From Candidatus Gastranaerophilales bacterium (GTDB lineage: Bacteria; Cyanobacteriota; Vampirovibrionia; Gastranaerophilales; Gastranaerophilaceae): a stretch of 64,000 bases of DNA. The stretch is from assembly GCA_017560095.1 (NCBI GenBank), contig JAFYOU010000006.1:1-64000 (forward strand), written 5' to 3'. This document shows positions 1-64,000 of the stretch, piece by piece. The position numbers and the translations under genes are program-made. Each line of letters opens with the position of its first letter. The first letter of the stretch is position 1. The notes under the pieces were generated by a model. The model ran no database searches and was not told where the DNA came from. It saw nothing but the letters and a program-made list of their open reading frames with translations.

Positions 1-145
1 GGCGTAAGCCGGAGTGAAAACGTTAAGAAAATGCCATTGCGTTGAGCGATGGCATTTTTAGTTGCAACTATCGATAGGCGACGTAAGAATTTACGAAAGT
101 AAATTCCACAGGAGCAAAAGGTGTAAGCCGGAGTGAAAACGTTAA
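1..145. repeat. Duplicated 26-bp element, each copy followed by a hairpin
   Basis: Bases 1-26 and 120-145 are the same 26-bp sequence with one C/T difference (core GTAAGCCGGAGTGAAAACGT), 119 bp apart. Each copy runs directly into a strong hairpin (28-58 and 144-171). The stretch between them carries no convincing gene. The arrangement looks like a duplicated terminator module or a short dispersed repeat; the left part lies outside the window. Confidence 0.7.
28..58 (+). terminator. Rho-independent terminator for a gene left of the window
   Basis: A 13-bp stem (28-40 with 46-58, one G-T pair) closes a GTTGA loop and ends in a T run. It would terminate rightward transcription entering from outside the window. 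Confidence 0.7.
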
Positions 146-171
146 AAAACCTCTCCTATGAGAGGTTTTTT
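144..171 (-). terminator. Bidirectional terminator overlapping the bioD stop codon
   Basis: A perfect 12-bp stem (144-155 with 160-171) with loop CTAT, A run on one side and T run on the other. The last codons and the stop of bioD lie inside the hairpin, so the terminator is partly coding. Confidence 0.8.
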
Positions 172-821
172 AATATAGAATTAAATTCTTGAATTATATT
201 TTCTTTTGTTGGATTTTTTATTTTTGAAATGACTCCCAAAATTTCCACATCAGTAAACATTTTTAATTCTTTAATAAAATTTTCTTGAGATAATGTTTGT
301 TTTTTAGGCATAGAATTAATTATTATTCCTTTAATTTTAATTCCTTTTTGCTTAGCGCAATCAATTGTCATTAACGTATGATTAATTCTCCCCAAATCAG
401 GAGTTGTAACAATTATTATTTCTTGATTCAGTTCTGCAATAATATCAACAAACAATTTTCCCTTTATTGCAGGGCAATAAAGTCCACCCGCACCTTCAAT
501 TACAACAAAATCAGTTTGTAATTTAAAATCATCTAAATCATTTTTTACTTTTTCAATATCAACTTCAATATTATTTAAAATACAGGCTAAATGAGGAGAA
601 ACTTCACCTTCAAAAAGATATGAATATTTGCTTTCAATAGAATTTGAATATTTTCTCAATTCTTCAACATCGGGAGCTAAATTATCGATAGCACCAGATT
701 GAAAAGGTTTAAAATAACCAACTTTCAAGCCTTTATTTTCTAAAGCTAAACATAAACCAATAGAAACAAATGTTTTTCCGATATCGGTATCGCAACCTGT
801 AATAAAAACCGTTTTATTCAT
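156..821 (-). CDS. bioD: Dethiobiotin synthetase
   Basis: ATP-dependent dethiobiotin synthetase makes dethiobiotin from 7,8-diaminononanoate and CO2 in the cytosol, one step before BioB. The protein begins with a P-loop of the BioD type (GCDTDIGKT, Lys about residue 16) and has the KPFQSG and EGAGGL motifs expected for substrate and Mg binding. I chose the ATG at 821 over an upstream TTG at 836 because BioD family members start a few residues before the P-loop. No Shine-Dalgarno is present; TATAAT at 828-833 sits 6 nt before the ATG, suggesting a leaderless mRNA. It is divergent from bioB with only 30 bp between starts. Family length (about 221 aa) is normal. Confidence 0.93.
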   Translation of the reverse strand: MNKTVFITGCDTDIGKTFVSIGLCLALENKGLKVGYFKPFQSGAIDNLAPDVEELRKYSNSIESKYSYLFEGEVSPHLACILNNIEVDIEKVKNDLDDFKLQTDFVVIEGAGGLYCPAIKGKLFVDIIAELNQEIIIVTTPDLGRINHTLMTIDCAKQKGIKIKGIIINSMPKKQTLSQENFIKELKMFTDVEILGVISKIKNPTKENIIQEFNSILKNLS

Positions 822-827
822 GATAAA

Positions 828-833
828 ATTATA
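828..833 (-). promoter_or_regulatory. -10 box of bioD, probably leaderless
   Basis: A consensus TATAAT lies 6 nt upstream of the bioD ATG, so transcription should begin at or next to the start codon. No clear -35 box is seen. Confidence 0.5.
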
Positions 834-851
834 CAACGAGGATAAAAGAAA

Positions 852-1772
852 ATGAAAACCAAAAAAGAATTATTAAAGCTATACAATTTGCCACTAAACG
901 AATTATTAGCTGAAGCCAAAAAATACACATTTAAAGAATTCGAGTTCTGTTCATTAATTTCCGCGCGCACAGGAAAATGTTCTCAAAATTGCAAATACTG
1001 CTCTCAATCAACCCACTATAACACAGAAATTGCAACACACCCATTGGTTAGTGTTGACGAGGTAATTAAGGTTGCGCGCGAGTCAAAAGAAAACGGAGCA
1101 ATTAACTTTGCAATAGTAACGTCAGGAAAAACCCCCGATGAAGCAAAAGATTTTAATGAACTTTTAAAAATGATTCAAGAAATAAATAAACTTGGCTTAA
1201 AATCTTGCGCAAGCATTGGAATTTGTTCTCCAGAATTAGCAAAACAATTAAAAAATGCTGGATTAAATAGATTTCATCACAATATTAATACTTGCAAAAG
1301 CTATCATAATGAAATCTGTACAACCCACACCTACGAAGATAGGATTAATACTTGCAAAAATATTAAGAATGCTGGAATTGAACTTTGTTGTGGCGTGATT
1401 ATCGGAATGGGAGAAAGCATTGAACAAAGAATAGAAATGGCGATGGAATTAGCCGAAATTGCCCCTAATAGCATTCCTGTTAATCTTTTAACTCCTATCA
1501 AAGGAACACCTTTTGAAAATTATTTCGATAAAATTGATGAAGAAAATATCATAAGAACAATTGCAATATTTAAAATTGCAAACCCTCAAGCTTCAATTCG
1601 TCTTGCTGGAGGCAAAAAAGCAAGGTTATCTCAAGAAAACATTCAACTATTAATTGATAATTGCATAGATAGCGCAATTGTTGGAAATTATTTAACCACA
1701 ACTGGCTTCAACCCTGATAATGACAAGCAAATGGTTAAAAATGCATCTAAAATATTAAAAAAGCCTGTTTGA
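852..1772 (+). CDS. bioB: Biotin synthase
   Basis: Radical SAM enzyme that inserts sulfur into dethiobiotin to form biotin. The [4Fe-4S] motif CxxxCxxC is at Cys43, Cys47 and Cys50 (KCSQNCKYCSQ), followed by the conserved YNTE-like segment, HHNINT and the LxGG-type SAM-binding region. GAGG at 838-841 is a fair ribosome binding site. Length 306 aa is a little shorter than the E. coli enzyme but covers the TIM barrel. With bioD it forms a divergent pair for the last two steps of biotin synthesis; the earlier pathway genes are not in the window. Confidence 0.95.
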   Translation: MKTKKELLKLYNLPLNELLAEAKKYTFKEFEFCSLISARTGKCSQNCKYCSQSTHYNTEIATHPLVSVDEVIKVARESKENGAINFAIVTSGKTPDEAKDFNELLKMIQEINKLGLKSCASIGICSPELAKQLKNAGLNRFHHNINTCKSYHNEICTTHTYEDRINTCKNIKNAGIELCCGVIIGMGESIEQRIEMAMELAEIAPNSIPVNLLTPIKGTPFENYFDKIDEENIIRTIAIFKIANPQASIRLAGGKKARLSQENIQLLIDNCIDSAIVGNYLTTTGFNPDNDKQMVKNASKILKKPV

Positions 1773-1787
1773 TACAGGCTTTTTTAA
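1755..1787 (+). terminator. Terminator overlapping the end of bioB
   Basis: Stem 1755-1768 with 1774-1787, loop TTGAT, flanked by A and T runs. The last codons and stop of bioB form part of the stem. It can also serve the convergent gene ending at 1793. Confidence 0.8.
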
Positions 1788-1792
1788 TTTAA

Positions 1793-4669
1793 CTATTTCT
1801 TTTGCATTTTACTCATAATATCTTTGGCTAATTGTTCGCCTGTCTTATCTAACATATATTTTGGGTTTGCTTGTTGTAATTCGCAAAGCATCTGAAGTGC
1901 ATCTACAACTTCATCATTACGTCCTGCTTCGTTAAATACTTTATTAAATGCATCAAATATTTCTTGCTCTCTTTCAGAATCAAATTCCAAAACAGTTACA
2001 TCAATTTCAACATTAGCGCCTTGTTTAATTTCAGATAAAATTCTTAAAACATCATCAGCTGTCTTTGCTTGTCCTGATTCTAAAAGTTCCTTAATTTCAT
2101 CTGCACTTGCAGCTATGCCTGCTTGTGTTACTTTAACCAAAGATTTCCAAGCTTCACGATTTGTTTCTTTATTATCTTTGTTTCGTTCTTCGTCTTGCAA
2201 TTGTTCTCTATATTTTTCAACTATTTGTTTAGGATCAGTTAGATTGTAAACTACATGGATACCTTCTAAAACACTTTCCCAGTGTTCATCATCCTTAGGT
2301 AGGTCAGCATTATATGGTTGATTCATTTCTTCAATTACATCATCTCTTAACTCAGCAGTCCAAGAGCTTACATTTTTAAACGATTGAGCTCTATATTGCG
2401 CTCTCATTAATTGAGCACCTTCGTGCTTTTTCATAGCATCCTGCGTTCTTTGTGCCATTTTTCTTGTTTCAGAAGCTGTACTTCCAACATTTTTCAAAAC
2501 ATTTATATCATCGAATACATCTTGATATTTTGCGATAAATTTATCAAACTCAGCATAATCTTTATTCATAACATTTTGGACATATTCTTCACCAAAGCCC
2601 AATTTCGTTGCTTTTCCGTACACAGAACCATATACTTTATCCATATATTCTGTAGTTTCGTCTTTTCTTTTTGCTGTTATTTCTGCGCCATCTTTCATTA
2701 TAAATGTAAATGAATCATCAAATATTTCAGATCCATTAGCATCAAAATTGCCTCCACCTATATTAACACTTGTTTCATTGGTTAATTGGCTAAGATCAAT
2801 TGATTCAATGCCTAATTTAGAAGCACTAATTAATTTATAATCAATATTTGTTTGCGTTTTTCTTTCATACTCTTTTTCTGATGCAACTTTATCTGGAGTG
2901 TATTCATTGTTATCAGTTTCTAAACTAACATCATCGCTAAATTTAGTATTTAACAACATTACATTATCTAATTCTTCACCACTTATGATGCCATCACCAT
3001 TTTTATCAAATGATTTCATGTCATCAAGCCAACTTGTTTGACTATCGGCACCAACAAATTCATTTTTTCCATCAAACGAACCGTCTTTGTTTCTATCGAT
3101 AATAAATGAAAATACATTATTACCACCATCCAAACTAAAAGAAAGTGGATCCTCTCTTTTTATTTTATCCTCTTGCTCAGAAGGGCTAGTAGGCTCGCCA
3201 TATTCAGGATTGTATTCTTCAACCTTTGCACCAGTAAAAGGTTTAACACCCCAATTTTCATAAATTAATTGCGCCATTCCTTGATACATTTTTGCTGTTT
3301 CTTCGTCACCACCAGCAGTAACAAAATAATTTGGATTTTCACCTTGTTTATTAACATCATAAACCACACCTGATTCTTTAAAAATTCCATATTCTGAATC
3401 AAACATAGCATACATTGCTTCTTTGAATGTAAAACCATTATCTTTCATGTCTTTAAGAATAAGTTCATAATTTTCAGCCAATGAAGCTATTTGTTTATTT
3501 GAACCAATAGTATTGCCTTTTTCTGGATTCCAAATATTTGTTGTAGTTTGGAAAGATGAGCCATAATTTTTTATCTGCTCAACTAAGCTATCATATATTT
3601 CTGCTGATTTTTCATCATGTCCAGGAGGAACATTCATTAATCCAGCTTCAGTTCTTACAATGTATGCACCTTCAAAATTTTCAACAAGAAAATCTTGAGC
3701 CTCATTTACATCCAAACCTGCAGCAGCTAAATCATCAATTAATCCAGCTTCAAGAGCTTGCCCAAGAACTTTAACTGCATCATTTTCATAACTTGCAGAA
3801 TTTTTTGTTCTCTCTGGCTTTAATAAGCCCAACTCTTCATATTTTTCTTTAACTGACTCAATATTTTTAGAAGATGGCTCCTCTGCACCTTCAACATATG
3901 CAGTATTAGCTCCAGGTTCAAGATTAATCATAGGATTTTGCGAATATTTAGAAATAAGTGCAACTTTTTCAGGAGAATATGTTGGAATAACTGTATCAAA
4001 GTCACTGTTAGTATAACTACCTGAATTATTTCCGATTTTAGAAGCAGTCGCATTCAATAAATCATATGTTGACTTAGTTGCACCATATTGAGCCTCTAAA
4101 ATATTTCTTTGTGTAACCCATTTATCGGCTTCAGTAACAATATTAGCTACTTCAGCTTGTTTTCTATCCAATCTTTTTAAAGTTGCATCTAGTGCAGCTT
4201 GCGGTAAACATGAAGAATTATCTTTAATTCTTCTTTCAATATCTTTAGTTACTTGATCAGGCTTTAAATCACCCTTCTTGAGATAATAAAAAGAATCTTT
4301 AACTGCATTTTCAACCAATTTTGCATGTGCAGCTTCAAGCGTTTGCGCTTGCGAATCAGCCTTAGCAACCAAATTTACAACTGCTTTTGCTTGTTTATCA
4401 ATTTCTTTTTGATTTTTTGCCAAAGCTTCACATAAAACTGCCATTTTTGCTTCTAAGCGTTCAACGGTTTCTTGAACACTTTCAGCTTTTCTACCTAAAA
4501 CTTCTTTTTCTTCTGTTGTCGCATCATTATCAGAAATTTGAGTAAAAATTCTTTTTAATTCTTTTTGCTGATCTACTCTTCTTGATCCATAAAGATTACT
4601 CATCCATTCATTGTTTAATACGGTTTCATTCAGCTGTCTCAAATACCAGTTATTGAAGCCTTTTCCCAT
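1793..4669 (-). CDS. Large hypothetical protein with coiled coil and EF-hand-like loops
   Basis: 958-aa protein of unknown function. The N-terminal third (about residues 45-205) is charged and heptad-like, suggesting a coiled coil. Two calcium-loop-like segments follow at about 522-535 (DRNKDGSFDGKNEF) and 553-565 (DKNGDGIISGEEL), spaced like paired EF-hands or a dockerin-type module. The C-terminal third is helical and Glu/Lys rich. There is no signal peptide or membrane segment, so if exported it uses a non-Sec route. AGGAG lies about 10 nt before the ATG. It stands alone between bioB and guaA. A structural or effector-like role is only a guess. Confidence 0.7.
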   Translation of the reverse strand: MGKGFNNWYLRQLNETVLNNEWMSNLYGSRRVDQQKELKRIFTQISDNDATTEEKEVLGRKAESVQETVERLEAKMAVLCEALAKNQKEIDKQAKAVVNLVAKADSQAQTLEAAHAKLVENAVKDSFYYLKKGDLKPDQVTKDIERRIKDNSSCLPQAALDATLKRLDRKQAEVANIVTEADKWVTQRNILEAQYGATKSTYDLLNATASKIGNNSGSYTNSDFDTVIPTYSPEKVALISKYSQNPMINLEPGANTAYVEGAEEPSSKNIESVKEKYEELGLLKPERTKNSASYENDAVKVLGQALEAGLIDDLAAAGLDVNEAQDFLVENFEGAYIVRTEAGLMNVPPGHDEKSAEIYDSLVEQIKNYGSSFQTTTNIWNPEKGNTIGSNKQIASLAENYELILKDMKDNGFTFKEAMYAMFDSEYGIFKESGVVYDVNKQGENPNYFVTAGGDEETAKMYQGMAQLIYENWGVKPFTGAKVEEYNPEYGEPTSPSEQEDKIKREDPLSFSLDGGNNVFSFIIDRNKDGSFDGKNEFVGADSQTSWLDDMKSFDKNGDGIISGEELDNVMLLNTKFSDDVSLETDNNEYTPDKVASEKEYERKTQTNIDYKLISASKLGIESIDLSQLTNETSVNIGGGNFDANGSEIFDDSFTFIMKDGAEITAKRKDETTEYMDKVYGSVYGKATKLGFGEEYVQNVMNKDYAEFDKFIAKYQDVFDDINVLKNVGSTASETRKMAQRTQDAMKKHEGAQLMRAQYRAQSFKNVSSWTAELRDDVIEEMNQPYNADLPKDDEHWESVLEGIHVVYNLTDPKQIVEKYREQLQDEERNKDNKETNREAWKSLVKVTQAGIAASADEIKELLESGQAKTADDVLRILSEIKQGANVEIDVTVLEFDSEREQEIFDAFNKVFNEAGRNDEVVDALQMLCELQQANPKYMLDKTGEQLAKDIMSKMQKK

Positions 4670-4783
4670 ATCCTATTGTCTCCTAAAAATAAATTGCCAT
4701 TCAGTTACATAATCGACAATGTTTTACACAAACTTTAATCCTTTAATAAAATATTTTACATTTGTTTACATTTGACATATAAA

Positions 4784-4813
4784 AATTGCTCCACTAATTC
4801 ATGTGGAGCAATT
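4784..4813 (-). terminator. Terminator of the guaB-guaA operon
   Basis: 11-bp perfect stem (4784-4794 with 4803-4813), 8-nt loop, then a T run on the minus strand, 18 bp after the guaA stop. Confidence 0.85.
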
Positions 4814-4830
4814 AACTTTTATTATCTTAT

Positions 4831-6381
4831 TTATTCCCATTCAATTGTTGCAGGCGGTTTTGAAGAAACATCATAAACAACCCTATTTATACCTTTTACT
4901 TCATTTATTATACGTTTAGAAATCTTATCTAACACTTCGTATGGTAAATGTGCCCAATTTGCAGTCATTGCGTCTTGGCTTTCAACTGCCCTTATAGCAC
5001 AAACGCTTTCATACGTTCTTAAGTCCCCCATAACGCCAACTGTTTTAATTGGCAATAAGACTGCAAATGATTGCCATAATTTTCTATACAATCCAGCTTT
5101 TTTAATTTCATCAACAACTATATCATCTGCTTTTTGCAATAATTCTACACGTTCTTTTGTGATATTTCCAATTATTCTAACTGCAAGACCAGGGCCAGGG
5201 AATGGTTGTCTATAGATTATATCTTCAGGCATTCCTAATTTTAAGCCAATTTCCCTGACTTCATCTTTAAATAATTCTCTAAATGGTTCTAGAAGTTTTA
5301 GGTTCATTTTTTCAGGTAATCCGCCAACATTATGATGACTTTTTATTACATCCGAAGGCCCCTTAAATGAAACACTTTCAATAACATCGGGATACAAAGT
5401 ACCTTGTGCTAAAAACTCTGCGCCATCAATTTTTTTAGCTTCTTCATCAAACACTTCAACAAATGTGTGTCCAATAATTTTTCGTTTTTTCTCTGGATCT
5501 TCAATTCCATCTAATTTGGATAAGAAAACTTCTGACGCATCAGCATATATTAACTCTATATCATAATGCTCTGAAAATAATTTAATTACCTTATCAGCTT
5601 CATTTAATCTTAATACACCATTATTTACAAAAATGCATTTTAAATTTTTACCAATAGCTTTATTAATTAAAACAGCGGCAACTGATGAATCAACGCCACC
5701 ACTTAAACCCAAGATTACTTTTTTATCGCCAACTATTTCTTGGATTTCTTTAATTTTCATATTAATAAAGTTATCCATATTCCAATCAGGGCGAATATTT
5801 GCAATATTGAAAACAAAATTAGAAATTATTTTATCACCATTATGGGTTTGTACCACTTCGGGGTGAAATTGAATTGCCCAAACTTTTTTATCTTCATTTT
5901 CAATTGCACAAAACGGAGTATTGTCGGATTTTGCTGTTACTTTATAACCTTCCGGTAATTTTGCAATTGAATCACCATGGCTCATTAAAACTATTGTGTT
6001 ATTTTCTAGACCTTCAAATAACTTTGAAGAAGATATAATTTCCATAGAACATTGCCCGTATTCCTTTTTGGTTCCGGGCGCAACTTCGCCACCAAAAAGA
6101 TGAGTAATTAATTGCATTCCATAACAAATTCCTAAAATTGGAATATTTAAATCAAAAATACGCTTATCAGCAGACGGCGCACCTTCTTCATATACACTTG
6201 ATGGCCCACCTGAAAGCATAATTGCTTTCGGGTTATATTTTTCAATTTCTTCAAATTTCATATTAAATGGATGTATTTCACAATATACTTTCATTTCACG
6301 TATATTGCGAGCAATTAATTGAGTATATTGAGAGCCATAATCCAATATTAAAACTTTTTGTAAATCATTTATATTTAACAT
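4831..6381 (-). CDS. guaA: GMP synthase, glutamine-hydrolysing
   Basis: Converts XMP to GMP using ATP and glutamine. The class I amidotransferase domain has its nucleophile at Cys86 (GICYGMQ) and the FHPEV motif of the His-Glu dyad; the synthetase domain has the PP-loop LSGGVDSSV and the C-terminal dimerisation domain ending TIEWE. At 516 aa it is full length. The ATG lies 2 nt after the guaB stop, and the GGAG ribosome binding site is inside the last codons of guaB, so the two are translationally coupled. Confidence 0.97.
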
Positions 6382-6383
6382 TT

Positions 6384-7844
<1,461 letters not shown>

Positions 7845-8064
7845 TCATACCTCATTTATGCTGTCTATTTTTATATTTTGAAAATATTAACATAAATATT
7901 GAACCATGCAACCTATTTTATTTTTTGTTTGTAAATTGTTAAATTTATTTTTTCTTTTGCTTGTATTTTCAAAAAATTTAAATTAGAATGCTTAAAATAA
8001 ATTTAGCACATATTTATTTAATAAAGATTTACTATTATTTTATATTGCAATCAATGGGGAATTC

Positions 8065-9834
8065 ATGACACAAAAAAGAATTATTAATGCAGCAAGAGGC
8101 ATAGAAAAAGCAGACTTAGTAATTAAAAACGCAAACGTAGTAAATGTTTTATCAGAAGAAATTCATAAAGCAGATATTGCTATTTGCGATGATGTATTTG
8201 TTGGCATTGGAGATAATTACTCAGGCGAAAAAGAAATCGATGTAAATGGTGCTTATGTTTGCCCTTCCTTTATAGATGGGCACGTACATCTTGAAAGCAC
8301 AATGGTTTTGCCAAAAGAATTTGCAAAAGCAGTTCTTCCAGCAGGAACAACTACTGTTATTATTGACCCACATGAAATTTCTAACGTTTTTGGGTTACAT
8401 GGAATTAGCTTTATGTATGAAGCGGTTAAAAATTTACCTTTAGATGTTTATACAATGCTACCCTCGTGCGTTCCTGCAACATCATTTGAAACATCAGGTT
8501 TTAGTTTAAACAGCTATGATTTATCTCTTTTAATTGACAAACCTTGGGTTTTAGGAGTTGCAGAAATGATGAATTTCCCGGGAGTTCTAAACCTAGATAA
8601 AAATGTAATGGCAAAATTAGAATTAGCAAAAAGCAAAGATAAAAGAATTGATGGACATGCGCCGTTTTTAAACAATAAAGATTTATGTGCATACATAGCA
8701 TCAGGAATTAAATCAGACCACGAATGCACAACTTCAAAAGAAGCACTAGAAAAATTAAGATTAGGCATGTATTTAATGATTAGAGAAGGAACTGCTGCAA
8801 AAGATTTAAATGCTTTAATTCCTATTTTAAAAGAATACAATACAAGAAAATGCATGTTTGTTACAGATGACAGATACCCTTCAGACTTAAAAGAACATAT
8901 TAACGGAATGGTAAAAAAATCTGTTGAATCAGGAGTTGATCCAATCAAAGCAATTCAATGCGCAAGTTTGAATACAGCAGAATATTTTGGTTTAAAAAAT
9001 CTTGGAGCTATAGCCCCTGGATATAAAGCAGATTTATTAATTTTACCAGATTTAAAAAACTTTAAACCGGATTATGTAATTAAAAGCGGAAAAATAATTG
9101 TCGAAAACAAAAGACTTATATCTGATTTAGATAAAATTAAAACTCCGTCAATAAGAGGTTCGCTAAACATTAGATGGATAGAAAATGATGATTTTAAAAT
9201 TGAAGCAAAGTCAAACATTGCAAAAACCATTCAAGTTGTACCTCATCAATTGATTACAAAAAAAATATATTCTGAAATAAAAATTGAAAATGGCAATGCT
9301 ATAAGCAATATTGAAACTGATACCTTAAAAATTTGCGTAATAGAAAGACACAAATCCACAGGCAACATAGGAAAGGGCTTCATTAAAGGATTTAACTTAA
9401 AATCTGGAGCAATAGCTTCAACTGTTGCACATGATTCTCACAATATGATAGTTGTTGGAACAAATGATAATGATATGTGCAAAGCGGCATTAGCACTAAT
9501 CAAATCACAAGGCGGAAAAGTTGTCGTAAGCAATGGCGAAATACTTTGCCAATTACCATTACCAATAGCAGGCTTAATGTCAGATAAAGATTTTGATTTT
9601 GTTCATGAAAAATATGAAGAATTAAACAAAGCAGTTCATTCACTAGGTTGCACTTTAGATGATCCGTTTTTAACATTAGCATTTATGTCTTTACCCGTGA
9701 TACCAGAATTAAAAATTACTGATAAAGGACTTTTTGATGTGGATAAATTGGATTTTGTGGATATTTTTGAAAATAAAGAAAACATTAAAAATACTTATAT
9801 AGTACGAGCACAAAAGCATTCTGTTAAGTTATAA
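8065..9834 (+). CDS. ade: Adenine deaminase
   Basis: Amidohydrolase that converts adenine to hypoxanthine and ammonia in purine salvage. The metal-binding HVHLEST motif is at residues 73-79; GHAPFL, SDHE and the DDR segment of the Ade family follow, and the C-terminal domain has the AHDSHN motif. 589 aa is typical. The ATG has GGGGA just upstream. It reads divergently from guaB, so two purine interconversion steps are adjacent; a shared regulator is possible but no operator is evident in the 223-bp intergenic gap, which is otherwise featureless AT-rich DNA. Confidence 0.95.
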   Translation: MTQKRIINAARGIEKADLVIKNANVVNVLSEEIHKADIAICDDVFVGIGDNYSGEKEIDVNGAYVCPSFIDGHVHLESTMVLPKEFAKAVLPAGTTTVIIDPHEISNVFGLHGISFMYEAVKNLPLDVYTMLPSCVPATSFETSGFSLNSYDLSLLIDKPWVLGVAEMMNFPGVLNLDKNVMAKLELAKSKDKRIDGHAPFLNNKDLCAYIASGIKSDHECTTSKEALEKLRLGMYLMIREGTAAKDLNALIPILKEYNTRKCMFVTDDRYPSDLKEHINGMVKKSVESGVDPIKAIQCASLNTAEYFGLKNLGAIAPGYKADLLILPDLKNFKPDYVIKSGKIIVENKRLISDLDKIKTPSIRGSLNIRWIENDDFKIEAKSNIAKTIQVVPHQLITKKIYSEIKIENGNAISNIETDTLKICVIERHKSTGNIGKGFIKGFNLKSGAIASTVAHDSHNMIVVGTNDNDMCKAALALIKSQGGKVVVSNGEILCQLPLPIAGLMSDKDFDFVHEKYEELNKAVHSLGCTLDDPFLTLAFMSLPVIPELKITDKGLFDVDKLDFVDIFENKENIKNTYIVRAQKHSVKL

Positions 9835-9864
9835 TTTCAAATGTAAAAACATTTTGAGGTATTT

Positions 9865-10407
9865 ATGGCTGATAATTTAGGAACAATAAGATGTCCAGCA
9901 TGTGGCGAAGAAATGAGAAAAGTTTTCATTAGAACCGTAGGCATTTATGTTGATGTCTGCATTAATAGCTGTGGTGGAATTTATTTTGACAACAGAGAAT
10001 TTAAGAATTTTGACGAACAACACGAAGATGCAGGCGCAATTTTTGACCTATTGGCCAATAAAGAGTTCATTCAAGTTGATGAAAAAATAAAAAGAACTTG
10101 CCCTTCATGTGGCGCTAGAATGGTTAAAAATTTTTCAAGCATTAAAAGAGAAATACAAGTTGATGAATGCTATAAATGCGGCGGAAAATTTTTAGACAAT
10201 GGAGAACTAGAAAAAATTAGAGCCGAATATACTACAGAAGAAGAAAGGACTGCAGATTTTGCAAACAAATTATATTCTGTTGTAGGAAAAGAATATGAAG
10301 AATTAATAGCAAAAAACAACAAATGGAATAGCAAAAGAGCAACAAATTGGAAAAACTTGCTTATAAATATTACTAAAAATTGGTTCAAGAAAAAAAGAAG
10401 ATACTAA
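9865..10407 (+). CDS. TFIIB-type zinc-ribbon protein, two repeats
   Basis: 180-aa cytosolic protein built of two zf-TFIIB repeats. Repeat one: CPACG at residues 9-13 and CINSCGG with FDNREF; repeat two: CPSCG around residue 80 and CYKCGGKFLDNGELEKI. Each repeat would bind one Zn through two CxxC-type pairs. The basic C-terminal tail (KKKRRY) could bind nucleic acid. TTGAGG is its ribosome binding site. It follows ade by 30 bp and precedes the gspF-like gene by 14 bp, so it is likely cotranscribed. Function unknown. Confidence 0.8.
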   Translation: MADNLGTIRCPACGEEMRKVFIRTVGIYVDVCINSCGGIYFDNREFKNFDEQHEDAGAIFDLLANKEFIQVDEKIKRTCPSCGARMVKNFSSIKREIQVDECYKCGGKFLDNGELEKIRAEYTTEEERTADFANKLYSVVGKEYEELIAKNNKWNSKRATNWKNLLINITKNWFKKKRRY

Positions 10408-10421
10408 TGGGATAAACTATA

Positions 10422-11600
10422 ATGGCAACTTTTTTCTATAAATGCAAACAAAATGAAAAAATTGCAGAAGGCCACATTGAAGCAAAAAACATGCAAGAAG
10501 CCTCAAAAAAACTTGAAGCTCAAGATATGTTTGTCCTAGAGTTAAAACAAGAAAATCAAACAAACTTAAATACACATTTAAATTACGAAATTAAACCTTT
10601 AACAATTAAAGAAAAAAAGGATTTTTACAGCTCATTTTATAGGCAATATAAAGCAGGAATATCTTTTTTTGAAATATTTAACAATATTATCGCAACAGCA
10701 TCAAGCAATAATATTAAAACTCTATGCTTTAATATCGCAAGAAAACTAAACAAAGGAAGCCTTATAGAAGATGTTTTTGAATATTATTCAAAATACATTG
10801 GAAAAGCTTATGCAACGCTTATTATTGCAGGAGAAAAATCTGGAAAACTAATAAATATTTTAGAAAAAATCACAGAACAAGTAAAAACAGAAGAAGAAAT
10901 TAAAATTGCAGTAATTTCAAAAATAACCTATCCTGCTATTATATTTGCATTATTGTTTATTTCAATATGCATATTTGTATTTTTTGTATTTCCCATATTT
11001 GACCTTGCAACCCAAAGTGAAACAATTCAAATTGGAAAGATTTGCGTTTTTGCAATAATCAAAACCGCAATATGTTGTTCTATAATTGGTTTACTAATTT
11101 ATTCTATAATTAAGAACAACGATATTCAAAAAAAATTCATAAAATGGTTCTTGAATTCAAAACTATCTAGAAAAATTTTAGAAAATTACAATTTTTTCAA
11201 TTTTTTTATGATATTACATTTGGCACAAGAAGCTGGCTTATCCCAAATCGAAGCAATAAATCTATCAAATAAAATAGTAACCATCGATAAAATAAATGAA
11301 AATATACTAAAAACAAAAAACATGATTGCCCAAGGCTGCGAAATCGCCACAGCTTTTGGTGTTTCAAATATATTTAGTGATTTTGCACTTTCTCAAATTG
11401 CAACAGGCGAAAAAACAGGAGAACTATCAAAAGCATACAAAGAGATTGCGCTAGATTACAAACAAAATTATATGATTAAAATTGATACACTTTTAAAATT
11501 GTTAGAGCCGAGTATGTTAATATTTGCATGCATATGTATAGTAATTATGGGAGCTAAAATGCTCACAAAATATTACGAAACCTTGTTCTCAGCATTTTAA
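10422..11600 (+). CDS. Type II secretion/type IV pilus inner-membrane protein, GspF/PilC family
   Basis: Polytopic platform protein of a type II secretion or type IV pilus machine. An N-terminal cytoplasmic domain (residues 1-60) precedes two repeated T2SSF domains, each with the family signature (GEKSGKL near residue 142 and GEKTGEL near 330). Hydrophobic segments lie at about 160-185, 205-230 and 365-385. 392 aa is normal. No ATPase or secretin lies nearby, but a pseudopilin is encoded at 48834-49502, so parts of the system are scattered, as in many genomes of this lineage. Confidence 0.88.
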   Translation: MATFFYKCKQNEKIAEGHIEAKNMQEASKKLEAQDMFVLELKQENQTNLNTHLNYEIKPLTIKEKKDFYSSFYRQYKAGISFFEIFNNIIATASSNNIKTLCFNIARKLNKGSLIEDVFEYYSKYIGKAYATLIIAGEKSGKLINILEKITEQVKTEEEIKIAVISKITYPAIIFALLFISICIFVFFVFPIFDLATQSETIQIGKICVFAIIKTAICCSIIGLLIYSIIKNNDIQKKFIKWFLNSKLSRKILENYNFFNFFMILHLAQEAGLSQIEAINLSNKIVTIDKINENILKTKNMIAQGCEIATAFGVSNIFSDFALSQIATGEKTGELSKAYKEIALDYKQNYMIKIDTLLKLLEPSMLIFACICIVIMGAKMLTKYYETLFSAF

Positions 11601-11675
11601 TTTTATTAATTTATAATATGGCAATATTTTTTCTTCATATGCCTTATCTTCAATACAAATAAAAAAGGGTAACAT

Positions 11676-13106
11676 ATGAATATAAATTCCATTCCCCATT
11701 TACGCAATAGTGTGGTATTAACAAAAGCAAACACTAAGAACAATAAAAATTTAACTTTACCACCAACAAACAATAATTATGTGACAAAACTTTCAAATTG
11801 TAATACAGCTTTATATTTCCATCCCTCATTTAAAGCACTAAAGCAACAAAGCACCATTGACGCTCTGAGAGCGCAAAACGAATCAGAATCATATAACTTA
11901 CAAAAAGAAGATAGCTTTCATAGTCTTCCTCAAAGTTTAGCCGAGGATTTTCGTCATCAAAGAAAACATGTCGTTGGTGGTGGCGCCATTGTAACGACAG
12001 ATCTTTTTGATATCAAAGGAGCATATAAGTTATTCCACGGAAACGATGGTGTCTTATACCTTTTTGACCCATCAGAAAAAGTGGAAACTCCTGATGGATA
12101 TAATCGTCACGAAACTTTTGACGACATTCAAAAAGGTTCAGCTTTTATATATTCACCAAACACATGCCATGTAGAACAAGTTGAATCTTTATCGCAAAGA
12201 GAAGGTATATCCGGTGTATACGTTGAAAAACCAATGTGCATAAACAGGGAAGAACTTGCTCGTTTAGAAAAAGTTGTCAAAACGCCAAATCGCAATCCTC
12301 TTTATTTTGGAGATTATTTTTATTTTGCACAAATTGCAGCTTTAAGGTTAATGGGCGTTCCAATGCCATACAAAGATTCGGTTCATATTGAATTTGACAA
12401 CTCTGAAAATAAAAAATTCACAAATTCAGTTGAAAACGCAATAGCATTTTTTAAACCAGACGAAATAAAATCCATAGAATGCAGATTTTGTGAACAAGGT
12501 GCAGACGATGTAACCGAAAGAAAATGGTTACAGGATCGCTCAAAAGGCGGAGGCGTATTACTTGATTTACAAGTGCATGTCTTTAATTTGCTAAATTTAA
12601 TGGGTTTAGAATTAACCAGTATAGACAAATTAGAAGGAAAAAAATATCCTTACCCATTTAACAAAATGCATGACTCAAACATACCTCCCAAAGAAAGAGA
12701 AAGAGGCGTTTTCGCAGATATGCGCCCCGGAGAAGTTGAAGACAAAGTTACAATAAAAGGAAAAATTAATCATAACATTGACGCCAATTATACAGTAGCT
12801 CAATACATGGAAGAAAGAGAAGATACAATTACCATCAGAGGTAAAAATTCTCAAAAAATTAGAATTACTGTTAACGATTTTGACAAAAAAGTAGAATTGC
12901 TTGATGAAAACGATAATGTTATCGCACGTGCAGGAACAAATTTACACGCGTATGCTCTTATGTTACATCATGCTCAAACACATTTTAACGACCCAAATAC
13001 AAAAGAAACTCCAATGTTTTTTGATACACAAAAAAAATCATTAGAGCAAATTTTTGAAATACAAGAACAACTGTATAGCAAAGCGGATTCTTCTTTAAAT
13101 AATTAA
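11676..13106 (+). CDS. Gfo/Idh/MocA-like oxidoreductase with an N-terminal tag
   Basis: 476-aa protein. From about residue 100 it resembles NAD(P)-dependent Gfo/Idh/MocA oxidoreductases: a Rossmann-like start (VVGGGAIVTTDLF), the VEKPMC segment with the catalytic-region EKP near 184, and GGGVLLDLQVHVFNLL near 290 containing the family's D/H pair. The first 90 residues are low complexity and contain FHPSFKA, a short motif I also see as ISFTA in the protein at 52154. The glycine pattern GGGAIV departs from GxGxxG, so cofactor binding may differ. AAGGG lies upstream of the ATG. Substrate unknown. Confidence 0.7.
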   Translation: MNINSIPHLRNSVVLTKANTKNNKNLTLPPTNNNYVTKLSNCNTALYFHPSFKALKQQSTIDALRAQNESESYNLQKEDSFHSLPQSLAEDFRHQRKHVVGGGAIVTTDLFDIKGAYKLFHGNDGVLYLFDPSEKVETPDGYNRHETFDDIQKGSAFIYSPNTCHVEQVESLSQREGISGVYVEKPMCINREELARLEKVVKTPNRNPLYFGDYFYFAQIAALRLMGVPMPYKDSVHIEFDNSENKKFTNSVENAIAFFKPDEIKSIECRFCEQGADDVTERKWLQDRSKGGGVLLDLQVHVFNLLNLMGLELTSIDKLEGKKYPYPFNKMHDSNIPPKERERGVFADMRPGEVEDKVTIKGKINHNIDANYTVAQYMEEREDTITIRGKNSQKIRITVNDFDKKVELLDENDNVIARAGTNLHAYALMLHHAQTHFNDPNTKETPMFFDTQKKSLEQIFEIQEQLYSKADSSLNN

Positions 13107-13213
13107 AAATCAAACTATTAAAAAGCCAAAAATCGAACCTCAGAAGATATTTACGGTGAGAAACAAGTAAAATATCTAACAATTAAATTTCGCTTGCTAA
13201 TGTTAAGATTTCT

Positions 13214-16200
13214 CTATTTGCTTAAATTGCAAAGAATACTCTTATAAGGACAATATTCACAAGATGTTTTACAAGGTGTTGGTTCAAAATTATGTGATTT
13301 TATACCTTTAATTGCGTTTCTATATTTATCTAAAATACGCTCAATATCATCATCTGAATAATAAATTGTGCAAGATTTATCATATTCTTGTGGGAATAAA
13401 AATGTTGTTTCTTCTACTTTTCTTCCCTCTTTATCGGTTTTTTCAAGAAAATATTTATATAATCCCATTTGAATATAATAATCTTCATGGATTCCCAACT
13501 TTTCATCATTAGAATCAGTTAAGCAAATTTCTTTTTTGGTCTTTGCTCTACCTGTTTTATAATCAAAAATTCTAAATTTGCCATCAACTAAATTCACTCT
13601 ATCTGGAAGTCCTTTAAATTGAACCCCTTCAAAATCAGCTATGATATCTTTTTCAATATTATAAATTGTATTAATATCAACCAAACTCAAATCTTTTTCA
13701 AAAAATTCTTTAATCGAAGTTTTTGCTATTGTTTTATATTGTTCTCTTTGATTTAGTGATGAAAAAGCAAATTTATCAATTTGAGTTTCAACCTCACTAA
13801 CAAAAGTTTCACTATCATAAAACACTTTATTTTCTATTGCATATTTAACCGCATTTTCGCAAGCTTTATGAACAGCGGAGCCAAAATTCATTGAATCAGG
13901 AATTGAGAAATTAGGCGAATTTAAACCCAAGATTTTATCAAAGAAAAACATTCTTGGACATTTTAAATATGGATTAATTAAAGATGGAGAATAATATTTT
14001 ATTTCTGAAATTGCACTATCAATATTTGATTTGAAATCTCTAACATAATCATAATCTTTAATTGTTAGCGCATTTGCCCAATTATAGATTTGAGGTTCAT
14101 TTTTTTCTTCGCAATAGTTATTTATTTCTAATAAATCCTGAGGAATTTCTTGAACCTTTAATAATGCACTATGTCCATCTCCAGCACTTGTTCCAATGTA
14201 TGAAAGCCTAAGCGTATGCTTTGCTCTTGTCATACCAACATACATTTTATTGATTTTATCAGCTAGCTTATATGCTTTCCATTGCGCATCTGTTCTTTCA
14301 TCAGCACTTGATAGTGGAACAGGTGGTTTAATAATTGGATGAGGACAACTTTCCCACTTGCTTGATTTTAAAGATGGCATATAAACATATTCATATTCCA
14401 ACCCTTTTGAGCTTTGATATGTTGTTAGTTGAATAGCATTCATTTTTATTGAATCTTTTTCAATTTTTAAATCAATTTTATCGTTTTGAAGCATATCAAG
14501 ATATTCAACAAAATCTTCTAAATTAACTTTTCTAAATTGACTAGAGTACAAATACGCTTCATCTAGTAATCTTTTTAGCGCTAAAGTATTTTCAAGTTTA
14601 TTTGTTTCAAAATTAAAGAAGAAATCTAAAATACCAGTTTTAGAAGCACATTGAGCAACTACCCTATAAACAGTTTCACCCGATAGCATTGTTGTTCTTA
14701 AATATTCATAAGTTTTAATGAATTTTTTAATATCATTTAGTGCTTCTTCTTTTTTAGCTAATTCTTTCATAGCTAGAATAAAATTCTTGTGTTTAGAATT
14801 TTCTTCTTGCAATAAATTAAATGATTTTGCTGAAAAATTAAATGGTGGCAATAATAAAAGCCTGAATAATTTATCTGAATTTAAGTCTGGATTAACCAAT
14901 GTTTGCAAATAATAGTACAAAACCATTGATGATTTTATAGCAAAAATGCTTTTACCATCTTTTAATTCATAAGGGATGTTTCTGTTGTGTAATTGCTCAG
15001 CATAATAAGCTAGTTCATCATTACTTGTTGATAAAATTGCAATTTGAGAATAATCTTTTTCTTTTGTTTCTTTGTCTATTGGACAAGAAGATGAATTTAT
15101 CAGTTCATCAATTTCTTTTACTATATCTAATGCTTGAGATACTTCATCATAATAGATATTAAGTCGAACTTTATTATCTTTAGTTATAACTTCATCATTA
15201 ACTGCTTTTAAGTTAATTTCTTTATCTAACAATTCTGCGTTTTGTTCAGCTACGGTTCTTGCTACATCTAAAATCGTTTGAGTTGAGCGTCTATTTTCAA
15301 CAAATTTTATTGGAGATTTAATTTCTTCTTTATATTTATCCCAAAAAGCTTGAATGCTATCAATCCTTGCTCCTTGAGAAGCATTAATAATTTGTTTATC
15401 ATCACCAACTACAAAAACATTTCCCTTTATTGAATTATCGACAAGATGAAAAATTAATTCATTTTGAGAGCGATTTGTATCTTGATATTCATCGATAATA
15501 ATATAGTCGTATTGATTTGAGATATTTTGAGCAAAACTTGGGTCAGATTCAAATTTCTCTAAAATATAGTTAATCATATCATCATAATCGATATAACTAC
15601 CTAATTCCATTTTTTCTCGATATAAGTTGAAAAATCGGTATAGTTCTCTAATTTTCGCTATTTTAATTTCAATTTTTTCAATATTTGCTTCATAGTTTTT
15701 TCTTTTCTTTGGAGCAAAATCTCTTTCATATTCTAACGCCTCGATTGCAGGCAACCATTCAGAGTCACTTTTGATATTTTCTTCTAATTGCTGAGCTTCT
15801 TTATCTAAAATTCTATATCTTTTTAAATATCCAATACCCTTTTCAATGGATTCAAAAGAAGAGTATTTATTAGCTTTTTCACTTTTATAATGCACAGCAT
15901 CACTAATTTCATCAATACATTCTTTAATTAATGCTCTTTTAATGCTGTCAGGGATTAATTGAATTGAGGCTGAAACATTGAATTCATCAGAATATTCACC
16001 AATTAACTTATTGCAAAAACTATGAAAAGTATGAATTTCAACGTTATTATTGTTTTCATCTAGCTCTTCTAAAACTCTTTTTTTCATCTCCGCAGCACCT
16101 GCTCGAGAATATGTCATACAAAGAATTCTCTCTGGCTTAACACCTTGTAAAATCATCGCTTGGAGTCTTTTTATAACAGTATAAGTTTTACCCGTTCCAG

Positions 16201-16300
16201 GTCCAGCTAAAACAAGAAACTTTCCATCAAGATTTTCAACGCATAATTTTTGCTTATCATTTAATTTTGAAAGAATTTCATCTAGTTTATCTACTGCCAT
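13214..16300 (-). CDS. UvrD/Rep-family helicase fused to an Fe-S PD-(D/E)XK nuclease
   Basis: 1028-aa DNA-repair type enzyme. Superfamily 1 helicase motifs: Walker A AGPGTGKT at residues 32-39, motif II IDEYQDT near 267, motif III VGDDKQ, and motif VI YVGMTRAK. The C-terminal third holds a RecB/AddB-like nuclease domain with FDYKTGRAK (catalytic D and K) near 913. LKCPRMFFF together with the C-terminal C-x3-C-x2-C-x6-C gives cysteines as in AddB-type iron-sulfur nucleases. It may act alone or with an AddB-like partner that is not in the window. GGGAG precedes the ATG. Recombination repair and defence roles are both possible. Confidence 0.88.
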   Translation of the reverse strand: MAVDKLDEILSKLNDKQKLCVENLDGKFLVLAGPGTGKTYTVIKRLQAMILQGVKPERILCMTYSRAGAAEMKKRVLEELDENNNNVEIHTFHSFCNKLIGEYSDEFNVSASIQLIPDSIKRALIKECIDEISDAVHYKSEKANKYSSFESIEKGIGYLKRYRILDKEAQQLEENIKSDSEWLPAIEALEYERDFAPKKRKNYEANIEKIEIKIAKIRELYRFFNLYREKMELGSYIDYDDMINYILEKFESDPSFAQNISNQYDYIIIDEYQDTNRSQNELIFHLVDNSIKGNVFVVGDDKQIINASQGARIDSIQAFWDKYKEEIKSPIKFVENRRSTQTILDVARTVAEQNAELLDKEINLKAVNDEVITKDNKVRLNIYYDEVSQALDIVKEIDELINSSSCPIDKETKEKDYSQIAILSTSNDELAYYAEQLHNRNIPYELKDGKSIFAIKSSMVLYYYLQTLVNPDLNSDKLFRLLLLPPFNFSAKSFNLLQEENSKHKNFILAMKELAKKEEALNDIKKFIKTYEYLRTTMLSGETVYRVVAQCASKTGILDFFFNFETNKLENTLALKRLLDEAYLYSSQFRKVNLEDFVEYLDMLQNDKIDLKIEKDSIKMNAIQLTTYQSSKGLEYEYVYMPSLKSSKWESCPHPIIKPPVPLSSADERTDAQWKAYKLADKINKMYVGMTRAKHTLRLSYIGTSAGDGHSALLKVQEIPQDLLEINNYCEEKNEPQIYNWANALTIKDYDYVRDFKSNIDSAISEIKYYSPSLINPYLKCPRMFFFDKILGLNSPNFSIPDSMNFGSAVHKACENAVKYAIENKVFYDSETFVSEVETQIDKFAFSSLNQREQYKTIAKTSIKEFFEKDLSLVDINTIYNIEKDIIADFEGVQFKGLPDRVNLVDGKFRIFDYKTGRAKTKKEICLTDSNDEKLGIHEDYYIQMGLYKYFLEKTDKEGRKVEETTFLFPQEYDKSCTIYYSDDDIERILDKYRNAIKGIKSHNFEPTPCKTSCEYCPYKSILCNLSK

Positions 16301-16813
16301 CTTGACTCCCAGTTTATAAAATTAAAATCAATAAAATAATCTTATAATATTTGACTATCTTATGCAATTTAAATAAAAAACATAGCTTTTTTCAAATTTT
16401 ATATTACATTAAAACACTTATCAAAATAAATTTAAATGCCTCTCGTGATTTAAGCAATTTTTTCCATTTTTTTGACTGAGTATATTTTCCGTGCCTTAAT
16501 TCCTCAAAATTAGTATTGAGTATTATTGCGAAGTTCAACAATAACAAGTCCGCACAATGTGTTGCTAGGTCTATAATAAAGCCATAGATGTGAAGAAAAG
16601 AAAATGATAACAATTTTTTTCTTTACATGTTCTAACTAATTTTGCAAAACCCAAAGGACAGATTAGCTCCATTTTACCTTTCAATGTCAAGTATCGCTCT
16701 TGCTTCTGGCAATATCAAGGATTTTAGGCTATATTGTATCTTTTGAACACATATAATTATAAAAATTGGCAGTGCAGGGATAAAATTAAATCATTAAAAA
16801 TATATAATTAAAC
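16301..16813. other. 513-bp intergenic gap
   Basis: AT-rich DNA between the helicase and hipA. A minus-strand reading frame at 16404-16613 has no ribosome binding site or recognisable domain. The only notable element is the 17-bp repeat at 16738-16754, whose twin lies beyond hipB. Confidence 0.6.
16738..16754 (+). repeat. 17-bp direct repeat, left copy, flanking hipBA
   Basis: ATCTTTTGAACACATAT; the identical sequence is at 18449-18465. Flanking TGTATT and ATTAT sequences are also partly shared. Confidence 0.75.
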
Positions 16814-18049
16814 TCAAACATTCTCTTTTAATTTCTTTTCAAGTCTTTCACTGTTGTTAATAACAACATCCAAAATTTCCTTGCCAATTGTATTATCAAA
16901 ACTTTCAATAACTTCTTTGGTTATATCTGGTAAAATTTCACATTGGTTTTTAATAACTTTTTTCAATTGAGTAAAACTGATATTCAAATCAGACGCCAAT
17001 TTTTCAAAATGTCTTATTAAAATTTTGTTATGTTCATAATGACCACCAATTTTCATTGCCATTTTACTTGTTAAGCCATCATAAACCATTGAACATAAAA
17101 TATCATAACAAGGGGCAAAAACTATTTCGCCATTATCATAATGAAGAATGGAGAAGTTTTTTGCGTGAGCATCATTATTTCCAATTAAATAATTGAAAAT
17201 CATAAGTTCAATAAATTGTTTAATTGAAACTGTTGGTTTTGATGTTTGTTTTAATATTTCAAAGCAATCAACAAAAGATGCACCGCCTTCTGCTTGGTAT
17301 TTGTATGCACTTGGAATATTTAATGCTTGAGAGAAATCTTCTTGATGAATTCTTTTAATTTTATTATCTTTAATTTCTCTATCATATCTTTCAATTAAAA
17401 AATATTTTGTTTTGTTGGCATAGCGAATTTCAATATTTGGAACTTTTAAGCCTAATTTCTTTGCGACATTTAAGCAAATATATTCATTTTCTACCGTTTC
17501 TTTGTAATCTTTAATGGCAGGCTTTAAAATATGCGTTGTTGGAGTAGTGTTATCTAAAAGTGCAATTTTATTATCAATTAAAACAACTGCCGTTTTATCT
17601 TGTGCACCTGCTAAAGATAATCTTTTATCCTTGCTTAAAGCTAAAGGTTTTTTAGGAAGATTATTGATATATTTTTCTAATTCATCATCAGATAAAATAT
17701 TGCCTTCAATATCATAATATTCTTTTAAATCTTTTTGTTCTTTATCAAAAAACGCAACAGCACCCGCGCAATCATATCCAATTGCTTTTAAAATCGAAAA
17801 ATCATTTTTAGGGTTAATCCCATATTTTTTACCAATTGCAATTCTAACATTTTCTGATTCTGGTAATAGCCCATTAAAAAAACCTTTGCAATCTTTATGT
17901 AGGAATTCTTTTTTAGAAATAGGTAAACTTAGAGAAAGCGGATTTTTGACATTTTCATCGTAGCAAAAATTAAACCCACCAAGGTCATCTTTAAATAATT
18001 CGCCAACTTTAACATTATTCAGATATACATAAAGTAAGTCATTACTCAT
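16814..18049 (-). CDS. hipA: HipA-type Ser/Thr kinase toxin
   Basis: Type II toxin whose family phosphorylates glutamyl-tRNA synthetase or related targets and triggers persistence. The 411-aa protein has the HipA N-terminal domain (residues 1-100), a Gly/Ser-rich loop SLAGAQDK at about 145, the kinase catalytic loop YLIGNNDAHAKN near 290 with the catalytic Asp, and the metal-binding YDIL segment near 315. All key residues appear intact, so it is probably active. Its ATG overlaps the end of hipB by 8 nt, giving strict translational coupling. The pair lies between 17-bp direct repeats. Confidence 0.92.
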   Translation of the reverse strand: MSNDLLYVYLNNVKVGELFKDDLGGFNFCYDENVKNPLSLSLPISKKEFLHKDCKGFFNGLLPESENVRIAIGKKYGINPKNDFSILKAIGYDCAGAVAFFDKEQKDLKEYYDIEGNILSDDELEKYINNLPKKPLALSKDKRLSLAGAQDKTAVVLIDNKIALLDNTTPTTHILKPAIKDYKETVENEYICLNVAKKLGLKVPNIEIRYANKTKYFLIERYDREIKDNKIKRIHQEDFSQALNIPSAYKYQAEGGASFVDCFEILKQTSKPTVSIKQFIELMIFNYLIGNNDAHAKNFSILHYDNGEIVFAPCYDILCSMVYDGLTSKMAMKIGGHYEHNKILIRHFEKLASDLNISFTQLKKVIKNQCEILPDITKEVIESFDNTIGKEILDVVINNSERLEKKLKENV

Positions 18050-18251
18050 TTATGACACCTAATTTCAAACCCAACATTGAGCAAACTTTTAAAACTTTTC
18101 CAATTTGAGCAGTTTCTTTTCCTGCTTCAATATCGACAATAAAGCGAATACCGACATTTGAAGCCAATGCTAAGTCGTTTTGAGTTAAACCTTGCTCTTT
18201 TCTTTTAGTTTTAATTAAAGCGCCCAATTCAGCCATATCTTTAAATTGCAT
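18042..18251 (-). CDS. hipB: HipB-type antitoxin, Xre-family HTH
   Basis: 69-aa DNA-binding antitoxin with a Cro/C1-type HTH (LGALIKTKRKEQGLTQNDLA then a second helix ending FIVDIEAGKET). I start it at the ATG at 18251 rather than a TTG at 18302: AAAGG lies 10 nt upstream of the ATG, and the upstream extension would run through the promoter. It represses its own operon in known HipBA systems; the operators and promoter described next fit that. It forms one transcript with hipA. Confidence 0.9.
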   Translation of the reverse strand: MQFKDMAELGALIKTKRKEQGLTQNDLALASNVGIRFIVDIEAGKETAQIGKVLKVCSMLGLKLGVINE

Positions 18252-18257
18252 AAAAAA

Positions 18258-18372
18258 TTTACCTTTCGGTAAAATTTTACTAAATTTTTTAAAAAAAATC
18301 AATATCTTTACCGCTCGGGAAATTTAAGCATGATTTATGATATATTTATATCAAATTTACCCGCTCGGGAAA
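18258..18372 (-). promoter_or_regulatory. hipBA promoter with three evenly spaced operators
   Basis: Palindromes begin at 18258 (TTTACC-TTTC-GGTAAA), 18307 (TTTACC-GCTC-GGGAAA) and 18356 (TTTACC-CGCTC-GGGAAA), exactly 49 bp apart. A minus-strand promoter lies between the first two: -35 TTGATT at 18297-18302, 17-bp spacer, -10 TAAAAT at 18274-18279. Operator 1 touches the -10 and covers the start site and hipB Shine-Dalgarno; operator 2 abuts the -35. HipB binding at these sites would block transcription, and the even spacing would allow looping or stacked HipBA complexes. Confidence 0.8.
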
Positions 18373-18448
18373 GTTATTTTCTGAATTCATTATTGCTTTA
18401 TTGCGCCTATTTTTTAATTTTAATAATACTAAAAGCGTGTTGTATTAT

Positions 18449-18465
18449 ATCTTTTGAACACATAT
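18449..18465 (+). repeat. 17-bp direct repeat, right copy, flanking hipBA
   Basis: Second copy of the 17-mer at 16738-16754, placed exactly at the stop codon of the WYL gene. The two copies bracket hipBA and its operators. Confidence 0.75.
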
Positions 18466-19427
18466 TAATAATTATCTAAATTTTCTTTTAGATAATTCTT
18501 ATAAGTTTCTTTTAAACTTTCTGGTTTATTAATCTTACAACCCTTGCCCCATTTAAAAATATGCCAGATAATTTCACGTTCTCCGCAAGCTTTAAAATTA
18601 ACTAATAAATTTCCATTCTTTTGCTTTTTAATAGTTTGTGTTGGATGGAAATTATAGTCCATTGCTTCTATTGCAAGCGACTTATCAAACTCCAATTCAA
18701 CATCTAAAATTTCACCTTGATAAACCCCAAAAGATCTATTTGCAAATTCTTGAAGATTAAAATTATGTTTTTTAAATTTAGCTTCTGTCATTTTTAGGTT
18801 TTTAAATTTATGCAAAGTATAAGTATAAATATCATCCCCTTTTGCTTTTTCGTGAGCTATTAAATATGTTTTTTCGCCATAAATTAACCCTAAAGGTTCT
18901 AATATTCTTTTTTTATTATGATAAATTCCAACTAATTTTTTACTTTGCGATAGAGCGTTTTTAACTTCTTCAAGCGTTTCAATATCAATTTTATACTGAG
19001 GGATTTGTTTTATTGCGTGTCCCTGAGTTTGCATTAAGAGTTTAATATTTTCTTCATTAGTTAAAGTGTTTTTGATATTAATCGCTTGTAATTTTTCAAT
19101 TGTTTTTCTTAATTGGATTTTTATTTCTTTATTTGTTGTTCTTTTAATTAAATTTTCAAGTCCGATCAATTCTTCTTTATCAAGAGTTATTAAAGAATTA
19201 ATTGAATAATTGATAAACCCCCAATGTTTTTGTGCGTCAGCCGTATCTATTTCATCAATCGATGGGAAAATATTTAATAAGCTATCTCTCATCCTCTCAG
19301 CCGTGCGACGAGAAACATTATATCTTTCCATAATATCTGAAATAGTAATTCCAAGACTTTTTGATTGCATAAAAATAGCTAAATCTAAAATGTCTGAAAC
19401 ACGAGAATATCTAGGTTTATCTTGCAT
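18465..19427 (-). CDS. WYL-domain transcriptional regulator (copy 1)
   Basis: 320-aa regulator: N-terminal winged helix (residues 5-55, KPRYSRVSDI then YNVSRRTAERMRDSL), a WYL domain at about 150-225 and a C-terminal WCX-like domain (FHPTQTIKKQ, GEREIIWHIFKWG). Such proteins sense nucleic acid or nucleotide ligands and often control defence genes. AAGGGAG precedes the ATG. It is divergent, with 71 bp between, from the membrane protein at 19499. It closely resembles the regulator at 30880 and the truncated one at 34310, showing duplication within the island. Confidence 0.88.
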   Translation of the reverse strand: MQDKPRYSRVSDILDLAIFMQSKSLGITISDIMERYNVSRRTAERMRDSLLNIFPSIDEIDTADAQKHWGFINYSINSLITLDKEELIGLENLIKRTTNKEIKIQLRKTIEKLQAINIKNTLTNEENIKLLMQTQGHAIKQIPQYKIDIETLEEVKNALSQSKKLVGIYHNKKRILEPLGLIYGEKTYLIAHEKAKGDDIYTYTLHKFKNLKMTEAKFKKHNFNLQEFANRSFGVYQGEILDVELEFDKSLAIEAMDYNFHPTQTIKKQKNGNLLVNFKACGEREIIWHIFKWGKGCKINKPESLKETYKNYLKENLDNY

Positions 19428-19462
19428 AATTAAACTCCCTTTTGAAATTATTATATATTATG

Positions 19463-19480
19463 TCCATTTTTGACGCAAGG
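19463..19480 (+). promoter_or_regulatory. Shared island promoter element upstream of the gene at 19499
   Basis: CCATTTTTGACGCAAGG, a weaker member of the CCnnTTnTGnCGTAT set seen before other island genes; the TTGACG part may act as a -35. Confidence 0.4.
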
Positions 19481-19498
19481 AGAGAATAAAATAAAACT

Positions 19499-20521
19499 AT
19501 GAAAAAGAATAAGTTTTTTTATGGCAAACATTTTGAAGCTCTTGGCAATATCTGGGACGGCATTTATGGAAAAGCGGAAGAATTTGCCAAAAATCAAATA
19601 GATAAAACATTAAATAAATCTAGATTTATATTTAACTTCAAAAACGATTCGTACGATATTGGTATGTATAACTATCGAGAAAATCGTTGGTTTGATATTA
19701 TATATTATCTCGAACGGCACAATTCCAAAATTCAAATTATTTCAGCCGCACCAGCTTTTGCCGGCATAGTAAATAAAGTGATTTTAAAAGATAAATATGC
19801 TTGGGAGAATAATGTCGAAGGCGTATTTGCTGTTGAAACACAAAGTGCGAACAGATTAATATTAAATTACTATGACCCATTTTTTATAGAAAATAGTCAA
19901 AATTTTGAATTTAACAAAGTACAAGCAATAACTCTTTCTGGAGTTGCATTATCTGCAAAAAAATTGAAAGAAGAAAGCCATGTTTATACTGAAGGCAACT
20001 ATTATAAACATTGTCTTAAAGAATTTTTAAAAGAAAACCCAGATAAAACAAAAGATGATTTTGAGCCTGTTGTAGTTCGTATGCAAGCAGAACACTTCAG
20101 AATGTGTATTGGAACAGATGAAGTTTGCACACATGAAATTGTTGGCTTAATTGAAGATATCAAATACACCAAAATTTTAGGTAAAAAAACTGCTATCTTG
20201 ACAGTTAATCTTGAACATCGAGAAGATAACGAATTTTTCTATATATACATATATGTTAGTGAACATCTGCTTAAAAAATATAAACCAAAAATTGGCGAAG
20301 GCTTGCACGCAAGAGTTTGGCTAAACGGTTATTTTGCAAATGAAGAAACAATAGAAGAAAAAAGCATTGTTTTGAAAGACTTCTGGGTTTTGTTTATTAT
20401 TCTTACGTTGTTTTTCGCCCTTGAAATATTTTCAACTAAAACCAATATTTATACAGTCAAACCAAAACCACCACAAATCGAATACAAACAAGAACAGATT
20501 GATTTTAAAAGGATAAAATAA
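19499..20521 (+). CDS. Hypothetical protein with a C-terminal membrane anchor
   Basis: 340-aa protein of unknown function. It has no signal peptide; a single hydrophobic segment near residues 295-313 (FWVLFIILTLFFALEIF) is followed by a short Pro/Lys-rich tail, so it is likely tail-anchored with most of the chain in the cytosol. Residues about 215-285 (EIVGLIEDIKY onward) have an alternating pattern that could be an OB-like barrel; this is a guess. GGAGAG is upstream of the ATG. It is divergent from WYL copy 1 and carries the island promoter element, so it may be the regulator's target. Confidence 0.65.
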   Translation: MKKNKFFYGKHFEALGNIWDGIYGKAEEFAKNQIDKTLNKSRFIFNFKNDSYDIGMYNYRENRWFDIIYYLERHNSKIQIISAAPAFAGIVNKVILKDKYAWENNVEGVFAVETQSANRLILNYYDPFFIENSQNFEFNKVQAITLSGVALSAKKLKEESHVYTEGNYYKHCLKEFLKENPDKTKDDFEPVVVRMQAEHFRMCIGTDEVCTHEIVGLIEDIKYTKILGKKTAILTVNLEHREDNEFFYIYIYVSEHLLKKYKPKIGEGLHARVWLNGYFANEETIEEKSIVLKDFWVLFIILTLFFALEIFSTKTNIYTVKPKPPQIEYKQEQIDFKRIK

Positions 20522-20531
20522 AGGAAAACAT

Positions 20532-20660
20532 ATGTTAAATACGCTTTTAATACTATTTGGAATTGGATGCATCACAAAAGATGTTGATAATTGTTGCGAT
20601 GCGTTAGTTGAAATTTTCGAAGATGAATTTGAAGAAGAATTTAAAGATGAAGATTGGTAA
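20532..20660 (+). CDS. Small acidic-tailed peptide, 42 aa
   Basis: Short ORF 11 bp after the membrane protein, with AAGGAAA 5-6 nt before the ATG. It has a hydrophobic start (MLNTLLILFGIGC), then CC and a strongly acidic end (EDEFEEEFKDEDW). The spacing and ribosome binding site suggest it is translated as part of the 19499 operon. Function unknown; chance is not excluded. Confidence 0.45.
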   Translation: MLNTLLILFGIGCITKDVDNCCDALVEIFEDEFEEEFKDEDW

Positions 20661-20697
20661 ATTTGCTTCAAAAAAATAAGGCAAGTAAAATTAAAAT

Positions 20698-21498
20698 ATG
20701 AAAAATAAAATAATCAATATATCGCTTTTAATTATCATTATACTTTTAGCTTTTTATGCTTTCTTTATTGAGCCAAACAATCTTGAAGTAACCAATTATA
20801 AAATCAAAGATAAAGATTTGGCTGGAATTAAAATTGTTTTTGCAAGCGATTTTCATATTAAACCTCATCAAAACAAGCAATTAAAAAATATTGTTGAAAA
20901 AATTAATGCTCAAAACCCCGATATTGTGCTTTATGGCGGAGATTTTGTAAGTGGTCATATCCAAGGTTTATCTATGCCAATAGATAAAATTGTAACTGAA
21001 TTAGGCAAAGTTAAATCAAAATATGGGATTTTTTCTTGCATTGGAAACCATGATGTTTGGTTTGATTTAGATGTAGTTACAAAAGCATTAGAAGATAATA
21101 ATATCAAAGTTTTATACAATTCAAACGCTAAAATTAAGATTAATAAAAAAGAAATTTTTATTGCAGGACTGCAGTATAAGCCATTTAATATGATTCCAAT
21201 GATTGAAACTTTAAAAGATACAAAATCTCCAACAATTCTTTTAACTCATTCGCCGGATGAATTTGTTGATGTTCCTCAAAATGTTAATTTGACTTTAGCA
21301 GGGCATACTCACGGAGGGCAAATTCGCTTGCCATTTTTTGGCGCAATTTTAACTGCTTCGGAATATGGGCAAAAATATGCACTTGGTTTAATTGAAGAAA
21401 ATAATAAAAAGATGATTGTTTCAAAAGGAATTGGTGTGAGCATTTTAGCTTTCAGATTTATGTGTAAACCCGAAATTATTGTTGTAGAGTTTATTTAA
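20698..21498 (+). CDS. Membrane-anchored metallophosphoesterase
   Basis: 266-aa calcineurin-like phosphoesterase of the YkuE/YaeI type. One N-terminal membrane segment (residues 5-23) places the catalytic domain outside the cytosol or at the membrane face. Metal-binding motifs are complete: DFH near 53, GGDFVSG near 80, GNHD near 118, THSPDE near 183 and GHTHGGQ near 202. Relatives act on phosphodiesters, some on lipid-linked substrates. Start follows from the conserved N-terminal membrane segment. It may be cotranscribed with the two genes upstream. Confidence 0.88.
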   Translation: MKNKIINISLLIIIILLAFYAFFIEPNNLEVTNYKIKDKDLAGIKIVFASDFHIKPHQNKQLKNIVEKINAQNPDIVLYGGDFVSGHIQGLSMPIDKIVTELGKVKSKYGIFSCIGNHDVWFDLDVVTKALEDNNIKVLYNSNAKIKINKKEIFIAGLQYKPFNMIPMIETLKDTKSPTILLTHSPDEFVDVPQNVNLTLAGHTHGGQIRLPFFGAILTASEYGQKYALGLIEENNKKMIVSKGIGVSILAFRFMCKPEIIVVEFI

Positions 21499-21584
21499 TC
21501 CAATATTGCAAATAAAAGTAATCCTAATAAATGCAAAATAATATAGGCAAGCAAAACAAAAATTATAATTTCTTTCTTTTTCAT
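21495..21584 (-). CDS. Small membrane peptide, 29 aa
   Basis: Minus-strand ORF with a strong GGAGG 5 nt before the ATG. The product starts MKKKEII and is then almost wholly hydrophobic (LLAYIILHLLGLLLFAIL), a typical single-pass miniprotein. Its stop overlaps the stop of the convergent phosphoesterase gene by 4 bp. No homologue is known to me; support is the ribosome binding site and composition. Confidence 0.5.
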   Translation of the reverse strand: MKKKEIIIFVLLAYIILHLLGLLLFAILD

Positions 21585-22522
21585 TTTAACCTCCATGGAT
21601 ATTTTAAATTATCCTTATGTCAAAAATGGTGATATTAAATCGTTTTTCTTAATTCCTAACTTGCACCTCCTAATTTTACTTTAGAGACTTTTTAGAGGGA
21701 AATAAAGAAATTTGCGCAAAATGTGATTTTGGAGACTCTTGAAAATCGCTAAAGCGCAAGTGTAGCGGGTATAAAAGAACGGACATTAAGAGAAGTAATT
21801 GAGGTAATTGAAGAGGGAACAGTTTAGCCACACGCTAAGCACAGAGGCAGTTCCCCTAAATTGATAAAACAGAATCCGTTTTGTCCGATTTTCGTCAATT
21901 TAAAATCCGTTTTTTGCCAGTCATTTGCCTATTTTTTAGAATATATTTGACTTTCAGGCATGGATTTTTCAATTACTATAATTTACAGTTAGTTTTAGAA
22001 AACTCAATTTGCATTACCTCAAAATTTGAAGTTGGAAGATGGTCGGAAACAGAGTTTTAAAAGCCAAAAGCATTGTTTTAAAAGTATCTTAGAAACTTCC
22101 GACTTTGATGCTTTTTTGATTTTTAGGTAATACAAAATTGCCATTTTTTGCCATAGGCTAAAATGTAGATATATCAAACGATAGAGGCATTTATTACACC
22201 AAAAAAACGGATACAAAACGGATGAAAAACGGACATTTCGGCAATTTTTAAGTGTACGACCATCAAACTCTAGGAAGCCCCTCAAACCTAAACGTCGTCT
22301 AAAGAATTTCCATTACCTTAAGCATTACTTTCCTATTAAATGTCCAGATTAAGCACAACATCTAAAGTGTTGCAAACAAGATTATCATATTGCACCTATC
22401 TGAATTTCAATACCATAATATGATGTATAAAAATCATCGCTTTAATTAAATCTCTAATTTAAAAACCTCATCAAAAGAACAAAAGAAACTTTATACACCA
22501 TAATAGATGAATGGATGTATAA
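21585..22522. other. 938-bp gap with short repeats and a hairpin, no clear gene
   Basis: Contains GTAATTGA twice at 21794-21813, ATCCGTTTT at 21874 and 21905 and the inverse AAAACGGA(T/C) at about 22203, 22215 and 22225, and a long hairpin closed by GTCGGAA (22042-22048) and TTCCGAC (22097-22103). Part of it, read on the minus strand, matches 41447-41480 over about 29 nt with 3-4 differences. Reading frames here are short, rich in Phe/Leu/Cys and lack ribosome binding sites. It looks like the remnant or non-coding part of a mobile or repeat element. Confidence 0.55.
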
Positions 22523-23008
22523 ATGCTAAAACAAAGATTATTATTACTTTTAAGTGCTTTGATGTTATCACCAATGGTACTAGCTAAACCTTTTGAGTAT
22601 AAGACTTGTACTAATTGTGGGTATAAAAATCCTGTGCATAAACATAATGAAGCAAGTTATCAAAAGGCTTGGTGCAAGGAACATAATGGAATAGAAGAAT
22701 ATGAAAACGAAGATTATACAAGAGTAGATTGTTTAACAGATAAACACGCAGTTGAATTTGACTTTGCAAATAAATGGGCTGAAAGCATAGGGCAAGCTCT
22801 TCATTATCAAAAAATGACAGGCAAGAAAGCAAAAGTAGTTTTGATTTTAGATAATGAAGAAGAACAAAAAGTATATTATGAAAGAGTAAAAGCATTAGGA
22901 CAAAAACACAAGTTTGATGTCGAGTATACAACTAATGATATTTTGAAATTGGATGAAGAAGGAAAGTGTTTTAATCCTGAATGCAAGTGTCATAGGAAGA
23001 AGCAATAA
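22523..23008 (+). CDS. Exported small protein, possible PD-(D/E)XK-like fold
   Basis: 161 aa with a Sec signal peptide (residues 1-21, ending MVLA-K). The mature part has CTNCGYK near 31 and C-terminal CFNPECKCH, a likely zinc or disulfide site. The middle segment RVDCLTDKHAVEFDFANKW...GQALHY resembles a conserved domain of exported or periplasmic nuclease-like proteins with D...E and a GQ helix, but I cannot confirm a catalytic Lys. A fragment of a paralogue lies at 26558-26680. Function uncertain. Confidence 0.6.
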   Translation: MLKQRLLLLLSALMLSPMVLAKPFEYKTCTNCGYKNPVHKHNEASYQKAWCKEHNGIEEYENEDYTRVDCLTDKHAVEFDFANKWAESIGQALHYQKMTGKKAKVVLILDNEEEQKVYYERVKALGQKHKFDVEYTTNDILKLDEEGKCFNPECKCHRKKQ

Positions 23009-23212
23009 ATCAAACAAGCATTACCGTCTATTTGCATTGAATCTATAGGCTAAAAATCACATTTATAAAAGCATACAAAATCAAACTTGATTTTTCATTT
23101 AACAATCATCAAGCAAGGTTCAATAAGATTTTTACACCAAAATACAATTGTATGGAAAAATGGGGTAAAATTGTCGTTTAGAAAAAATACGGTTTCTTTA
23201 AGAAATTGCTAT

Positions 23213-23246
23213 TTTAACTTAATCTCCAAATTTTTTAATTAAGAAA
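23213..23246 (+). repeat. 34-bp direct repeat, left copy
   Basis: Perfectly identical to 26510-26543; core CTTAATCTCCAAATTTTTTA. The repeat has internal inverted ends CTTAAT/ATTAAG. The two copies bracket the 1056-aa gene. A shortened third copy is at 27795-27814. Confidence 0.85.
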
Positions 23247-23262
23247 TATATTAAATAATTCA

Positions 23263-26200
23263 TTAACTTGTATAACCCAAAAATTCAGCAATCTTTGCTA
23301 TTGTTTTAGGAAAATATTTAGCTAAAAAATTAGCTCTATCTGCCAAATAATCATCATGTCCATAAGAAGTTAATAAAAGATTAGTTTCTGCTACAACTTC
23401 AGATAGGCCTGTATGGCCAGAGCCGCCTTGTTGATTAAAATATGAAATAATTTCTTGCATTGTTTTAGGGTAATTTGCTTCAAAATATCCCATTTCTTGG
23501 TTATAAATTTTTTGCAAATCTTGATTGTCTGAAATCCCATGCAAAAATCCGTCTTTAAGATGACCTACTTCATGAGCTGTAGTTGCCAAATTATTATATG
23601 AATTTTTAGGAGGAACACATAAAATTTCTAATCCTGCATGGGCAGAAGCACTTAAACAACCTACAAATTCTATATTTTTAATTTTGTCAATTTCCATCAG
23701 CATATCTGCAGGCATATTTTTGCATAATTCAAAGAAGGATTTTTCTACTTCTTCTTCTGAACCATATATTTTAACAAATTCTTCCCAGCCAATTTTTGTT
23801 TTTCCCTTCAAAGAAAATTTCGATACTTCTCCATTTTGGTCTTCAATGGTAATTGTTTGTGTTGCGTCGTCAAAAGATGAAGTATATTTTTTGCCATTTA
23901 TAATAGTTGTTGTTGACCCATCCGAATTTGTAAACCAGCTTCTATCTAAATTTAAAATTACACAGCCATTTTCATCGACGATGTTATATTGATAATTAGT
24001 TGATAAAACCTTTTTATTATTATCAACTGTTTGAATATATCTTCTTTGAATTTTATTATTTTCATGTAGAAAATTTTCAAAATATTCAACTTGACCATTA
24101 TTATTAGTTTTTATGCCAGCCAAAGTTTCGCCAGTTACCTCGTTGTTTTTAATCGCACTTATTAAATCGAAATTTTCTGGATAATCAGAGTAATTATATT
24201 TTATTACACTATATCCACCCTTCAACTCTTCTAGAGGCTTTCTATATAATACATAAGATGGCTTTCCTGAATTATCATTTACAATTTCTAACTGATAAGC
24301 ATCTTGTCCATATCTTTTGATTTCTATAATTCTGCTTGAGCCAACAACTTGTTCCCTGAATATATCTGATGCTATTTCTTCTGTTTGATATCTTTTTATT
24401 TTTCCACTATCAGTAATTTCAGTGCATTCAACAATGTTTCCATATTTTTTTGTGCCTGAAATTTTATATCCAGCATCATTTTGCAATTTAATTAATTCAA
24501 ATTGAAAATCAGTTTCTTTTAATAATGTATCGATTACTTCTTTTGAAAAATTATTTTTTGCTGCAATGCAAGCAATATCTGGACTCATTCCCTGTTGAAT
24601 TAAAGAAGATAACACTTTAGTCTGTTGAATTGAAAAACCTTGAATTGAACTATTAAAAGCCAAGTCAGAATCAACGTTTTGAGCAATTAAATTTTTAAAA
24701 ACCGCCAATTGTTCTTTCGAATAATCACCAGATTCTATTTTTGCAAATGCGGTTTCTTTGCGAACACCATTCTTAACTAAAGAATAATAAATATCACATT
24801 GTTCGCTACCATAGCTTTCAAGAATTCGCTTTGGAATATCGCTATAATCACATAATTCGTTTCTAGCTTTTACTAAAAAATCACATTGCTCCAATGTTAA
24901 ATTTTTACAAACAGCATAATCAATATCGATTTCAGCCATCTTTTTCTCAAGACAAATATTAAAAATTTCATTTTGTTCTTTTGTCCAAACTTCAGAAGAA
25001 TACATGGCTAAATCCATTGATTTTTGTGAACTAATTCCATTTTTAATACATTTAACAAAAGCTTCTTTTTCAACTTGAGTTTCAAATTGGTTTCTTGCAA
25101 TTTTGCGTGTTGCGAAAGTCGCATTTTGTTCACTTACCCCGTCTTCTATAAAATCAACAAATGTCGCTAAGTCATTTTCATTAAAATTATATGCTTTTCT
25201 GATGTTTAAGCCATTGATTTCAACTTGTTCGCCAAGTTTATTGGTATAAACTATTTTGGTAATATAATTTTCATCTTCACAAATACTTATGCTGTTATCA
25301 AATATTCTAGATGAAATATTTGTTGGCACTGCTTTATCTTCTTGCATTAAATATTCCGCAGATAAAACAGACTCATTAGATGCTAAATCAGCCCCCATTT
25401 CAATTTCTGTGTTTTTTGCGATTGTATCAACTGTTTCATTTGAGGACGCTTTATTAAATATTTTAGTTCCCAATTCATTGCCTGCTTTGCCAGCTAACTT
25501 CATTCCGCCACCAATAATTGGTGCCATAATTAAACCACCAACAAAACCTTGCACACCTGCTTTTAAAACATCTTCACCTTCTAAGCTAGCCCTTACCATA
25601 TTATCAGCTGTACCACCTAGGGCACCATCGGTTGCCATGCCAGCACCAAATGCTATAGCTCTTTGTTTTAGGGTTCCACCAATAATATCATCAGATTGAT
25701 TTAAAATTACATTTTTAGCAAATTGTTTAAAACCTTGTTTAACTCCTTGTTCAACTACTTCTTCAGCACCCTCTTTAATTATTTTTGAAGCAATAGTTTT
25801 TGTAACAGTATTACCTATACCATTTGTAACAGGACCTAATAGACCATTGATTCCGCCCGATGTAGTATCGTATAATAAATCTTTACTAGTATATTCTTTT
25901 CCAGCAACAAGAGCATCTCCTGCTTTAATTCCAACTTTACTAATTGCACCAGTTACACCTGCAGCAAATAATGCTCCAACTGGACCTAAAACCGCTGTCG
26001 CAGCACCAAAAACAACAATGGATAGCATGCCGGAAGCCATATCTGCAACAACATCAACTGCCATTTTTTGACCTTCTTGATAGCCACTGACAGCATGTTC
26101 CATTTCTTTAATTGAAATTAAGCCATTTTCATAATCTTCAATTGCTTGTTCTGCCTTAGATGAACTTGCACCAATTCCTGTTAAATTTTTAAAGCCGTCC

Positions 26201-26433
26201 CAAAGTTTCCCTAAAATTCCTTGTTCAGATTTAGTTTTTTCTAAATCTTGTTTTAGAGACGTTGTATCAATTATTTCATTTTCTTGATAATTTTGTGTAG
26301 TTCTTTGAAAAGTGTCAACTTGTGATTGAGTTGAAAAAATTGGATTATCAGCATTATTTTGAGCATATGTTTTTAATTTATATTGCTCATATGGTTTGAT
26401 AAAAATATTATTACTAGCTCTATTAACTGACAA
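23263..26433 (-). CDS. Large toxin-like protein with C-terminal zinc metallopeptidase domain
   Basis: 1056 aa. Residues 1-70 are polar; 125-340 are Gly/Ala-rich and hydrophobic (AAGVTGAISKVGIKAGDALV, GGLIMAPIIGGGMKLAG), like the membrane-active linkers of polymorphic toxins. The middle has repeated helical segments. The C-terminal domain has TTAHEVGH (HExxH) near 950 and EVVAETN near 1012, matching zinc ligands of anthrax-lethal-factor-type peptidases in exported toxins. No Sec signal is present. It starts with TTG at 26433 after GAGAG; no nearer Met exists. The gene sits inside a 34-bp direct repeat. Delivery route and target unknown. Confidence 0.75.
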   Translation of the reverse strand: MSVNRASNNIFIKPYEQYKLKTYAQNNADNPIFSTQSQVDTFQRTTQNYQENEIIDTTSLKQDLEKTKSEQGILGKLWDGFKNLTGIGASSSKAEQAIEDYENGLISIKEMEHAVSGYQEGQKMAVDVVADMASGMLSIVVFGAATAVLGPVGALFAAGVTGAISKVGIKAGDALVAGKEYTSKDLLYDTTSGGINGLLGPVTNGIGNTVTKTIASKIIKEGAEEVVEQGVKQGFKQFAKNVILNQSDDIIGGTLKQRAIAFGAGMATDGALGGTADNMVRASLEGEDVLKAGVQGFVGGLIMAPIIGGGMKLAGKAGNELGTKIFNKASSNETVDTIAKNTEIEMGADLASNESVLSAEYLMQEDKAVPTNISSRIFDNSISICEDENYITKIVYTNKLGEQVEINGLNIRKAYNFNENDLATFVDFIEDGVSEQNATFATRKIARNQFETQVEKEAFVKCIKNGISSQKSMDLAMYSSEVWTKEQNEIFNICLEKKMAEIDIDYAVCKNLTLEQCDFLVKARNELCDYSDIPKRILESYGSEQCDIYYSLVKNGVRKETAFAKIESGDYSKEQLAVFKNLIAQNVDSDLAFNSSIQGFSIQQTKVLSSLIQQGMSPDIACIAAKNNFSKEVIDTLLKETDFQFELIKLQNDAGYKISGTKKYGNIVECTEITDSGKIKRYQTEEIASDIFREQVVGSSRIIEIKRYGQDAYQLEIVNDNSGKPSYVLYRKPLEELKGGYSVIKYNYSDYPENFDLISAIKNNEVTGETLAGIKTNNNGQVEYFENFLHENNKIQRRYIQTVDNNKKVLSTNYQYNIVDENGCVILNLDRSWFTNSDGSTTTIINGKKYTSSFDDATQTITIEDQNGEVSKFSLKGKTKIGWEEFVKIYGSEEEVEKSFFELCKNMPADMLMEIDKIKNIEFVGCLSASAHAGLEILCVPPKNSYNNLATTAHEVGHLKDGFLHGISDNQDLQKIYNQEMGYFEANYPKTMQEIISYFNQQGGSGHTGLSEVVAETNLLLTSYGHDDYLADRANFLAKYFPKTIAKIAEFLGYTS

Positions 26434-26509
26434 AACTTTTCTCTCTTGTATCGTATAAATATATAAAAACGATATACTAAAAAAAATTGCCTATTTTTTT
26501 AAAATCATA

Positions 26510-26543
26510 TTTAACTTAATCTCCAAATTTTTTAATTAAGAAA
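26510..26543 (+). repeat. 34-bp direct repeat, right copy
   Basis: Identical to 23213-23246. It leads directly into AAAAAAGGAG, the ribosome binding site of the gene fragment that follows. Confidence 0.85.
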
Positions 26544-26557
26544 AAAGGAGAAATATT

Positions 26558-26680
26558 ATGCTAAAAACTATTGGTTTTGGTAAGTTGAGTAATGAGATTT
26601 TAATATTGCATAAAGAAGAAAAATGTCTTAATTCTAAGAGCAAGTGTCATAGCAAAGTAATTTATAGTGCTTTTAATTAA
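26558..26680 (+). pseudogene. C-terminal fragment of the exported 161-aa protein family
   Basis: A 40-codon frame whose sequence NEILILHKEEKCLNSKSKCH aligns with the end of the protein at 22523 (NDILKLDEEGKCFNPECKCH). AAGGAG precedes its ATG, so a peptide could still be made, but signal peptide and core domain are gone. It is most simply the remains of a duplication broken by insertion of the 1056-aa gene. Confidence 0.6.
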
Positions 26681-26970
26681 ACCAAAAGATGATGCTTTAA
26701 GTACGTTCTTTTGATTAATTATATTGAAAATAAAATTAATCAAATAAATACAAAACAAGTATGGTAACTCATATAACTTGGATAATTTCATTAGATTATC
26801 AAGCAAAGTTATACACCAAATTAAAATAGTACAAAATTAACTGAAATATTAATACAAAATAACCAACTAATTCTTCAATCCTAACGCCGAATTTTTAATT
26901 AAAATGTAAAATATCTGATTTATTTCTAAATCTAAACTAATCACAATCTAATTTTCAACTAACCCACATC

Positions 26971-26998
26971 TTGAAAAGTGAAAAAAGTATGTTATAAT
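26971..26998 (+). promoter_or_regulatory. Strong extended -10 promoter reading into the HEPN gene 3' end
   Basis: -35 TTGAAA (26971-26976), 16-bp spacer, and TGtTATAAT with -10 at 26993-26998. It is among the best promoters in the window and no plus-strand gene follows, so it should make a small RNA starting near 27005. Confidence 0.65.
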
Positions 26999-27003
26999 AT
27001 TAT

Positions 27004-27060
27004 TGCATAACCTAGAGTTTCTTCCTACGATTTTATCGTATAGTGCTCTAGGTTTCTAGC
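27004..27060 (+). ncRNA. Candidate structured antisense RNA to the Abi-like gene
   Basis: Predicted transcript from the promoter at 26971-26998. It folds as nested hairpins: AACCTAGAG (27009-27017) with CTCTAGGTT (27046-27054), and TACGAT (27026-27031) with ATCGTA (27035-27040). It overlaps the last codons of the HEPN gene on the other strand. Abi/AbiF-type HEPN genes are known to have nearby structured RNAs, some acting as antitoxins. The 3' end is uncertain because no T run follows. Confidence 0.4.
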
Positions 27061-27723
27061 TATTTTGGCATATGTTTCTAGAAAATTAGATGTTTTATCT
27101 AAAATCATTTTATTGTCTTCCAAGTAAGATAATATCTCCAATATTTCATTGTATTTAGATAGGATTTTTTCAGGTTCTTTCAAGATAGGTTCATAATGGA
27201 AAATTCTATTACGCAATCTTCTTATGGAATCTAGTTTTTTAGAAATTTCATGTATTTGTTGTTGCTTATCACTTGGATAATTAACAAAGACTGTTTTAAA
27301 ACAACCCTTTTTTGTCCAAATAATTGAATTGTATTTTTTGGAACAAAGATTTGTCCAGAAGCCAAAATTAATATTGCTAATTACTTTACCTATAGAGTAT
27401 TTTTCTAAATATTTTTCTTTTGTATCGCTATAGGCTTTTTTGAGCGTATCATAATCATATGAAGTTAAAAATTTATTGTGTCTAACTTCATCTTCAAGCC
27501 AATTTTCACCAAACAAATTCTTTAACATAAAATTAATAGAATTTCTTAAAGTTATCTCTAGAGTAGATAATTCAGGATATAGTGCTTGTGAAATAATAAT
27601 GTTATTTGCATATCTAGCTAAAACTATATCTAGGTTATCATTATTATCGATAGCAAACGATTCTATCCTTTCAACGCTTGTTGTTTTGCTAAATTTTACT
27701 AATTGTTCTCTGGTTAAAGTCAT
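27025..27723 (-). CDS. Abi-like HEPN-domain protein
   Basis: 232-aa protein of the Abi (abortive infection) family. The N-terminal part has the family pattern YANNIIISQALYPELSTLEI then LRNSINFML; the C-terminal helix has LRNRIFHYEPI near 170-177, the R-x(4-6)-H HEPN ribonuclease motif, intact. HEPN proteins of this type cleave RNA and arrest growth on phage infection, often held in check by an antitoxin. AAAGGAA precedes the ATG. No protein antitoxin adjoins it; the antisense RNA at its 3' end is the candidate control element. Confidence 0.8.
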   Translation of the reverse strand: MTLTREQLVKFSKTTSVERIESFAIDNNDNLDIVLARYANNIIISQALYPELSTLEITLRNSINFMLKNLFGENWLEDEVRHNKFLTSYDYDTLKKAYSDTKEKYLEKYSIGKVISNINFGFWTNLCSKKYNSIIWTKKGCFKTVFVNYPSDKQQQIHEISKKLDSIRRLRNRIFHYEPILKEPEKILSKYNEILEILSYLEDNKMILDKTSNFLETYAKIARNLEHYTIKS

Positions 27724-27794
27724 GGCTATTCCTTTAGTTTATAAACTCATTATATAACATTATTTTTAGTATGGGTACAGCAAATTCAAATTCT

Positions 27795-27814
27795 ATCTCC
27801 AAATTTTTAATTAA
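27795..27814 (+). repeat. Partial third copy of the 34-bp repeat
   Basis: ATCTCCAAATTTTTAATTAA, matching the centre of the 34-bp repeat with one T fewer. It lies just upstream of the Abi-like gene. Confidence 0.6.
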
Positions 27815-28003
27815 AAAATAAATTACGATAAGATTAAATTATGCATAAATTATTTTTATACATATTTCTATTGACTAATTTAAGCAGAAAGATTTTATAA
27901 AAAAAATAATTTTAAAATCTTAAATCGTATCAAAAAATAAAACCAATAAATAAAAACTAAAAACATAATTATACTGTTTTTAATTTAATTACAATGTATT
28001 CTT

Positions 28004-28963
28004 TTAAGCTTCAAGTTTAAACTTTTGAACAATCTTCTTTAAATAAACTTCTTTGCAAAAGGCTTTGTTTTCTCTAATTTTAGCCTTTAATTGCTCTGTA
28101 TCTATTTCATCGATTGCATTTAAAGCTAAATCAAAGCATTTTTCATACAAGGGAGAAACAAATAAAATACTAGTTAATAATTCAACTTTATCGAATTTAT
28201 TAATATCAACCAATTTTAAAACTTCTTTTAAATATTCGTATCTATTATGATTAACCAAATATTCAATTATAGTGAAATTATTTGATTCTAAATACAAATC
28301 AGCACCTGAATTAGCTAATCTTATGAAGTCATTATAGTTAAATAAATTTTCTTCTCTCATTACCGTGTTTTTACCAAATTCAAACTTGAGCAACAACGAA
28401 AATAGTGTGATTTTAAAACAAAACCAAGGATAACCTATGTAATTTTTATTTGGCACAATATCAAGCTGCAAATCAAAGCTTTTAATTGGGTCAAAACCAT
28501 ATCTAAATTTAAAATACAAAGGAATCTTATAAAAAGCTAAATCAATAGTTCTTCCATAAATATCATTCAAGAAGTTATGATTATAAATTTTTAAATGCTT
28601 GGTGTTTAAAAACCATTTTGTTTTTTCCACTCTATACTTATATTTTGGCTTGCCTGTATAATTTTTATACATTTCATTGTATTCATGGTAGCTAACATCA
28701 ATCGGTTTATCAGCATATTCATCCCATAATCTATAATCTATTAAGCCAACAGAAAGCAAGAACAATGAATTTTCAAATTCAAAAGCACACTTCCAATCAT
28801 CAGACGGTCTTTTTACAATAAAGCACTTAAGCTCGCAATTAAAATCAAATTCTTTTTTAAAACAAAGCTCTATTTCAAAACCTTTGTATTTTGATAGCCT
28901 AAAAAATAATAAAATCTTTTCAAAAGAAGCTTCTAGTCTGAATTTTTTCTTTCTTATTTTCAC
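28004..28963 (-). CDS. Hypothetical protein, 319 aa
   Basis: Unrecognised protein, basic N-terminus (MKIRKKKFRLEASF), rich in Phe, Tyr and Lys. Residues about 215-270 (RLANSGADLYLESNNFTIIE, YLVNHNRYEYLKEVLKLV) recall one ankyrin-like pair of helices, without enough repeats to be sure. It starts with GTG, nine nt after AAGGA. No membrane segment is clear. It is the last of a minus-strand run with the two genes to its right, but has its own island-type promoter element at 28991-29013. Confidence 0.55.
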   Translation of the reverse strand: MKIRKKKFRLEASFEKILLFFRLSKYKGFEIELCFKKEFDFNCELKCFIVKRPSDDWKCAFEFENSLFLLSVGLIDYRLWDEYADKPIDVSYHEYNEMYKNYTGKPKYKYRVEKTKWFLNTKHLKIYNHNFLNDIYGRTIDLAFYKIPLYFKFRYGFDPIKSFDLQLDIVPNKNYIGYPWFCFKITLFSLLLKFEFGKNTVMREENLFNYNDFIRLANSGADLYLESNNFTIIEYLVNHNRYEYLKEVLKLVDINKFDKVELLTSILFVSPLYEKCFDLALNAIDEIDTEQLKAKIRENKAFCKEVYLKKIVQKFKLEA

Positions 28964-28990
28964 ATCTTCTGTCCTTTTGATTTTAATTTA

Positions 28991-29013
28991 GCATTCAAAT
29001 ACGACAGAAATGG
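28991..29013 (-). promoter_or_regulatory. Shared island promoter element
   Basis: Minus strand CCATTTCTGTCGTATTTGAA followed by a TAAAAT-type -10, then AAAAGGA. The whole stretch to the start codon resembles the upstream region of the gene at 30122, suggesting duplication of the promoter. Confidence 0.5.
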
Positions 29014-29029
29014 TATGATAATTCCAAAT

Positions 29030-29614
29030 TTAATTTATTTTATGCAATTTAGCATATTTAAATCCGCCATACCAACGGTTCCAGCTCCTATTGCTTGGAT
29101 GATAATTTTTTATTTTTTTTCCATTTTTAGGCACAATGTAATAATAATTCTTACCTGCTACCATTTTTAATTTAGGAAATTTTTCTTTGTATTTTTTTTC
29201 ATTAGCTTCACCCCAAGCTAAAACTATATCAGTATTTTTACCTATACGCTTATTAATATACTCAATACAGTTGCAACTCATATTAATTTCATCAATAGAC
29301 GGATTTCTCTCGGGAAAAATATTAACAACGCAAAAAGACGAAGCTTTTTCATCTTTTGCCAATTTTCTACAATTTGCAATAGTTGGGTCATCTTCATGTT
29401 CATCTGCTTTACTTGGATTAAACAAAATAAATAATAGGTTCTTACCATTTCCGCTTTCTAAACTTTCTTTGTAAAAATATCTGTATTTTGCTTTGTTTTT
29501 ACTAATCCTATTATATACGGCACTAGTTTTATCATATTCTTCTTTTGAAAAAACTGCATATCCATTTGCAAAATCTAATTCTTTTTTTACGGAATCTTGT
29601 ATCAAAATATCCAT
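29030..29614 (-). CDS. DUF1643 family protein (copy 1)
   Basis: 194 aa. It has the DUF1643 core LLFILFNPSKADEHEDDPTI near 60-80, followed by the conserved Cys (NCRKLA) and VVNIFPERNP, and a C-terminal VLAWGE plus HPS motif. The family is of unknown function, frequently found near phage and defence genes. AAGGAG precedes the ATG. A second, diverged member is at 40315-41007 beside the FtsZ-like genes. Confidence 0.8.
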   Translation of the reverse strand: MDILIQDSVKKELDFANGYAVFSKEEYDKTSAVYNRISKNKAKYRYFYKESLESGNGKNLLFILFNPSKADEHEDDPTIANCRKLAKDEKASSFCVVNIFPERNPSIDEINMSCNCIEYINKRIGKNTDIVLAWGEANEKKYKEKFPKLKMVAGKNYYYIVPKNGKKIKNYHPSNRSWNRWYGGFKYAKLHKIN

Positions 29615-29666
29615 TCTTTACTCCTTAAATAACAACAAATATATATTACCCACTTCCCAAACCTGT

Positions 29667-30122
29667 TTAACAGTAATTTAATACCTTTAAAAACTCTTTT
29701 AATAGCATTTCCCCATCTAAAACAACATCACATTCAATTTTATAATCGTTCAAAGAATAATCATTAATATCATCTCTAAGGAATAAATCATAATCATGAG
29801 CAAAAAGAAACCTAATTTTGCTATCTGAACGAGGCTTTAAATATATCAAAGGATAGCTTCCCTCATAATCCAAGAAGATTGCAATTTCTTCGTCTCTATA
29901 AGTAACCTCGTTAAAGCATTTAATCAAAATCGAAACATCAAACATTAAACTGCTAAATTTAATAAAAAACACTTTTTCGTTATTTTGAACTTTAATATAT
30001 GCCCAGCCGTGCTTTTCTTCTACACTTATCACTTTGAAGTTTGATTCAACAACACTTGTTGAAGTTGCAACAAAAGTAAGGATTTCTTTTTCACTATAAT
30101 ATTCATCAATTATTTTCATCAT
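29667..30122 (-). CDS. Hypothetical protein, 151 aa
   Basis: Small soluble protein of unknown function, acidic, rich in Ile, Phe, Asp and Glu, with no signal or membrane segment. Two consecutive ATGs (30122 and 30119) follow AAAGGA; the second has the better spacing. It is divergent from the gene at 30255, and each start has a copy of the island promoter element. Confidence 0.55.
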   Translation of the reverse strand: MMKIIDEYYSEKEILTFVATSTSVVESNFKVISVEEKHGWAYIKVQNNEKVFFIKFSSLMFDVSILIKCFNEVTYRDEEIAIFLDYEGSYPLIYLKPRSDSKIRFLFAHDYDLFLRDDINDYSLNDYKIECDVVLDGEMLLKEFLKVLNYC

Positions 30123-30150
30123 TATTCCTTTTGATTTTAATTAAATCTTA

Positions 30151-30220
30151 GCTTATAAATCTGACAACAATGGACGTAGATAATTTTTAATTATGCCACC
30201 GAATTTGACACGTATGAATT
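30151..30220. promoter_or_regulatory. Divergent pair of island promoter elements
   Basis: Minus-strand copy CCATTGTTGTCAGATTTATA at 30151-30173 for the gene at 30122 and plus-strand copy CCGAATTTGACACGTATGAA at 30199-30220 for the gene at 30255. The plus copy includes TTGACA, a perfect -35. Confidence 0.5.
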
Positions 30221-30254
30221 TTAAAATGGATTTATAACTTAAAGGAGATTAAAA

Positions 30255-30866
30255 ATGGACGATTTTCAAAAAAGTGTTTTTATAGAATATTATTTCAATT
30301 CTATTGATTTTATAGTAAGTGAAACAAGAGTTGATTTGATTATAGATATGTTTGATTCAATAGTTCAAGAGTTCGATTTAGAAAAAGAAACAAAAGAATT
30401 TAAAGAAACAAATTTCAATCCTTACAAAAATATTGAAGATAGGAAAATTGAATTAACAAAAGAGTTTTTTAAACAAGAATTAACTAAAATCAAAAAGACT
30501 TTAAAACCAAAACAAGCACAAAGCTATAAAGCATTATCAAAAATCAAAAAAGAAAATTGGCTTAATAATGACCAATTCAAAGTTTTGACTTATTTTGATT
30601 TTGCCGCTAAAAACTACGCATTTTTAAAATTAATTCAAGCAATAGATAACCCTATAAGGCAAGAGTTTTGTTTTATGCCAATGTTATTAAAAATGAAGAG
30701 TGAAAAAGTAATTAAAAGCTTTGATAAAATTTTTAGAAAAAAATTAATTCAAATAAAACCCCATGGTTCATCAAACTATATCGCATATTTTACTCCATTT
30801 GATAAATCAACAAAAGCTTATGAGGGTTTTGAAAATATTGCATATAAGTATAAGCAGGCAGTATAA
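30255..30866 (+). CDS. Hypothetical protein preceding WYL regulator copy 2
   Basis: 203-aa soluble, Lys- and Phe-rich, helical protein of unknown function. AAAGGAG is 8 nt before the ATG. Its N-terminus (FQKSVFIEYYFNSIDFI) loosely resembles that of the AAA protein at 31931 (FEKRMLVEYLDKHIENI), so the two may share a short interaction domain; this is weak. The stop lies 13 bp before the WYL start, so they are an operon. Confidence 0.6.
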   Translation: MDDFQKSVFIEYYFNSIDFIVSETRVDLIIDMFDSIVQEFDLEKETKEFKETNFNPYKNIEDRKIELTKEFFKQELTKIKKTLKPKQAQSYKALSKIKKENWLNNDQFKVLTYFDFAAKNYAFLKLIQAIDNPIRQEFCFMPMLLKMKSEKVIKSFDKIFRKKLIQIKPHGSSNYIAYFTPFDKSTKAYEGFENIAYKYKQAV

Positions 30867-30879
30867 TAATGGAGGAGTT

Positions 30880-31860
30880 ATGGAGCAAAATATGGAAGAA
30901 AAACCTCGCTATTCAAGAATAACAGATATTATTGATTTAATTATTCTTATGCAATCAAGATTTAATGGAATAACTTTGGCTGATATTCAAGAAAAATTCA
31001 ATGTTTCAAGAAGAACAGCAGAGCGAATGAGAGATAGCTTGATGAATATTCTACCTTCTGTTCAAGAACTAGAAACGGACGGCAGAATTAAGCGTTGGGG
31101 TTTTGTTAACTACTCAATGTGCGAAGTTATTAATTTTGCAAATAATGAAATCGCAATTTTAGAAAAAATTAAAAATAAAGCAGATGTTGTAACCCAAGCT
31201 GATTTAGCCAAAATAATTGATAAAATTAAGGCTTTACAAACAAGAAAAAATAATATTGATATTGAAAAAGAGGTTGAATATTTAATGCATTTTGAAGGAA
31301 GTGCTGTTAAACAATCTCCAAAGTATAAGCTAAATCTTGATAATGTTCAAAAAATTAGAAGTGCAATTAAAGAACATTTGAAATTAAAAGCAAAATACAA
31401 CGATAAAGAAAAACTGCTTTTACCATTAGGATTAATTTTTTCAAACAAAGTTTATCTAGTAGCAATTGAGGAAAACAAAGGCGATAGTCCATATCATTAT
31501 TTACTTCATAAATTCAGTGATGTTGAAGTTATATCTGAAAAATTTGAAAAAGAAGATTTTGATTTGCAAAATTTTGCTAATCAATCTTTTGGAATTTATC
31601 AAGGTGAAAGCTATAGTGTTAAGCTTGAATTTGATAAATCTTGCGCTCATGATGTTTTGAATTTTAACTTCCACCCAACTCAAAAAATTAAAGAACAAAA
31701 AAATGGTAATGTTTTAGTTGAATTTAAAGCAAGTGGCGAAAGAGAGATTTTATGGCATATTTTCACTTGGGGAGATAAAGTTAAAATTCTTGAACCTAAA
31801 GCTTTGAAGCTAAAGTATGTTGAGATGATGGAAAATTGCATTAAAGTACAAAATTCTTAA
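30880..31860 (+). CDS. WYL-domain transcriptional regulator (copy 2)
   Basis: 326-aa paralogue of the regulator at 18465: HTH EKPRYSRITDIIDL...FNVSRRTAERMRDSL, WYL domain around 150-235 and C-terminal FHPTQKIKEQ and GEREILWHIFTWG. I start at the ATG at 30880, which has a strong GGAGGAG and an N-terminus matching the paralogues, not at the earlier in-frame Met at 30763. It sits between a hypothetical gene and the tandem AAA ATPase, the usual place for a local regulator of a defence-like operon. Confidence 0.88.
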   Translation: MEQNMEEKPRYSRITDIIDLIILMQSRFNGITLADIQEKFNVSRRTAERMRDSLMNILPSVQELETDGRIKRWGFVNYSMCEVINFANNEIAILEKIKNKADVVTQADLAKIIDKIKALQTRKNNIDIEKEVEYLMHFEGSAVKQSPKYKLNLDNVQKIRSAIKEHLKLKAKYNDKEKLLLPLGLIFSNKVYLVAIEENKGDSPYHYLLHKFSDVEVISEKFEKEDFDLQNFANQSFGIYQGESYSVKLEFDKSCAHDVLNFNFHPTQKIKEQKNGNVLVEFKASGEREILWHIFTWGDKVKILEPKALKLKYVEMMENCIKVQNS

Positions 31861-31876
31861 TATTTTTTCTTATGTC

Positions 31877-31899
31877 ACCTTGTCTGGCGTATTAAATTA
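31877..31899 (+). promoter_or_regulatory. Shared island promoter element upstream of the AAA gene
   Basis: ACCTTGTCTGGCGTATTAAA followed by TTATTAAAAT; the TAAAAT would be the -10. It gives the AAA gene its own promoter after the WYL gene. Confidence 0.5.
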
Positions 31900-31930
31900 T
31901 TAAAATAAATTTAAGACGAAAGGGAAGGTT

Positions 31931-32701
31931 ATGAAAAGTTTTGAAAAAAGAATGCTAGTTGAATATCTAGATAAACATATTGAAAATATTGATTTTGATT
32001 CTAATAACATTGATGACTTAATTTCAAGTATTATTTCAGATTTAAAAATTAAAAAAACAAAATTTAAGTTAAGTGAAAAAGGAGACTTATTACTCAATAC
32101 CTCAAGCGAATGCCATGATTTTAGAGTGCAACTCCATTGTGAAATTACAAAATTAAAGAAAAAATCTAAAAATAAGATAACTCCTTTTGAAGAAAAACTT
32201 AATGTAATCAAAAAAATTTATGCCCTAGAAGAACAAGATTATTTAATATTAATTTTTTATGTTTTAAAAGAATTAAGCACAACAATTCATCTTCTTTCAG
32301 AATGTTTATCTAGAGATTTTTTATCGTTTTATTTTAATTGCAGATATGGTTATAGAAGCCGTGATTTTGAACGCAACTTACAAAATTATGGAATTTTATT
32401 TTATGAAGGCTGTGAATACCAGCTCAATAAAAACATTTTAGACATTTTAACTTCATCAAGTTTTAATAATGAAGATAAAATTATAACAAAATTATTAGGC
32501 AAAAAAATAAAAAGTAAACTTAAACCTAAGGATTTCACTCATTTATCTCAAGAATTAAATAAAGCCACCAAGCTTTTAGAATCAGCTACTAAGTCAAAAC
32601 AAAAAGGGGTAAATATATTTCTTTATGGAGATGTTGGTTGCGGCAAAACTGAATTTGCAAAATTAATTGCAAATAGCGCAAAACAAATATGCACGAAGTA
32701 A
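31931..32701 (+). CDS. Tandem AAA ATPase, 5' part before a frameshift
   Basis: 256 codons. Residues 1-195 form a helical N-terminal region of unknown role; the end has a Walker A, GDVGCGKTEF near 233. The frame then stops at 32701, before a Walker B. The matching rest of the AAA domain begins in the -1 frame at about 32680, so this and the next entry were one gene. AAGGGAAGG precedes the ATG. Either a genuine disruption, a sequencing error in the A-rich stretch, or a programmed -1 slip on AAAA at 32677-32683. Confidence 0.75.
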   Translation: MKSFEKRMLVEYLDKHIENIDFDSNNIDDLISSIISDLKIKKTKFKLSEKGDLLLNTSSECHDFRVQLHCEITKLKKKSKNKITPFEEKLNVIKKIYALEEQDYLILIFYVLKELSTTIHLLSECLSRDFLSFYFNCRYGYRSRDFERNLQNYGILFYEGCEYQLNKNILDILTSSSFNNEDKIITKLLGKKIKSKLKPKDFTHLSQELNKATKLLESATKSKQKGVNIFLYGDVGCGKTEFAKLIANSAKQICTK

Positions 32702-33912
32702 TTACAGAAACAAAAGATTTTTGTGAAGCCAAAAGAAAAGATAGATTAAATAGCTTGCGCTCATTACAAAAAATCTTATCTAACACAAGCAATTCCTGTA
32801 TATTATTTGATGAAGCACAAGATGTTATGAATACTGGTTTTTCAATATTTGGTGATGCATCAAAAAGCTTTTTAAATAAAACTTTAGAAGAAAGCCCCGT
32901 TCCAATCATTTGGACAACAAATGATATTTATGAAGTTGACCCTGCATTTTTAAGAAGAATGACTTATGCAATTGAATTTAAAAAGCCAAACGATAAGATA
33001 AGATTAAATATTTGGAAGCAAATCTTAAAAGAAAACAAATTTGAAATAAGCGATAAGAAATTAATCAAGCTAAGTCAGGATTATGAAATAGCTCCCGCAT
33101 TAATTGAAAATGCCATTAAGTCAACTAAGATAATCAACGGAACAGAAGATGATTTTGAAGATTTTATTAAAAATGTTGAAAAAATTGTCTCTAAGAAAAA
33201 AAGAGTCAAAAAAGAAAACCCCCAAAAATTAGATAGCTACGATATTAATTGCGTTAACGCTGATATAGATATTTTGGATTTAACAGAAAAAATCAAAGAG
33301 TCAGGTAATTTAAATTTTTCTCTATGCCTTTATGGCGAACCAGGGACAGGTAAAAGCCAATACGCAAGATATCTAGCAGATTATCTTGGAATTGATGTTG
33401 TATTCAAAAGAGCTAGTGATATAAAAAGCAAGTGGGTTGGTGAAACCGAAAGAAATATAGCGAGTGCTTTTGAAGAAGCAAGAGATAAAAAAGCAATGCT
33501 AATTTTTGATGAAGCAGATAGCTTTTTGCAAAACCGAAATAATGCAAGAGCAAGTTGGGAAGTTTCGCAAGTGAATGAGATGTTAACTTGGATGGAATCG
33601 CATCCGTATCCTTTTATTTGCACAACAAACTTGATGAATTCAATAGACGAAGCAAGCTTAAGACGCTTCACTTTTAAAATTAGATTTGACTTTTTAAATA
33701 AAGAGCAAGCAAATTTAATGATGGAAAACTTTTTTGATATTGAAACAGACTTTGACCTTCAAGGCTTGACCCCAGGGGATTTTGCAACTGTTAAAAAGAA
33801 AGTTGATTTTTTAAAGATTAATTCCGAAAAAGAAATCATAAAAATGTTGCAAGATGAAGTTAAGGTTAAAAAATCAGATGCACTAAAAAAAGTTGTTGGC
33901 TTTAATAACTAA
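32689..33912 (+). CDS. Tandem AAA ATPase, 3' part after the frameshift
   Basis: 407 codons from the first Met. It opens with the remaining part of AAA domain 1 (Walker B CILFDEAQD near 38, sensor WTTND near 77, RR finger) and continues into a complete second AAA domain: Walker A YGEPGTGKSQYAR near 213, Walker B AMLIFDEADSF near 264, sensor ICTTN and RRFTFKIRF arginine finger. It ends with a helical lid. Relatives are proteasome/FtsH-like AAA remodelling ATPases. The ATG at 32689 has no ribosome binding site, favouring production by frameshift or loss of function. Confidence 0.78.
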   Translation: MHEVITETKDFCEAKRKDRLNSLRSLQKILSNTSNSCILFDEAQDVMNTGFSIFGDASKSFLNKTLEESPVPIIWTTNDIYEVDPAFLRRMTYAIEFKKPNDKIRLNIWKQILKENKFEISDKKLIKLSQDYEIAPALIENAIKSTKIINGTEDDFEDFIKNVEKIVSKKKRVKKENPQKLDSYDINCVNADIDILDLTEKIKESGNLNFSLCLYGEPGTGKSQYARYLADYLGIDVVFKRASDIKSKWVGETERNIASAFEEARDKKAMLIFDEADSFLQNRNNARASWEVSQVNEMLTWMESHPYPFICTTNLMNSIDEASLRRFTFKIRFDFLNKEQANLMMENFFDIETDFDLQGLTPGDFATVKKKVDFLKINSEKEIIKMLQDEVKVKKSDALKKVVGFNN

Positions 33913-33950
33913 AAAAGCAAACATGCCAGATAAAACATTAAATAGACTTA

Positions 33951-34175
33951 CTATTTTGAAATAAATTGAATATCAAAGTCTAAAACTTCAGCTATTCTTT
34001 TAACCTCAAAAAAGCGCAAAAAACCACGAGATAGCTTATTGGAAAGATTATTTTTGCTTTCTTTAGCATCAAATTTTTCGTTTAGTTCTTGTGCTAATTT
34101 TTCTAATGTATAGCCACGTTTTGCCATAAGAGATTTAATATCTCTTTTCAACTCCATAATTTCATCATTTTTCAT
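33951..34175 (-). CDS. Small DNA-binding protein, DUF6471-like HTH
   Basis: 74 aa: ELKRDIKSLMAKRGYTLEKL and NNLSNKLSRGFLRFFEVKRI form a compact helix-turn-helix like DUF6471 proteins. It is divergent from the truncated WYL gene at 34310, with ACACT/AGTGT palindromes between them, so it is a good candidate for the repressor of both. No clear ribosome binding site is seen. Confidence 0.65.
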   Translation of the reverse strand: MKNDEIMELKRDIKSLMAKRGYTLEKLAQELNEKFDAKESKNNLSNKLSRGFLRFFEVKRIAEVLDFDIQFISK

Positions 34176-34211
34176 AAGATTATTTTTGCATATTTTTCAT
34201 CAATACACAAT

Positions 34212-34303
34212 ACACTATAAAGTGTGCAAAACATATAAAATAATGAACAAATGTAAAAAATATACACTATTTTTGATATTAAGTACACTATTTAGTGTAT
34301 AAA
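34212..34303. promoter_or_regulatory. Divergent operator region with ACACT-N4-AGTGT palindromes
   Basis: Palindromes at 34212-34225 (ACACT-ATAA-AGTGT) and 34284-34299 (TACACT-ATTT-AGTGTA), and a half site TACACT at 34263. The second overlaps a plus-strand promoter (TTGATA at 34273-34278, TATAAA at 34298-34303) that would start transcription at the ATG of the gene at 34310. Confidence 0.6.
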
Positions 34304-34309
34304 TAAAAT

Positions 34310-34573
34310 ATGAATAAATTTGCCGATAAACCCCGCTATTCCAGAGTTAGTGACGCAATTGAATTAATGATTTGGATGTTGGAAACTCCTCAAGGAATTA
34401 CATTAAAACAAATTCAAGAAAGATTTAATGTTTCAAGAAGAACTGCCGAACGCTTAAGAAATAGCCTATTAAATGCCTTGCCACAGATAGATGAGCTAAA
34501 TTATTTTCAATCTAATGAAAAACATTGGGGCTTTGTTGATTATTCCATTCCTCAATTAGTTGTGAATAAATAA
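34310..34573 (+). CDS. WYL-family regulator reduced to its HTH (copy 3)
   Basis: 87 aa aligning with the first 75-80 residues of the two full WYL regulators (DKPRYSRVSDAIEL, FNVSRRTAERLRNSL, KHWGFVDYSI), then ending. The ligand-binding WYL and WCX domains are absent. The stop abuts the end of the convergent recombinase gene, so the truncation point coincides with a recombination boundary. It may be a pseudogene, or a stand-alone competitor for the same DNA sites. Probably leaderless: TATAAA lies 6 nt before the ATG. Confidence 0.7.
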   Translation: MNKFADKPRYSRVSDAIELMIWMLETPQGITLKQIQERFNVSRRTAERLRNSLLNALPQIDELNYFQSNEKHWGFVDYSIPQLVVNK

Positions 34574-35122
34574 TCAAAGTTCAAAATTAGAATAAGATAG
34601 CTCGATTTCTTCTTGCGAAATACCAATATATCGCAAAGTAATGCTTGGACTGGAATGATTTAAAATATTTTGCAAAAGAGCTACATCATTAAACTTTTTA
34701 TAATGATGATAGCCAAAAGTTTTTCTCATTGTATGCGTTCCAATTGCCCCAACATTAATCTTTGTTTTTTTAATTGCATCATTAATAAAGCGATAGACAA
34801 TACTTCTATGCAATCTTGAACCTTTATCCCCTAAAAACAATGGGCGATTTAATTCTTTAGCTTCTTTTAAATACTCTTCAATTAATTGCTTAAGCTTATT
34901 GTTTAATGGAAATTTTTTGTATTTTTTAGTCTTCTTTTCTCTAATCACAACATGGGTTTTATTTTTAACATCACCCACATTTAAACCCAAAATATCAGAA
35001 ACTCGAAGCCCAGTGTTAATTCCAAAAGCAAAAATCAACCTATCCCTTTTAGATGTGTTCTCAAGATATTTTTCAACAAGCTCAATATCTTCCTTTTTTC
35101 GTATCGGTTCAACATAGTTCAT
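34574..35122 (-). CDS. Tyrosine recombinase, catalytic domain only
   Basis: 182-aa integrase/Xer-type recombinase. Catalytic residues are visible: Arg in NTGLRVSDIL near 38, Lys in KKTKKYKKF near 64, HTMRKTFGYH near 130 (His and Arg), LNHSS near 153 (His) and the nucleophile in TLRYIGIS near 164. The N-terminal core-binding domain is missing, which is known in small recombinases of integrative elements and integron-like units. AAGGAG precedes the ATG. It is the only recombinase in the window and likely connected with mobility of this island. Confidence 0.88.
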   Translation of the reverse strand: MNYVEPIRKKEDIELVEKYLENTSKRDRLIFAFGINTGLRVSDILGLNVGDVKNKTHVVIREKKTKKYKKFPLNNKLKQLIEEYLKEAKELNRPLFLGDKGSRLHRSIVYRFINDAIKKTKINVGAIGTHTMRKTFGYHHYKKFNDVALLQNILNHSSPSITLRYIGISQEEIELSYSNFEL

Positions 35123-35175
35123 AATTTTCTCCTTTTTATTTAATTAAAAAAGGTTGAAAATTTCTGAAACACAAT

Positions 35176-35203
35176 AAATATAAAGGCGCTAGCCTTGTTG
35201 TGC
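35176..35203. other. Inverted repeat beside the recombinase, possible crossover site
   Basis: AAGGC-GCTA-GCCTT (35183-35196) between ACACAA and TTGTTGTG. The position just upstream of the recombinase and the dyad symmetry fit an att or Xer-like core, but no second copy was found in the window. Confidence 0.25.
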
Positions 35204-35294
35204 TATTCTTTTGACACAATTTTATCAAATTTAAAAAGCTTTCAAATCCACTATTCATTTGAACAACTCCATATTATTTAATATAGAGTTGAAA

Positions 35295-36599
35295 ATGGGT
35301 AATAAAAATTTAAAAGAAGCAAAAGAGGCAAAAAATGATGAATTTTATACAGAACTTTCTGAAATTCAAGCAGAAATGAATAATTATACTGATAAATTTA
35401 AAAATAAAGTTGTTTATTGCAATTGTGATGACCCTTTTGAAAGCAATTTTGTAAAATATTTTCTTATGAACTTCAATAGATTAGGGTTAAAAGAGCTTAT
35501 CGCAACAGGATATAAAACAAGCCCATTTAGAGGAACAGAACTCAATATCATGGATGCAGCATATTCTATTCGTATTACTAACACAAAAAAATATCTCGTT
35601 GGAACTCAATCAGACCTTGATATAAAAGGTGTAATGTATTTTTTAACGACTGAAAAAGATAAAATTACATCAAAACTTATTGGAAATTACGCACTAGATG
35701 AAAACAAGAATAAAATTCAAATAGCTGTAAAAGAAACATATACTAATAATGGTAAAGAAAAAAAACGAACAGTTAAACAAGATTTGTATTATGAAGCAGG
35801 AGACTTTAGAAGCGATATGAGTATTGCACTCTTAAAGCAATCCGATATTGTTGTAACAAATCCGCCTTTTTCTTTATTTAGAGAATATTTTAACCAACTA
35901 ATGTCATATAAAAAACAATTTATTATATTAGGCAATATAAGTGTTGTTACAAATATAGAGTTTTTCCCTTTTATTAAGAATAATATGGTATGGGCAGGAT
36001 GCGTTAGTGGTAGCAAAAAATATAGAGTGCCGGAAAATTATGCAGCTGAAAATCCTAATAAAGTTTATGTTGAAAATGGCAAAAAATATGCAAAATTTGG
36101 AAATACAATGTGGTTTACAAATATAGACCATGCCAAAAGGCATCAATTTTTGCCATTAAATCTTGGGTATAAGTATCATGGCCATGAGAAAATGTATCCA
36201 AAATATGATAATTATGATGCCATAGAAGTTGAAGAAATATCAAAAATACCTTATGATTACACAGGTGTAATGGGTGTTCCAAATTCATTTATTCACAAAT
36301 ACTGCCCTGAGCAATTTGATATTATTGGCATACCAACAGCAGCGTCAAATGAAGGCTCTTTGAATCTTAACAAGGACTATAAAACTTACATAGGATATAA
36401 GCAAGATGGTACTAGGACAGGTCGTACAGGAAGCACTTTCGGTGCCTGCCCTGTATTTGAACGAAACGACCACAAAAACATATATTATACAAATGGCAAA
36501 AGAACGGTGCAAGCAGGAAAATGTATGCGCATTTTTATAAAATTTAAAAAAGCATATATTTCGCAACATCCTGAATTATTTGGAAATACGGAGGAATAA
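35295..36599 (+). CDS. EcoRI-type adenine-specific DNA methyltransferase
   Basis: 434 aa. The N-terminus NKNLKEAKEAKNDEFYTELS matches the conserved start of EcoRI-family N6-adenine methyltransferases, and VVTNPPFSLF near 185-194 is the catalytic NPPF motif. I start at the ATG at 35295 because the family begins there; an upstream TTG at 35259 lacks support. It protects or marks DNA in a restriction-modification pair with the HNH gene that starts 3 bp after its stop. Codon use is less AT-biased than that of its neighbours, suggesting recent transfer. Confidence 0.88.
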   Translation: MGNKNLKEAKEAKNDEFYTELSEIQAEMNNYTDKFKNKVVYCNCDDPFESNFVKYFLMNFNRLGLKELIATGYKTSPFRGTELNIMDAAYSIRITNTKKYLVGTQSDLDIKGVMYFLTTEKDKITSKLIGNYALDENKNKIQIAVKETYTNNGKEKKRTVKQDLYYEAGDFRSDMSIALLKQSDIVVTNPPFSLFREYFNQLMSYKKQFIILGNISVVTNIEFFPFIKNNMVWAGCVSGSKKYRVPENYAAENPNKVYVENGKKYAKFGNTMWFTNIDHAKRHQFLPLNLGYKYHGHEKMYPKYDNYDAIEVEEISKIPYDYTGVMGVPNSFIHKYCPEQFDIIGIPTAASNEGSLNLNKDYKTYIGYKQDGTRTGRTGSTFGACPVFERNDHKNIYYTNGKRTVQAGKCMRIFIKFKKAYISQHPELFGNTEE

Positions 36600-36601
36600 A
36601 T

Positions 36602-37939
36602 ATGATTAAGATAGTTGACTATGGAAAAATAAAAGTAAGTGATTTAATTGAAGGCTTTATGGAAGATAACACAACAGGAGAAGTGACTTCCATGAATGGC
36701 AGACTTAATATCAGACCTGCATATCAAAGAGAATTTGTTTGGGATAAAGGTGCAGACAATGGCGGCAAAAAGCAAATTGATTTAATTGATTCTATCTTGA
36801 ATGGTTTTCCAATAAATGTAATGTATTTTGTTAAAACAGGTGTAAATCAAGACGGTGAAGACATGTACGAGGTTCTCGATGGGCAACAACGTATTATAAC
36901 AATGTGCCATTTTAGAGAAAACCGATTTGGGTTATCCGATGGAACTCAATATGATGGACTTACCGATAATGCCAAATTTAACAATTTCAATACTTTTACT
37001 GTTTATATATGTGAGGCAGATACTCTTGATGAAAAATTAGATTGGTTCCAACGAGTAAATACAGCAGGCGAACCTCTGTCAAAGCAAGAAATGCGTTCAG
37101 CTATTGCTTGCGGAGAAGGCACTACTCGTGCTAAAAAATATTTTGTTAACACAAGAGAAACTAATGGGACAAATGCTTATTCATACGATATTCAATCAGG
37201 CAGACCAGCAAAAGATTATATAAAAAAAGCATGGGACAGACAGGATGCATATGAACAAGTGATAACCTGGTTCATTAACAGCAAAAAAGATGATGACATC
37301 CTTTCATTTATGAAAAACAATCGTAATAATGTGACAAAAGCAGATGAAATGTTTGAATATTATAAAAATGTTATAAAATGGATAAAGAGATTATTTCCTA
37401 CTTATAACTCTGACATGAAAGGAGTTGATTGGGGATTTCTCTATAATAAATACCATAACAATATGACAATGACTTCAAAAATTCTCGAAGAACAGATTAA
37501 ATATCTTCGTCAAGATGTTGGTAATGGGGATAATGACCACTTAAAAACAACTAAAGGTATATATGAATACGTGCTTGCAATTGCAAACGGTGAAAATCCA
37601 AATGATGCCATCAAATATCTTGAACCACGGGTTTTTAGCGATAAAGACAAAAAGGCTCAATATGAACGACAACGACATGTTTGTCCACATTGCATGAAAA
37701 GATTTGAAGATGTTTCTTGGATGGTAGGAGACCATATCATACCGTATAATCCAATCCCTTCTGCTGGTCAAGAAAATGGCAAAACTACACCTGAAAATCT
37801 TCAAATGCTCTGTTATAGTTGCAATTTAAATAAAAGCAATCATCCATTTGATAAAAAAGCAGAAGAAAAACGACTTCAAGATTTATACAATATGTCAGAT
37901 GAAGAAATTGCCAACTTGCCAGAAGGTAATGTTTCATAA
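36602..37939 (+). CDS. DUF262 and HNH endonuclease-like protein
   Basis: 445 aa. Residues about 10-230 form a DUF262 domain with the nucleotide-binding DGQQR motif near 95 and YQREFVWD near 40; the C-terminus has an HNH nuclease: CPHC near 360, VGDHIIPY near 378 and CYSCNLNKSNHP near 408, with zinc-binding CxxC pairs. DUF262-HNH proteins include GmrSD-type modification-dependent nucleases. It is coupled to the methyltransferase (GAGG before ATG). It is probably the restriction partner, perhaps cutting DNA lacking or carrying the partner's mark. Confidence 0.85.
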   Translation: MIKIVDYGKIKVSDLIEGFMEDNTTGEVTSMNGRLNIRPAYQREFVWDKGADNGGKKQIDLIDSILNGFPINVMYFVKTGVNQDGEDMYEVLDGQQRIITMCHFRENRFGLSDGTQYDGLTDNAKFNNFNTFTVYICEADTLDEKLDWFQRVNTAGEPLSKQEMRSAIACGEGTTRAKKYFVNTRETNGTNAYSYDIQSGRPAKDYIKKAWDRQDAYEQVITWFINSKKDDDILSFMKNNRNNVTKADEMFEYYKNVIKWIKRLFPTYNSDMKGVDWGFLYNKYHNNMTMTSKILEEQIKYLRQDVGNGDNDHLKTTKGIYEYVLAIANGENPNDAIKYLEPRVFSDKDKKAQYERQRHVCPHCMKRFEDVSWMVGDHIIPYNPIPSAGQENGKTTPENLQMLCYSCNLNKSNHPFDKKAEEKRLQDLYNMSDEEIANLPEGNVS

Positions 37940-38037
37940 AGACTTTTTAGTTTATTCTAAAAAGTTGAGTAAATATTATAATATTTAAAGCAATATTTTT
38001 CAAATTTTACCCAAACAAATCCAATCTTCATCAAGAC

Positions 38038-38066
38038 ACCCCCTACTTATTTGCGGAGGGGTTTTT
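38038..38066 (+). terminator. Terminator after the restriction-modification operon
   Basis: CCCCTaC-loop-GcGGAGGGG hairpin followed by TTTTT, about 100 bp after the HNH gene. Confidence 0.7.
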
Positions 38067-38210
38067 GATTAATGAAGGCGAAATTTATTCAAGAATTTAA
38101 AAAAGGTAATTTTTTGTTGCAATTTTTTGAAATACCCTCTGTTCATTTGCGATAGCACAAAATCGCAAACTGGCACCATGTTTTTTCTTATATAGTATAT
38201 CTATACCTAA

Positions 38211-38354
38211 CTGTTAAAATATGTATATTTTAAGGTATATTTTTCATATAAATATGCTTAAAATTTAAGGCAATTTTACTATCTGTTAAAATGTGGAATA
38301 AAAATAACATACCCTTTGTTAAAATGCGATTTTAATTTCTGCTAAAATGCGGAA
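38211..38354 (+). repeat. Four GTTAAAAT(G) direct repeats upstream of the first FtsZ-like gene
   Basis: GTTAAAATATG (38213), GTTAAAATGTGGAA (38285), GTTAAAATGCGAT (38318) and GCTAAAATGCGGAA (38341). All are in the same orientation with irregular spacing (72, 33, 23 bp). They resemble iteron-like protein binding sites and end 56 bp before the gene. Confidence 0.6.
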
Positions 38355-38374
38355 AATAATTTTTCAATATACGT

Positions 38375-38400
38375 CCAAGATTGGTGTATTAATAATTTAA
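38375..38400 (+). promoter_or_regulatory. Shared island promoter element of the first FtsZ-like gene
   Basis: CCAAGATTGGTGTATTAATA followed by TAAACT at 38398-38403, 6 nt before the ATG; a leaderless start is likely. Confidence 0.45.
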
Positions 38401-38409
38401 ACTAAAAAT

Positions 38410-38901
38410 ATGAATAATTTAAAACCATTTTGTATAATTTCAATTGATGGAAGACTTAACAAATTTAGCAAAAATTTTCCTAAGCTAAATTCTTGTGTTT
38501 GTTTTTCAATTGATTCACATGAAAATTTTAATGAAACAGAATTAAAAGAAAAAACAAAAGATTACCACAACATTATTATTGTTTGTGGACTAGCAGGAGA
38601 AAGCGCAGGTAGAATTCTTTTGAATATCCTTGATATTTTAAAAGATAAAAATTGCCTTGTTGTTGCAAATACTCCTTTTGATTTTGAAGGTAAAAAGAGA
38701 AGAAAAATAGCAAATGAGATATTAGAAATCCTTGAAATTAAAAACATAAACAAGCTTATCTTCTATTCAAGAAGCTTTTTTAAAAAATGGAAAGAAGAAG
38801 ATTTGGATGGCTTTAAAAATATCTATAGCTTTGTTGATGTGCAACTTGTTGAAACGATTAACAAGGTAATTGAGGCGAATAGTTATAAATACCGAAAATA
38901 G
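38410..38901 (+). CDS. Degenerate FtsZ-like protein A
   Basis: 163 aa. Residues 55-120 match the middle of the FtsZ GTPase domain: NIIIVCGLAGESAGRIL is in the place of the strand plus GGGTGTG loop, and VVANTPFDFEGKKRRK copies FtsZ's VTKPFxFEGxxR. The glycine loop is replaced by GLAGESAG and the N-terminal nucleotide-binding strand is missing, so GTP binding is unlikely. It aligns without gaps with the better conserved protein at 39636. No Shine-Dalgarno is present. Possibly a partner or antagonist of an FtsZ-type polymer; function unknown. Confidence 0.6.
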   Translation: MNNLKPFCIISIDGRLNKFSKNFPKLNSCVCFSIDSHENFNETELKEKTKDYHNIIIVCGLAGESAGRILLNILDILKDKNCLVVANTPFDFEGKKRRKIANEILEILEIKNINKLIFYSRSFFKKWKEEDLDGFKNIYSFVDVQLVETINKVIEANSYKYRK

Positions 38902-39008
38902 TTATTCTCAAATATTTGAAACAGAGGGCGATATTGCAAAAGCAAGATTTCAAGAGATATTTAAGGGGGTGGTTTAAAAATATTTTAAACAAATTAAAAT
39001 CCGACATA

Positions 39009-39476
39009 TTACATTTTAGTCGTTTCATTAATTATATACATAAATTCGTCCCTACAAGCTTCAACAGCTTGTGCAAAAATAGCTCCTTTACCAAGCTTAT
39101 TTACAATGGCATCATTTTTTATAATTTCAACATTAGCTCGTTCGGTTAATAAATACTCCAATGTTTCAAGTGCATTATTTCTCTTTCTTTGTCCTTCAAA
39201 TTTAAAAGGAATATTTGTTACGATAACGCACTCTTTATTAATCAAATGCAAAGCATACTTTAAAAAAATAGATGCTTTTCTTGAACCCGCTTCTAAAGCA
39301 AAAACGATTTTTTCATACGTATTTGTTTTTATCAAAAATTCATCATCTGAAATGCTAGAACTTACATCTATTTCTATACAATCATAGTCCTTATTGTCAG
39401 AAATATTAAGTTTAATGCTGTCTTCAAAATCTTTAATTAATACAACACAATAAGTTTTTTGTGCTAATTTTGTCAT
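39009..39476 (-). CDS. Degenerate FtsZ-like protein B
   Basis: 155 aa, related to proteins A and C: TYEKIVFALEAGSRKASIFL in the position of the GTP loop and VIVTNIPFKFEGQRKRNNAL matching the PFxFEGxxR segment. The loop has lost its glycines entirely, so it cannot bind GTP in the FtsZ manner. AGAGAGG precedes the ATG. Convergent to A and divergent from C, with mirrored promoter elements between B and C, which suggests the two are controlled together. Confidence 0.6.
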   Translation of the reverse strand: MTKLAQKTYCVVLIKDFEDSIKLNISDNKDYDCIEIDVSSSISDDEFLIKTNTYEKIVFALEAGSRKASIFLKYALHLINKECVIVTNIPFKFEGQRKRNNALETLEYLLTERANVEIIKNDAIVNKLGKGAIFAQAVEACRDEFMYIINETTKM

Positions 39477-39524
39477 AATTTTACCTCTCTAACTAGTTTT
39501 TGCGAATTTGCATATTTTCATTTT

Positions 39525-39597
39525 ATTTCATTAATACGCCAAAAACGGGCGAATAAAAAATATTTAATAATGCACCCGTTTCTGACACGTATAAAGC
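39525..39597. promoter_or_regulatory. Mirrored promoter elements between FtsZ-like genes B and C
   Basis: Minus strand CCCGTTTTTGGCGTATTAAT (39525-39549) reads toward B; plus strand CCCGTTTCTGACACGTATAA (39575-39597) reads toward C. The two are near-identical, arranged as a back-to-back inverted repeat. Confidence 0.6.
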
Positions 39598-39635
39598 TTA
39601 TGATAAAAATATCGAGATTATATTAAAGGTGAACT

Positions 39636-40259
39636 ATGATAAAAAAGAAATTAAATTTCCAAGATAAATACACGCTTGTTAAAATTACAGTTGCAGGTAT
39701 TGGTGTTGGCGCTCAAAATGTTGTTGATTACTTATCATTAAATAATCAATCTGAAAACATAAGTTTCGCTGTTATTAACTCAGATAAAAATATTTTAGAA
39801 ACTGCAAAAACCAAAAATAAATTGTTAATACATGGCAAAGAAAAAACTTTTTACGGCTTAGGTTGTGGCGGAAATGTTCCTGTTGGAAAACAATATGCAG
39901 AGTTTTGCATTAATGAAATTGAAAATTTATTCAATGATACTGATGTTGCAATTCTTGTTTCTTGCTTTGGTGGAGGTTGTGGAACTGGCGCAACACCTGT
40001 TATTGCGCAAATGCTAAAAAATAAAGGCATTAAAACAATTGCAATAGTTTCTAAACCTTTTGATTATGAAGGCGAGCGCAGAAAAGAATGTACGGCATTG
40101 GGAATAGAAAAAATAAAAAATTTTGTAGATAAATTAATTCTTGTTGATAACCAAGATTTCATGACTACTCTTCCAGAAGACATAACATTAAAAGAAGGTT
40201 GGAATTATGCAAATAAAAAAATAGCAGAACTTTTTGAGAAAGAAATTGCTGAATTCTAA
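39636..40259 (+). CDS. Half-length FtsZ/tubulin-like GTPase-domain protein C
   Basis: 207 aa covering only the nucleotide-binding half of FtsZ. Visible: AGIGVGAQNVVDYL (residues 20-33, GTP loop T1), INSDKNIL (T2-like), GLGCGGNVPVGKQYAE (T3-like), FGGGCGTGATPVIAQ near 110 (tubulin signature GGGxGTG), and VSKPFDYEGERRK near 139. It ends about where helix H7 begins, so the T7 loop with the catalytic Asp and the whole C-terminal domain are absent. It may bind GTP but cannot complete the interface active site with itself. AAAGGTG is its ribosome binding site. Confidence 0.8.
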   Translation: MIKKKLNFQDKYTLVKITVAGIGVGAQNVVDYLSLNNQSENISFAVINSDKNILETAKTKNKLLIHGKEKTFYGLGCGGNVPVGKQYAEFCINEIENLFNDTDVAILVSCFGGGCGTGATPVIAQMLKNKGIKTIAIVSKPFDYEGERRKECTALGIEKIKNFVDKLILVDNQDFMTTLPEDITLKEGWNYANKKIAELFEKEIAEF

Positions 40260-40314
40260 ATATCAAAAATTGTGATGTTGAAGATATTAAATAGAAATGA
40301 CAAAACTCATCAAC

Positions 40315-41007
40315 CTATAATTTTTCAAATGAAACGTTTTCCAATTTTGGGTTTTTACAAAATTCATTAACATATTTTGCACACCTAGGGCTTGGATGAG
40401 TTGGTTGGCCTGTTTTTTTATTTATTCTATATGCAAAAAATTTAATATCTTTATTTTTTTTATCATCAATTGCGGTTTTAATTGCATTAAAATATTCTTC
40501 TTCAAGTTTATTCTTAGGGTCATTACCCCAAGCAATTATAACTTTTGAGATATTTTTTTTCGATAACTCATCAGCTAACTTAAAAATTGGATTACTAAGT
40601 TTTTCATATTCGAGTTTAATCAACTTAATAGCTTCTTGAATTTTAGGATGTCTTGTTGTAAATGTGTTATATATAACCATTCCGCCGATTTTTTCTTCTT
40701 GCTCTTTATTTAACGCATAGCAAATTTTTACACAATTTTTTAAAGTACCATCCAATTCCTTAGAATTTGCATGGCTTGGATTAAAAAGAATAAAAGCTAT
40801 TTTTTCCTTTTCCTTATCCCAAATTACTTCATAACTCAATCTATTTTTTGGGCATCTTTCTTTGTTATTTTCTGATACACACAATTTGTCATAATATTGA
40901 AAATTTTCAAATTCATAGTCATCATCACCAAATATAGGGGTTTTTATTGCATTTTCATTAACATGTTTTACAAAATCTTCAGTGCTTAAATTATATAATT
41001 CCTTCAT
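40315..41007 (-). CDS. DUF1643 family protein (copy 2)
   Basis: 230 aa. Core IAFILFNPSHANSKELDGTL near 70-90 with the following Cys (NCVKIC), VIYNTFTTRHP and VIIAWGND, matching the protein at 29030 in order and spacing. The C-terminus has QPTHPSPR, the HPS motif also seen in copy 1. It differs from copy 1 in lacking the DD of DDPT (LDGT instead). Convergent with FtsZ-like C. Function unknown. Confidence 0.75.
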   Translation of the reverse strand: MKELYNLSTEDFVKHVNENAIKTPIFGDDDYEFENFQYYDKLCVSENNKERCPKNRLSYEVIWDKEKEKIAFILFNPSHANSKELDGTLKNCVKICYALNKEQEEKIGGMVIYNTFTTRHPKIQEAIKLIKLEYEKLSNPIFKLADELSKKNISKVIIAWGNDPKNKLEEEYFNAIKTAIDDKKNKDIKFFAYRINKKTGQPTHPSPRCAKYVNEFCKNPKLENVSFEKL

Positions 41008-41748
41008 GACAAAATTAACCTTTCAAAACCTATCTAAATTAACACATAATTAGCTCCCAAATTTCAACTTATCTATCAAAAATTTATCGTATATAGGCAT
41101 AAACCTGCATTTATCTTGTTAAAAACTCAACTGAAACATCATCAAAAAAACTGTGCACTTTTGTAGAGAATCTGGCAATTCAATAGCGAATGTAATTGAA
41201 AGTCAATTGGCGAGAATGTTTGATTTGTTTGGATTTGAGGCTAACTTCCGTCAGTACCATAGCAACTTTTTTAGATTTGCCACTTTTGCCGAATTTTTGC
41301 CAAAATTTTTGCCGTTTTTTCACTTATCCTTGTTGTGTTTTAGTGATTTTTGGTGTGTGTTTTGAATTTTCAAGATTGCAAAAATATGCAAAAAATGTAA
41401 TCCAAATGTAATTCAAATGTAATTGAAGAAAATTTACTTCCACAAGTCGGAAATGCTTTTAAAGCAATACTTTTAGCTTTTAAAAACATAATTTTTCAAT
41501 TACATTCCTACATTCTTTTTATGTAATCGAAGCACAATGTAATTGAAGATTGTTCAATTATATAAATGGGGGGGATTAAAACATTGCTATTATTTACTTT
41601 AAGATAGTTTTTAATAATTACATAAAGTTTTGACAATTCAACAAAATACATAAAAATGTATTTTTCAATTGTAAAATTTATGTAACATTGCAAAAATAAA
41701 CATCAAAAAAACAATTTTTAATGTTTTATTATAATGCAAGGAGTCAGC
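41008..41748. other. 741-bp gap with ATGTAATTGAA repeats, no clear gene
   Basis: Frames at 41153-41411 lack ribosome binding sites and are unusually rich in Phe. The notable content is the repeat set at 41190-41547 and the segment 41447-41480 shared with 22042-22110. A Shine-Dalgarno for the next gene closes the gap. Confidence 0.55.
41190..41547 (+). repeat. Iteron-like 11-bp repeats ATGTAATTGAA
   Basis: Copies at 41190 and 41537 (exact), three in tandem with 11-bp period at 41395, 41406 and 41417, ATGTAATCGAA at 41521 and an inverted copy at 41495-41505. The period of one helical turn puts the tandem copies on one face of the DNA, as for initiator or transposase binding sites. Confidence 0.7.
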
Positions 41749-43170
41749 ATGGATATTACAAAATTATCATCAGCAAATCAAACTATATTAACAAATAAAC
41801 AAAAAACCGAAGAAAACATTCAAGCCTCGCCGGAACAAAAGAAAAACGGCAAAAAGTTATTAGCGCTTAGTGTTGCTACAATTGCAACGGTTGTTGTTGC
41901 AACTCTTGCAATTAAGAAAAAAAGCACAAAAACCCTTAGCGATATCGATTTTAACAAAGGTATTGCAACTTTAAAGAAAAATGGCAAAAATTTCTCAGGC
42001 AAAATCAAAACAAAACTTCCAAATGGCGATAAAGTAACAATGAATTATGCTGATGGTATTCTGCAAAGTTCAATAAGAATAGGTTCAGAAAACACATCAA
42101 AAACTTTTTCAACTAACGAAAAAGGTGAAAAAATTGTTGAAATAATTAAAAACAGAAAAAGTGAAACAAAAAACATTTCAGTTATCAGTGAACTTGTTAA
42201 AAAAGAACAAAACGAATTAAAAGAATTGCTAAGCAACAATAAAAAATTATCTTTTGAAGAATTTAAAAACAAAACAGAACAATTTAAATACGTTAACAAA
42301 AACCAAAAAAATGAAATTGCAAATATTTTAAAACAAAAGCTAGATTATGAAGCTTCAATTAAAGCAGAGGCTTTAAAAAGAATCAGTGACGAAAAAAACA
42401 CGCAAAAAATTGCAAATTATAATCAGCTTTTAATTAGTAAATCAATTAATAATAATCTATCTAATAAATCAGCGCAAGAAAGTGCTTCAATTATTGAAGA
42501 ATTAAAACAACAAGAATTTAAGGCTGAAATTTCCGCAGAAGCACAACAAAGAATTGCACAACAAAATGCAATCAAACTTGCGCAAGAAAAAGAAAATAAA
42601 TATTTTGAATCATTAAAAACTCCATCAAAATTCGCACAGGAATCAGCTTTGACTATCGATGAATTAAAAAAACAAGAAGCACAATCATTATACAATAAAC
42701 CCTTTAAAGAAATGCTCTCGAATAAAAACGCGCAAGAAAGTGCTCAAGTTTTTATTGTAGAAGAATTTAAAAACAAAGGACATATTTCAATTTCGGAACT
42801 AGAAAAAATTAAACATATACTTGAAGATGACGATGACATAGAAGAAATACAAGATTTTGCACTTCAAATAGCAAATTCAAGAAGACTAAATGCGTTTAAC
42901 CCTGCATACTACGGCTTTAGCACAGAAGGTAAGTTGCATGAGTTTCCGGACGGAACAAGTGCAATAGTACACGAAGGCCCAGGACTACTTGACGTAACAT
43001 CAGATGGTAGATTATTAATAAAAGTATATGCCGATTGGTATCTTGAGTTGATAACAAAAGAGCAACCTGAGTCTAAAGATATAAAAAACGCGTGTAATAT
43101 TGCAACAAATTATGGATATAACCAACATAGAACCGCTCAAAGTCAGGGCATACAAATGGTATATGCATAA
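41749..43170 (+). CDS. Membrane-anchored repeat protein of unknown function
   Basis: 473 aa. A hydrophobic helix at about 34-53 (LLALSVATIATVVVATLAI) is followed by a MORN-like segment (GKIKTKLPNGDKVTMNYADG) and three repeats with the core AQESA followed by EELK/DELK (near 243, 303 and 325). The end is globular and has GYNQHRTAQSQG. I start at the ATG at 41749 because AAGGAG lies just before it. No homologue recognised; the charged repeats suggest coiled helices outside or along the membrane. Confidence 0.6.
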   Translation: MDITKLSSANQTILTNKQKTEENIQASPEQKKNGKKLLALSVATIATVVVATLAIKKKSTKTLSDIDFNKGIATLKKNGKNFSGKIKTKLPNGDKVTMNYADGILQSSIRIGSENTSKTFSTNEKGEKIVEIIKNRKSETKNISVISELVKKEQNELKELLSNNKKLSFEEFKNKTEQFKYVNKNQKNEIANILKQKLDYEASIKAEALKRISDEKNTQKIANYNQLLISKSINNNLSNKSAQESASIIEELKQQEFKAEISAEAQQRIAQQNAIKLAQEKENKYFESLKTPSKFAQESALTIDELKKQEAQSLYNKPFKEMLSNKNAQESAQVFIVEEFKNKGHISISELEKIKHILEDDDDIEEIQDFALQIANSRRLNAFNPAYYGFSTEGKLHEFPDGTSAIVHEGPGLLDVTSDGRLLIKVYADWYLELITKEQPESKDIKNACNIATNYGYNQHRTAQSQGIQMVYA

Positions 43171-43607
43171 AGTTTTATATCTCTTTAAAATTAATTCTTA
43201 CTAAATATGTCGCAATAAAATCATAATCTAAATCAATTTCAATTGTTTTATAAGCACTATTTTTGAATAACTTTCTGCCGCTATATAATAAATTCCGTTT
43301 GTCATTTAATACAAACAGGCAATAAGAATGAGTAAAGCGGAACAGGATAATGAGAAATTTTCAAACCATGTAAAATTAAGTCTAACGAATTTTGATTCTG
43401 TAAGATAAAAATTATTAAACCTTCTTATATAATATATAAATTCTTAACCATATTTTGTTAAGTTTTATACAGACTTAAACCCTTGCTATGAAACCATTTG
43501 AAACATTTTATCAAACTGCAAGTGCAGTTGTAACTTTTGTGCACTTCGCACAAAATTTTGACATAAAATAAGGGCTTCAAGAAAACCTTGAAACCCTTGA
43601 TAAACTT
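43171..43607. other. Gap with a possible minus-strand gene remnant
   Basis: At about 43188-43375 on the minus strand there is a stop-free frame without a start codon that reads like protein (THSYCLFVLNDKRN, then KTIEIDLDYDFIATYLVRI). It may be the tail of a decayed gene. Otherwise nothing recognisable apart from the tRNA terminator. Confidence 0.35.
43570..43598 (-). terminator. Terminator of tRNA-Ser
   Basis: 12-bp stem with one mismatch (43570-43581 with 43587-43598) just after the tRNA 3' end, followed by TTATTTT on the minus strand. Confidence 0.75.
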
Positions 43608-43696
43608 CGGAAAAAGAGGGATTCGAACCCTCGAGGCAGATTACTCCACCTAACACCTTAGCAGGGTGCCGCCTTCAGCCACTCGGCCATTTTTCC
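43608..43696 (-). tRNA. tRNA-Ser (anticodon GCT)
   Basis: 89-nt class II tRNA with a perfect 7-bp acceptor stem (GGAAAAA/TTTTTCC), D arm GCCGAGTGGCTGAAGGC, anticodon loop CTGCTAA giving GCT (Ser AGC/AGU), a long variable arm and GGTTCGAATCC T arm, discriminator G. CCA is not encoded. Confidence 0.95.
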
Positions 43697-43711
43697 ATTC
43701 GCTATTTCTAA

Positions 43712-43741
43712 ATTCTAACACAAGAACAAGTTATTTAGCAA
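43712..43741 (-). promoter_or_regulatory. tRNA-Ser promoter
   Basis: -35 TTGCTA (43736-43741), 18-bp spacer, -10 TAGAAT (43712-43717) on the minus strand, 15 bp before the tRNA. Confidence 0.5.
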
Positions 43742-43936
43742 GTTAATCTATAAATATAGAATTATACTATACTTGTAACACTTTAAAATACTTGTGCTAT
43801 CTGGTTTTCAGGATTCATTCCCATGTAAAGAGTTGCAAAATTAATCTTTCTGTGCTATAGTAACAATCGAACTTGGGATTTGTAATCTTTAATAAGATTT
43901 TTTATCCCCGTCCAATACAAAAATGAGGATTATTTT

Positions 43937-44440
43937 ATGACGAAAAAGCTAGTCAAAACTATGTTAGTAGCTCTTTGCGTTGTCTTAATGGCTTCTAACA
44001 CAGCGTTTGCTTCCCAATCGCCACAAGAAAATGCTAAAAAACTTATTGTTAAAACAGCTCAAAGATTAGGGGTTGATCCCCATATAGCATTGAGCATAGC
44101 AAAGATTGAATCTAACTTTAATGCAAGCGCAAAAAGTCCAAGAGGTGCTATCGGTCTATTTCAATTAACACCTTCAACAGCTAAAAAACTTGGTGTTAAC
44201 CCATACATCGTTAGTGAAAATATCGAAGGCGGACTTAAATACTACAAAATGCTATACAAAAAATATGGCTCAATTGATTTAGCCTTGGCTGCATACAACG
44301 CGGGCCCTGGTAATGTTGCAAAATACAATGGAATTCCTCCATTTGGTGCAACAAAATGTTTCATTAAAAATGTCAAAAAAGGCGCCAATGACTTTAGAGC
44401 GGATGAAACAACTCAAGCAATTATATCAGAAACTTTATAG
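43937..44440 (+). CDS. Exported lytic transglycosylase, SLT domain
   Basis: 167 aa with a Sec signal peptide (residues 1-26, ...ASNTAFA-S). The rest is a compact SLT fold: catalytic Glu in IAKIESNFN near 55, GAIGLFQLTPSTAKKLG near 73-89 and ALAAYNAGPGNVAKY near 117-131. It cleaves the peptidoglycan glycan strand in the periplasm with formation of 1,6-anhydro ends. GAGG precedes the ATG. Small for the family; such forms are often linked to envelope-spanning machines. Alone in its transcription unit with its own terminator. Confidence 0.93.
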   Translation: MTKKLVKTMLVALCVVLMASNTAFASQSPQENAKKLIVKTAQRLGVDPHIALSIAKIESNFNASAKSPRGAIGLFQLTPSTAKKLGVNPYIVSENIEGGLKYYKMLYKKYGSIDLALAAYNAGPGNVAKYNGIPPFGATKCFIKNVKKGANDFRADETTQAIISETL

Positions 44441-44442
44441 CC

Positions 44443-44472
44443 AAAAATCCCCAGAAAAATCTGGGGATTTTT
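44443..44472 (+). terminator. Terminator of the transglycosylase gene
   Basis: 13-bp perfect stem AAAAATCCCCAGA/TCTGGGGATTTTT around an AAAA loop, directly after the stop codon. Confidence 0.9.
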
Positions 44473-44489
44473 TATGATAAACTGATTTT

Positions 44490-45611
44490 ATGAATCAAGC
44501 AAATTTAAACTCATTAAATATTGAAAAAATCAAATACTATGCAGCCTTTAGCTTTTTAACAATTAGACCTTTGTTAAAAACAAAACTCTTAGAATACTAT
44601 AATTTTGATATTAAAAAAGCCTGGCTAGCAGATAAAAACGATTTATTGGCCTTTTGCAAACAAGAAGAAATGCCGTACCCTCGAGCCTTTGTCTCTCAAA
44701 GAGCAAAGCTTAATGTTGAAGAATGTTACAAGTTAGCTTTTGAAGATAAAGACGTTAAAATTTTAACAATTGAAGATAAAAAATACCCGCCTCTTCTAAA
44801 AGAAATTCCAGATTATCCAATTTCTTTATATTATAAAGGCGACTTGGACAGTATTTCATATGACTGCAATTTGGCAATTGTTGGCTCAAGAAATGCGTCA
44901 GTTGAAGCAAAACTCGCACTCGACAAAATCCTTTCCGAATTCAAAGGAACAAATTTAACGGTTGTTTCTGGTCTTGCATATGGGATAGATGCACAAGCTC
45001 ACAAATCTGCAATAAAAAACAATTTAAAAACAATAGGCGTTATTGGCTGCGGATTAGATACAACCTATCCAATTCAAAATAAATCTATATATGAAGACAT
45101 AATTAATGGTGCAGGAGTTATTTTTAGCGAATATCCACTGAAAACTCCTCCAATGAGTCATAATTTCCCCCAAAGAAATAGAATTGTAGTAGGAATTTCA
45201 AAAGGCACTCTTGTTGGCGAAGCCCAAATGAAATCAGGAGCAATGATTAGTGCAAATTTAACTCTTGATTATAACAGAGAACTTATGTGTATGCCTGGGA
45301 GCATCATAAATCCAAACACACAAGGGATATATCATTTAATTAAACAAGGCGCAGGAATTGCAATAAATGCACAAGATATTTTAAATCACATGAATTGGGA
45401 TATAATTTCTAAAGAAAAAGAAGAAATAAAATTAAATTTAAGTACTTCTCAAAAAAAAGTTTTAGATATAATATCTCTTGAAGCAAAATCTTTTGATGAG
45501 ATAATTAACCATACTAATATAGATACATCAGAATTAATGATAACTCTTACGGAACTTGAGATCAAAGGGTTGATACTTCAAGAAAATAGCAAATACTATA
45601 AATGCAGATAG
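44490..45611 (+). CDS. dprA: DNA-processing protein DprA
   Basis: Loads RecA on incoming single-stranded DNA during natural transformation. 373 aa: N-terminal helical region, then the Rossmann-like DNA-binding core with AIVGSRNASVEAK near 130, VVSGLAYGIDAQAH near 156, and IISEYPL-type and FPQRNRIVVGIS near 228; a winged helix closes the protein. Probably leaderless: TGaTAAACT (44478-44483) lies 6 nt before the ATG and no Shine-Dalgarno is present. With the pilin and GspF/PilC genes it fits a DNA-uptake capacity. Confidence 0.93.
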   Translation: MNQANLNSLNIEKIKYYAAFSFLTIRPLLKTKLLEYYNFDIKKAWLADKNDLLAFCKQEEMPYPRAFVSQRAKLNVEECYKLAFEDKDVKILTIEDKKYPPLLKEIPDYPISLYYKGDLDSISYDCNLAIVGSRNASVEAKLALDKILSEFKGTNLTVVSGLAYGIDAQAHKSAIKNNLKTIGVIGCGLDTTYPIQNKSIYEDIINGAGVIFSEYPLKTPPMSHNFPQRNRIVVGISKGTLVGEAQMKSGAMISANLTLDYNRELMCMPGSIINPNTQGIYHLIKQGAGIAINAQDILNHMNWDIISKEKEEIKLNLSTSQKKVLDIISLEAKSFDEIINHTNIDTSELMITLTELEIKGLILQENSKYYKCR

Positions 45612-45618
45612 GTTAATA

Positions 45619-47871
45619 ATGGCAAATAAAGAAGAAAAAACATTAGTTATAGTAGAGTCTCCTGCAAAATCTAAAACCATAGGTAAAATTTTAGGGAGCA
45701 ATTATCTAATTAAAGCTTCAATGGGACATGTTAGAGATTTAGCTTCCAAAGGACTTGGTTTTGATATAGAAAACAATTTCAAACCAACTTTTGAAGTTAT
45801 TCCTGAAAAGAAAAAAGTTATTACTGAATTAAATAAAATAGCAAAAACTGTTGACAGAATCTATCTGGCATCCGACCCTGACCGCGAAGGAGAAGCTATT
45901 GCATGGCATGTTAAAGAATGCCTTAAATTCCCTGAAGATAAAATTTTTAGAATTGTTTTTAATGAAATCACACCAAATGCAATTAAAGAGGCAGTAGCAA
46001 ATTATCATCAAATTGACATGTTAAAAGTTGAAGCACAAAAAACACGTCAAATTTTGGATAAACTTGTTGGTTTTAAAATATCTCCAATTCTTTGGGATAC
46101 AATGAAAAACTATAAACTTTCAGCAGGCCGTGTTCAATCTGTAGCGTTAAAAATGATTTGCGAAAGAGAAGATGAAATTGAAGCATTCGTTCCGCAAGAA
46201 TATTGGTCATTAGATGCAATTTTGACTAAGTTAAAAGCTGAATTTAAAGCCGAATTATCTCGTGTAATCAAAAACGAAAAAGATGAAAAACTTGAAATTC
46301 ATAACGAAGATGAAATAAAAGAAATCTTAAAAAATCTTGAAAATGCAAAATATGTTGTTTCAAAAATTACCCCAAGAGATACTCAAAGAAAACCTCAGCC
46401 TCCTTTTATAACTTCAACTTTACAGCGTGAAGCAAGTTCAAAATTGGGTTATGGTGTATCAAAAACCATGCAAATAGCACAAAAGCTGTATGAAGGTATA
46501 GATTTAGGAGATGGTTCTGTTGGTTTAATTACATATATGAGAACAGATTCAACTCGTATATCGGATGATGCAACTGCAGCTGCAAAAGAATACATTACTT
46601 CTAATTTTGGTGCTAATTATTATCCTGAAAAACCAAATGTGTATGCTAAGAAAAAACAAAATACTCAAGATGCGCATGAAGCAATTCGCCCATCATATAT
46701 TGAAAAAACCCCTGAAAGCATCAAAAAATATTTAACTGCCGAGCAATACAAGTTATATAAATTAATTTGGGATAGATTTGTTGCTTCTCAAATGACTAAT
46801 GCTAAAGTTAAAAATTTAACTGTTGATATTACAGCCAATAAATATATTTTTAAAATGGGTTCATCAAAAGTTGTTTTTGATGGTTTTTCAAAGATTTATA
46901 ACGACGAAGAAGATGTTGAAGTTAAAAAATTCCCAGATTTAAAAGTTGGAGATGAACTAGATTTAAAAGAATTATTACCAGAGCAACACTTTACTCAACC
47001 TCCTGCAAGATTCTCTGAAGCAAGTCTTGTTAAACAACTTGAAGAATATGGGATTGGTCGCCCATCAACATATGCACCAATTATTACAAAAATTCAGCAA
47101 AGAAATTACGTTGAAAAAATTGATAATAAATCCCTAAAACCAACTCCGCTAGGAAGAGCTGTTTGTAAACAATTAAATGAAAATTTTGTTGACATTATGG
47201 ACTATAAATTTACTGCTAAAATGGAAGCAAGTCTCGATGATATCGCAGAAGACAAACAAGATAGCATTAAATTTTTAAATAACTTTTGGAAACCATTTTC
47301 AATTACACTAGATGCCGCTTCAAAAAACATGAAAAGAGTTGATATTGAATCAGATAAAACTTGTCCAAATTGCGGAAAACCGATGGTTGTAAAATTATCT
47401 AGATACGGCAAACAGTTTTTAGCATGTTCTGGATACCCAGAATGCAAAACCGCACTTCCAATGGAAGGTTCTGCTCCAGTTGAAGTTCCAGCAGACGAAC
47501 CAACAGATAAAAAATGTGAAAAATGCAATGGCGATATGGTAATAAAAACAGGCCCATATGGGAAATATTACCAATGCTTAAATGAAAAATGCAAAAAAAG
47601 ATTCTCTATAGTAGAGTCATCTGGCGTTTCTTGCCCTGAATGCGAAAAAGCAGGAAGAATTGGCGAGCTTGTAAAAAGAAAATCGCGCTATGGAACATTT
47701 TTCTGGGGATGCTCCAAATATCCAGATTGCTCTTTTGCTCTTTGGGCAGAACCAAACGGAGAAAAGTGTCCGGATTGCGGAAGTTTATTAGTTAAAAAAT
47801 ATTTAAAAAGAGGAAATAAAATCCAATGTTCATCTAAAACTTGCAAATATTCAAAAGATATGGAGGAGTAA
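45619..47871 (+). CDS. topA: DNA topoisomerase I
   Basis: Type IA topoisomerase that relaxes negative supercoils. Toprim domain at the start (VIVESPAKSKTIGKIL; DPDREGEAIAWH near 87-98), catalytic Tyr in GLITYMRTDSTR near residue 305, and four C-terminal zinc ribbons starting near 578 (CPNC, CEKC, CPEC and CPDC, each with a second Cys pair). 750 aa is normal. AGGT lies near the ATG. dprA-topA order is common in bacteria. Confidence 0.97.
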   Translation: MANKEEKTLVIVESPAKSKTIGKILGSNYLIKASMGHVRDLASKGLGFDIENNFKPTFEVIPEKKKVITELNKIAKTVDRIYLASDPDREGEAIAWHVKECLKFPEDKIFRIVFNEITPNAIKEAVANYHQIDMLKVEAQKTRQILDKLVGFKISPILWDTMKNYKLSAGRVQSVALKMICEREDEIEAFVPQEYWSLDAILTKLKAEFKAELSRVIKNEKDEKLEIHNEDEIKEILKNLENAKYVVSKITPRDTQRKPQPPFITSTLQREASSKLGYGVSKTMQIAQKLYEGIDLGDGSVGLITYMRTDSTRISDDATAAAKEYITSNFGANYYPEKPNVYAKKKQNTQDAHEAIRPSYIEKTPESIKKYLTAEQYKLYKLIWDRFVASQMTNAKVKNLTVDITANKYIFKMGSSKVVFDGFSKIYNDEEDVEVKKFPDLKVGDELDLKELLPEQHFTQPPARFSEASLVKQLEEYGIGRPSTYAPIITKIQQRNYVEKIDNKSLKPTPLGRAVCKQLNENFVDIMDYKFTAKMEASLDDIAEDKQDSIKFLNNFWKPFSITLDAASKNMKRVDIESDKTCPNCGKPMVVKLSRYGKQFLACSGYPECKTALPMEGSAPVEVPADEPTDKKCEKCNGDMVIKTGPYGKYYQCLNEKCKKRFSIVESSGVSCPECEKAGRIGELVKRKSRYGTFFWGCSKYPDCSFALWAEPNGEKCPDCGSLLVKKYLKRGNKIQCSSKTCKYSKDMEE

Positions 47872-48719
47872 TGAAATTAGCTTTAATTGGTTATCCTTTA
47901 GGTCATTCTTTAAGTCCAATTTTATACAAAGCAGCCTTTGAAGATTTGGGTATTGATGGAACATATGAAGTTCTTCCAACTGAAAGTGAAGATTTAATTT
48001 CAAGAATTAAATACTTACGCTCAAATAAATATTTTGGGTTCAATGTAACAATTCCACACAAAGTCCCACTAACATTGTTTTTATCCAAATTTGATGAATA
48101 TGTTAATATGACAGGTGCGGTTAATTGCGTAAAAATCAAAGAAGATTCAAGTTTATCAGGATACAACACGGATGTCTGGGGCTTTACACAAGCAATTGAC
48201 GATGTTGATTTACAAGGTAAACATGCTGCCGTACTTGGAACAGGAGGAGCAGCAAGAGCAATCTGCGCAGGACTTTACACTAAAGGTATTGGTAAAATTG
48301 ATATCTACACAAGAAATGTAATTGATTCAAAAGAAACAATAGACACACTAAGAAGCAGATTTGATAAAATTGAAATTAATGCAATTCAATTAAGCTTAAT
48401 GGAAACAATGGAAGATGTTGACATTTTGGTCAACACAACACCACTAGGGATGAAAAACTTTCAAGAAAATTCATCACCCGTTGACGATAAACAAATTGAA
48501 AGCTTAAAAGAAGATGCTATCGTGTATGATATTGTCTACAATCCTTTAAGAACTCCATTGATTTCAAAAGCAATAAAGTACAACAAAAGACATGTTTGCG
48601 GAATAGATATGCTTGTTTTTCAAGCGCAAAGAGCAATGGAAATATGGTGCGGGAAAAAACCTGATGCAAAATTGATGAAAATTAAAGCTCTTGAGGAATA
48701 TATTATAAAAGAACGTTAA
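47871..48719 (+). CDS. aroE: Shikimate dehydrogenase
   Basis: NADP-dependent reduction of 3-dehydroshikimate to shikimate in aromatic amino acid synthesis. 282 aa: substrate site GYPLGHSLSP at residues 6-15, NVTIPHK near 58 (catalytic Lys), NTDVWGF near 98, Rossmann GTGGAARA near 122. The ATG shares its A with the topA stop (TAATG), so translation is coupled; GGAGGAG lies inside the end of topA. An earlier in-frame Met at 47841 is not likely. Confidence 0.95.
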   Translation: MKLALIGYPLGHSLSPILYKAAFEDLGIDGTYEVLPTESEDLISRIKYLRSNKYFGFNVTIPHKVPLTLFLSKFDEYVNMTGAVNCVKIKEDSSLSGYNTDVWGFTQAIDDVDLQGKHAAVLGTGGAARAICAGLYTKGIGKIDIYTRNVIDSKETIDTLRSRFDKIEINAIQLSLMETMEDVDILVNTTPLGMKNFQENSSPVDDKQIESLKEDAIVYDIVYNPLRTPLISKAIKYNKRHVCGIDMLVFQAQRAMEIWCGKKPDAKLMKIKALEEYIIKER

Positions 48720-48833
48720 TTTTTGTAATTTAAATATATGATTTTTTGTAACATTATTGCCTTGAATTAAATTTTATAGTTTAATTAACTAGGATATACA
48801 TATTAATAGTACGTACGGATTTATAGAGTAAAA

Positions 48834-49502
48834 ATGATTAGTGAATCAATAAAACAACAAAAGAAAAAAGGTTTTACCCTTGCGGAAGCACTGGTAACCC
48901 TAGTAATTATCGGGGTTATTGCAGCACTTACAATTCCTGCAATTTTGGTTAACACAGAGCAACATGAATACAAATCAGCTCTTAAAAAAGCATTATCTGC
49001 GCTCAACCAAGTTATTGAGCTAAACGTAGCACTTGAAGGTTATGGGCCACTGGAAGCTGGCTATATGAATAAACCAACAGTAGAAGATAGCTTATTTGAA
49101 ATGTTTAGAAACCGTATGAACGTAATCTCAACCTCTCCAAGATACAATTGGGGAAACACAACGAATTATGCTTTCTTTACAGCTGATGGTATGAGATATG
49201 AGTTCCCAACAAGTCCAAACCAAGGTATGAATGGTACATTTTCTATTACAAATGGGAAATGTGCAACACCAGATGGAAAAATTCAAGACGACCTTGGTGT
49301 TACATACAATAAACCTTGTTTGATTATTGTTGATGTAAATGGTCAAAGAAGACCAAATCCACGTAAAACAAGAGGTTCGTATAAAGTGCCTGGTGCAGGC
49401 GGTAGATCTAAAATTCTAGATGTATTCCCAATTATTGTTACCGATAAAAACGCATATCCTTTTGGTGTCGTAGGTCAACGTGCAATGTTCCAACACGACT
49501 AA
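48834..49502 (+). CDS. Type IV pilin-like pseudopilin
   Basis: 222 aa with a prepilin leader ending KKKG and the mature helix FTLAEALVTLVIIGVIAAL (Glu at +5), processed by prepilin peptidase. The C-terminal globular part has FFTADGMRYEF and INGKCATPDG-like segments typical of the many pseudopilins of this lineage. It is a candidate substrate of the machine that includes the GspF/PilC protein at 10422. No strong Shine-Dalgarno; TATAGA lies 6 nt before the ATG. Confidence 0.88.
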   Translation: MISESIKQQKKKGFTLAEALVTLVIIGVIAALTIPAILVNTEQHEYKSALKKALSALNQVIELNVALEGYGPLEAGYMNKPTVEDSLFEMFRNRMNVISTSPRYNWGNTTNYAFFTADGMRYEFPTSPNQGMNGTFSITNGKCATPDGKIQDDLGVTYNKPCLIIVDVNGQRRPNPRKTRGSYKVPGAGGRSKILDVFPIIVTDKNAYPFGVVGQRAMFQHD

Positions 49503-49517
49503 CATAAAGATTATATT

Positions 49518-49548
49518 AAAAAAGCTCTGCTAACCGCAGAGCTTTTTT
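49518..49548. terminator. Bidirectional terminator between pilin and hisS
   Basis: 13-bp perfect stem AAAAAAGCTCTGC with GCAGAGCTTTTTT, 5-nt loop, A and T runs on both sides; serves the convergent genes. Confidence 0.9.
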
Positions 49549-49582
49549 AATATGTATTAATACATAACCATAACAAAATTCA

Positions 49583-50815
49583 CTACAATTCTTCAATAGA
49601 ATCAAGCTTTATTTGCTCGCCTGACTCGAGATTTTTAACGCTATAAAAACCTTGATTAATTTCATCTTCACCCAAAATAATTGCGCATTTTGCAATTTTA
49701 GAAGCTTTTTCAAGTTGTTTTGCAAATTTTCTACCTTGCATATCAAAATCAACAACTTTGCCTTTTTCTCTTAATTTTTGTGTTAATTTCATTGCTTCTA
49801 AAGAATCTGTTGAAACAACAAAATAATCTATTTTTTTTGACTGAATTTTATTAACAAGGGTAAATAACCTTTCAACCCCCATTGCAAAACCAACAGCAGG
49901 AGTTGGTTGACCTCCTAGCATTTCAACTAAGCCATCATATCTTCCACCACCGCAAACGGCACTTTGAGAACCTAGGGCTGATGATTTAATTTCAAAAACT
50001 GTACGATTATAATAATCTAAACCTCTAACTAAAAGTTTATTTCTTGAATATTTAATATTTAAATTATCAAGATATTTAGTTAATTGATTAAAATGAGTGG
50101 AGCAATCTTCGCAAATATAATCTGCCATAATAACCTTTTTAACGTCAGGAAGTTCAAAGATTTTTTGACAATCTTCATTTTTACAATCCAAAATACGAAG
50201 TGGATTTTTATTGTATCTCATTTTGCAATCGTCACACATATTTTCCAAATATGGTTTTAAAATCTCTTTAATTGATTCTTTATAATCATTTTTACATTTT
50301 GTACAACCCAAAGAATTTAATTCAACTTCTAAATCACCTAAACCAATTGATTTAAGAAAATTAACCGCTGCCAAAATCACCTCAGCATCCGCAGCAGCTT
50401 CTTTAATACCGAACATCTCAACGCCAATTTGATGAAATTGTCTTTGTCTTCCTGCTTGTGGGCGCTCATATCTAAACATTGGGCCAAAATACCAAAATTT
50501 TTGAGGTGGACTTTGGCGAACAATATTGTGCTCAATAAAAGCTCGAACAACTCCCGCAGTATTTTCTGGGCGAAGCGTAATTGAAGCTGAATCTTTATCA
50601 GCTCCGCCAACTGAAAAAGTGTACATTTCTTTATTTACAATATCAGTTGAGTCTCCAACGCCACGAGCAAAAAGTTCAGTTGCTTCAAAAATTGGTGTTT
50701 TAATTTCCTGAAAGCAAGCATTTTGAAAAACATCTTGTGCGTTTTTTAAAATCCATTGCCAAGTTAAACTTTCATCACCAAATATATCTTTTGTTCCACG
50801 TTGAGCTTTAATCAT
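49583..50815 (-). CDS. hisS: Histidyl-tRNA synthetase
   Basis: Class II aminoacyl-tRNA synthetase. 410 aa with RGTKDIFG at 6-13, motif 2 [16 protein letters not shown] near 112, the histidine-binding [14 protein letters not shown] near 262, and motif 3 [11 protein letters not shown] near 308, then the anticodon-binding domain. The insertion with CTKC, CDDC and CKNEDC cysteines is seen in many bacterial HisRS. It overlaps the end of prfB by 8 nt. Confidence 0.97.
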
Positions 50816-51921
50816 TACCTTTCCTTTCGCCTCTTAAAAAGCTTTCAATAAAGCTGTCAATTTCGCCATTCATTATAGCATCAACATTAGCTGTTTCAAA
50901 ACCAGTTCTATGGTCTTTAACCATTTTGTATGGATGAAAAACGTATGAACGAATTTGAGAGCCAAAATTAACATCCATAACTTCACCTTTTAACAAACCC
51001 ATTTTAGCTTCATATTCAGCCTGTCTTATAGCTAAAAGCTTTGAAGCTAGCATTTGCATAGCAGTTTCTTTGTTTTGCAATTGAGAACGTTGTTGCTGAC
51101 ATTTAACTACAATTCCTGATGGTTTATGTTTTATTCGAACCGCTGTTTCAACTTTATTTACGTTTTGTCCACCAGCACCACCTGAGCGCATAGTGTCAAC
51201 TTCAATTTCATCGGGTTTTATTTCAATTTTTGATTCAAAATCTTCTATAACAGGAGAAACTTCTAAAGATGCAAAACTTGTTTGTCTTTTTCCATTTGCA
51301 TTAAATGGAGAAATTCGAACCAGCCTATGAACTCCTTTTTCGGCTTTTGAATAGCCATAAGCATACAAGCCAGATATTTTAAATGTGGCTGATTTAATTC
51401 CAGCTTCATCACCATCTGATTTATCTAATAATTCCGTAGTGTAATTTTTAAGTTGAGCCCATCTAAGATACATTCTAAATAACATATCTGCCCAATCTTG
51501 AGCGTCAGTTCCACCAGCTCCAGAATTAACCGTTAAAATAGCGTCACACTTGTCATATTCGCCATTTAACATATTTTCTAAATCAAATTTATCAAAATCA
51601 GATTCAAGTTTTGATAAATTTATTGATGTTTCATTAATTAAAGATTCGTCTTCTAATTCTATTGCCACCATAGAATCTTCTAATATACTTTTCCAAGAAT
51701 TGAAATTTTCAAGCTTTAATTTAATTTCTTTTTGCTCCTTTAAAAGTTTTGAAGATAATTCTTGATTAGACCAAATATTTTCAGCTTTCAATTCTTCTTC
51801 AATTTCTTTATTTCTTTTGGATAAATTATCTAAGTCAAAGACACCTTTCTATTGAATTTAGGCGTTCATTAAGTAAATTAATTTTTTGTTTTAATTCATC
51901 AATTAATAAATTATTTTCCAT
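50808..51921 (-). CDS. prfB: Peptide chain release factor 2, with programmed +1 frameshift
   Basis: Releases chains at UGA and UAA. The first 28 codons start at the ATG at 51921 ([17 protein letters not shown]) and end at CTT-TGA-C (TGA at 51835-51837); a +1 slip continues in GAC to give about 370 aa. An AGG just upstream of CTT (AAAGGTGTCTTTGAC) acts as the stimulatory Shine-Dalgarno. RF2 motifs: SPF for stop codon recognition (RISPFNANG) and GGQ ([13 protein letters not shown]). TAAAAT 6 nt before the ATG suggests a leaderless mRNA. Cotranscribed with hisS. Confidence 0.95.
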
Positions 51922-52153
51922 AAAATAATTTTACAATAAAAAATATTTAAACAAAAAAGCTAAAATATAAAATCTTATTTATTTAAAGAAGATTTCATCA
52001 ATATTTTTGTATTATATCGTGTATTTATCCCCATGAATTTCAAAATTCAACACTAGCGTCTTCTAACCATATTAATTCACTTTTTATTGTTTTAGCAATT
52101 TTTTGTTTTCTCATGCTTTGTATATGTATTATTAGCAATACAAGGAATTATAT

Positions 52154-53701
52154 ATGCAAATTAAATTCTCCCCAATTCGTTATCAAAAAGTTTCAAAGAT
52201 GCAAGCACAAACTAGTCCAATAAAATACAAAAAAGAATTATGTAAAGATACAATATCTTTTACTGCCGCAAATAATGGTGTTTACAGTACTTGCGATGCA
52301 GCAAAAATTCTTGAATCAATGAAGACTTCTCCCAATATTGCAATACGACATCTTAATTCTTTATCAACAGAAGAATTTTTAGATTGTGTATTAAACAGAG
52401 GTCAGGAATTTGAAGGAACAACATTCAGGTTAGCTAACGATGAACAACGTAAAACATTTATTGAAATTGCAAAAGAAAAAGGCTGCCTAGGAGATATAAT
52501 ATTTTTTAAAACAGATAAAATAGCACTTTTAGGCTATGGGAATCAGCATCAAGGATGGCGGACCGCTGAAAAAGGTGAATCTTATGGAACATTAAAATAT
52601 TTAATTCCTGCTTGCTTTGAATCAAAAAAAGTTCAAGGGATTTTTAATATGGTAGACGACCCTTTAAAAGAACAAATGCTAAAAACGAAAGAATTTGCAG
52701 AAGCTCTAGGCAGCACATGGAATGATGGGTGCGAAAACAAATACCTTACTTTCCCTGGAATAGCCCATATAACTGAACCCCAAATTGGAAGCAGTGAATC
52801 ATTCTTTGATAATTACCCAGATATTGCTCACGATATTTTAGTTGAAAAATTACAGCAAGCACAACAAGCTTTAAAAAGCGAAGATTCAAATGAAGCAGAT
52901 AAAGCGAGAGCATTAATAGCAGAAATAAGTTCTTTTGCAAAGCAAAAATTGCTTGAAAAATCATCTTTTGATGAAGAGCTCCACTCAAAAGAAGCACATT
53001 TACATAGAACACTTCGCGGCTATAACGATGGGCTTAAAGATGAGAATGAATCAGAAGACAGTGCAAAATCTTTTATAGGGTTAATACAACCACATGACAT
53101 AGAAGAAATTATTAAATCAGGAGATTTAAGGAATATTTCTTCTTCTTATTTATGTGTTTCATTATATAACAGAATAGAAGATGAAAATTTACGAGAACAA
53201 TTTTTAGATAAACAAACAGCATTCGGTATTCCTGTCAGAAAAAGAATTTGGCAAGAAAAATATAAAGCTGAAATAATTAGACTTATTAGACCAGAAGGAG
53301 AAAGTGGTACTAATTCTCTTATTTATGATCAAGATTTTGAAACAACTATGCGTGATTTAAGAGAATTATTTTATGGTGAGCACATACCAGAATTGAAAGA
53401 TTTTTTACTAAATATGGAAGCTCAACAACATGCAAGAGAAATTGATATGTGGCATGAATGGGATGCAATTGACAGCCTAAGATACGAAGGCGAAAAATAT
53501 CCTTTAAACGAATTGTTTAAAGGAAAAATTGGAGACAACAAAACAAAACAACAACAATTTGAAGCAATGCTTGAAGAAATAATTACCAATGAAAGAATAG
53601 CAGCTCATGAAGCGAGTGCTTTGTTAGAAAAATATCAATGTTGCATAAGTCCTGAAGCTTTAGAAGAATTCAGCGATTTTGTATATAATCAAAAACAATA
53701 A
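52154..53701 (+). CDS. Hypothetical protein with N-terminal ISFTA tag
   Basis: 515-aa protein of unknown function. The first 40 residues are basic and low complexity and contain DTISFTAANNG, similar in place to FHPSFKA in the protein at 11676; the rest looks soluble and mostly helical with an acidic middle (residues 225-300). No signal peptide or catalytic motif is recognised. AAGGAA precedes the ATG. Monocistronic, with its own terminator. Confidence 0.6.
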   Translation: MQIKFSPIRYQKVSKMQAQTSPIKYKKELCKDTISFTAANNGVYSTCDAAKILESMKTSPNIAIRHLNSLSTEEFLDCVLNRGQEFEGTTFRLANDEQRKTFIEIAKEKGCLGDIIFFKTDKIALLGYGNQHQGWRTAEKGESYGTLKYLIPACFESKKVQGIFNMVDDPLKEQMLKTKEFAEALGSTWNDGCENKYLTFPGIAHITEPQIGSSESFFDNYPDIAHDILVEKLQQAQQALKSEDSNEADKARALIAEISSFAKQKLLEKSSFDEELHSKEAHLHRTLRGYNDGLKDENESEDSAKSFIGLIQPHDIEEIIKSGDLRNISSSYLCVSLYNRIEDENLREQFLDKQTAFGIPVRKRIWQEKYKAEIIRLIRPEGESGTNSLIYDQDFETTMRDLRELFYGEHIPELKDFLLNMEAQQHAREIDMWHEWDAIDSLRYEGEKYPLNELFKGKIGDNKTKQQQFEAMLEEIITNERIAAHEASALLEKYQCCISPEALEEFSDFVYNQKQ

Positions 53702-53723
53702 AAAGTGCCAATTGGCACTTTTT
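53700..53723 (+). terminator. Terminator of the 515-aa protein gene
   Basis: AAAAAGTGCC-AATT-GGCACTTTTT, a perfect 10-bp stem beginning at the stop codon. Confidence 0.9.
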
Positions 53724-53757
53724 ATTTAACAAAATTTTATTTATTACAAAAAAATAA

Positions 53758-53774
53758 GCGGGCAAAATGCCCGC
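53758..53774 (-). terminator. Terminator of the aldolase gene
   Basis: GCGGGCA-AAA-TGCCCGC followed on the minus strand by TTATTTTTTT, 8 bp after the gene end. Confidence 0.85.
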
Positions 53775-53781
53775 GCTTGAC

Positions 53782-54381
53782 CTAAATTTGTCTAACCATA
53801 TCCACTACATTTTTTGCAGTTTCAATTATTTCTTTTGAGTCTTCTTTGGCATATAATTCTCTGCCAATTCCGACTGCTTTTGCACCAGCTTTTAAATATC
53901 CTTCAACTTCTGAAATTTTTACAAATCCACAAGGCAATAAATTTAAAAATGGCATTGGCTTAACCATTTCTCGAATGTATTCAACTCCACCCATTTCGGC
54001 AACTGGATAAATTTTTATCATTGGCATTCTAGCTTGCCAAGCATTATAAGCCTCATTTGGTGTTGTAACAGATGGAATTAAAAAAGTCGAATAACAAGAA
54101 GCAAAACGAGTTAAATTAGTTTGAAAAATTGGGCTTGAAATTATTTTAGCGCCAACACCCAATGCCTCGTGTGCTTGCTGAGTTGTGATTACACCACCTT
54201 GAGCCACTATTACATTATCTGTTTTCGATATTTTTTCACAAACTTCCAACGGGCAATTAAGCTCTAAAACTTTTATTCCGCCTTCAATGTAACAACGAGC
54301 AAGTTCATAAGCACGCTTGGGATCATCTTCTCTTATGATTCCGTAAATTTTTTCTTGTTTAATAATATCTAAAATTTTCAT
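53782..54381 (-). CDS. KDPG/KHG aldolase-family protein
   Basis: 199-aa class I aldolase-like TIM barrel of the Eda family. The Schiff-base Lys is kept (MIKIYPVAE near 123, compare KFFPA in Eda) and GG of VAQGGVITT and the final AVGIGREL are present. The usual Arg of the LRTP loop is absent (LELNCPLEV), so the substrate may differ from KDPG. The ATG overlaps the upstream stop (ATGA), showing coupling to the STAS-like gene. The partner dehydratase is not in the window. Confidence 0.8.
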   Translation of the reverse strand: MKILDIIKQEKIYGIIREDDPKRAYELARCYIEGGIKVLELNCPLEVCEKISKTDNVIVAQGGVITTQQAHEALGVGAKIISSPIFQTNLTRFASCYSTFLIPSVTTPNEAYNAWQARMPMIKIYPVAEMGGVEYIREMVKPMPFLNLLPCGFVKISEVEGYLKAGAKAVGIGRELYAKEDSKEIIETAKNVVDMVRQI

Positions 54382-54692
54382 GATACAAGAACTGTTCTTT
54401 TCGTTTGAATTTGCTCTTTTATTTGTTGCTCAACATTTCTTAAGCGTAAAATTGAAATTGCACGTTTTGTTTCTTCGTCTTTAACAAGCCAACAAAGTCT
54501 TTTTTTGAAATTTTTAATAAAACAAAAAGTCGAACAAAAAATTGCAGTTTTTGTGGCACTAATTAAATTCATATCGCTAATATCAATAAGATATTTGTCT
54601 TCTTGTTCTTTACAATCTAAATTTAATGAGGTTTTTTCCATTTCAACAACAAATTTGTCATTGGAGAATTTAATATTTTTAATTGTATTCAT
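54378..54692 (-). CDS. Small STAS-like protein
   Basis: 104 aa. KYLIDISDMNLISATKTAIF followed by FKKRLCWLVKDEETKRAISI looks like the central strand-helix of a STAS or anti-sigma-antagonist fold, but the phosphorylatable Ser position is unclear. It ends in the ATGA overlap with the aldolase gene. Function unknown; the fold call is tentative. Confidence 0.5.
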   Translation of the reverse strand: MNTIKNIKFSNDKFVVEMEKTSLNLDCKEQEDKYLIDISDMNLISATKTAIFCSTFCFIKNFKKRLCWLVKDEETKRAISILRLRNVEQQIKEQIQTKRTVLVS

Positions 54693-54818
54693 TGCTTTTC
54701 TTATTTGTCGGTACTATTTAGTTATCGGCTTATTTGGGCAATTTTTAACTTATATTTTTAAAAACTAGTCTTTTTGATGTAGAATAAAAATTAAATAAGA
54801 AATAAAAGATGGTGAAAA

Positions 54819-55355
54819 ATGAACAATAATCTCGAATTAAAAGAAATTGCTTCTAAAATTAAACTTGTAGCTTTTGATGTTGATGGAGTTTTAACAGATG
54901 GCTCTTTAACTTTTTTAGAAGACGGAAGAGAAATTAAAACATATAATGCAAAAGATGGACTTGGCGTTGTAATGTTGGGAAAAGCAGGAATTATTACCTC
55001 AATTATTACCGCTCGAGACAACAATGTTGTTAAATTAAGAGCAAATCAAATTGATATAAAAGAACTTTACATGGGTCAAAAAAACAAAATTTTAGCTCTT
55101 AAAGAATTGTGCAAAAAATACGGTTTAAAAACAGAAGAAATAGCATATATGGGAGATGATTTACCCGATATATGTGTGCTTAATGAAGTTGGTCTTGCTT
55201 GTTGTCCTGCCGATGCCGTTAAAGAAGTTAAGACAACATGTAACTTTATTTCATCTAAAAAGGGTGGGAAAGGCGCCGTTCGAGAACTTTGTGATTTTAT
55301 TTTAGACTCTCAAAATATAACTTATGAAATGCTTTTAAACCCAAGCAAACAATAG
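54819..55355 (+). CDS. kdsC: KdsC-family 3-deoxy-D-manno-octulosonate 8-phosphate phosphatase
   Basis: HAD phosphatase (C0 type) giving KDO for lipopolysaccharide. 178 aa: motif I AFDVDGVLTDG (nucleophile Asp20, acid Asp22), motif II IITARDN near 66, Lys of the K-rich region near 89 and motif III YMGDDLPD near 111. The short length without a cap domain is typical of KdsC tetramers. No other LPS genes adjoin. Related family members act on NeuNAc-9-P, so specificity is inferred. Confidence 0.88.
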   Translation: MNNNLELKEIASKIKLVAFDVDGVLTDGSLTFLEDGREIKTYNAKDGLGVVMLGKAGIITSIITARDNNVVKLRANQIDIKELYMGQKNKILALKELCKKYGLKTEEIAYMGDDLPDICVLNEVGLACCPADAVKEVKTTCNFISSKKGGKGAVRELCDFILDSQNITYEMLLNPSKQ

Positions 55356-56600
55356 TTATTTTGCTTTATCTACAATCTTAAATCCAAAATAAACTTGAAT
55401 TAAACTCAAAACAAAAAATAAACCAAAAACCAATAAATAAGAGTTATTTTGATAAATCAAAACATTGTCTTGTTTTATTGGTTCAAAAATATTCATTAAC
55501 ATGCCTGTAATCATTCCCAAGAGCCCAACCATCATAAAAAAGCTAAAATTCTGAATTGAAACAGCCGTTGCAGATACCTCATGACGATTAATCATATGAA
55601 GCGCCATAATTAAAATAGGTGAAATTGAACCAATATATGATGGAATACACAAAATTAATGCAATTATCTTTGAATGGACATCAAAACTTAACATCAAAAG
55701 CACACTAAACATTGAAAACATTGACAAAAGCCCAAAAATTCTAAAAATAATTGCCCTTTTGTTATTTAAACATTTTGAAACAAAAGCAGTGATTGTACCT
55801 GCAAACGATGAAATTATAGCCATTAAAGATAAAATTAGAGCAGCTCTATTTACTTCAAAATTACAAAAATCCTCTAAAAATTTCTTACCTATAACTGTTT
55901 GCAATACATAATAAATTCCATAATTTGTTGCACCAAAAAGATATAAATAACGATTATCTTTAATTGATAAAACTTCTCTAAATGGCTCAAGTGAAAATGG
56001 AATCTTTTTCTCAATATGAATAGGCTTGAAAATTACAAACAAAATGAGATAAATAATAGTCAAAATCAAAGTTATAAAACCAAGCCCATATAAAGTATTC
56101 CTCCAACCAATTTGATTTGCTACAGATACGAAAGGAGCATTTGCAAATATCCCGCCACTATAGCCAACAAAAAGAATATATGAAACCGCAAGAGAAAAAT
56201 TCTTATCTTTTGCATATTTTTTAACTTCTCTAATTGTACTTAAATAAAATGTTGCAGCCCCAAAACCCAATAATGCACGAGATAAATACAAACCTAATAA
56301 ATGTTCACTATGAGGAAAAATCAGCGAGCCAACCGCAAAAATTATTCCACCCAAAGCCATCACCCTAAAACCGCCAAATTTATCAACAAGTGGCCCAACA
56401 ACAAGCTGGGTTAGCGCATAAATATAACAAAATATTGCTCCCAAAAAAGTAATTTTAGAAGCATCTGCACTAAAATCTCCTTGCAATAAATCAAAAATTG
56501 CTCCAGGAATTGCAACGCGCTGAATATTTGCAATAAAAAATAATGTTGTAGCAATTATTATTAAAGCTAATCTTAAACCATGTTTTTGATGAAGCGTCAT
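55356..56600 (-). CDS. Major facilitator superfamily transporter
   Basis: 414 aa with about 12 hydrophobic segments. The loop after TM2 has GPLVDKFGGFRVM, the MFS signature GxxxDRxGxR-like, and TM4/5 has RALLGFGAATFYLSTIREV. Substrate cannot be read from the sequence; the pattern is closest to the drug/organic acid-proton symporter groups. AGAGG precedes the ATG. Cotranscribed with the small membrane protein upstream (8 bp gap). Confidence 0.88.
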   Translation of the reverse strand: MTLHQKHGLRLALIIIATTLFFIANIQRVAIPGAIFDLLQGDFSADASKITFLGAIFCYIYALTQLVVGPLVDKFGGFRVMALGGIIFAVGSLIFPHSEHLLGLYLSRALLGFGAATFYLSTIREVKKYAKDKNFSLAVSYILFVGYSGGIFANAPFVSVANQIGWRNTLYGLGFITLILTIIYLILFVIFKPIHIEKKIPFSLEPFREVLSIKDNRYLYLFGATNYGIYYVLQTVIGKKFLEDFCNFEVNRAALILSLMAIISSFAGTITAFVSKCLNNKRAIIFRIFGLLSMFSMFSVLLMLSFDVHSKIIALILCIPSYIGSISPILIMALHMINRHEVSATAVSIQNFSFFMMVGLLGMITGMLMNIFEPIKQDNVLIYQNNSYLLVFGLFFVLSLIQVYFGFKIVDKAK

Positions 56601-56608
56601 TTTAACCT

Positions 56609-56947
56609 CTATTTTTTAAATATAAAAAATACTGCTAAAATTATAAAAATAAAGCCAATTAAATAGTTCCATTTAAATTGCTCTTTTAAATACAAAATAC
56701 TAAACAAGCTAAATACAATTAAAGTTATTACTTCTTGAATAGTTTTCAACTGAACAACATTATACACCTCATGTCCCATGCGATTTGCGGGTACTTGAAA
56801 GCAATATTCTAAAAATGCTATCCCCCAAGACACAAGAATCACAATCCATAAAGCTGAATTTTTATGTTTTAGATGTCCATACCAAGCAAACGTCATAAAG
56901 ACATTAGAAATAATTAAAAGAACAATTGGATTTATGTATTTAAACAT
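56609..56947 (-). CDS. DUF486 / DMT-superfamily small membrane protein
   Basis: 112 aa with four hydrophobic helices (near 6-24, 32-48, 68-87 and 93-110). FMTFAWYGHLK, FLEYCFQVPANRMGH and QLKTIQEVITL are the conserved segments of DUF486, a family related to small multidrug transporters. Substrate unknown. No Shine-Dalgarno; TAAAAT lies 6 nt before the ATG, so it may be leaderless. Confidence 0.88.
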   Translation of the reverse strand: MFKYINPIVLLIISNVFMTFAWYGHLKHKNSALWIVILVSWGIAFLEYCFQVPANRMGHEVYNVVQLKTIQEVITLIVFSLFSILYLKEQFKWNYLIGFIFIILAVFFIFKK

Positions 56948-56971
56948 ATCTATATTTTAATACAAAATTAT

Positions 56972-57946
56972 TTATTCAAAATACATTTCATAATTTATAT
57001 CCGCTTTTTGCAACGGAGTAATTGGTTTATTTTTCCATAGCTTAAACTTCAGTACAGCATTTTTAGAAACAATTTTAAACACCATTTCACTTTCTAAAGG
57101 AGAATAGTTATTGCACCCATTTTCTAATCCGCAAGCATAACCGCGGTGATACAATCCTTTCATTTTATATGGAACTTTTGCAATATTATTTATTGCGCTA
57201 AATACTGCGCCTTTCTTTTCTTTACAATAAATCCAATCAAATCCTAAATCTCTTGCATTTGTATTATCTGTGTACACTGTAAGATTTGAAAAATTATATT
57301 TTTGCATAAAAATTCTATAGTCAAAATAAATTTTTAATGTATTGGTCTTTTCATTCCAAATTAACTTTTTTGGGAAAAAATAATCAACTTCATCAGGTTC
57401 ATTTTTTTTATCCCTAAAACCATAATCTGGGATCAAATAACCTAATAAGATTTCAGGATTTTTAATCATTATTGAATGGCGAGATGGGCCAACTGCAATA
57501 TTAAGATTATTATCTGTTCCATTTTTAACTATTTCATACGCACTTATCCAAGGCAAATTATCTTGAATATTATATACTCTTGGGTTCGGGGTATAATTTT
57601 CAATATTTGAGAAAACAAAAGAGTTTCTAATAGCCCTTCTTCTTATATCTAAGATTTCAGCTTTAGACAAGCCAGATAAATCGATCATTGAGCTTAAATG
57701 AATCTCTTTTGTTGAGCTAATATCTTCTTTTTGATTTAATTTTAAATTATTTTTTTCATAAATTTTACCCAAAAAGTCTGCTTCACTTAACATTTGATAA
57801 AAAAATGTTAAAAATACAACTATTACAACAAGAATAATTGCCAACAAATTGCTTATATTTAAAGGTTCTTTATACATGCAATTAGGACATTCTCTATAAA
57901 ATGCTAAGTATACTGTATCGCATATCGGGCAACGTTTTGCTTTCAT
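56972..57946 (-). CDS. Zinc-ribbon membrane protein of unknown function
   Basis: 324 aa. The N-terminal cytoplasmic zinc ribbon has CPICDT and CPNCMYKE (Cys pairs at about 6-9 and 20-23), then one membrane helix (about 32-50, LAIILVVIVVFLTFFY). The long outer part is beta-rich with no recognised domain; GLYHRGYACGLENGC carries two cysteines. Possibly a sensor or envelope protein. Alone or first in the minus-strand run 57946-55356. Confidence 0.6.
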   Translation of the reverse strand: MKAKRCPICDTVYLAFYRECPNCMYKEPLNISNLLAIILVVIVVFLTFFYQMLSEADFLGKIYEKNNLKLNQKEDISSTKEIHLSSMIDLSGLSKAEILDIRRRAIRNSFVFSNIENYTPNPRVYNIQDNLPWISAYEIVKNGTDNNLNIAVGPSRHSIMIKNPEILLGYLIPDYGFRDKKNEPDEVDYFFPKKLIWNEKTNTLKIYFDYRIFMQKYNFSNLTVYTDNTNARDLGFDWIYCKEKKGAVFSAINNIAKVPYKMKGLYHRGYACGLENGCNNYSPLESEMVFKIVSKNAVLKFKLWKNKPITPLQKADINYEMYFE

Positions 57947-58060
57947 TTTTTAATTTTATTTTATTTTCTTTATTTTTTTAACATCTTTTTGTTTTATTTT
58001 AATTTGTTCTTAATAAAAAAATATGCATATAATATTATTAATTAGATTATCAAGGAAAAT

Positions 58061-58684
58061 ATGAAAAAATTAATATTCTTATTTTTATCAATTATTTTCT
58101 ATAGCGCAAATGTTTTTGCGCTCGAAGAAATTAGTGAAGAATTGTACAAAAAATACAAAAAGGTAACACAAGAAGCTAATTTAATTCAAGCACTGGAAAT
58201 TTTAGACAATACAACTGGAAAATATTCAAAAGATGCAATATTAGGGAAAAATTTAACAAATCAACCTATTGAAATTAAGTTTATGAATCTTGCCTCAATT
58301 AACCCTATCTATATGAATTTTGATGCTCTAGGTTGGAAAGAGAAAAAAAACCTTTATATTTATATAAACGAAAAACACAAAGATGCGCCTCCTGAGGCAT
58401 TAAGCGCAATTTTAGCACACGAAGCAATCCATCAAGACGAACACAATTCACTTAACGAAGAAACATACGCATGGACACTTGAAGCTGCCGTTTGGACGCA
58501 ACTTTCTGATGACAACCCAGAGCTTGAAAAAATCTCTCATCCGTTAGTTGAACGCGAAAATGTCATCAAAAAACTTTTTGTGCGCGGAGATTATACAAGC
58601 AAATATATTCGAAAATTTGTCGTAACAAATAAAGGATATCAAAATTTGCCCGAACGTTCATATGGGTTTGAAGAATCTTTATAA
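58061..58684 (+). CDS. Exported putative metallopeptidase (HExxH)
   Basis: 207 aa with a Sec signal peptide (1-20, ...SANVFA). ILAHEAIHQDEHNSLNEETYAW near 118-138 has HEAIH as the zinc site and a downstream Glu (NEETYAW) as a possible third ligand, as in gluzincin-like small peptidases. Otherwise unrecognised. AAGGAAA precedes the ATG. Substrate unknown; likely acts in the periplasm. Confidence 0.7.
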   Translation: MKKLIFLFLSIIFYSANVFALEEISEELYKKYKKVTQEANLIQALEILDNTTGKYSKDAILGKNLTNQPIEIKFMNLASINPIYMNFDALGWKEKKNLYIYINEKHKDAPPEALSAILAHEAIHQDEHNSLNEETYAWTLEAAVWTQLSDDNPELEKISHPLVERENVIKKLFVRGDYTSKYIRKFVVTNKGYQNLPERSYGFEESL

Positions 58685-58840
58685 TTAACGACCGTAAGAG
58701 TTTAAATATTTCGAAGCTAAATGAGAATAATAAGCTCTTTTGAATTCATCTGTAGATAAATGCTCAACAACTGTTGGCATAATAACTAAAAATGTATAAA
58801 CAATCATTCCAAAAAATACAAGACTAAACAATTCTAACAT
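58685..58840 (-). CDS. Small membrane protein, 51 aa
   Basis: Minus-strand ORF with AGAGG before the ATG: hydrophobic helix MLELFSLVFFGMIVYTFLVI, then a soluble tail TDEFKRAYYSHLASKYLNSY. The composition and ribosome binding site suggest a real single-pass miniprotein. It is convergent with the HExxH peptidase and ends just after its stop. Confidence 0.6.
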   Translation of the reverse strand: MLELFSLVFFGMIVYTFLVIMPTVVEHLSTDEFKRAYYSHLASKYLNSYGR

Positions 58841-58968
58841 TACATAACCTCTTTAATGTATCCTTATTAACAAAGACGGTTGTATTTGTATAAATCTTTA
58901 ATTATTTTATCTATATTTTAATAAAAATTAACATATTTTTTCATATTACATTGTTTTATAATGGCAAT

Positions 58969-59616
58969 ATGAAAAAAGTTATTGTTATTTTATTGTTATT
59001 ATCAAGCTTTGCTTTTGCAAATGATTACGAACTTTTTTGCTCTGCAAATCAGCCATCTAAAACCATAGGTGGCAATCTTGCAAGCCTATTAGGATTTAAT
59101 TTGCTTTCGAAAAACATAATTGAAAGCATTCTCCAGAAAGAAATTAAAAAAGAAACGGGATCAAAATTTAAAATAAAAATAAAAAATTTTTATGGAACAA
59201 ACATAACAAACGGAGAGTTTAAATCACTTCAAGCAAATTCTGAAAAATATGAGCACGACGGAATTTATTTAAAAAATATAAGCATCAATACAATTTGCCC
59301 TTATAATCATATTTCTTTTAAAAACGAAATTTTATACTTTGAAGAAAATATGGTTTTAAATTTCAGTGCAAATCTGAACAACGAAGATTTAGTTAAAACC
59401 TTAAAAGCAGGAAATTTAAATAAGAACTTAACTAAAATTCTGAAAAAAGCATCAAAATACAGTGGATTTTATTCTATAATCAATACTTTTTTACCTATCG
59501 AATTCCCTATTAAAATTGACGAACATAATAAAGCTACCTTAAAAATTCAAAACATTCAAAAAAACAATGAAATAATTTATTTTGATGGATTTATTTTAAT
59601 AAAAAAGAATAAATAG
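58969..59616 (+). CDS. Exported hypothetical protein, DUF-like lipid-binding fold possible
   Basis: 215 aa with a signal peptide (MKKVIVILLLLSSFAFA-N). The rest has NIIESILQKEIKKETGSKFK and alternating strands, somewhat like LmeA/DUF2993 membrane-associated proteins, including the pattern GEFKSLQANSEK; this is tentative. I start at the ATG at 58969; TATAAT (58957-58962) lies 6 nt before it and no Shine-Dalgarno exists, so it is likely leaderless. Confidence 0.6.
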   Translation: MKKVIVILLLLSSFAFANDYELFCSANQPSKTIGGNLASLLGFNLLSKNIIESILQKEIKKETGSKFKIKIKNFYGTNITNGEFKSLQANSEKYEHDGIYLKNISINTICPYNHISFKNEILYFEENMVLNFSANLNNEDLVKTLKAGNLNKNLTKILKKASKYSGFYSIINTFLPIEFPIKIDEHNKATLKIQNIQKNNEIIYFDGFILIKKNK

Positions 59617-60237
59617 TTATTTAATAGAACAATTCACACAAGGAAATTTATAAACTTTTGAATATTTTGCTATCTTTTTAAAATTTCTTTTTTCTGCCCT
59701 ATTATATCTTCTGAAATCGCTTTTTTGCTTTTTGCACAAATACTCTTCTATTTCTCCTTTAAAATCTTTGCATTTTTCTTTTATTTCTTTTTTTGTTTCA
59801 TTTAAACATTTTTTATACGCTTTGCAATTGGATTTGTTGCATTCATATTCTCTTAAAAAATTATCTCTAGCTTCCCTATAGCGAGAATGCAAAGCTTCCA
59901 TATCGGTTTTAAAGTTACTATACACCATATCAATACATTCTTCTTGCCTTTTTGTTAAGCATAAATTCTTTTTCATATTTCGATATTTTTTATCAAAAAA
60001 ACATTGATTATAAGTGAAATATTCATCGTCATCTATTTTATACTCAGCATATTTGTTTTGACTTTCTTTGCAAATGTTTTTCTTGTTACACGAATTTTCC
60101 TGTAATTTTTTTTGGCATTCTGTTTTACATTCTTCATTAAAAGAACCAAAAAAATTTTCATTACCTTTAAAACTACTTGCAAAACTGACAGAGCAAAAAA
60201 GCATTGTTATCCCAAATAAAAATAATTTTTTCTTCAT
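59617..60237 (-). CDS. Exported cysteine-rich protein
   Basis: 206 aa. Signal peptide MKKKLFLFGITMLFCSVSFAS, then a Lys/Glu-rich helical chain with about 16 cysteines in pairs (CKTECQKK, CNKKNIC, CNKSNCKAYKKC, CVNC), which would form several disulfides in the periplasm. I start at the ATG at 60237, preceded by AAGGA, not at the longer frame. Function unknown. Confidence 0.6.
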   Translation of the reverse strand: MKKKLFLFGITMLFCSVSFASSFKGNENFFGSFNEECKTECQKKLQENSCNKKNICKESQNKYAEYKIDDDEYFTYNQCFFDKKYRNMKKNLCLTKRQEECIDMVYSNFKTDMEALHSRYREARDNFLREYECNKSNCKAYKKCLNETKKEIKEKCKDFKGEIEEYLCKKQKSDFRRYNRAEKRNFKKIAKYSKVYKFPCVNCSIK

Positions 60238-60347
60238 TTTAATCCTTTTAAAATCTATAAAAATATTTAGCAATAAAAATAATTTTTCAAAAATAATCCA
60301 ATAGGCAATAGGCAAATTGGCAATGTTTAAAATTTGTAAAAAAATGT

Positions 60348-60376
60348 TTGACGAAAAAAAATGTTCTTGTTATATT
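60348..60376 (+). promoter_or_regulatory. tRNA-Lys promoter
   Basis: -35 TTGACG (60348-60353), 17-bp spacer, -10 TATATT (60371-60376), about 36 bp before the mature tRNA start. Confidence 0.75.
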
Positions 60377-60418
60377 AAATAAGCAGTCGGAAATGACTGT
60401 TGATAATTAAATAGATTT

Positions 60419-60491
60419 GCGTCTGTAGCTCAGCAGGTAGAGCACTCCCCTTTTAAGGGATAGGTCGCGCGTTCGAATCGCGCCAGACGCA
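60419..60491 (+). tRNA. tRNA-Lys (anticodon TTT)
   Basis: 73-nt tRNA: acceptor GCGTCTG/CAGACGC, D arm GCTCAGCAGGTAGAGC, anticodon loop CTTTTAA giving TTT, T arm GCGCGTTCGAATCGCGC, discriminator A. CCA is not encoded. Confidence 0.96.
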
Positions 60492-60523
60492 AATTTTTTG
60501 TTTTTTTGACCTTCCAAGAGTAA

Positions 60524-60653
60524 GTAGAGCTTCCTCCAAAATACGGCAACAAAATTGCCTACAAATAGCAAGACTCGTTCTTTGCCTGCCCATTGCATAC
60601 ATTTAAGGAATAAGGTCGCGCGCATCGCAATCGCGCAGTAATGCAAATTTTTT
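60524..60653 (+). pseudogene. Broken, interrupted copy of tRNA-Lys
   Basis: GTAGAGCTTCCTCC (60524-60537) corresponds to the D arm and anticodon 5' stem of the tRNA at 60419. After about 64 unrelated bases, TTTAAGGAATAAGGTCGCGC and AATCGCGC...GCAAATTTTTT (60602-60653) match its 3' half and 3' flank. The T loop and acceptor stem are damaged, so it cannot be functional. It looks like an old tandem duplicate or the relic of an element inserted at the tRNA. Confidence 0.65.
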
Positions 60654-60750
60654 ACTTAAATTATGCTTTAATTATCAATATGTATTGCAATGCAATTTTA
60701 TAACATTCCAAAAACTAGACTTGGCTTTTAAAAATGTTATAATTATCTTG

Positions 60751-62097
60751 ATGAACGAAGAATTAGAATATAAGATAAATACTCTGAAACAAAAAACGTA
60801 TTCAACCTTGGAAAATGCCAATCTGTATAAATACAAAGGCGTTGTTTCAAAGCTTTTGGGTTTAACTGTTGAAGTTAAATTGCCTGGGTTAAAAATTGGC
60901 GATTTGTGTTATATTCAAACTCATACAGGAGAGCGAAAAGCGGCAGAAGTTCAAGCCTTTAAAGGTGATGTTGCTCAACTTTTACTTTTATATGATGGCG
61001 AAGGCATTGGTCAAGGTTCATTAGTTGAAACAACAGGAGCTCCAATTCTTTTTCCAGTTGGCGATTTCTTGCTTGGTCGTTTGGTAAACCCTTTAGGTGA
61101 ACCAATGGATTCAAAACCAATGGATATATCAAATGCGAAATATATGAACATAAATGGTACAATTCCAGATGCTTTCCATAGACCAATTATCACAGAGCAA
61201 ATGTCAACAGGAGTTCGAGTTATTGATGGGCTGTTAACCATGGGAACAGGCCAACGTATGGGGCTTTTTGCGGGTTCCGGAGTTGGTAAGTCAACCCTGC
61301 TTGGTATGATAGCAAGAAACTCTGATGCTGATGTTAATGTCGTTGCACTAATTGGTGAACGTGGTCGTGAAGTTAAAGAATTTATCGTTGATGCTCTTAA
61401 AGAAGAGGGCATGAAAAAATCTGTTTTAGTTTGTGCAACAGGAGACCAACCTCCGCTAATCAGAATGAAATGTTTACTTGCAGCAACAACGGTTTGTGAA
61501 TATTTTCGTGACCAAGGAAAAAAAGTATTTTTAATGACAGACACAATTACTCGTTGCGCTATGGCGGGGCGTGAAGTTGGCTTATCATTAGGCGAACCCC
61601 CAACAATGAAAGGTTATCCGCCTTCAATTTTCTCTTGGCTTCAAAGAGCACTTGAACGTACAGGAAATTCTGAAAAAGGTTCAATTACAGCACTATACAC
61701 TGTTTTAATGGAAGGTGATGATATTACTGACCCTATTGTAGATATTGTTCGCGGTATTGTTGATGGCCACATTTTCTTATCAAGAAAAGTTGCAGAACAA
61801 AACCATTATCCAGCAATTGACTCTCTTGGTTCAATCTCTCGTTTATTTAGCGCTATTTGTGATGATGAACATAAATCTGCTGCTGGCAAAATGAGAAATT
61901 TATTAGCGTTATATCGAGAAAACAAGGATTTAATCGACGTTGGTATGTATCAAATGGGTTCCAACCCAAAACTTGATATTGCAATTGAATTAATGCCTCA
62001 AATTAATGCGTTTTTACAACAAAGAACAACAGACATTGTTTCTATGGATACAACAATCGGAGCACTTAAAGATATGATGAGAAGCGTTAATCTTTGA
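60751..62097 (+). CDS. fliI: FliI/SctN-family export ATPase
   Basis: 448-aa ATPase of flagellar and type III secretion export, related to the F1 beta subunit. Walker A GLFAGSGVGKST near 160, GERGREVKEF near 196, Walker B VFLMTDTITR near 254 and the LGEPPTMKGYPPS loop near 280. I start at the ATG at 60751: TGtTATAAT (60738-60743) lies 7 nt before it and no Shine-Dalgarno is seen. No flagellar or secretion genes adjoin, so whether it serves a flagellum, injectisome or a remnant is open. Confidence 0.88.
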   Translation: MNEELEYKINTLKQKTYSTLENANLYKYKGVVSKLLGLTVEVKLPGLKIGDLCYIQTHTGERKAAEVQAFKGDVAQLLLLYDGEGIGQGSLVETTGAPILFPVGDFLLGRLVNPLGEPMDSKPMDISNAKYMNINGTIPDAFHRPIITEQMSTGVRVIDGLLTMGTGQRMGLFAGSGVGKSTLLGMIARNSDADVNVVALIGERGREVKEFIVDALKEEGMKKSVLVCATGDQPPLIRMKCLLAATTVCEYFRDQGKKVFLMTDTITRCAMAGREVGLSLGEPPTMKGYPPSIFSWLQRALERTGNSEKGSITALYTVLMEGDDITDPIVDIVRGIVDGHIFLSRKVAEQNHYPAIDSLGSISRLFSAICDDEHKSAAGKMRNLLALYRENKDLIDVGMYQMGSNPKLDIAIELMPQINAFLQQRTTDIVSMDTTIGALKDMMRSVNL

Positions 62098-62106
62098 TTT
62101 AATTAA

Positions 62107-64000
62107 TTATATTTTTTTAAACTCTTCAATTGCATACACAAACGCATTAACAAGCTCTGGAGAATATTTTTTATTTGAATTTGTTTTAATTTCTTCTATA
62201 GCTTCATCTATTGTATATGCTTTTCGATAAGGTCTATATGAAATCATCGCAAAATAACTATCTACAATTAAAATTATTTGGGAAGTTATTGGAATTTCAT
62301 TTCCTTTTTTATTATTCGGATATCCGCTTCCATCCCAATTCTCATGATGATGTTCAATAATTGGAATAATATTTGAAACCGAATCAATCGGAGCCAAAAT
62401 TTCTTGTGCCCCAACGACAGGATGTTTTTTTATAGCTTCTTTTTCTTGGCTATTTAAAGGCGCAGCTTTTTTCATAATATCTTTTGGCATCATAGTATTA
62501 CCGATATCATATAAAAGCATTGCGATTTTTAATTTATCAACCTCTGTTTTTGAAAGGTTCATACGTTTTGCAATTATAGTTGCAAGAGCAACTTTATTTT
62601 TAGTACTTCCATCAGGATGCAACGGGAAATATGACTTAGAAATAGAATCAACTATGCTAAACAACATTTCTTGAGTTGAAGAACCAGATGAATCTTGCTG
62701 TTTAATTTGTAATTTTTCAATTAAATCCGTTGCTAGATTTCTATTAAATGGAATTCGATGCTGAGTTAAAATATCCACAAATGCATCAATAGCTACATCT
62801 TGCCAAGATATCATATTTTCAGTATCCGCAAGGGTTACTTGATTTCTACCTTTTTGCTTGGATGAATACATTGCTTTATCGCACATTTCAAACAATTCAT
62901 CTATATTGACTGTTTGTTCAATAAAACTCGCAACACCCAAAGAAGCAGTTATACCTTCTTCAAGTCCTTCAACAGGAGTTTCTTGAATTTTCGCTCTTAA
63001 ACGCTCGGCAGCAATTAAACCACCTTTTGCATCAATTCCTGGTAAAATTATAAAAAATTCTTCACCACCAAAACGCGAAGGGATATCTATGCTTCTAGAA
63101 GTTTTGGTAATCACACTTGCAATAGCTGCAATTGCTTTGTCGCCCATTGAATGACCATAGGTATCATTAATTCTTTTTAAGTGATCTAAATCAAGTCCAA
63201 TTAAACAGAATGGTTGTTTAGAGCGGAGTGAACGAGTAGCTTCCCGATGAAGAGCATCTTCAAAAAACCTTCTATTGAATAAGTTAGTTAAATGATCTGT
63301 AACTGCTTGTTTTTTAACAGTTTCAAAAAGATTTGCAATTGTAATTGCTAATTCAATTTGCCTTGTAAATAAATTTAAAAAACTCAACTCATCTTCTTTC
63401 AACTCTTTTCTTGGAGAAAAAACCGATAAAAAGCCTTTAAATTGATCTTGTACAGTTATAGGCAAAATAATTATAGTTTTAATATTGTGTTCGTCACTAA
63501 ACAATTTTATTTTTTCTTCATCAATATTAGGAACATTATCTTCAATTAAGTCTTTGACGCTTAGATAATAACCAACTTCTTTATTATTTATGGCATTTTC
63601 GATAACACCATCCTTTTTAGGATAAAGCTTAAAATCATATATTGTAGAATCAACCAAATCTGCTAATTTTAACGAAAAATCATTTTCTAAATATGTTTGC
63701 AAAGCATAAAACGTGCCATTTTCATCGTATTGCTTTTGCGCGATAAAACTATAAATATATCCAAACTCTCCATACAAACTTGAAACAATTGTTTCTAAAA
63801 CGCTTGACAAAGGACGAGAAGAATTCATCATGTCCCAAACTTGTTCTAACGTCAAAAGAGTTTGATTAGCAAGGCGCAACTCTTCTGTTCTTTGAGCAAT
63901 TTCTCGCTCTAAAGCAACATTTCTTTGATATACCTCATAAACATCACTGGTGTCGTTATCTATCTGACTTTCTACGTCTTTCAGTTTTTTAGCAGACTGT
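62107..64000 (-). CDS. GAF-GGDEF-HD-GYP signalling protein, 5' end outside window
   Basis: The frame stays open to the window edge (preceding residues include ALEREIAQRTEELRLANQ, a coiled helix), so the TTG at 63879 is not the true start. After the coil comes a GAF-like sensor domain, then a GGDEF domain with RFGGEEFFIILPG, an active-site variant still compatible with cyclic-di-GMP synthesis. The C-terminal HD-GYP keeps HHHENWDGSGYP but has LLYDIGN where LLHDIGK is expected and lacks DALTS before RPYR, so phosphodiesterase activity is doubtful. Confidence 0.88.
   Translation of the reverse strand, partial: QSAKKLKDVESQIDNDTSDVYEVYQRNVALEREIAQRTEELRLANQTLLTLEQVWDMMNSSRPLSSVLETIVSSLYGEFGYIYSFIAQKQYDENGTFYALQTYLENDFSLKLADLVDSTIYDFKLYPKKDGVIENAINNKEVGYYLSVKDLIEDNVPNIDEEKIKLFSDEHNIKTIIILPITVQDQFKGFLSVFSPRKELKEDELSFLNLFTRQIELAITIANLFETVKKQAVTDHLTNLFNRRFFEDALHREATRSLRSKQPFCLIGLDLDHLKRINDTYGHSMGDKAIAAIASVITKTSRSIDIPSRFGGEEFFIILPGIDAKGGLIAAERLRAKIQETPVEGLEEGITASLGVASFIEQTVNIDELFEMCDKAMYSSKQKGRNQVTLADTENMISWQDVAIDAFVDILTQHRIPFNRNLATDLIEKLQIKQQDSSGSSTQEMLFSIVDSISKSYFPLHPDGSTKNKVALATIIAKRMNLSKTEVDKLKIAMLLYDIGNTMMPKDIMKKAAPLNSQEKEAIKKHPVVGAQEILAPIDSVSNIIPIIEHHHENWDGSGYPNNKKGNEIPITSQIILIVDSYFAMISYRPYRKAYTIDEAIEEIKTNSNKKYSPELVNAFVYAIEEFKKI

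What the first reader, a model, noticed from the sequence alone, without database searches (positions are those of the whole stretch)
38410..40259. Cluster of three miniature FtsZ-like proteins, a possible new system
Protein C (207 aa) keeps FtsZ's T1 glycine loop, GGGCGTG and KPFxxEGxRR but ends before the T7 catalytic loop. Proteins A and B (163 and 155 aa) align with its second half, keep PFxFEGxxR, and have lost the GTP loop. Three such half-FtsZs in 1.9 kb, with mirrored promoters, in an island with defence genes and a recombinase, match no system I know. They could poison or cap host FtsZ, sense a phage tubulin, or build an atypical polymer.
Basis: partly seen in the sequence, partly recalled or inferred. 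Interest (0 to 1): 0.85.

Follow-up and report, generated by a model that had tools for sequence, protein, structure and literature searches.

The report
Island-borne miniature FtsZ division blockers
A gut bacterium carries, in a defence-gene island, three shrunken copies of the protein that builds the cell-division ring; related shrunken copies recur in its relatives, and their shape suggests that they jam the ring rather than build it.

Summary
ORFs A, B and C are intact. C is an FtsZ N-terminal domain ending before the T7 loop. A and B are divergent FtsZ N-terminal domains that have lost GTP-binding loops. They are not a decayed ftsZ: the genome has a separate 403-aa ftsZ, no C-terminal remnant follows them, and A is under purifying selection (dN/dS about 0.12). 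I examined 33 such proteins (149-223 aa) in 27 loci of the Gastranaerophilales family. They are patchy (at least 23 of 384 genomes) and all end at or just before T7. They lie near WYL regulators, two-domain AAA ATPases, DUF1643, UvrD-PDDEXK helicase-nucleases or RtcB: 13 of 16 lineages against 1 of 20 control loci, with families chosen after looking. Best explanation (inferred, untested): an FtsZ antagonist. It offers FtsZ's top, GTP-side face and has no bottom face, so it should cap the growing end of FtsZ filaments when a WYL-controlled island responds to DNA damage or phage. Rivals: a sensor of phage division inhibitors, or a GTP switch unrelated to FtsZ. Structure prediction never ran. The paper searches made showed no description of it.

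The parts
38410..38901 (+). Mini-FtsZ A, 163 aa: FtsZ N-terminal domain without T3 and without normal T1 and T4 loops; keeps PFDFEGKKR
   Evidence: TIGR00065 E 2.6e-7; 71% identical relative in G012 with dN/dS 0.119; motif table
39009..39476 (-). Mini-FtsZ B, 155 aa: same kind as A, more divergent; keeps PFKFEGQRK
   Evidence: TIGR00065 E 3.1e-4, Pfam Tubulin E 0.0047 (below cut-off), hhalign probability 84.6, 31% identity to A
39636..40259 (+). Mini-FtsZ C, 207 aa: FtsZ N-terminal domain with T1-T5 kept, stops before T7
   Evidence: TIGR00065 E 3.7e-48; PDB FtsZ chains E about 4e-30; 50-51% identical 217-aa relatives
40315..41007 (-). DUF1643 protein, convergent with C; family recurrent near mini-FtsZs
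   Evidence: PF07799 E 1.8e-15; 8 of 16 mini lineages against 0 of 20 controls
30763..31860 (+). HTH-WCX (WYL-family) transcription regulator
   Evidence: PF25583 WCX E 4.9e-12 and HTH_11; clusters with WYL proteins, 19 members in 17 loci
31931..33912 (+). Two-domain AAA ATPase gene split into two overlapping ORFs in different frames (31931-32701, 32689-33912); second part IetA-like
   Evidence: PF00004; PADLOC IetA E 1.6e-32; ORFs
29030..29614 (-). Second DUF1643 protein
   Evidence: PF07799 E 3.9e-19
34310..34573 (+). N-terminal fragment of a WYL-type regulator (HTH only), ending at the recombinase ORF
   Evidence: HTH_11 E 4.1e-5; clusters with the WYL family
34574..35122 (-). Tyrosine recombinase (short)
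   Evidence: PF00589 E 2.6e-27
35259..37939 (+). Type II restriction-modification pair: EcoRI-type methyltransferase (35259-36599) and GmrSD_N/HNH nuclease (36602-37939)
   Evidence: PF13651 E 9e-107, PF03235 and HNH; PADLOC MTase_II and REase_II
18465..19427 (-). WYL regulator, 92% identical to the WYL protein near the A relative in G012
   Evidence: WYL and WCX domains; collinearity of L075 with the window
13214..16300 (-). UvrD helicase with nuclease, same family as those adjacent to mini-FtsZs elsewhere; 45% identical to the L090 copy

Best explanation
A, B and C belong to a family of island-borne proteins that are FtsZ N-terminal domains only. Proposed mechanism: (1) an island regulator of the WYL family switches them on during phage infection or DNA damage; (2) the mini-FtsZ, with GTP (C type) or without (A and B types), presents FtsZ's top face; (3) that face docks on the T7-exposing bottom face of the last subunit of a host FtsZ filament, which is the growing end; (4) having no bottom face of its own, it stops further growth, so the Z-ring fails and division pauses; (5) meanwhile helicase-nuclease, RtcB, restriction and other island genes deal with the damage or the phage. 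Shown here: homology, the uniform truncation point, purifying selection in the pairs measured, which interface positions are kept or lost, and the gene associations. Inferred: expression trigger, binding to host FtsZ, capping and division arrest.
For: Truncation: all 33 NTD-only proteins end 26-40 residues after the T6 column, where T7 in canonical rows starts 38 residues after it. Six-frame pieces of the 1.5-kb 3' flanks of all 39 short and mid-length relatives gave C-terminal-domain matches only for the true second gene in L077 (2.5e-32) and weakly (E 0.13, 0.49) for two mid-length proteins that carry that domain themselves. Top-face positions: the S. aureus R143 position, which reaches D213 of the neighbour's T7 loop through a bridging water, is R or K in 32 of 33 (H in one); the D46 position is D in 27 of 33; the Q48 position, whose mutation to A allows assembly but lowers GTPase, is Q in 7 of 33 against 15 of 15 canonical rows (roles from passages of PMC8936486; numbering mapped through the alignment). 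The same passages place the growing end at the bottom, T7 face, and say that bottom-interface mutations block division and are toxic. [quoted passage not shown] Selection: dN/dS 0.119 for A, 0.133-0.22 for five 180-181-aa pairs, 0.144 for the 217-aa pair. Context: WYL near 8 of 16 lineages against 1 of 20 controls; any of six families near 13 of 16 against 1 of 20, p 3e-6; WYL and mini gene adjacent on one strand, gaps 56-82 bp, in L083, L088, L103, L085, L095. WYL factors can drive damage-induced division inhibitors (DriD and DidA, PMC4211646 passages).
Against: No binding, structure or phenotype was tested; structure prediction never started. DidA, the precedent, does not target FtsZ. A and B have lost GTP loops, so their top face may not dock as FtsZ's does; the retained PFxFEG motif could be purely structural. 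In this window the AAA and WYL genes end 4.5 and 6.5 kb upstream of A, the AAA gene is split, and B runs against A and C, so there is no single operon here. The enrichment test uses families first picked out of the mini loci, so it is partly circular; the 16 lineages were chosen by me from the tree, and 3 of the 34 loci had no confirmed FtsZ relative. Eight of 16 lineages have no WYL gene within 10 kb. The neighbours also occur without a mini gene: L154 has AAA, WYL and UvrD in a row, L170 has WYL and UvrD, and control L183 has WYL beside DnaB and a reverse transcriptase. dN/dS is higher for some pairs: C against the 217-aa protein 0.318, L084-L095 0.286, L087-L095 0.434.
Confidence: 0.42

Rival explanations
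1. Guard or sensor: the mini-FtsZs are baits that look like FtsZ. A phage protein that attacks FtsZ binds them, and the bound form triggers an island effector (AAA, WG-repeat, dGTPase or nuclease).
For: Defence-type neighbours (IetA-like AAA, dGTPase-like HD, HsdM, restriction genes). CapRel-Ebc is activated by phage Gp0.4 together with FtsZ (PMC13423816 passages). Several divergent copies side by side could broaden detection.
Against: Gp0.4 (predicted complex), SulA and MciZ are described as acting at the synergy-loop (T7) side of FtsZ, which these proteins lack. No fusion to an effector was seen except one to WG repeats (L098).
Confidence: 0.2
2. GTP-dependent switch or scaffold unrelated to FtsZ filaments: the domain was re-used to bind GTP or a partner such as the neighbouring WG-repeat or c7 protein.
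For: WG-repeat genes adjoin mini genes in L087, L091, L096 and L107 and are fused in L098; the Q48 position is changed in 26 of 33; A and B have lost GTP loops.
Against: R143 and D46 positions stay conserved across very divergent members, which a mere nucleotide switch would not need; WG enrichment is not significant at lineage level, 4 of 16 against 1 of 20, p 0.11.
Confidence: 0.2
3. Assembly-competent partners: two or three different mini proteins, or a mini and a mid-length paralog, form a hetero-oligomer or cytomotive polymer of their own.
For: Seven of 31 loci hold two or three members, mid-length ones counted; in L077 and L090 two genes overlap by 8 bp, and the 278-aa partner in L077 reaches profile position 286, past T7.
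Against: The other 24 of 31 loci hold one member in the stretch fetched, and NTD-only proteins have no bottom face.
Confidence: 0.1
4. Relics: the three genes are non-functional remains of a degraded island.
For: The window's AAA gene is split and a WYL fragment lies beside the recombinase.
Against: A, B and C are intact ORFs; dN/dS 0.119 between A and its G012 relative, though dS 1.44 is near saturation; relatives in at least 12 genera (hand count).
Confidence: 0.05

Closest known systems
Bacterial FtsZ (TIGR00065, Pfam PF00091)
   Same: N-terminal GTPase domain, T1-T5 loops in C, PFxFEGxxR
   Different: No T7 loop and no C-terminal domain; patchy and island-borne; the genome keeps a normal ftsZ
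FtsZ inhibitors SulA, MciZ, Gp0.4
   Same: Proposed site of action: the T7, bottom side of FtsZ (passages); SulA is SOS-induced (passage)
   Different: Not FtsZ homologues (recalled); the mini-FtsZ would mimic the next FtsZ subunit itself
FtsZl1 and FtsZl2 (Makarova and Koonin 2010, PMC2875224, passages seen)
   Same: Divergent FtsZ relatives beside conventional ftsZ; in FtsZl1 the T6-H7 elements could not be identified
   Different: FtsZl1 has further C-terminal structure and sits with vWA, OmpA, kinase and GTPase genes; FtsZl2 keeps T7 and has a ~300-aa C-terminal region; neither is described as NTD-only or as lying in WYL islands in those passages
DriD-DidA damage checkpoint of Caulobacter (PMC4211646, passages)
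   Same: A WYL-domain regulator (stated in the abstract of PMC12340889, listing) drives a division inhibitor
   Different: DidA acts on FtsN with FtsW/FtsI, not on FtsZ
Chloroplast ARC3 (recalled; only a listing seen)
   Same: FtsZ-like domain with a repeat domain that inhibits FtsZ assembly
   Different: Eukaryotic, MORN repeats rather than WG, not island-borne

Membership tests
Bacterial FtsZ (TIGR00065) | Score above the curated cut-off of 295.2 bits | tested here: not met
   C 164.6, A 30.3, B 20.2 bits
Bacterial FtsZ (TIGR00065) | T7 synergy loop NxDxxD and C-terminal domain | tested here: not met
   C, A and B end at or before T7; no C-terminal remnant in their 1.5-kb 3' flanks
FtsZ/tubulin superfamily, GTPase domain (PF00091) | Score above the gathering score of 33 bits | tested here: inconclusive
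   Met for C (98.2 bits); not met for B (17.7 bits) or A (no hit). A and B are assigned by TIGR00065, hhalign and mutual similarity
FtsZ/tubulin superfamily, GTPase domain (PF00091) | Tubulin-type signature GGGTGTG and T1 loop | tested here: inconclusive
   C has GIGVGAQN and GGGCGTG; A and B have neither
FtsZ/tubulin superfamily, GTPase domain (PF00091) | Predicted or solved fold | not tested
   Structure prediction answered busy in each of 23 attempts
FtsZl1/FtsZl2 | Neighbouring vWA, OmpA, GTPase genes (FtsZl1) or ~300-aa C-terminal extension (FtsZl2) | tested here: not met
   Recurrent neighbours are WYL, AAA, DUF1643, UvrD, RtcB; the proteins end at or before T7. Neighbour genes without a family assignment were not all identified
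Known anti-phage systems (PADLOC 2.0.0) | Hit of the mini-FtsZ to a system model | tested here: not met
   C and a 180-aa relative have no hit at E 0.001; A and B not scanned
FtsZ-binding division inhibitors | Binding to FtsZ and filamentation on expression | not testable with these tools
   Needs wet work

The most novel reading that the evidence does not exclude
A new class of cellular immunity or checkpoint in which FtsZ itself has been cut down to one interface and made into a set of island-borne, WYL-controlled filament caps, in GTP-binding and nucleotide-free versions, that arrest host division during infection or damage.
Probability: 0.3. Interest if true: 0.88.

Novelty: new variant of a known kind. 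Interest (0 to 1): 0.7.

Why it matters
Naturally occurring NTD-only FtsZs would be ready-made tools for the question of which end of an FtsZ filament grows and how capping acts in cells. They would also show a route by which a core cytoskeletal gene becomes an accessory defence or checkpoint part, in a gut lineage known mostly from metagenome assemblies.

Tried and rejected
Phage gene: tblastn of C against 50,697 phage records hit 20. I opened 7 of these 20 (H1, H2, H3, H5, H10, H13, H14), and all 7 are full-length FtsZs of 381-437 aa on faecal contigs; 13 were not opened. Four viral-contig scans with C, A, A3 and A2 confirmed no relative, and a 180-aa relative had no phage hit. Its two plasmid hits are annotated as FtsZ and were not opened. 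115 plasmid records matched C, 20 were listed and none opened.

Spread outside the order: the one genome-contig scan, with A3, confirmed 14 loci. Eight titles name Gastranaerophilales (L125, L127-L130, L133, L134) or Candidatus Scatousia (L124); four say uncultured bacterium (L122, L126, L131, L132); one says Fusobacterium sp. CAG:439 (L123); and L135, a Patescibacteria contig, is a full-length FtsZ of 522 aa. In the class and phylum searches the listed matches outside the family have open frames of 323 aa or more, but both lists were cut.

UvrD-PDDEXK as an obligatory partner: rejected. It is in 73 of 146 family genomes at E 1e-100. Among 20 UvrD loci that I chose because no mini was known there, WYL is in 2, AAA in 1 and a mini in none. 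Repeated TGTTAAAATG boxes upstream of A: the window as a whole has 25 matches against 24.9 expected, and I see no such cluster in the G012 upstream region read, so I make nothing of it. A hotspot common to the genus: among 20 congener stretches upstream of core gene w44490, 17 show only that gene, L199 (G003) adds w43937, and L200 and L210 add a 30-31% match to w62107; none shows an island gene. Four of the 20 are under 7.3 kb. Only G012 is collinear with the window.

Full report
What was checked. C is clearly an FtsZ homologue (TIGR00065 3.7e-48; PDB FtsZ chains about 4e-30). A and B are remote relatives: TIGR00065 2.6e-7 and 3.1e-4, hhalign against a five-row alignment of full-length and tailless FtsZs 1.5e-9 and 6.8e-6, and 31% identity to each other over 104 residues. 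The genome has its own FtsZ of 403 aa on another contig, 34% identical to C.

Not decay. I fetched 40 stretches, most around short FtsZ-like frames; 33 of them and the window formed the mini set of 34 loci. Of these 34, 31 hold at least one FtsZ relative under 330 aa, 39 proteins in all; L097, L100 and L102 had no match to the FtsZ profile and stayed in the denominators. Of the 39, 33 are under 230 aa (149-223 aa, one cut by a contig end) and lie in 27 loci; six are mid-length (278-322 aa). After the T6 column the 33 carry 26-40 residues, against 38 up to T7 in canonical rows. The 1.5-kb 3' flanks of the 39, in pieces between stops, gave a C-terminal-domain match for the genuine neighbouring gene in L077 and two weak ones (E 0.13, 0.49) to proteins that contain that domain. 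dN/dS is 0.119 for A against its 71%-identical relative in G012 (dS 1.44, near saturation), 0.133-0.22 for five pairs of 180-181-aa proteins, 0.144 for the 217-aa pair, 0.318 for C against the 217-aa protein (dS 1.27), 0.286 for L084-L095 and 0.434 for L087-L095.

Distribution. A and B were run against 384 genomes of the family, and a 217-aa relative of C likewise. By hand count, at least 23 of the 384 genomes, in 12 of 41 genera, hold an NTD-only protein under 230 aa. G252 and G120 are further candidates not examined, so this is a lower bound. In the named collection 8 of 14 confirmed titles name Gastranaerophilales or Scatousia, and L135, titled Patescibacteria, is a full-length FtsZ. Listed matches outside the family in the class and phylum searches have frames of at least 323 aa; both lists were cut.

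Tree. A quick maximum-likelihood tree of 54 rows and 192 columns puts the 15 canonical FtsZs in one clade (SH-aLRT 96), with four mid-length proteins and L109 nearest and the other NTD-only proteins further out. Several branches are very long (B 2.46), so their places are unsure.

What is kept. In the motif table the C-type proteins keep T1, T2, T3, T4 and T5; the 180-aa type has mostly GGGTSCG where canonical rows have GGGTGTG; A, B, L075 and L076 lack T3 and a normal T4. The R143-equivalent is R in 29, K in 3 and H in 1 of 33; the D46-equivalent is D in 27; the Q48-equivalent is Q in 7. Of 15 canonical rows 14 have R and one K at the first position, and 15 have Q at the last. The roles of D46, Q48 and R143 at the FtsZ-FtsZ interface, and the growing end at the bottom face, are from passages of PMC8936486. 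That R143 is the last residue of PFxFEGxxR follows from the S. aureus chain printed, counted with a two-residue offset that also places D46 and Q48 (that this chain is the S. aureus protein is recalled).

Neighbourhood. Gene maps and adjacent genes show recurrent orders: RtcB-WYL-UvrD-mini-WG (L107), WYL-mini-UvrD (L103), WYL-mini-DUF2924-WG (L083, L088; a recombinase follows in L088), mini-WYL-UvrD (L085), WYL-c7-mini-dGTPase-UvrD-HsdM (L081). Over all 34 loci against 20 control stretches that I placed arbitrarily, mostly in the same genomes: WYL 18 against 1; DUF1643 13 against 0; AAA 12 against 0; WG 13 against 1; UvrD 12 against 0; RtcB 9 against 0; serine recombinase 8 against 0. Because loci are related and the window is longer than the rest, I repeated this with 16 lineage representatives chosen from the tree and a 10-kb limit: WYL 8 of 16, DUF1643 8, AAA 8, UvrD 4, RtcB 4, against 1, 0, 0, 0 and 0 of 20 (p 0.003, 0.0004, 0.0004, 0.03, 0.03). 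WG, serine and tyrosine recombinase, HD, DUF2924, Xre and DnaB are not significant. Any of WYL, DUF1643, AAA, UvrD, RtcB or HD: 13 of 16 against 1 of 20, p 3e-6. The families were first seen in these loci, so the p-values are optimistic. The neighbours also occur without a mini: among 20 UvrD loci chosen for having no known mini, L154 has AAA, WYL and UvrD in a row and L170 has WYL and UvrD; control L183 has a WYL gene.

The window's own island lies between core-type genes (guaA, guaB, adenine deaminase, type II secretion F) and 43937. It holds UvrD-PDDEXK, HipA, two WYL regulators and a WYL fragment, two DUF1643 proteins, a split AAA gene, a recombinase, a type II restriction-modification pair and A-C. 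G012 is collinear: it has the A relative, the WYL protein of window 18465 at 92%, window 20698 at 95% and 43937 at 94%; C and B did not match in that stretch.

Interpretation. A protein with FtsZ's top face and no bottom face is the equivalent of a bottom-interface mutant. PMC8936486 passages say such mutations block division and are toxic, and a PMC6050046 passage offers dominant negativity of NTD-only FtsZ as the likely reason for a biased library. WYL factors co-localise with defence systems (PMC9122601, abstract), and a damage-induced division inhibitor under DriD is known in Caulobacter (PMC4211646 passages). I therefore favour a filament cap under island control, at 0.42, with a sensor of phage FtsZ inhibitors and a non-FtsZ GTP switch as the main rivals. 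The sensor reading is weakened because SulA, MciZ and (by predicted complex) Gp0.4 act on the side that is missing here (PMC13423816 passages).

In print. I searched for truncated FtsZ with defense island (0 papers), Gastranaerophilales with FtsZ (1, listing only), FtsZ-like or paralog terms (6, 5 listed), FtsZ capping terms (16, 15 listed), FtsZm (7, 6 listed), NTD and dominant-negative terms (2; 28, 10 listed), and WYL with FtsZ homolog and antiphage terms (18, 10 listed, none of the 10 with 'FtsZ homolog'). None of the listed titles and abstract starts describes this family. Subscription papers are mostly not held, so this is weak evidence of absence.

Noticed in passing
L098:216-1064 (-): A mini-FtsZ N-terminal part runs in frame into WG-like repeats; either a fusion or a deletion between the two neighbouring genes seen in L107.
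   Followed up: partly
L080:13419-14351 (-) and L101:7576-8508 (+): 310-aa tailless FtsZ paralogs, near AAA and UvrD in L080 and near a WYL gene in L101; possible intermediates between FtsZ and the mini forms.
   Followed up: partly
L077:8819-10244 (+): Two overlapping FtsZ-like genes: an NTD-only protein of 198 aa and a 278-aa partner with a divergent N-terminus that runs past T7 into the C-terminal domain.
   Followed up: partly
window 23263-26433 (-): ORF of 1056 aa with no Pfam match at 0.001 and no PADLOC match at 1e-5.
   Followed up: no
window 16814-18049 (-): HipA-like protein beside a WYL regulator in the same island.
   Followed up: no
window 38207-38349 (+): Four TGTTAAAATG-like boxes, two exact and two with one mismatch, upstream of A; not seen upstream of the G012 relative.
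   Followed up: partly
family genomes of genus g8, for example G035 C10 and C2: Many g8 genomes show two FtsZ matches with long open frames (428 and 385 aa in G035), as if this genus keeps two full-length FtsZs.
   Followed up: no
G504, G508, G526 of family f18: A second FtsZ match with a 323-333-aa open frame besides a normal-length one in another family of the phylum.
   Followed up: no

Follow-up and report, generated by a model that had tools for sequence, protein, structure and literature searches.

Proteins A, B and C, encoded at positions 38410-40259 of the window (the whole 64,000-nucleotide stretch of DNA analysed here, from a gut bacterium, Candidatus Gastranaerophilales), are accessory one-domain paralogues of FtsZ, of a kind found in islands that also encode WYL regulators and defence-type proteins. 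The three ORFs, of 163, 155 and 207 amino acids (aa) respectively, lie where a previous sequence-only reading of this DNA had placed them. In what follows we present the features of these proteins and their relatives, the islands in which they occur, and a tentative account of how they may act on FtsZ.

Protein C (39636-40259, plus strand, 207 aa) is a one-domain FtsZ in which T1, T2, T3, T4, T5 and H7 are present and which stops just short of T7. Its match to the Pfam Tubulin/FtsZ model (PF00091; E 9e-28, 98.2 bits) lies above the curated cut-off of 33, which places it in the GTPase-domain superfamily, and FtsZ chains in the PDB are matched at E ~4e-30. T1, T4 (GGGCGTG) and T5 (KPFDYEGERR) are retained and the T7 catalytic loop is missing, as had been claimed; there are zero residues beyond the start of T7. 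All three proteins lack the C-terminal domain, and none possesses the T7 loop plus C-terminal activation domain of a canonical FtsZ. The possibility that A and C have no tubulin/FtsZ fold is disposed of by their predicted structures, which clearly show a complete FtsZ GTPase-domain fold terminating in H7.

Protein A (38410-38901, plus strand, 163 aa) is a shrunken FtsZ GTPase domain without the T1/T3/T4 phosphate loops and with T5 (TPFDFEGKKR) present, and protein B (39009-39476, minus strand, 155 aa) is an A homologue without T1/T4 and with T5 (IPFKFEGQRK). This retention of PFxFEGxxR/K and loss of T1 and T4 is consistent with the proposed loss of the GTP loop. B is ~25% identical to A along its length and matches PF00091 weakly (E 0.0047, under the cut-off); a C-family profile run against the ORFs of 13 loci recovers A at E 8e-8 and B at E 1e-5. 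A relative of A occurs in G189, a genome of the same genus as the host. The AF2 model of A (pLDDT 84.3) has the GTPase-domain fold of the superfamily: FtsZ accounts for 50 of 50 VIA-align rows and for 48 of the 50 Foldseek matches listed, the other two being TubZ and an azoreductase. Since residues 5-163 of A superpose on FtsZ 22-217 in the model alignment, A represents the whole GTPase domain with its T1-T3 part compressed, and not the second half of C, or "half-FtsZ", for which it had been taken. B is divergent from C and convergent with A. The mirrored promoters suggested for the cluster did not survive comparison with shuffled sequence (25 promoter-like sites vs 19.6 +/- 4.4, no clear excess), and B and C are simply divergent.

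It had been foreseen that C might turn out to be the decayed end of a normal ftsZ, and more broadly A, B and C might all be ends of ordinary ftsZ genes produced by decay or misassembly. The end of C is a plausible truncation point, and genome G043 does contain a clearly decayed copy (a 60-aa frame with two stops within the match). Against this, the ordinary ftsZ of the host (403 aa) is located on a separate contig, and C itself is found on six public contigs, the longest of 658 kb. Among the 73 protein matches to C, 49 are 195-223 aa and thus C-like in length, though the weaker matches probably include fragments of normal FtsZ; 26 of the 73 were used in the C alignment. In the tree C is placed among other one-domain proteins and away from host FtsZ, with support of 94/93, which falls below the tree tool's star and involves long branches; the input comprised 29 of 37 collected rows, those with altered loops excluded, several forks have weak support, and long branches meet. 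No remnant of the host FtsZ C-terminal domain was detected around C (window 38001-41500, E ≤ 10). The dN/dS ratios of 0.11-0.43 obtained for 12 gene pairs show purifying selection; the pairs include altered members and A (0.13 against its same-genus relative, at dS 1.4), with neither B nor the C of the window represented. Decay of an ordinary ftsZ was rejected on these grounds and is, in our estimation, extremely improbable. The searches with B returned 11 protein matches, the top six of 155 aa, and a joint A/B profile seven further ones. The A alignment holds 13 sequences, P0080 and P0090 (odd ends) and the fragments P0082-P0084, P0089 and P0091 having been left out.

The genome-contig search gave eight loci, from three Candidatus Gastranaerophilales MAGs, two MAGs titled Cyanobacteria, one uncultured bacterium and two Bacteroidales MAGs. 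Within the host order a short FtsZ is present in at least 21 of 286 genomes and at least 12 of 50 genera, a count which followed only genomes with extra FtsZ matches, includes the decayed copy of G043, excludes G185 on account of its 354-aa second frame and G068 on account of contig ends, and leaves outside the weak-match genomes G314, G317, G338, G381 and G385. At least 20 of these 21 carriers also encode a full-length FtsZ, G121 being the remaining one. In the order to which one Bacteroidales carrier belongs, two of 99 genomes, G287 (234-aa frame) and G489 (258-aa frame), possess a short FtsZ together with a full-length one. This count omits G466, with a 212-aa frame at a contig end, and G492, with one of 281 aa close to such an end. 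Among 384 genomes of the taxonomic family (E ≤ 1e-8) A-type genes occur in two and the B-type gene in one, namely this genome; the remaining A/B-profile matches in the 384 score lower and represent short FtsZs and relatives at a greater distance. Judged by this scattered occurrence, the short FtsZs are a patchy, accessory family. Genus g7 contains many genomes with two FtsZ genes, the frames being ~372-436 aa.

Defence-type genes and a tyrosine recombinase do lie near A, B and C, as Pfam and PADLOC analyses bear out. Tail to tail with C is a DUF1643 protein (40315-41007, minus strand, 230 aa; PF07799, E 1.8e-15), a recurrent neighbour of short FtsZs, and a second DUF1643 protein (29030-29614, minus strand, 194 aa) provides the only other match to this family in the genome, both being inside the window. 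From the appearance of its motifs we take DUF1643, as a guess, to be a relative of uracil-DNA glycosylase; a UDG (PF03167) is present in loci L004 and L006. The island further encodes a restriction-type nuclease with GmrSD_N and HNH domains (36602-37939, plus strand, 445 aa; PADLOC REase_II, E 5e-68), an EcoRI-type adenine methyltransferase (35259-36599, plus strand, 446 aa; PF13651, E 9e-107), a short tyrosine recombinase (34574-35122, minus strand, 182 aa; PF00589, E 2.6e-27), and two overlapping ORFs (31931-32701 and 32689-33912, spanning 31931-33912 on the plus strand) which cluster with an AAA ATPase. This ATPase, split in the window, is a single protein of ~660-690 aa in several other loci. 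Members of two families recurrent beside short FtsZs are also found, an HTH-WYL/WCX regulator (30763-31860, plus strand; WYL-family match G000:C57:30892-31845) and a UvrD helicase with a C-terminal PD-(D/E)XK nuclease (13214-16300, minus strand, 1028 aa), along with a second HTH-WYL/WCX regulator (18465-19427, minus strand). A HipA-type kinase (PF07804, PF13657) is encoded at 16814-18049 of the same island. Neither C nor the adjoining DUF1643 protein matched any PADLOC family, no complete named defence system was identified in the island, and the repeats flanking it are short and imperfect, with no clear attachment site.

The neighbour families which recur beside short FtsZs are HTH-WYL/WCX, DUF1643, WG-repeat, UvrD plus PD-(D/E)XK, tandem AAA ATPase, DnaB-like ATPase and RtcB. 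In 24 short-FtsZ loci vs 20 control stretches these number 13 vs 0 (WYL), 11 vs 0 (DUF1643), 10 vs 1 (WG), 9 vs 1 (UvrD), 7 vs 0 (AAA), 5 vs 2 (DnaB-like, a weak excess) and 4 vs 0 (RtcB), the controls having been picked by position on contigs carrying short FtsZs, the families having been defined from the short-FtsZ loci, and the window piece retaining its own-locus matches. Any of the first five families is present in 20/24 loci vs 2/20 controls; L005, L009, L011 and L048 have none of them, and no single partner family is common to all 24 loci. As L042-L044 and L006-L008 are mutual near-copies, the Fisher values overstate independence. A WYL regulator lies within 10 kb of the short FtsZ in at least 16 of the 21 carrier genomes, and a DUF1643 match 0.1 to 9.8 kb away in 13; DUF1643 is present in 14/21 carriers vs 46/265 other genomes. 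The WYL family is found in 127 of the 286 genomes of the order and, being so common, is not specific to short FtsZs. Nine WYL matches are listed at ≥73% identity to the L004 copy, L004 included, of which eight are in carriers and the ninth, in G041, is near a contig end. The association with neighbours shows shared islands, not a single pathway.

Several of these loci have features of their own. The decayed short FtsZ of G043 (L056:10930-11112) adjoins three DUF1643 genes. An RtcB RNA ligase (L044:13522-14643, with relatives in five other stretches) is, in several short-FtsZ islands, accompanied by a small partner gene and located near the WYL regulator. A DnaB-like ATPase and WG repeats form a single frame adjoining short FtsZs at L007:11023-12450 and L008:2647-3918 (PF03796 and PF14903 were run on the L008 protein, that of L007 being similar by sequence). 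Between both short FtsZ genes of L042 (13071-14648), and at the equivalent sites in L043 and L044, is a 525-aa serine recombinase; similar recombinases are thus present in three genera, which suggests that the island has been transferred.

The short FtsZs could be mere cargo of such islands, with an unrelated role, for example in partition or as a phage-type tubulin. Consistent with this, a large terminase is encoded near the short FtsZs of L042, L043 and L049 (Pfam run on L042), and the serine recombinase is nearby. The virus data point the other way: a scan of IMG/VR gave 121 pattern matches and zero relatives, and of 19 matching records in a phage collection the four examined all had 399-425-aa frames, the length of an ordinary FtsZ. 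A phage origin was rejected on this evidence. Filament-forming TubZ and PhuZ, moreover, possess a C-terminal domain, and we consider the cargo explanation very unlikely. Plasmid searches matched 113 records, every one at <60% identity, and of the eight records listed five carry the annotation cell division protein FtsZ.

Groups of at least two FtsZ-like genes occur in 9/24 neighbourhoods examined, three in the window and two each in L006, L007, L010, L042, L043, L044, L046 and L053; L045 has a possible second FtsZ-like protein of 198 aa which was undetected by any profile used. Intact and altered T1/T4 loops are combined in seven of the nine (window, L010, L042-L044, L046 and L053), the loops of L043, absent from the alignment, being assigned from its near-copy L042 on equal profile scores, and members whose GTP loops are intact cluster in loci with members whose loops are not. 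In L006 and L007 both copies appear intact in T1/T4. Pairs of short FtsZs do recur, but the B-type gene is confined to this genome among the 384, and the exact A-B-C trio is therefore not seen elsewhere in the genomes searched. A T7-like sequence is absent in 29/33 aligned members and a complete C-terminal domain in 31/33; the second protein of L046 and the 310-aa protein of L053 have the domain, the second of L007 has part of one, and the second proteins of L006 and L007 extend into a T7-like stretch. At L046:9318-10743 (G199) the FtsZ-like genes overlap, the first encoding a one-domain protein of 198 aa with intact loops and the second a 278-aa protein with an altered T4 and a full-length C-terminal part; these could possibly form a heteropolymer pair.

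Such mixtures of loop types might signify an internal switch, in which GTP-binding and pseudo-GTPase subunits serve a helicase/AAA/WG/DnaB-like complex and any division role is gone. The excess of UvrD-PD-(D/E)XK and WG-repeat neighbours and the weaker one of DnaB-like ATPases fit this explanation, as do the seven loci combining intact and altered loops and the ATPase-WG protein encoded in L007 between its short FtsZ genes. It is, all the same, somewhat unlikely in our view, given that a partner common to all loci is absent and that the best-conserved patch of the altered members is a loop of the FtsZ polymer interface.

That patch is T5. Mean identity to host FtsZ in the 11 altered-loop members falls to 0.19-0.38 in T1-T4, while in T5 it is 0.60, vs 0.68 in 14 others (25 of the 33 aligned members, eight near-duplicates having been dropped; the 14 include L047, with a late start and no T1, and the 11 include the second protein of L045). 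The three best-conserved positions of the altered members, P146, G151 and F149, are all in T5. By alignment offset F149 corresponds to F138 of S. aureus FtsZ, described as part of the top longitudinal interface and as a residue whose mutation blocks polymerisation (PMC5414002). The position similarly aligned to L178 of E. coli FtsZ, reported as a GTP-surface residue (PMC13423816), is I, L, M or F in 23/25. The T66 position, a polymer residue of the top face, is not kept (T in 2/14 and 0/11).

As none of A, B and C extends beyond the start of T7, an FtsZ-type self-polymer is unlikely, and with part of the top face kept and no bottom domain, extension of a filament in the manner of FtsZ would be impossible. 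A T5-centred top face combined with a missing T7 domain could allow docking on host FtsZ. We therefore propose, tentatively and from sequence features, that short FtsZs mimic and cap FtsZ: they would imitate its top (nucleotide-side) face, centred on the T5 loop, and, having no T7-bearing bottom domain, dock on a full-length host FtsZ at its free T7 face, thereby ending or titrating the filament. Division might then be held while the island nucleases act, or a decoy might be offered to phage proteins attacking FtsZ. On this view C would depend on GTP; A and B would either act without it or regulate C. Capping of FtsZ is the best among the mechanisms first offered, and we hold it to be possible, though short of an even chance. 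It is weakened by the loss of T66; by a 19-residue insertion within T5, with ES replacing EG, in two close relatives of C, the 217-aa proteins encoded in L042 and L044; by the members, listed above, which possess a C-terminal domain or reach a T7-like stretch; and by the want of a partner in all 24 loci, 4/24 having none of the five families. T5 may also be retained for folding or for another partner, and the members, clustering as they do with each other, may pair among themselves.

A related explanation leaves host FtsZ untouched: the short FtsZs would be decoys or guards, bound by FtsZ-attacking phage proteins and then triggering the WYL regulator or a nuclease. There is a precedent in CapRel, which is reported to be activated by the complex formed when T7 Gp0.4 binds FtsZ (PMC13423816), making FtsZ both the target of a phage protein and the co-trigger of one immune protein. 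The multiple diverged copies in 9/24 loci, the adjoining WYL regulators, and a polymer function lost with the surface partly retained agree with guarding. No fusion of a short FtsZ to an effector was noticed among the loci examined, however, and A is so shrunken that portions of the FtsZ surface are missing, so that this explanation seems to us unlikely. The capping proposal can be widened into an immune module that mimics a division protein, in which GTP-binding and GTP-free one-domain FtsZs under WYL control cap FtsZ or act as its decoy and phage infection is coupled to a division halt or to nuclease activation; this too is put forward with some reserve. If short FtsZs do act on FtsZ, they would represent a polymer protein evolving into a non-polymerising regulator, would indicate which surface of FtsZ is important when GTP is not involved, and would provide a small FtsZ-binding tool that can be genetically encoded. 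The pattern of T5 without GTP opens this idea to direct testing.

Among known proteins, FtsZ itself (PF00091 + PF12327) shares with C the GTPase-domain fold, the T1/T3/T4/T5 motifs and H7, whereas A, B and C differ from it in the absent T7 loop and C-terminal domain and are encoded apart from host ftsZ. SulA, MciZ and T7 Gp0.4 are small proteins acting on FtsZ, as proposed here for the short FtsZs, but unlike these have folds other than that of FtsZ. The UvrD and AAA proteins of the window match the PADLOC models Gabija GajB / IetA; the window helicase, however, has its own PD-(D/E)XK domain, and there was no match to GajA among the 10 window proteins scanned.

Makarova and Koonin (2010, PMC2875224) describe FtsZl1 and FtsZl2 as accessory members of the FtsZ superfamily alongside conventional FtsZ, a situation which the short FtsZs of the window type share. 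In their account FtsZl1 has neither recognisable T6-H7 elements nor a recognisable FtsZ C-terminal domain, mostly carries a coiled coil and a helical C-terminal domain, and has vWA, kinase, GTPase or OmpA neighbours, while FtsZl2 has an extra region of ~300 aa and, as characterized there, no associated genes. Short FtsZs of the window type keep H7 and end there, often with WYL, UvrD, DUF1643 or WG neighbours; the models of A and C, both ending in H7, and the Pfam-scanned neighbours show no sign of the coiled coil, helical C-terminal domain and vWA neighbour of FtsZl1, nor do A, B and C have the full set of motifs, T7 included, with a ~300-aa C-terminal region of FtsZl2. The GAP1-N2 GTPase-tubulin conflict systems outlined by Kaur et al. 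(2020, PMC7159879) likewise contain superfamily members, sometimes two, in conflict loci; those tubulins are described as carrying fused coiled-coil or helical domains, in the company of GAP1-type and vWA proteins. Of the GAP1-N2 partners (TRAFAC GTPase, GAP1, vWA) none was present among the Pfam-scanned neighbours of short FtsZs. The published "mini-ftsZ" is presented as a laboratory construct (PMC3762067), and PMC7641849, PMC13231603 and PMC13160076, on WYL, DUF1643 and glycosylase defence, gave no help on FtsZ. No description of one-domain FtsZs in defence-type islands was found in the open-licence literature, subscription papers being mostly outside its scope, and the statement that this cluster matches no known system stands to that extent: short, conserved proteins derived from FtsZ and encoded next to defence genes fit no published system found. 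The FtsZ fold is thus known, and the one-domain family appears to be new, set apart from FtsZl1/FtsZl2 and from the GAP1-N2 systems by its domains and its neighbours.
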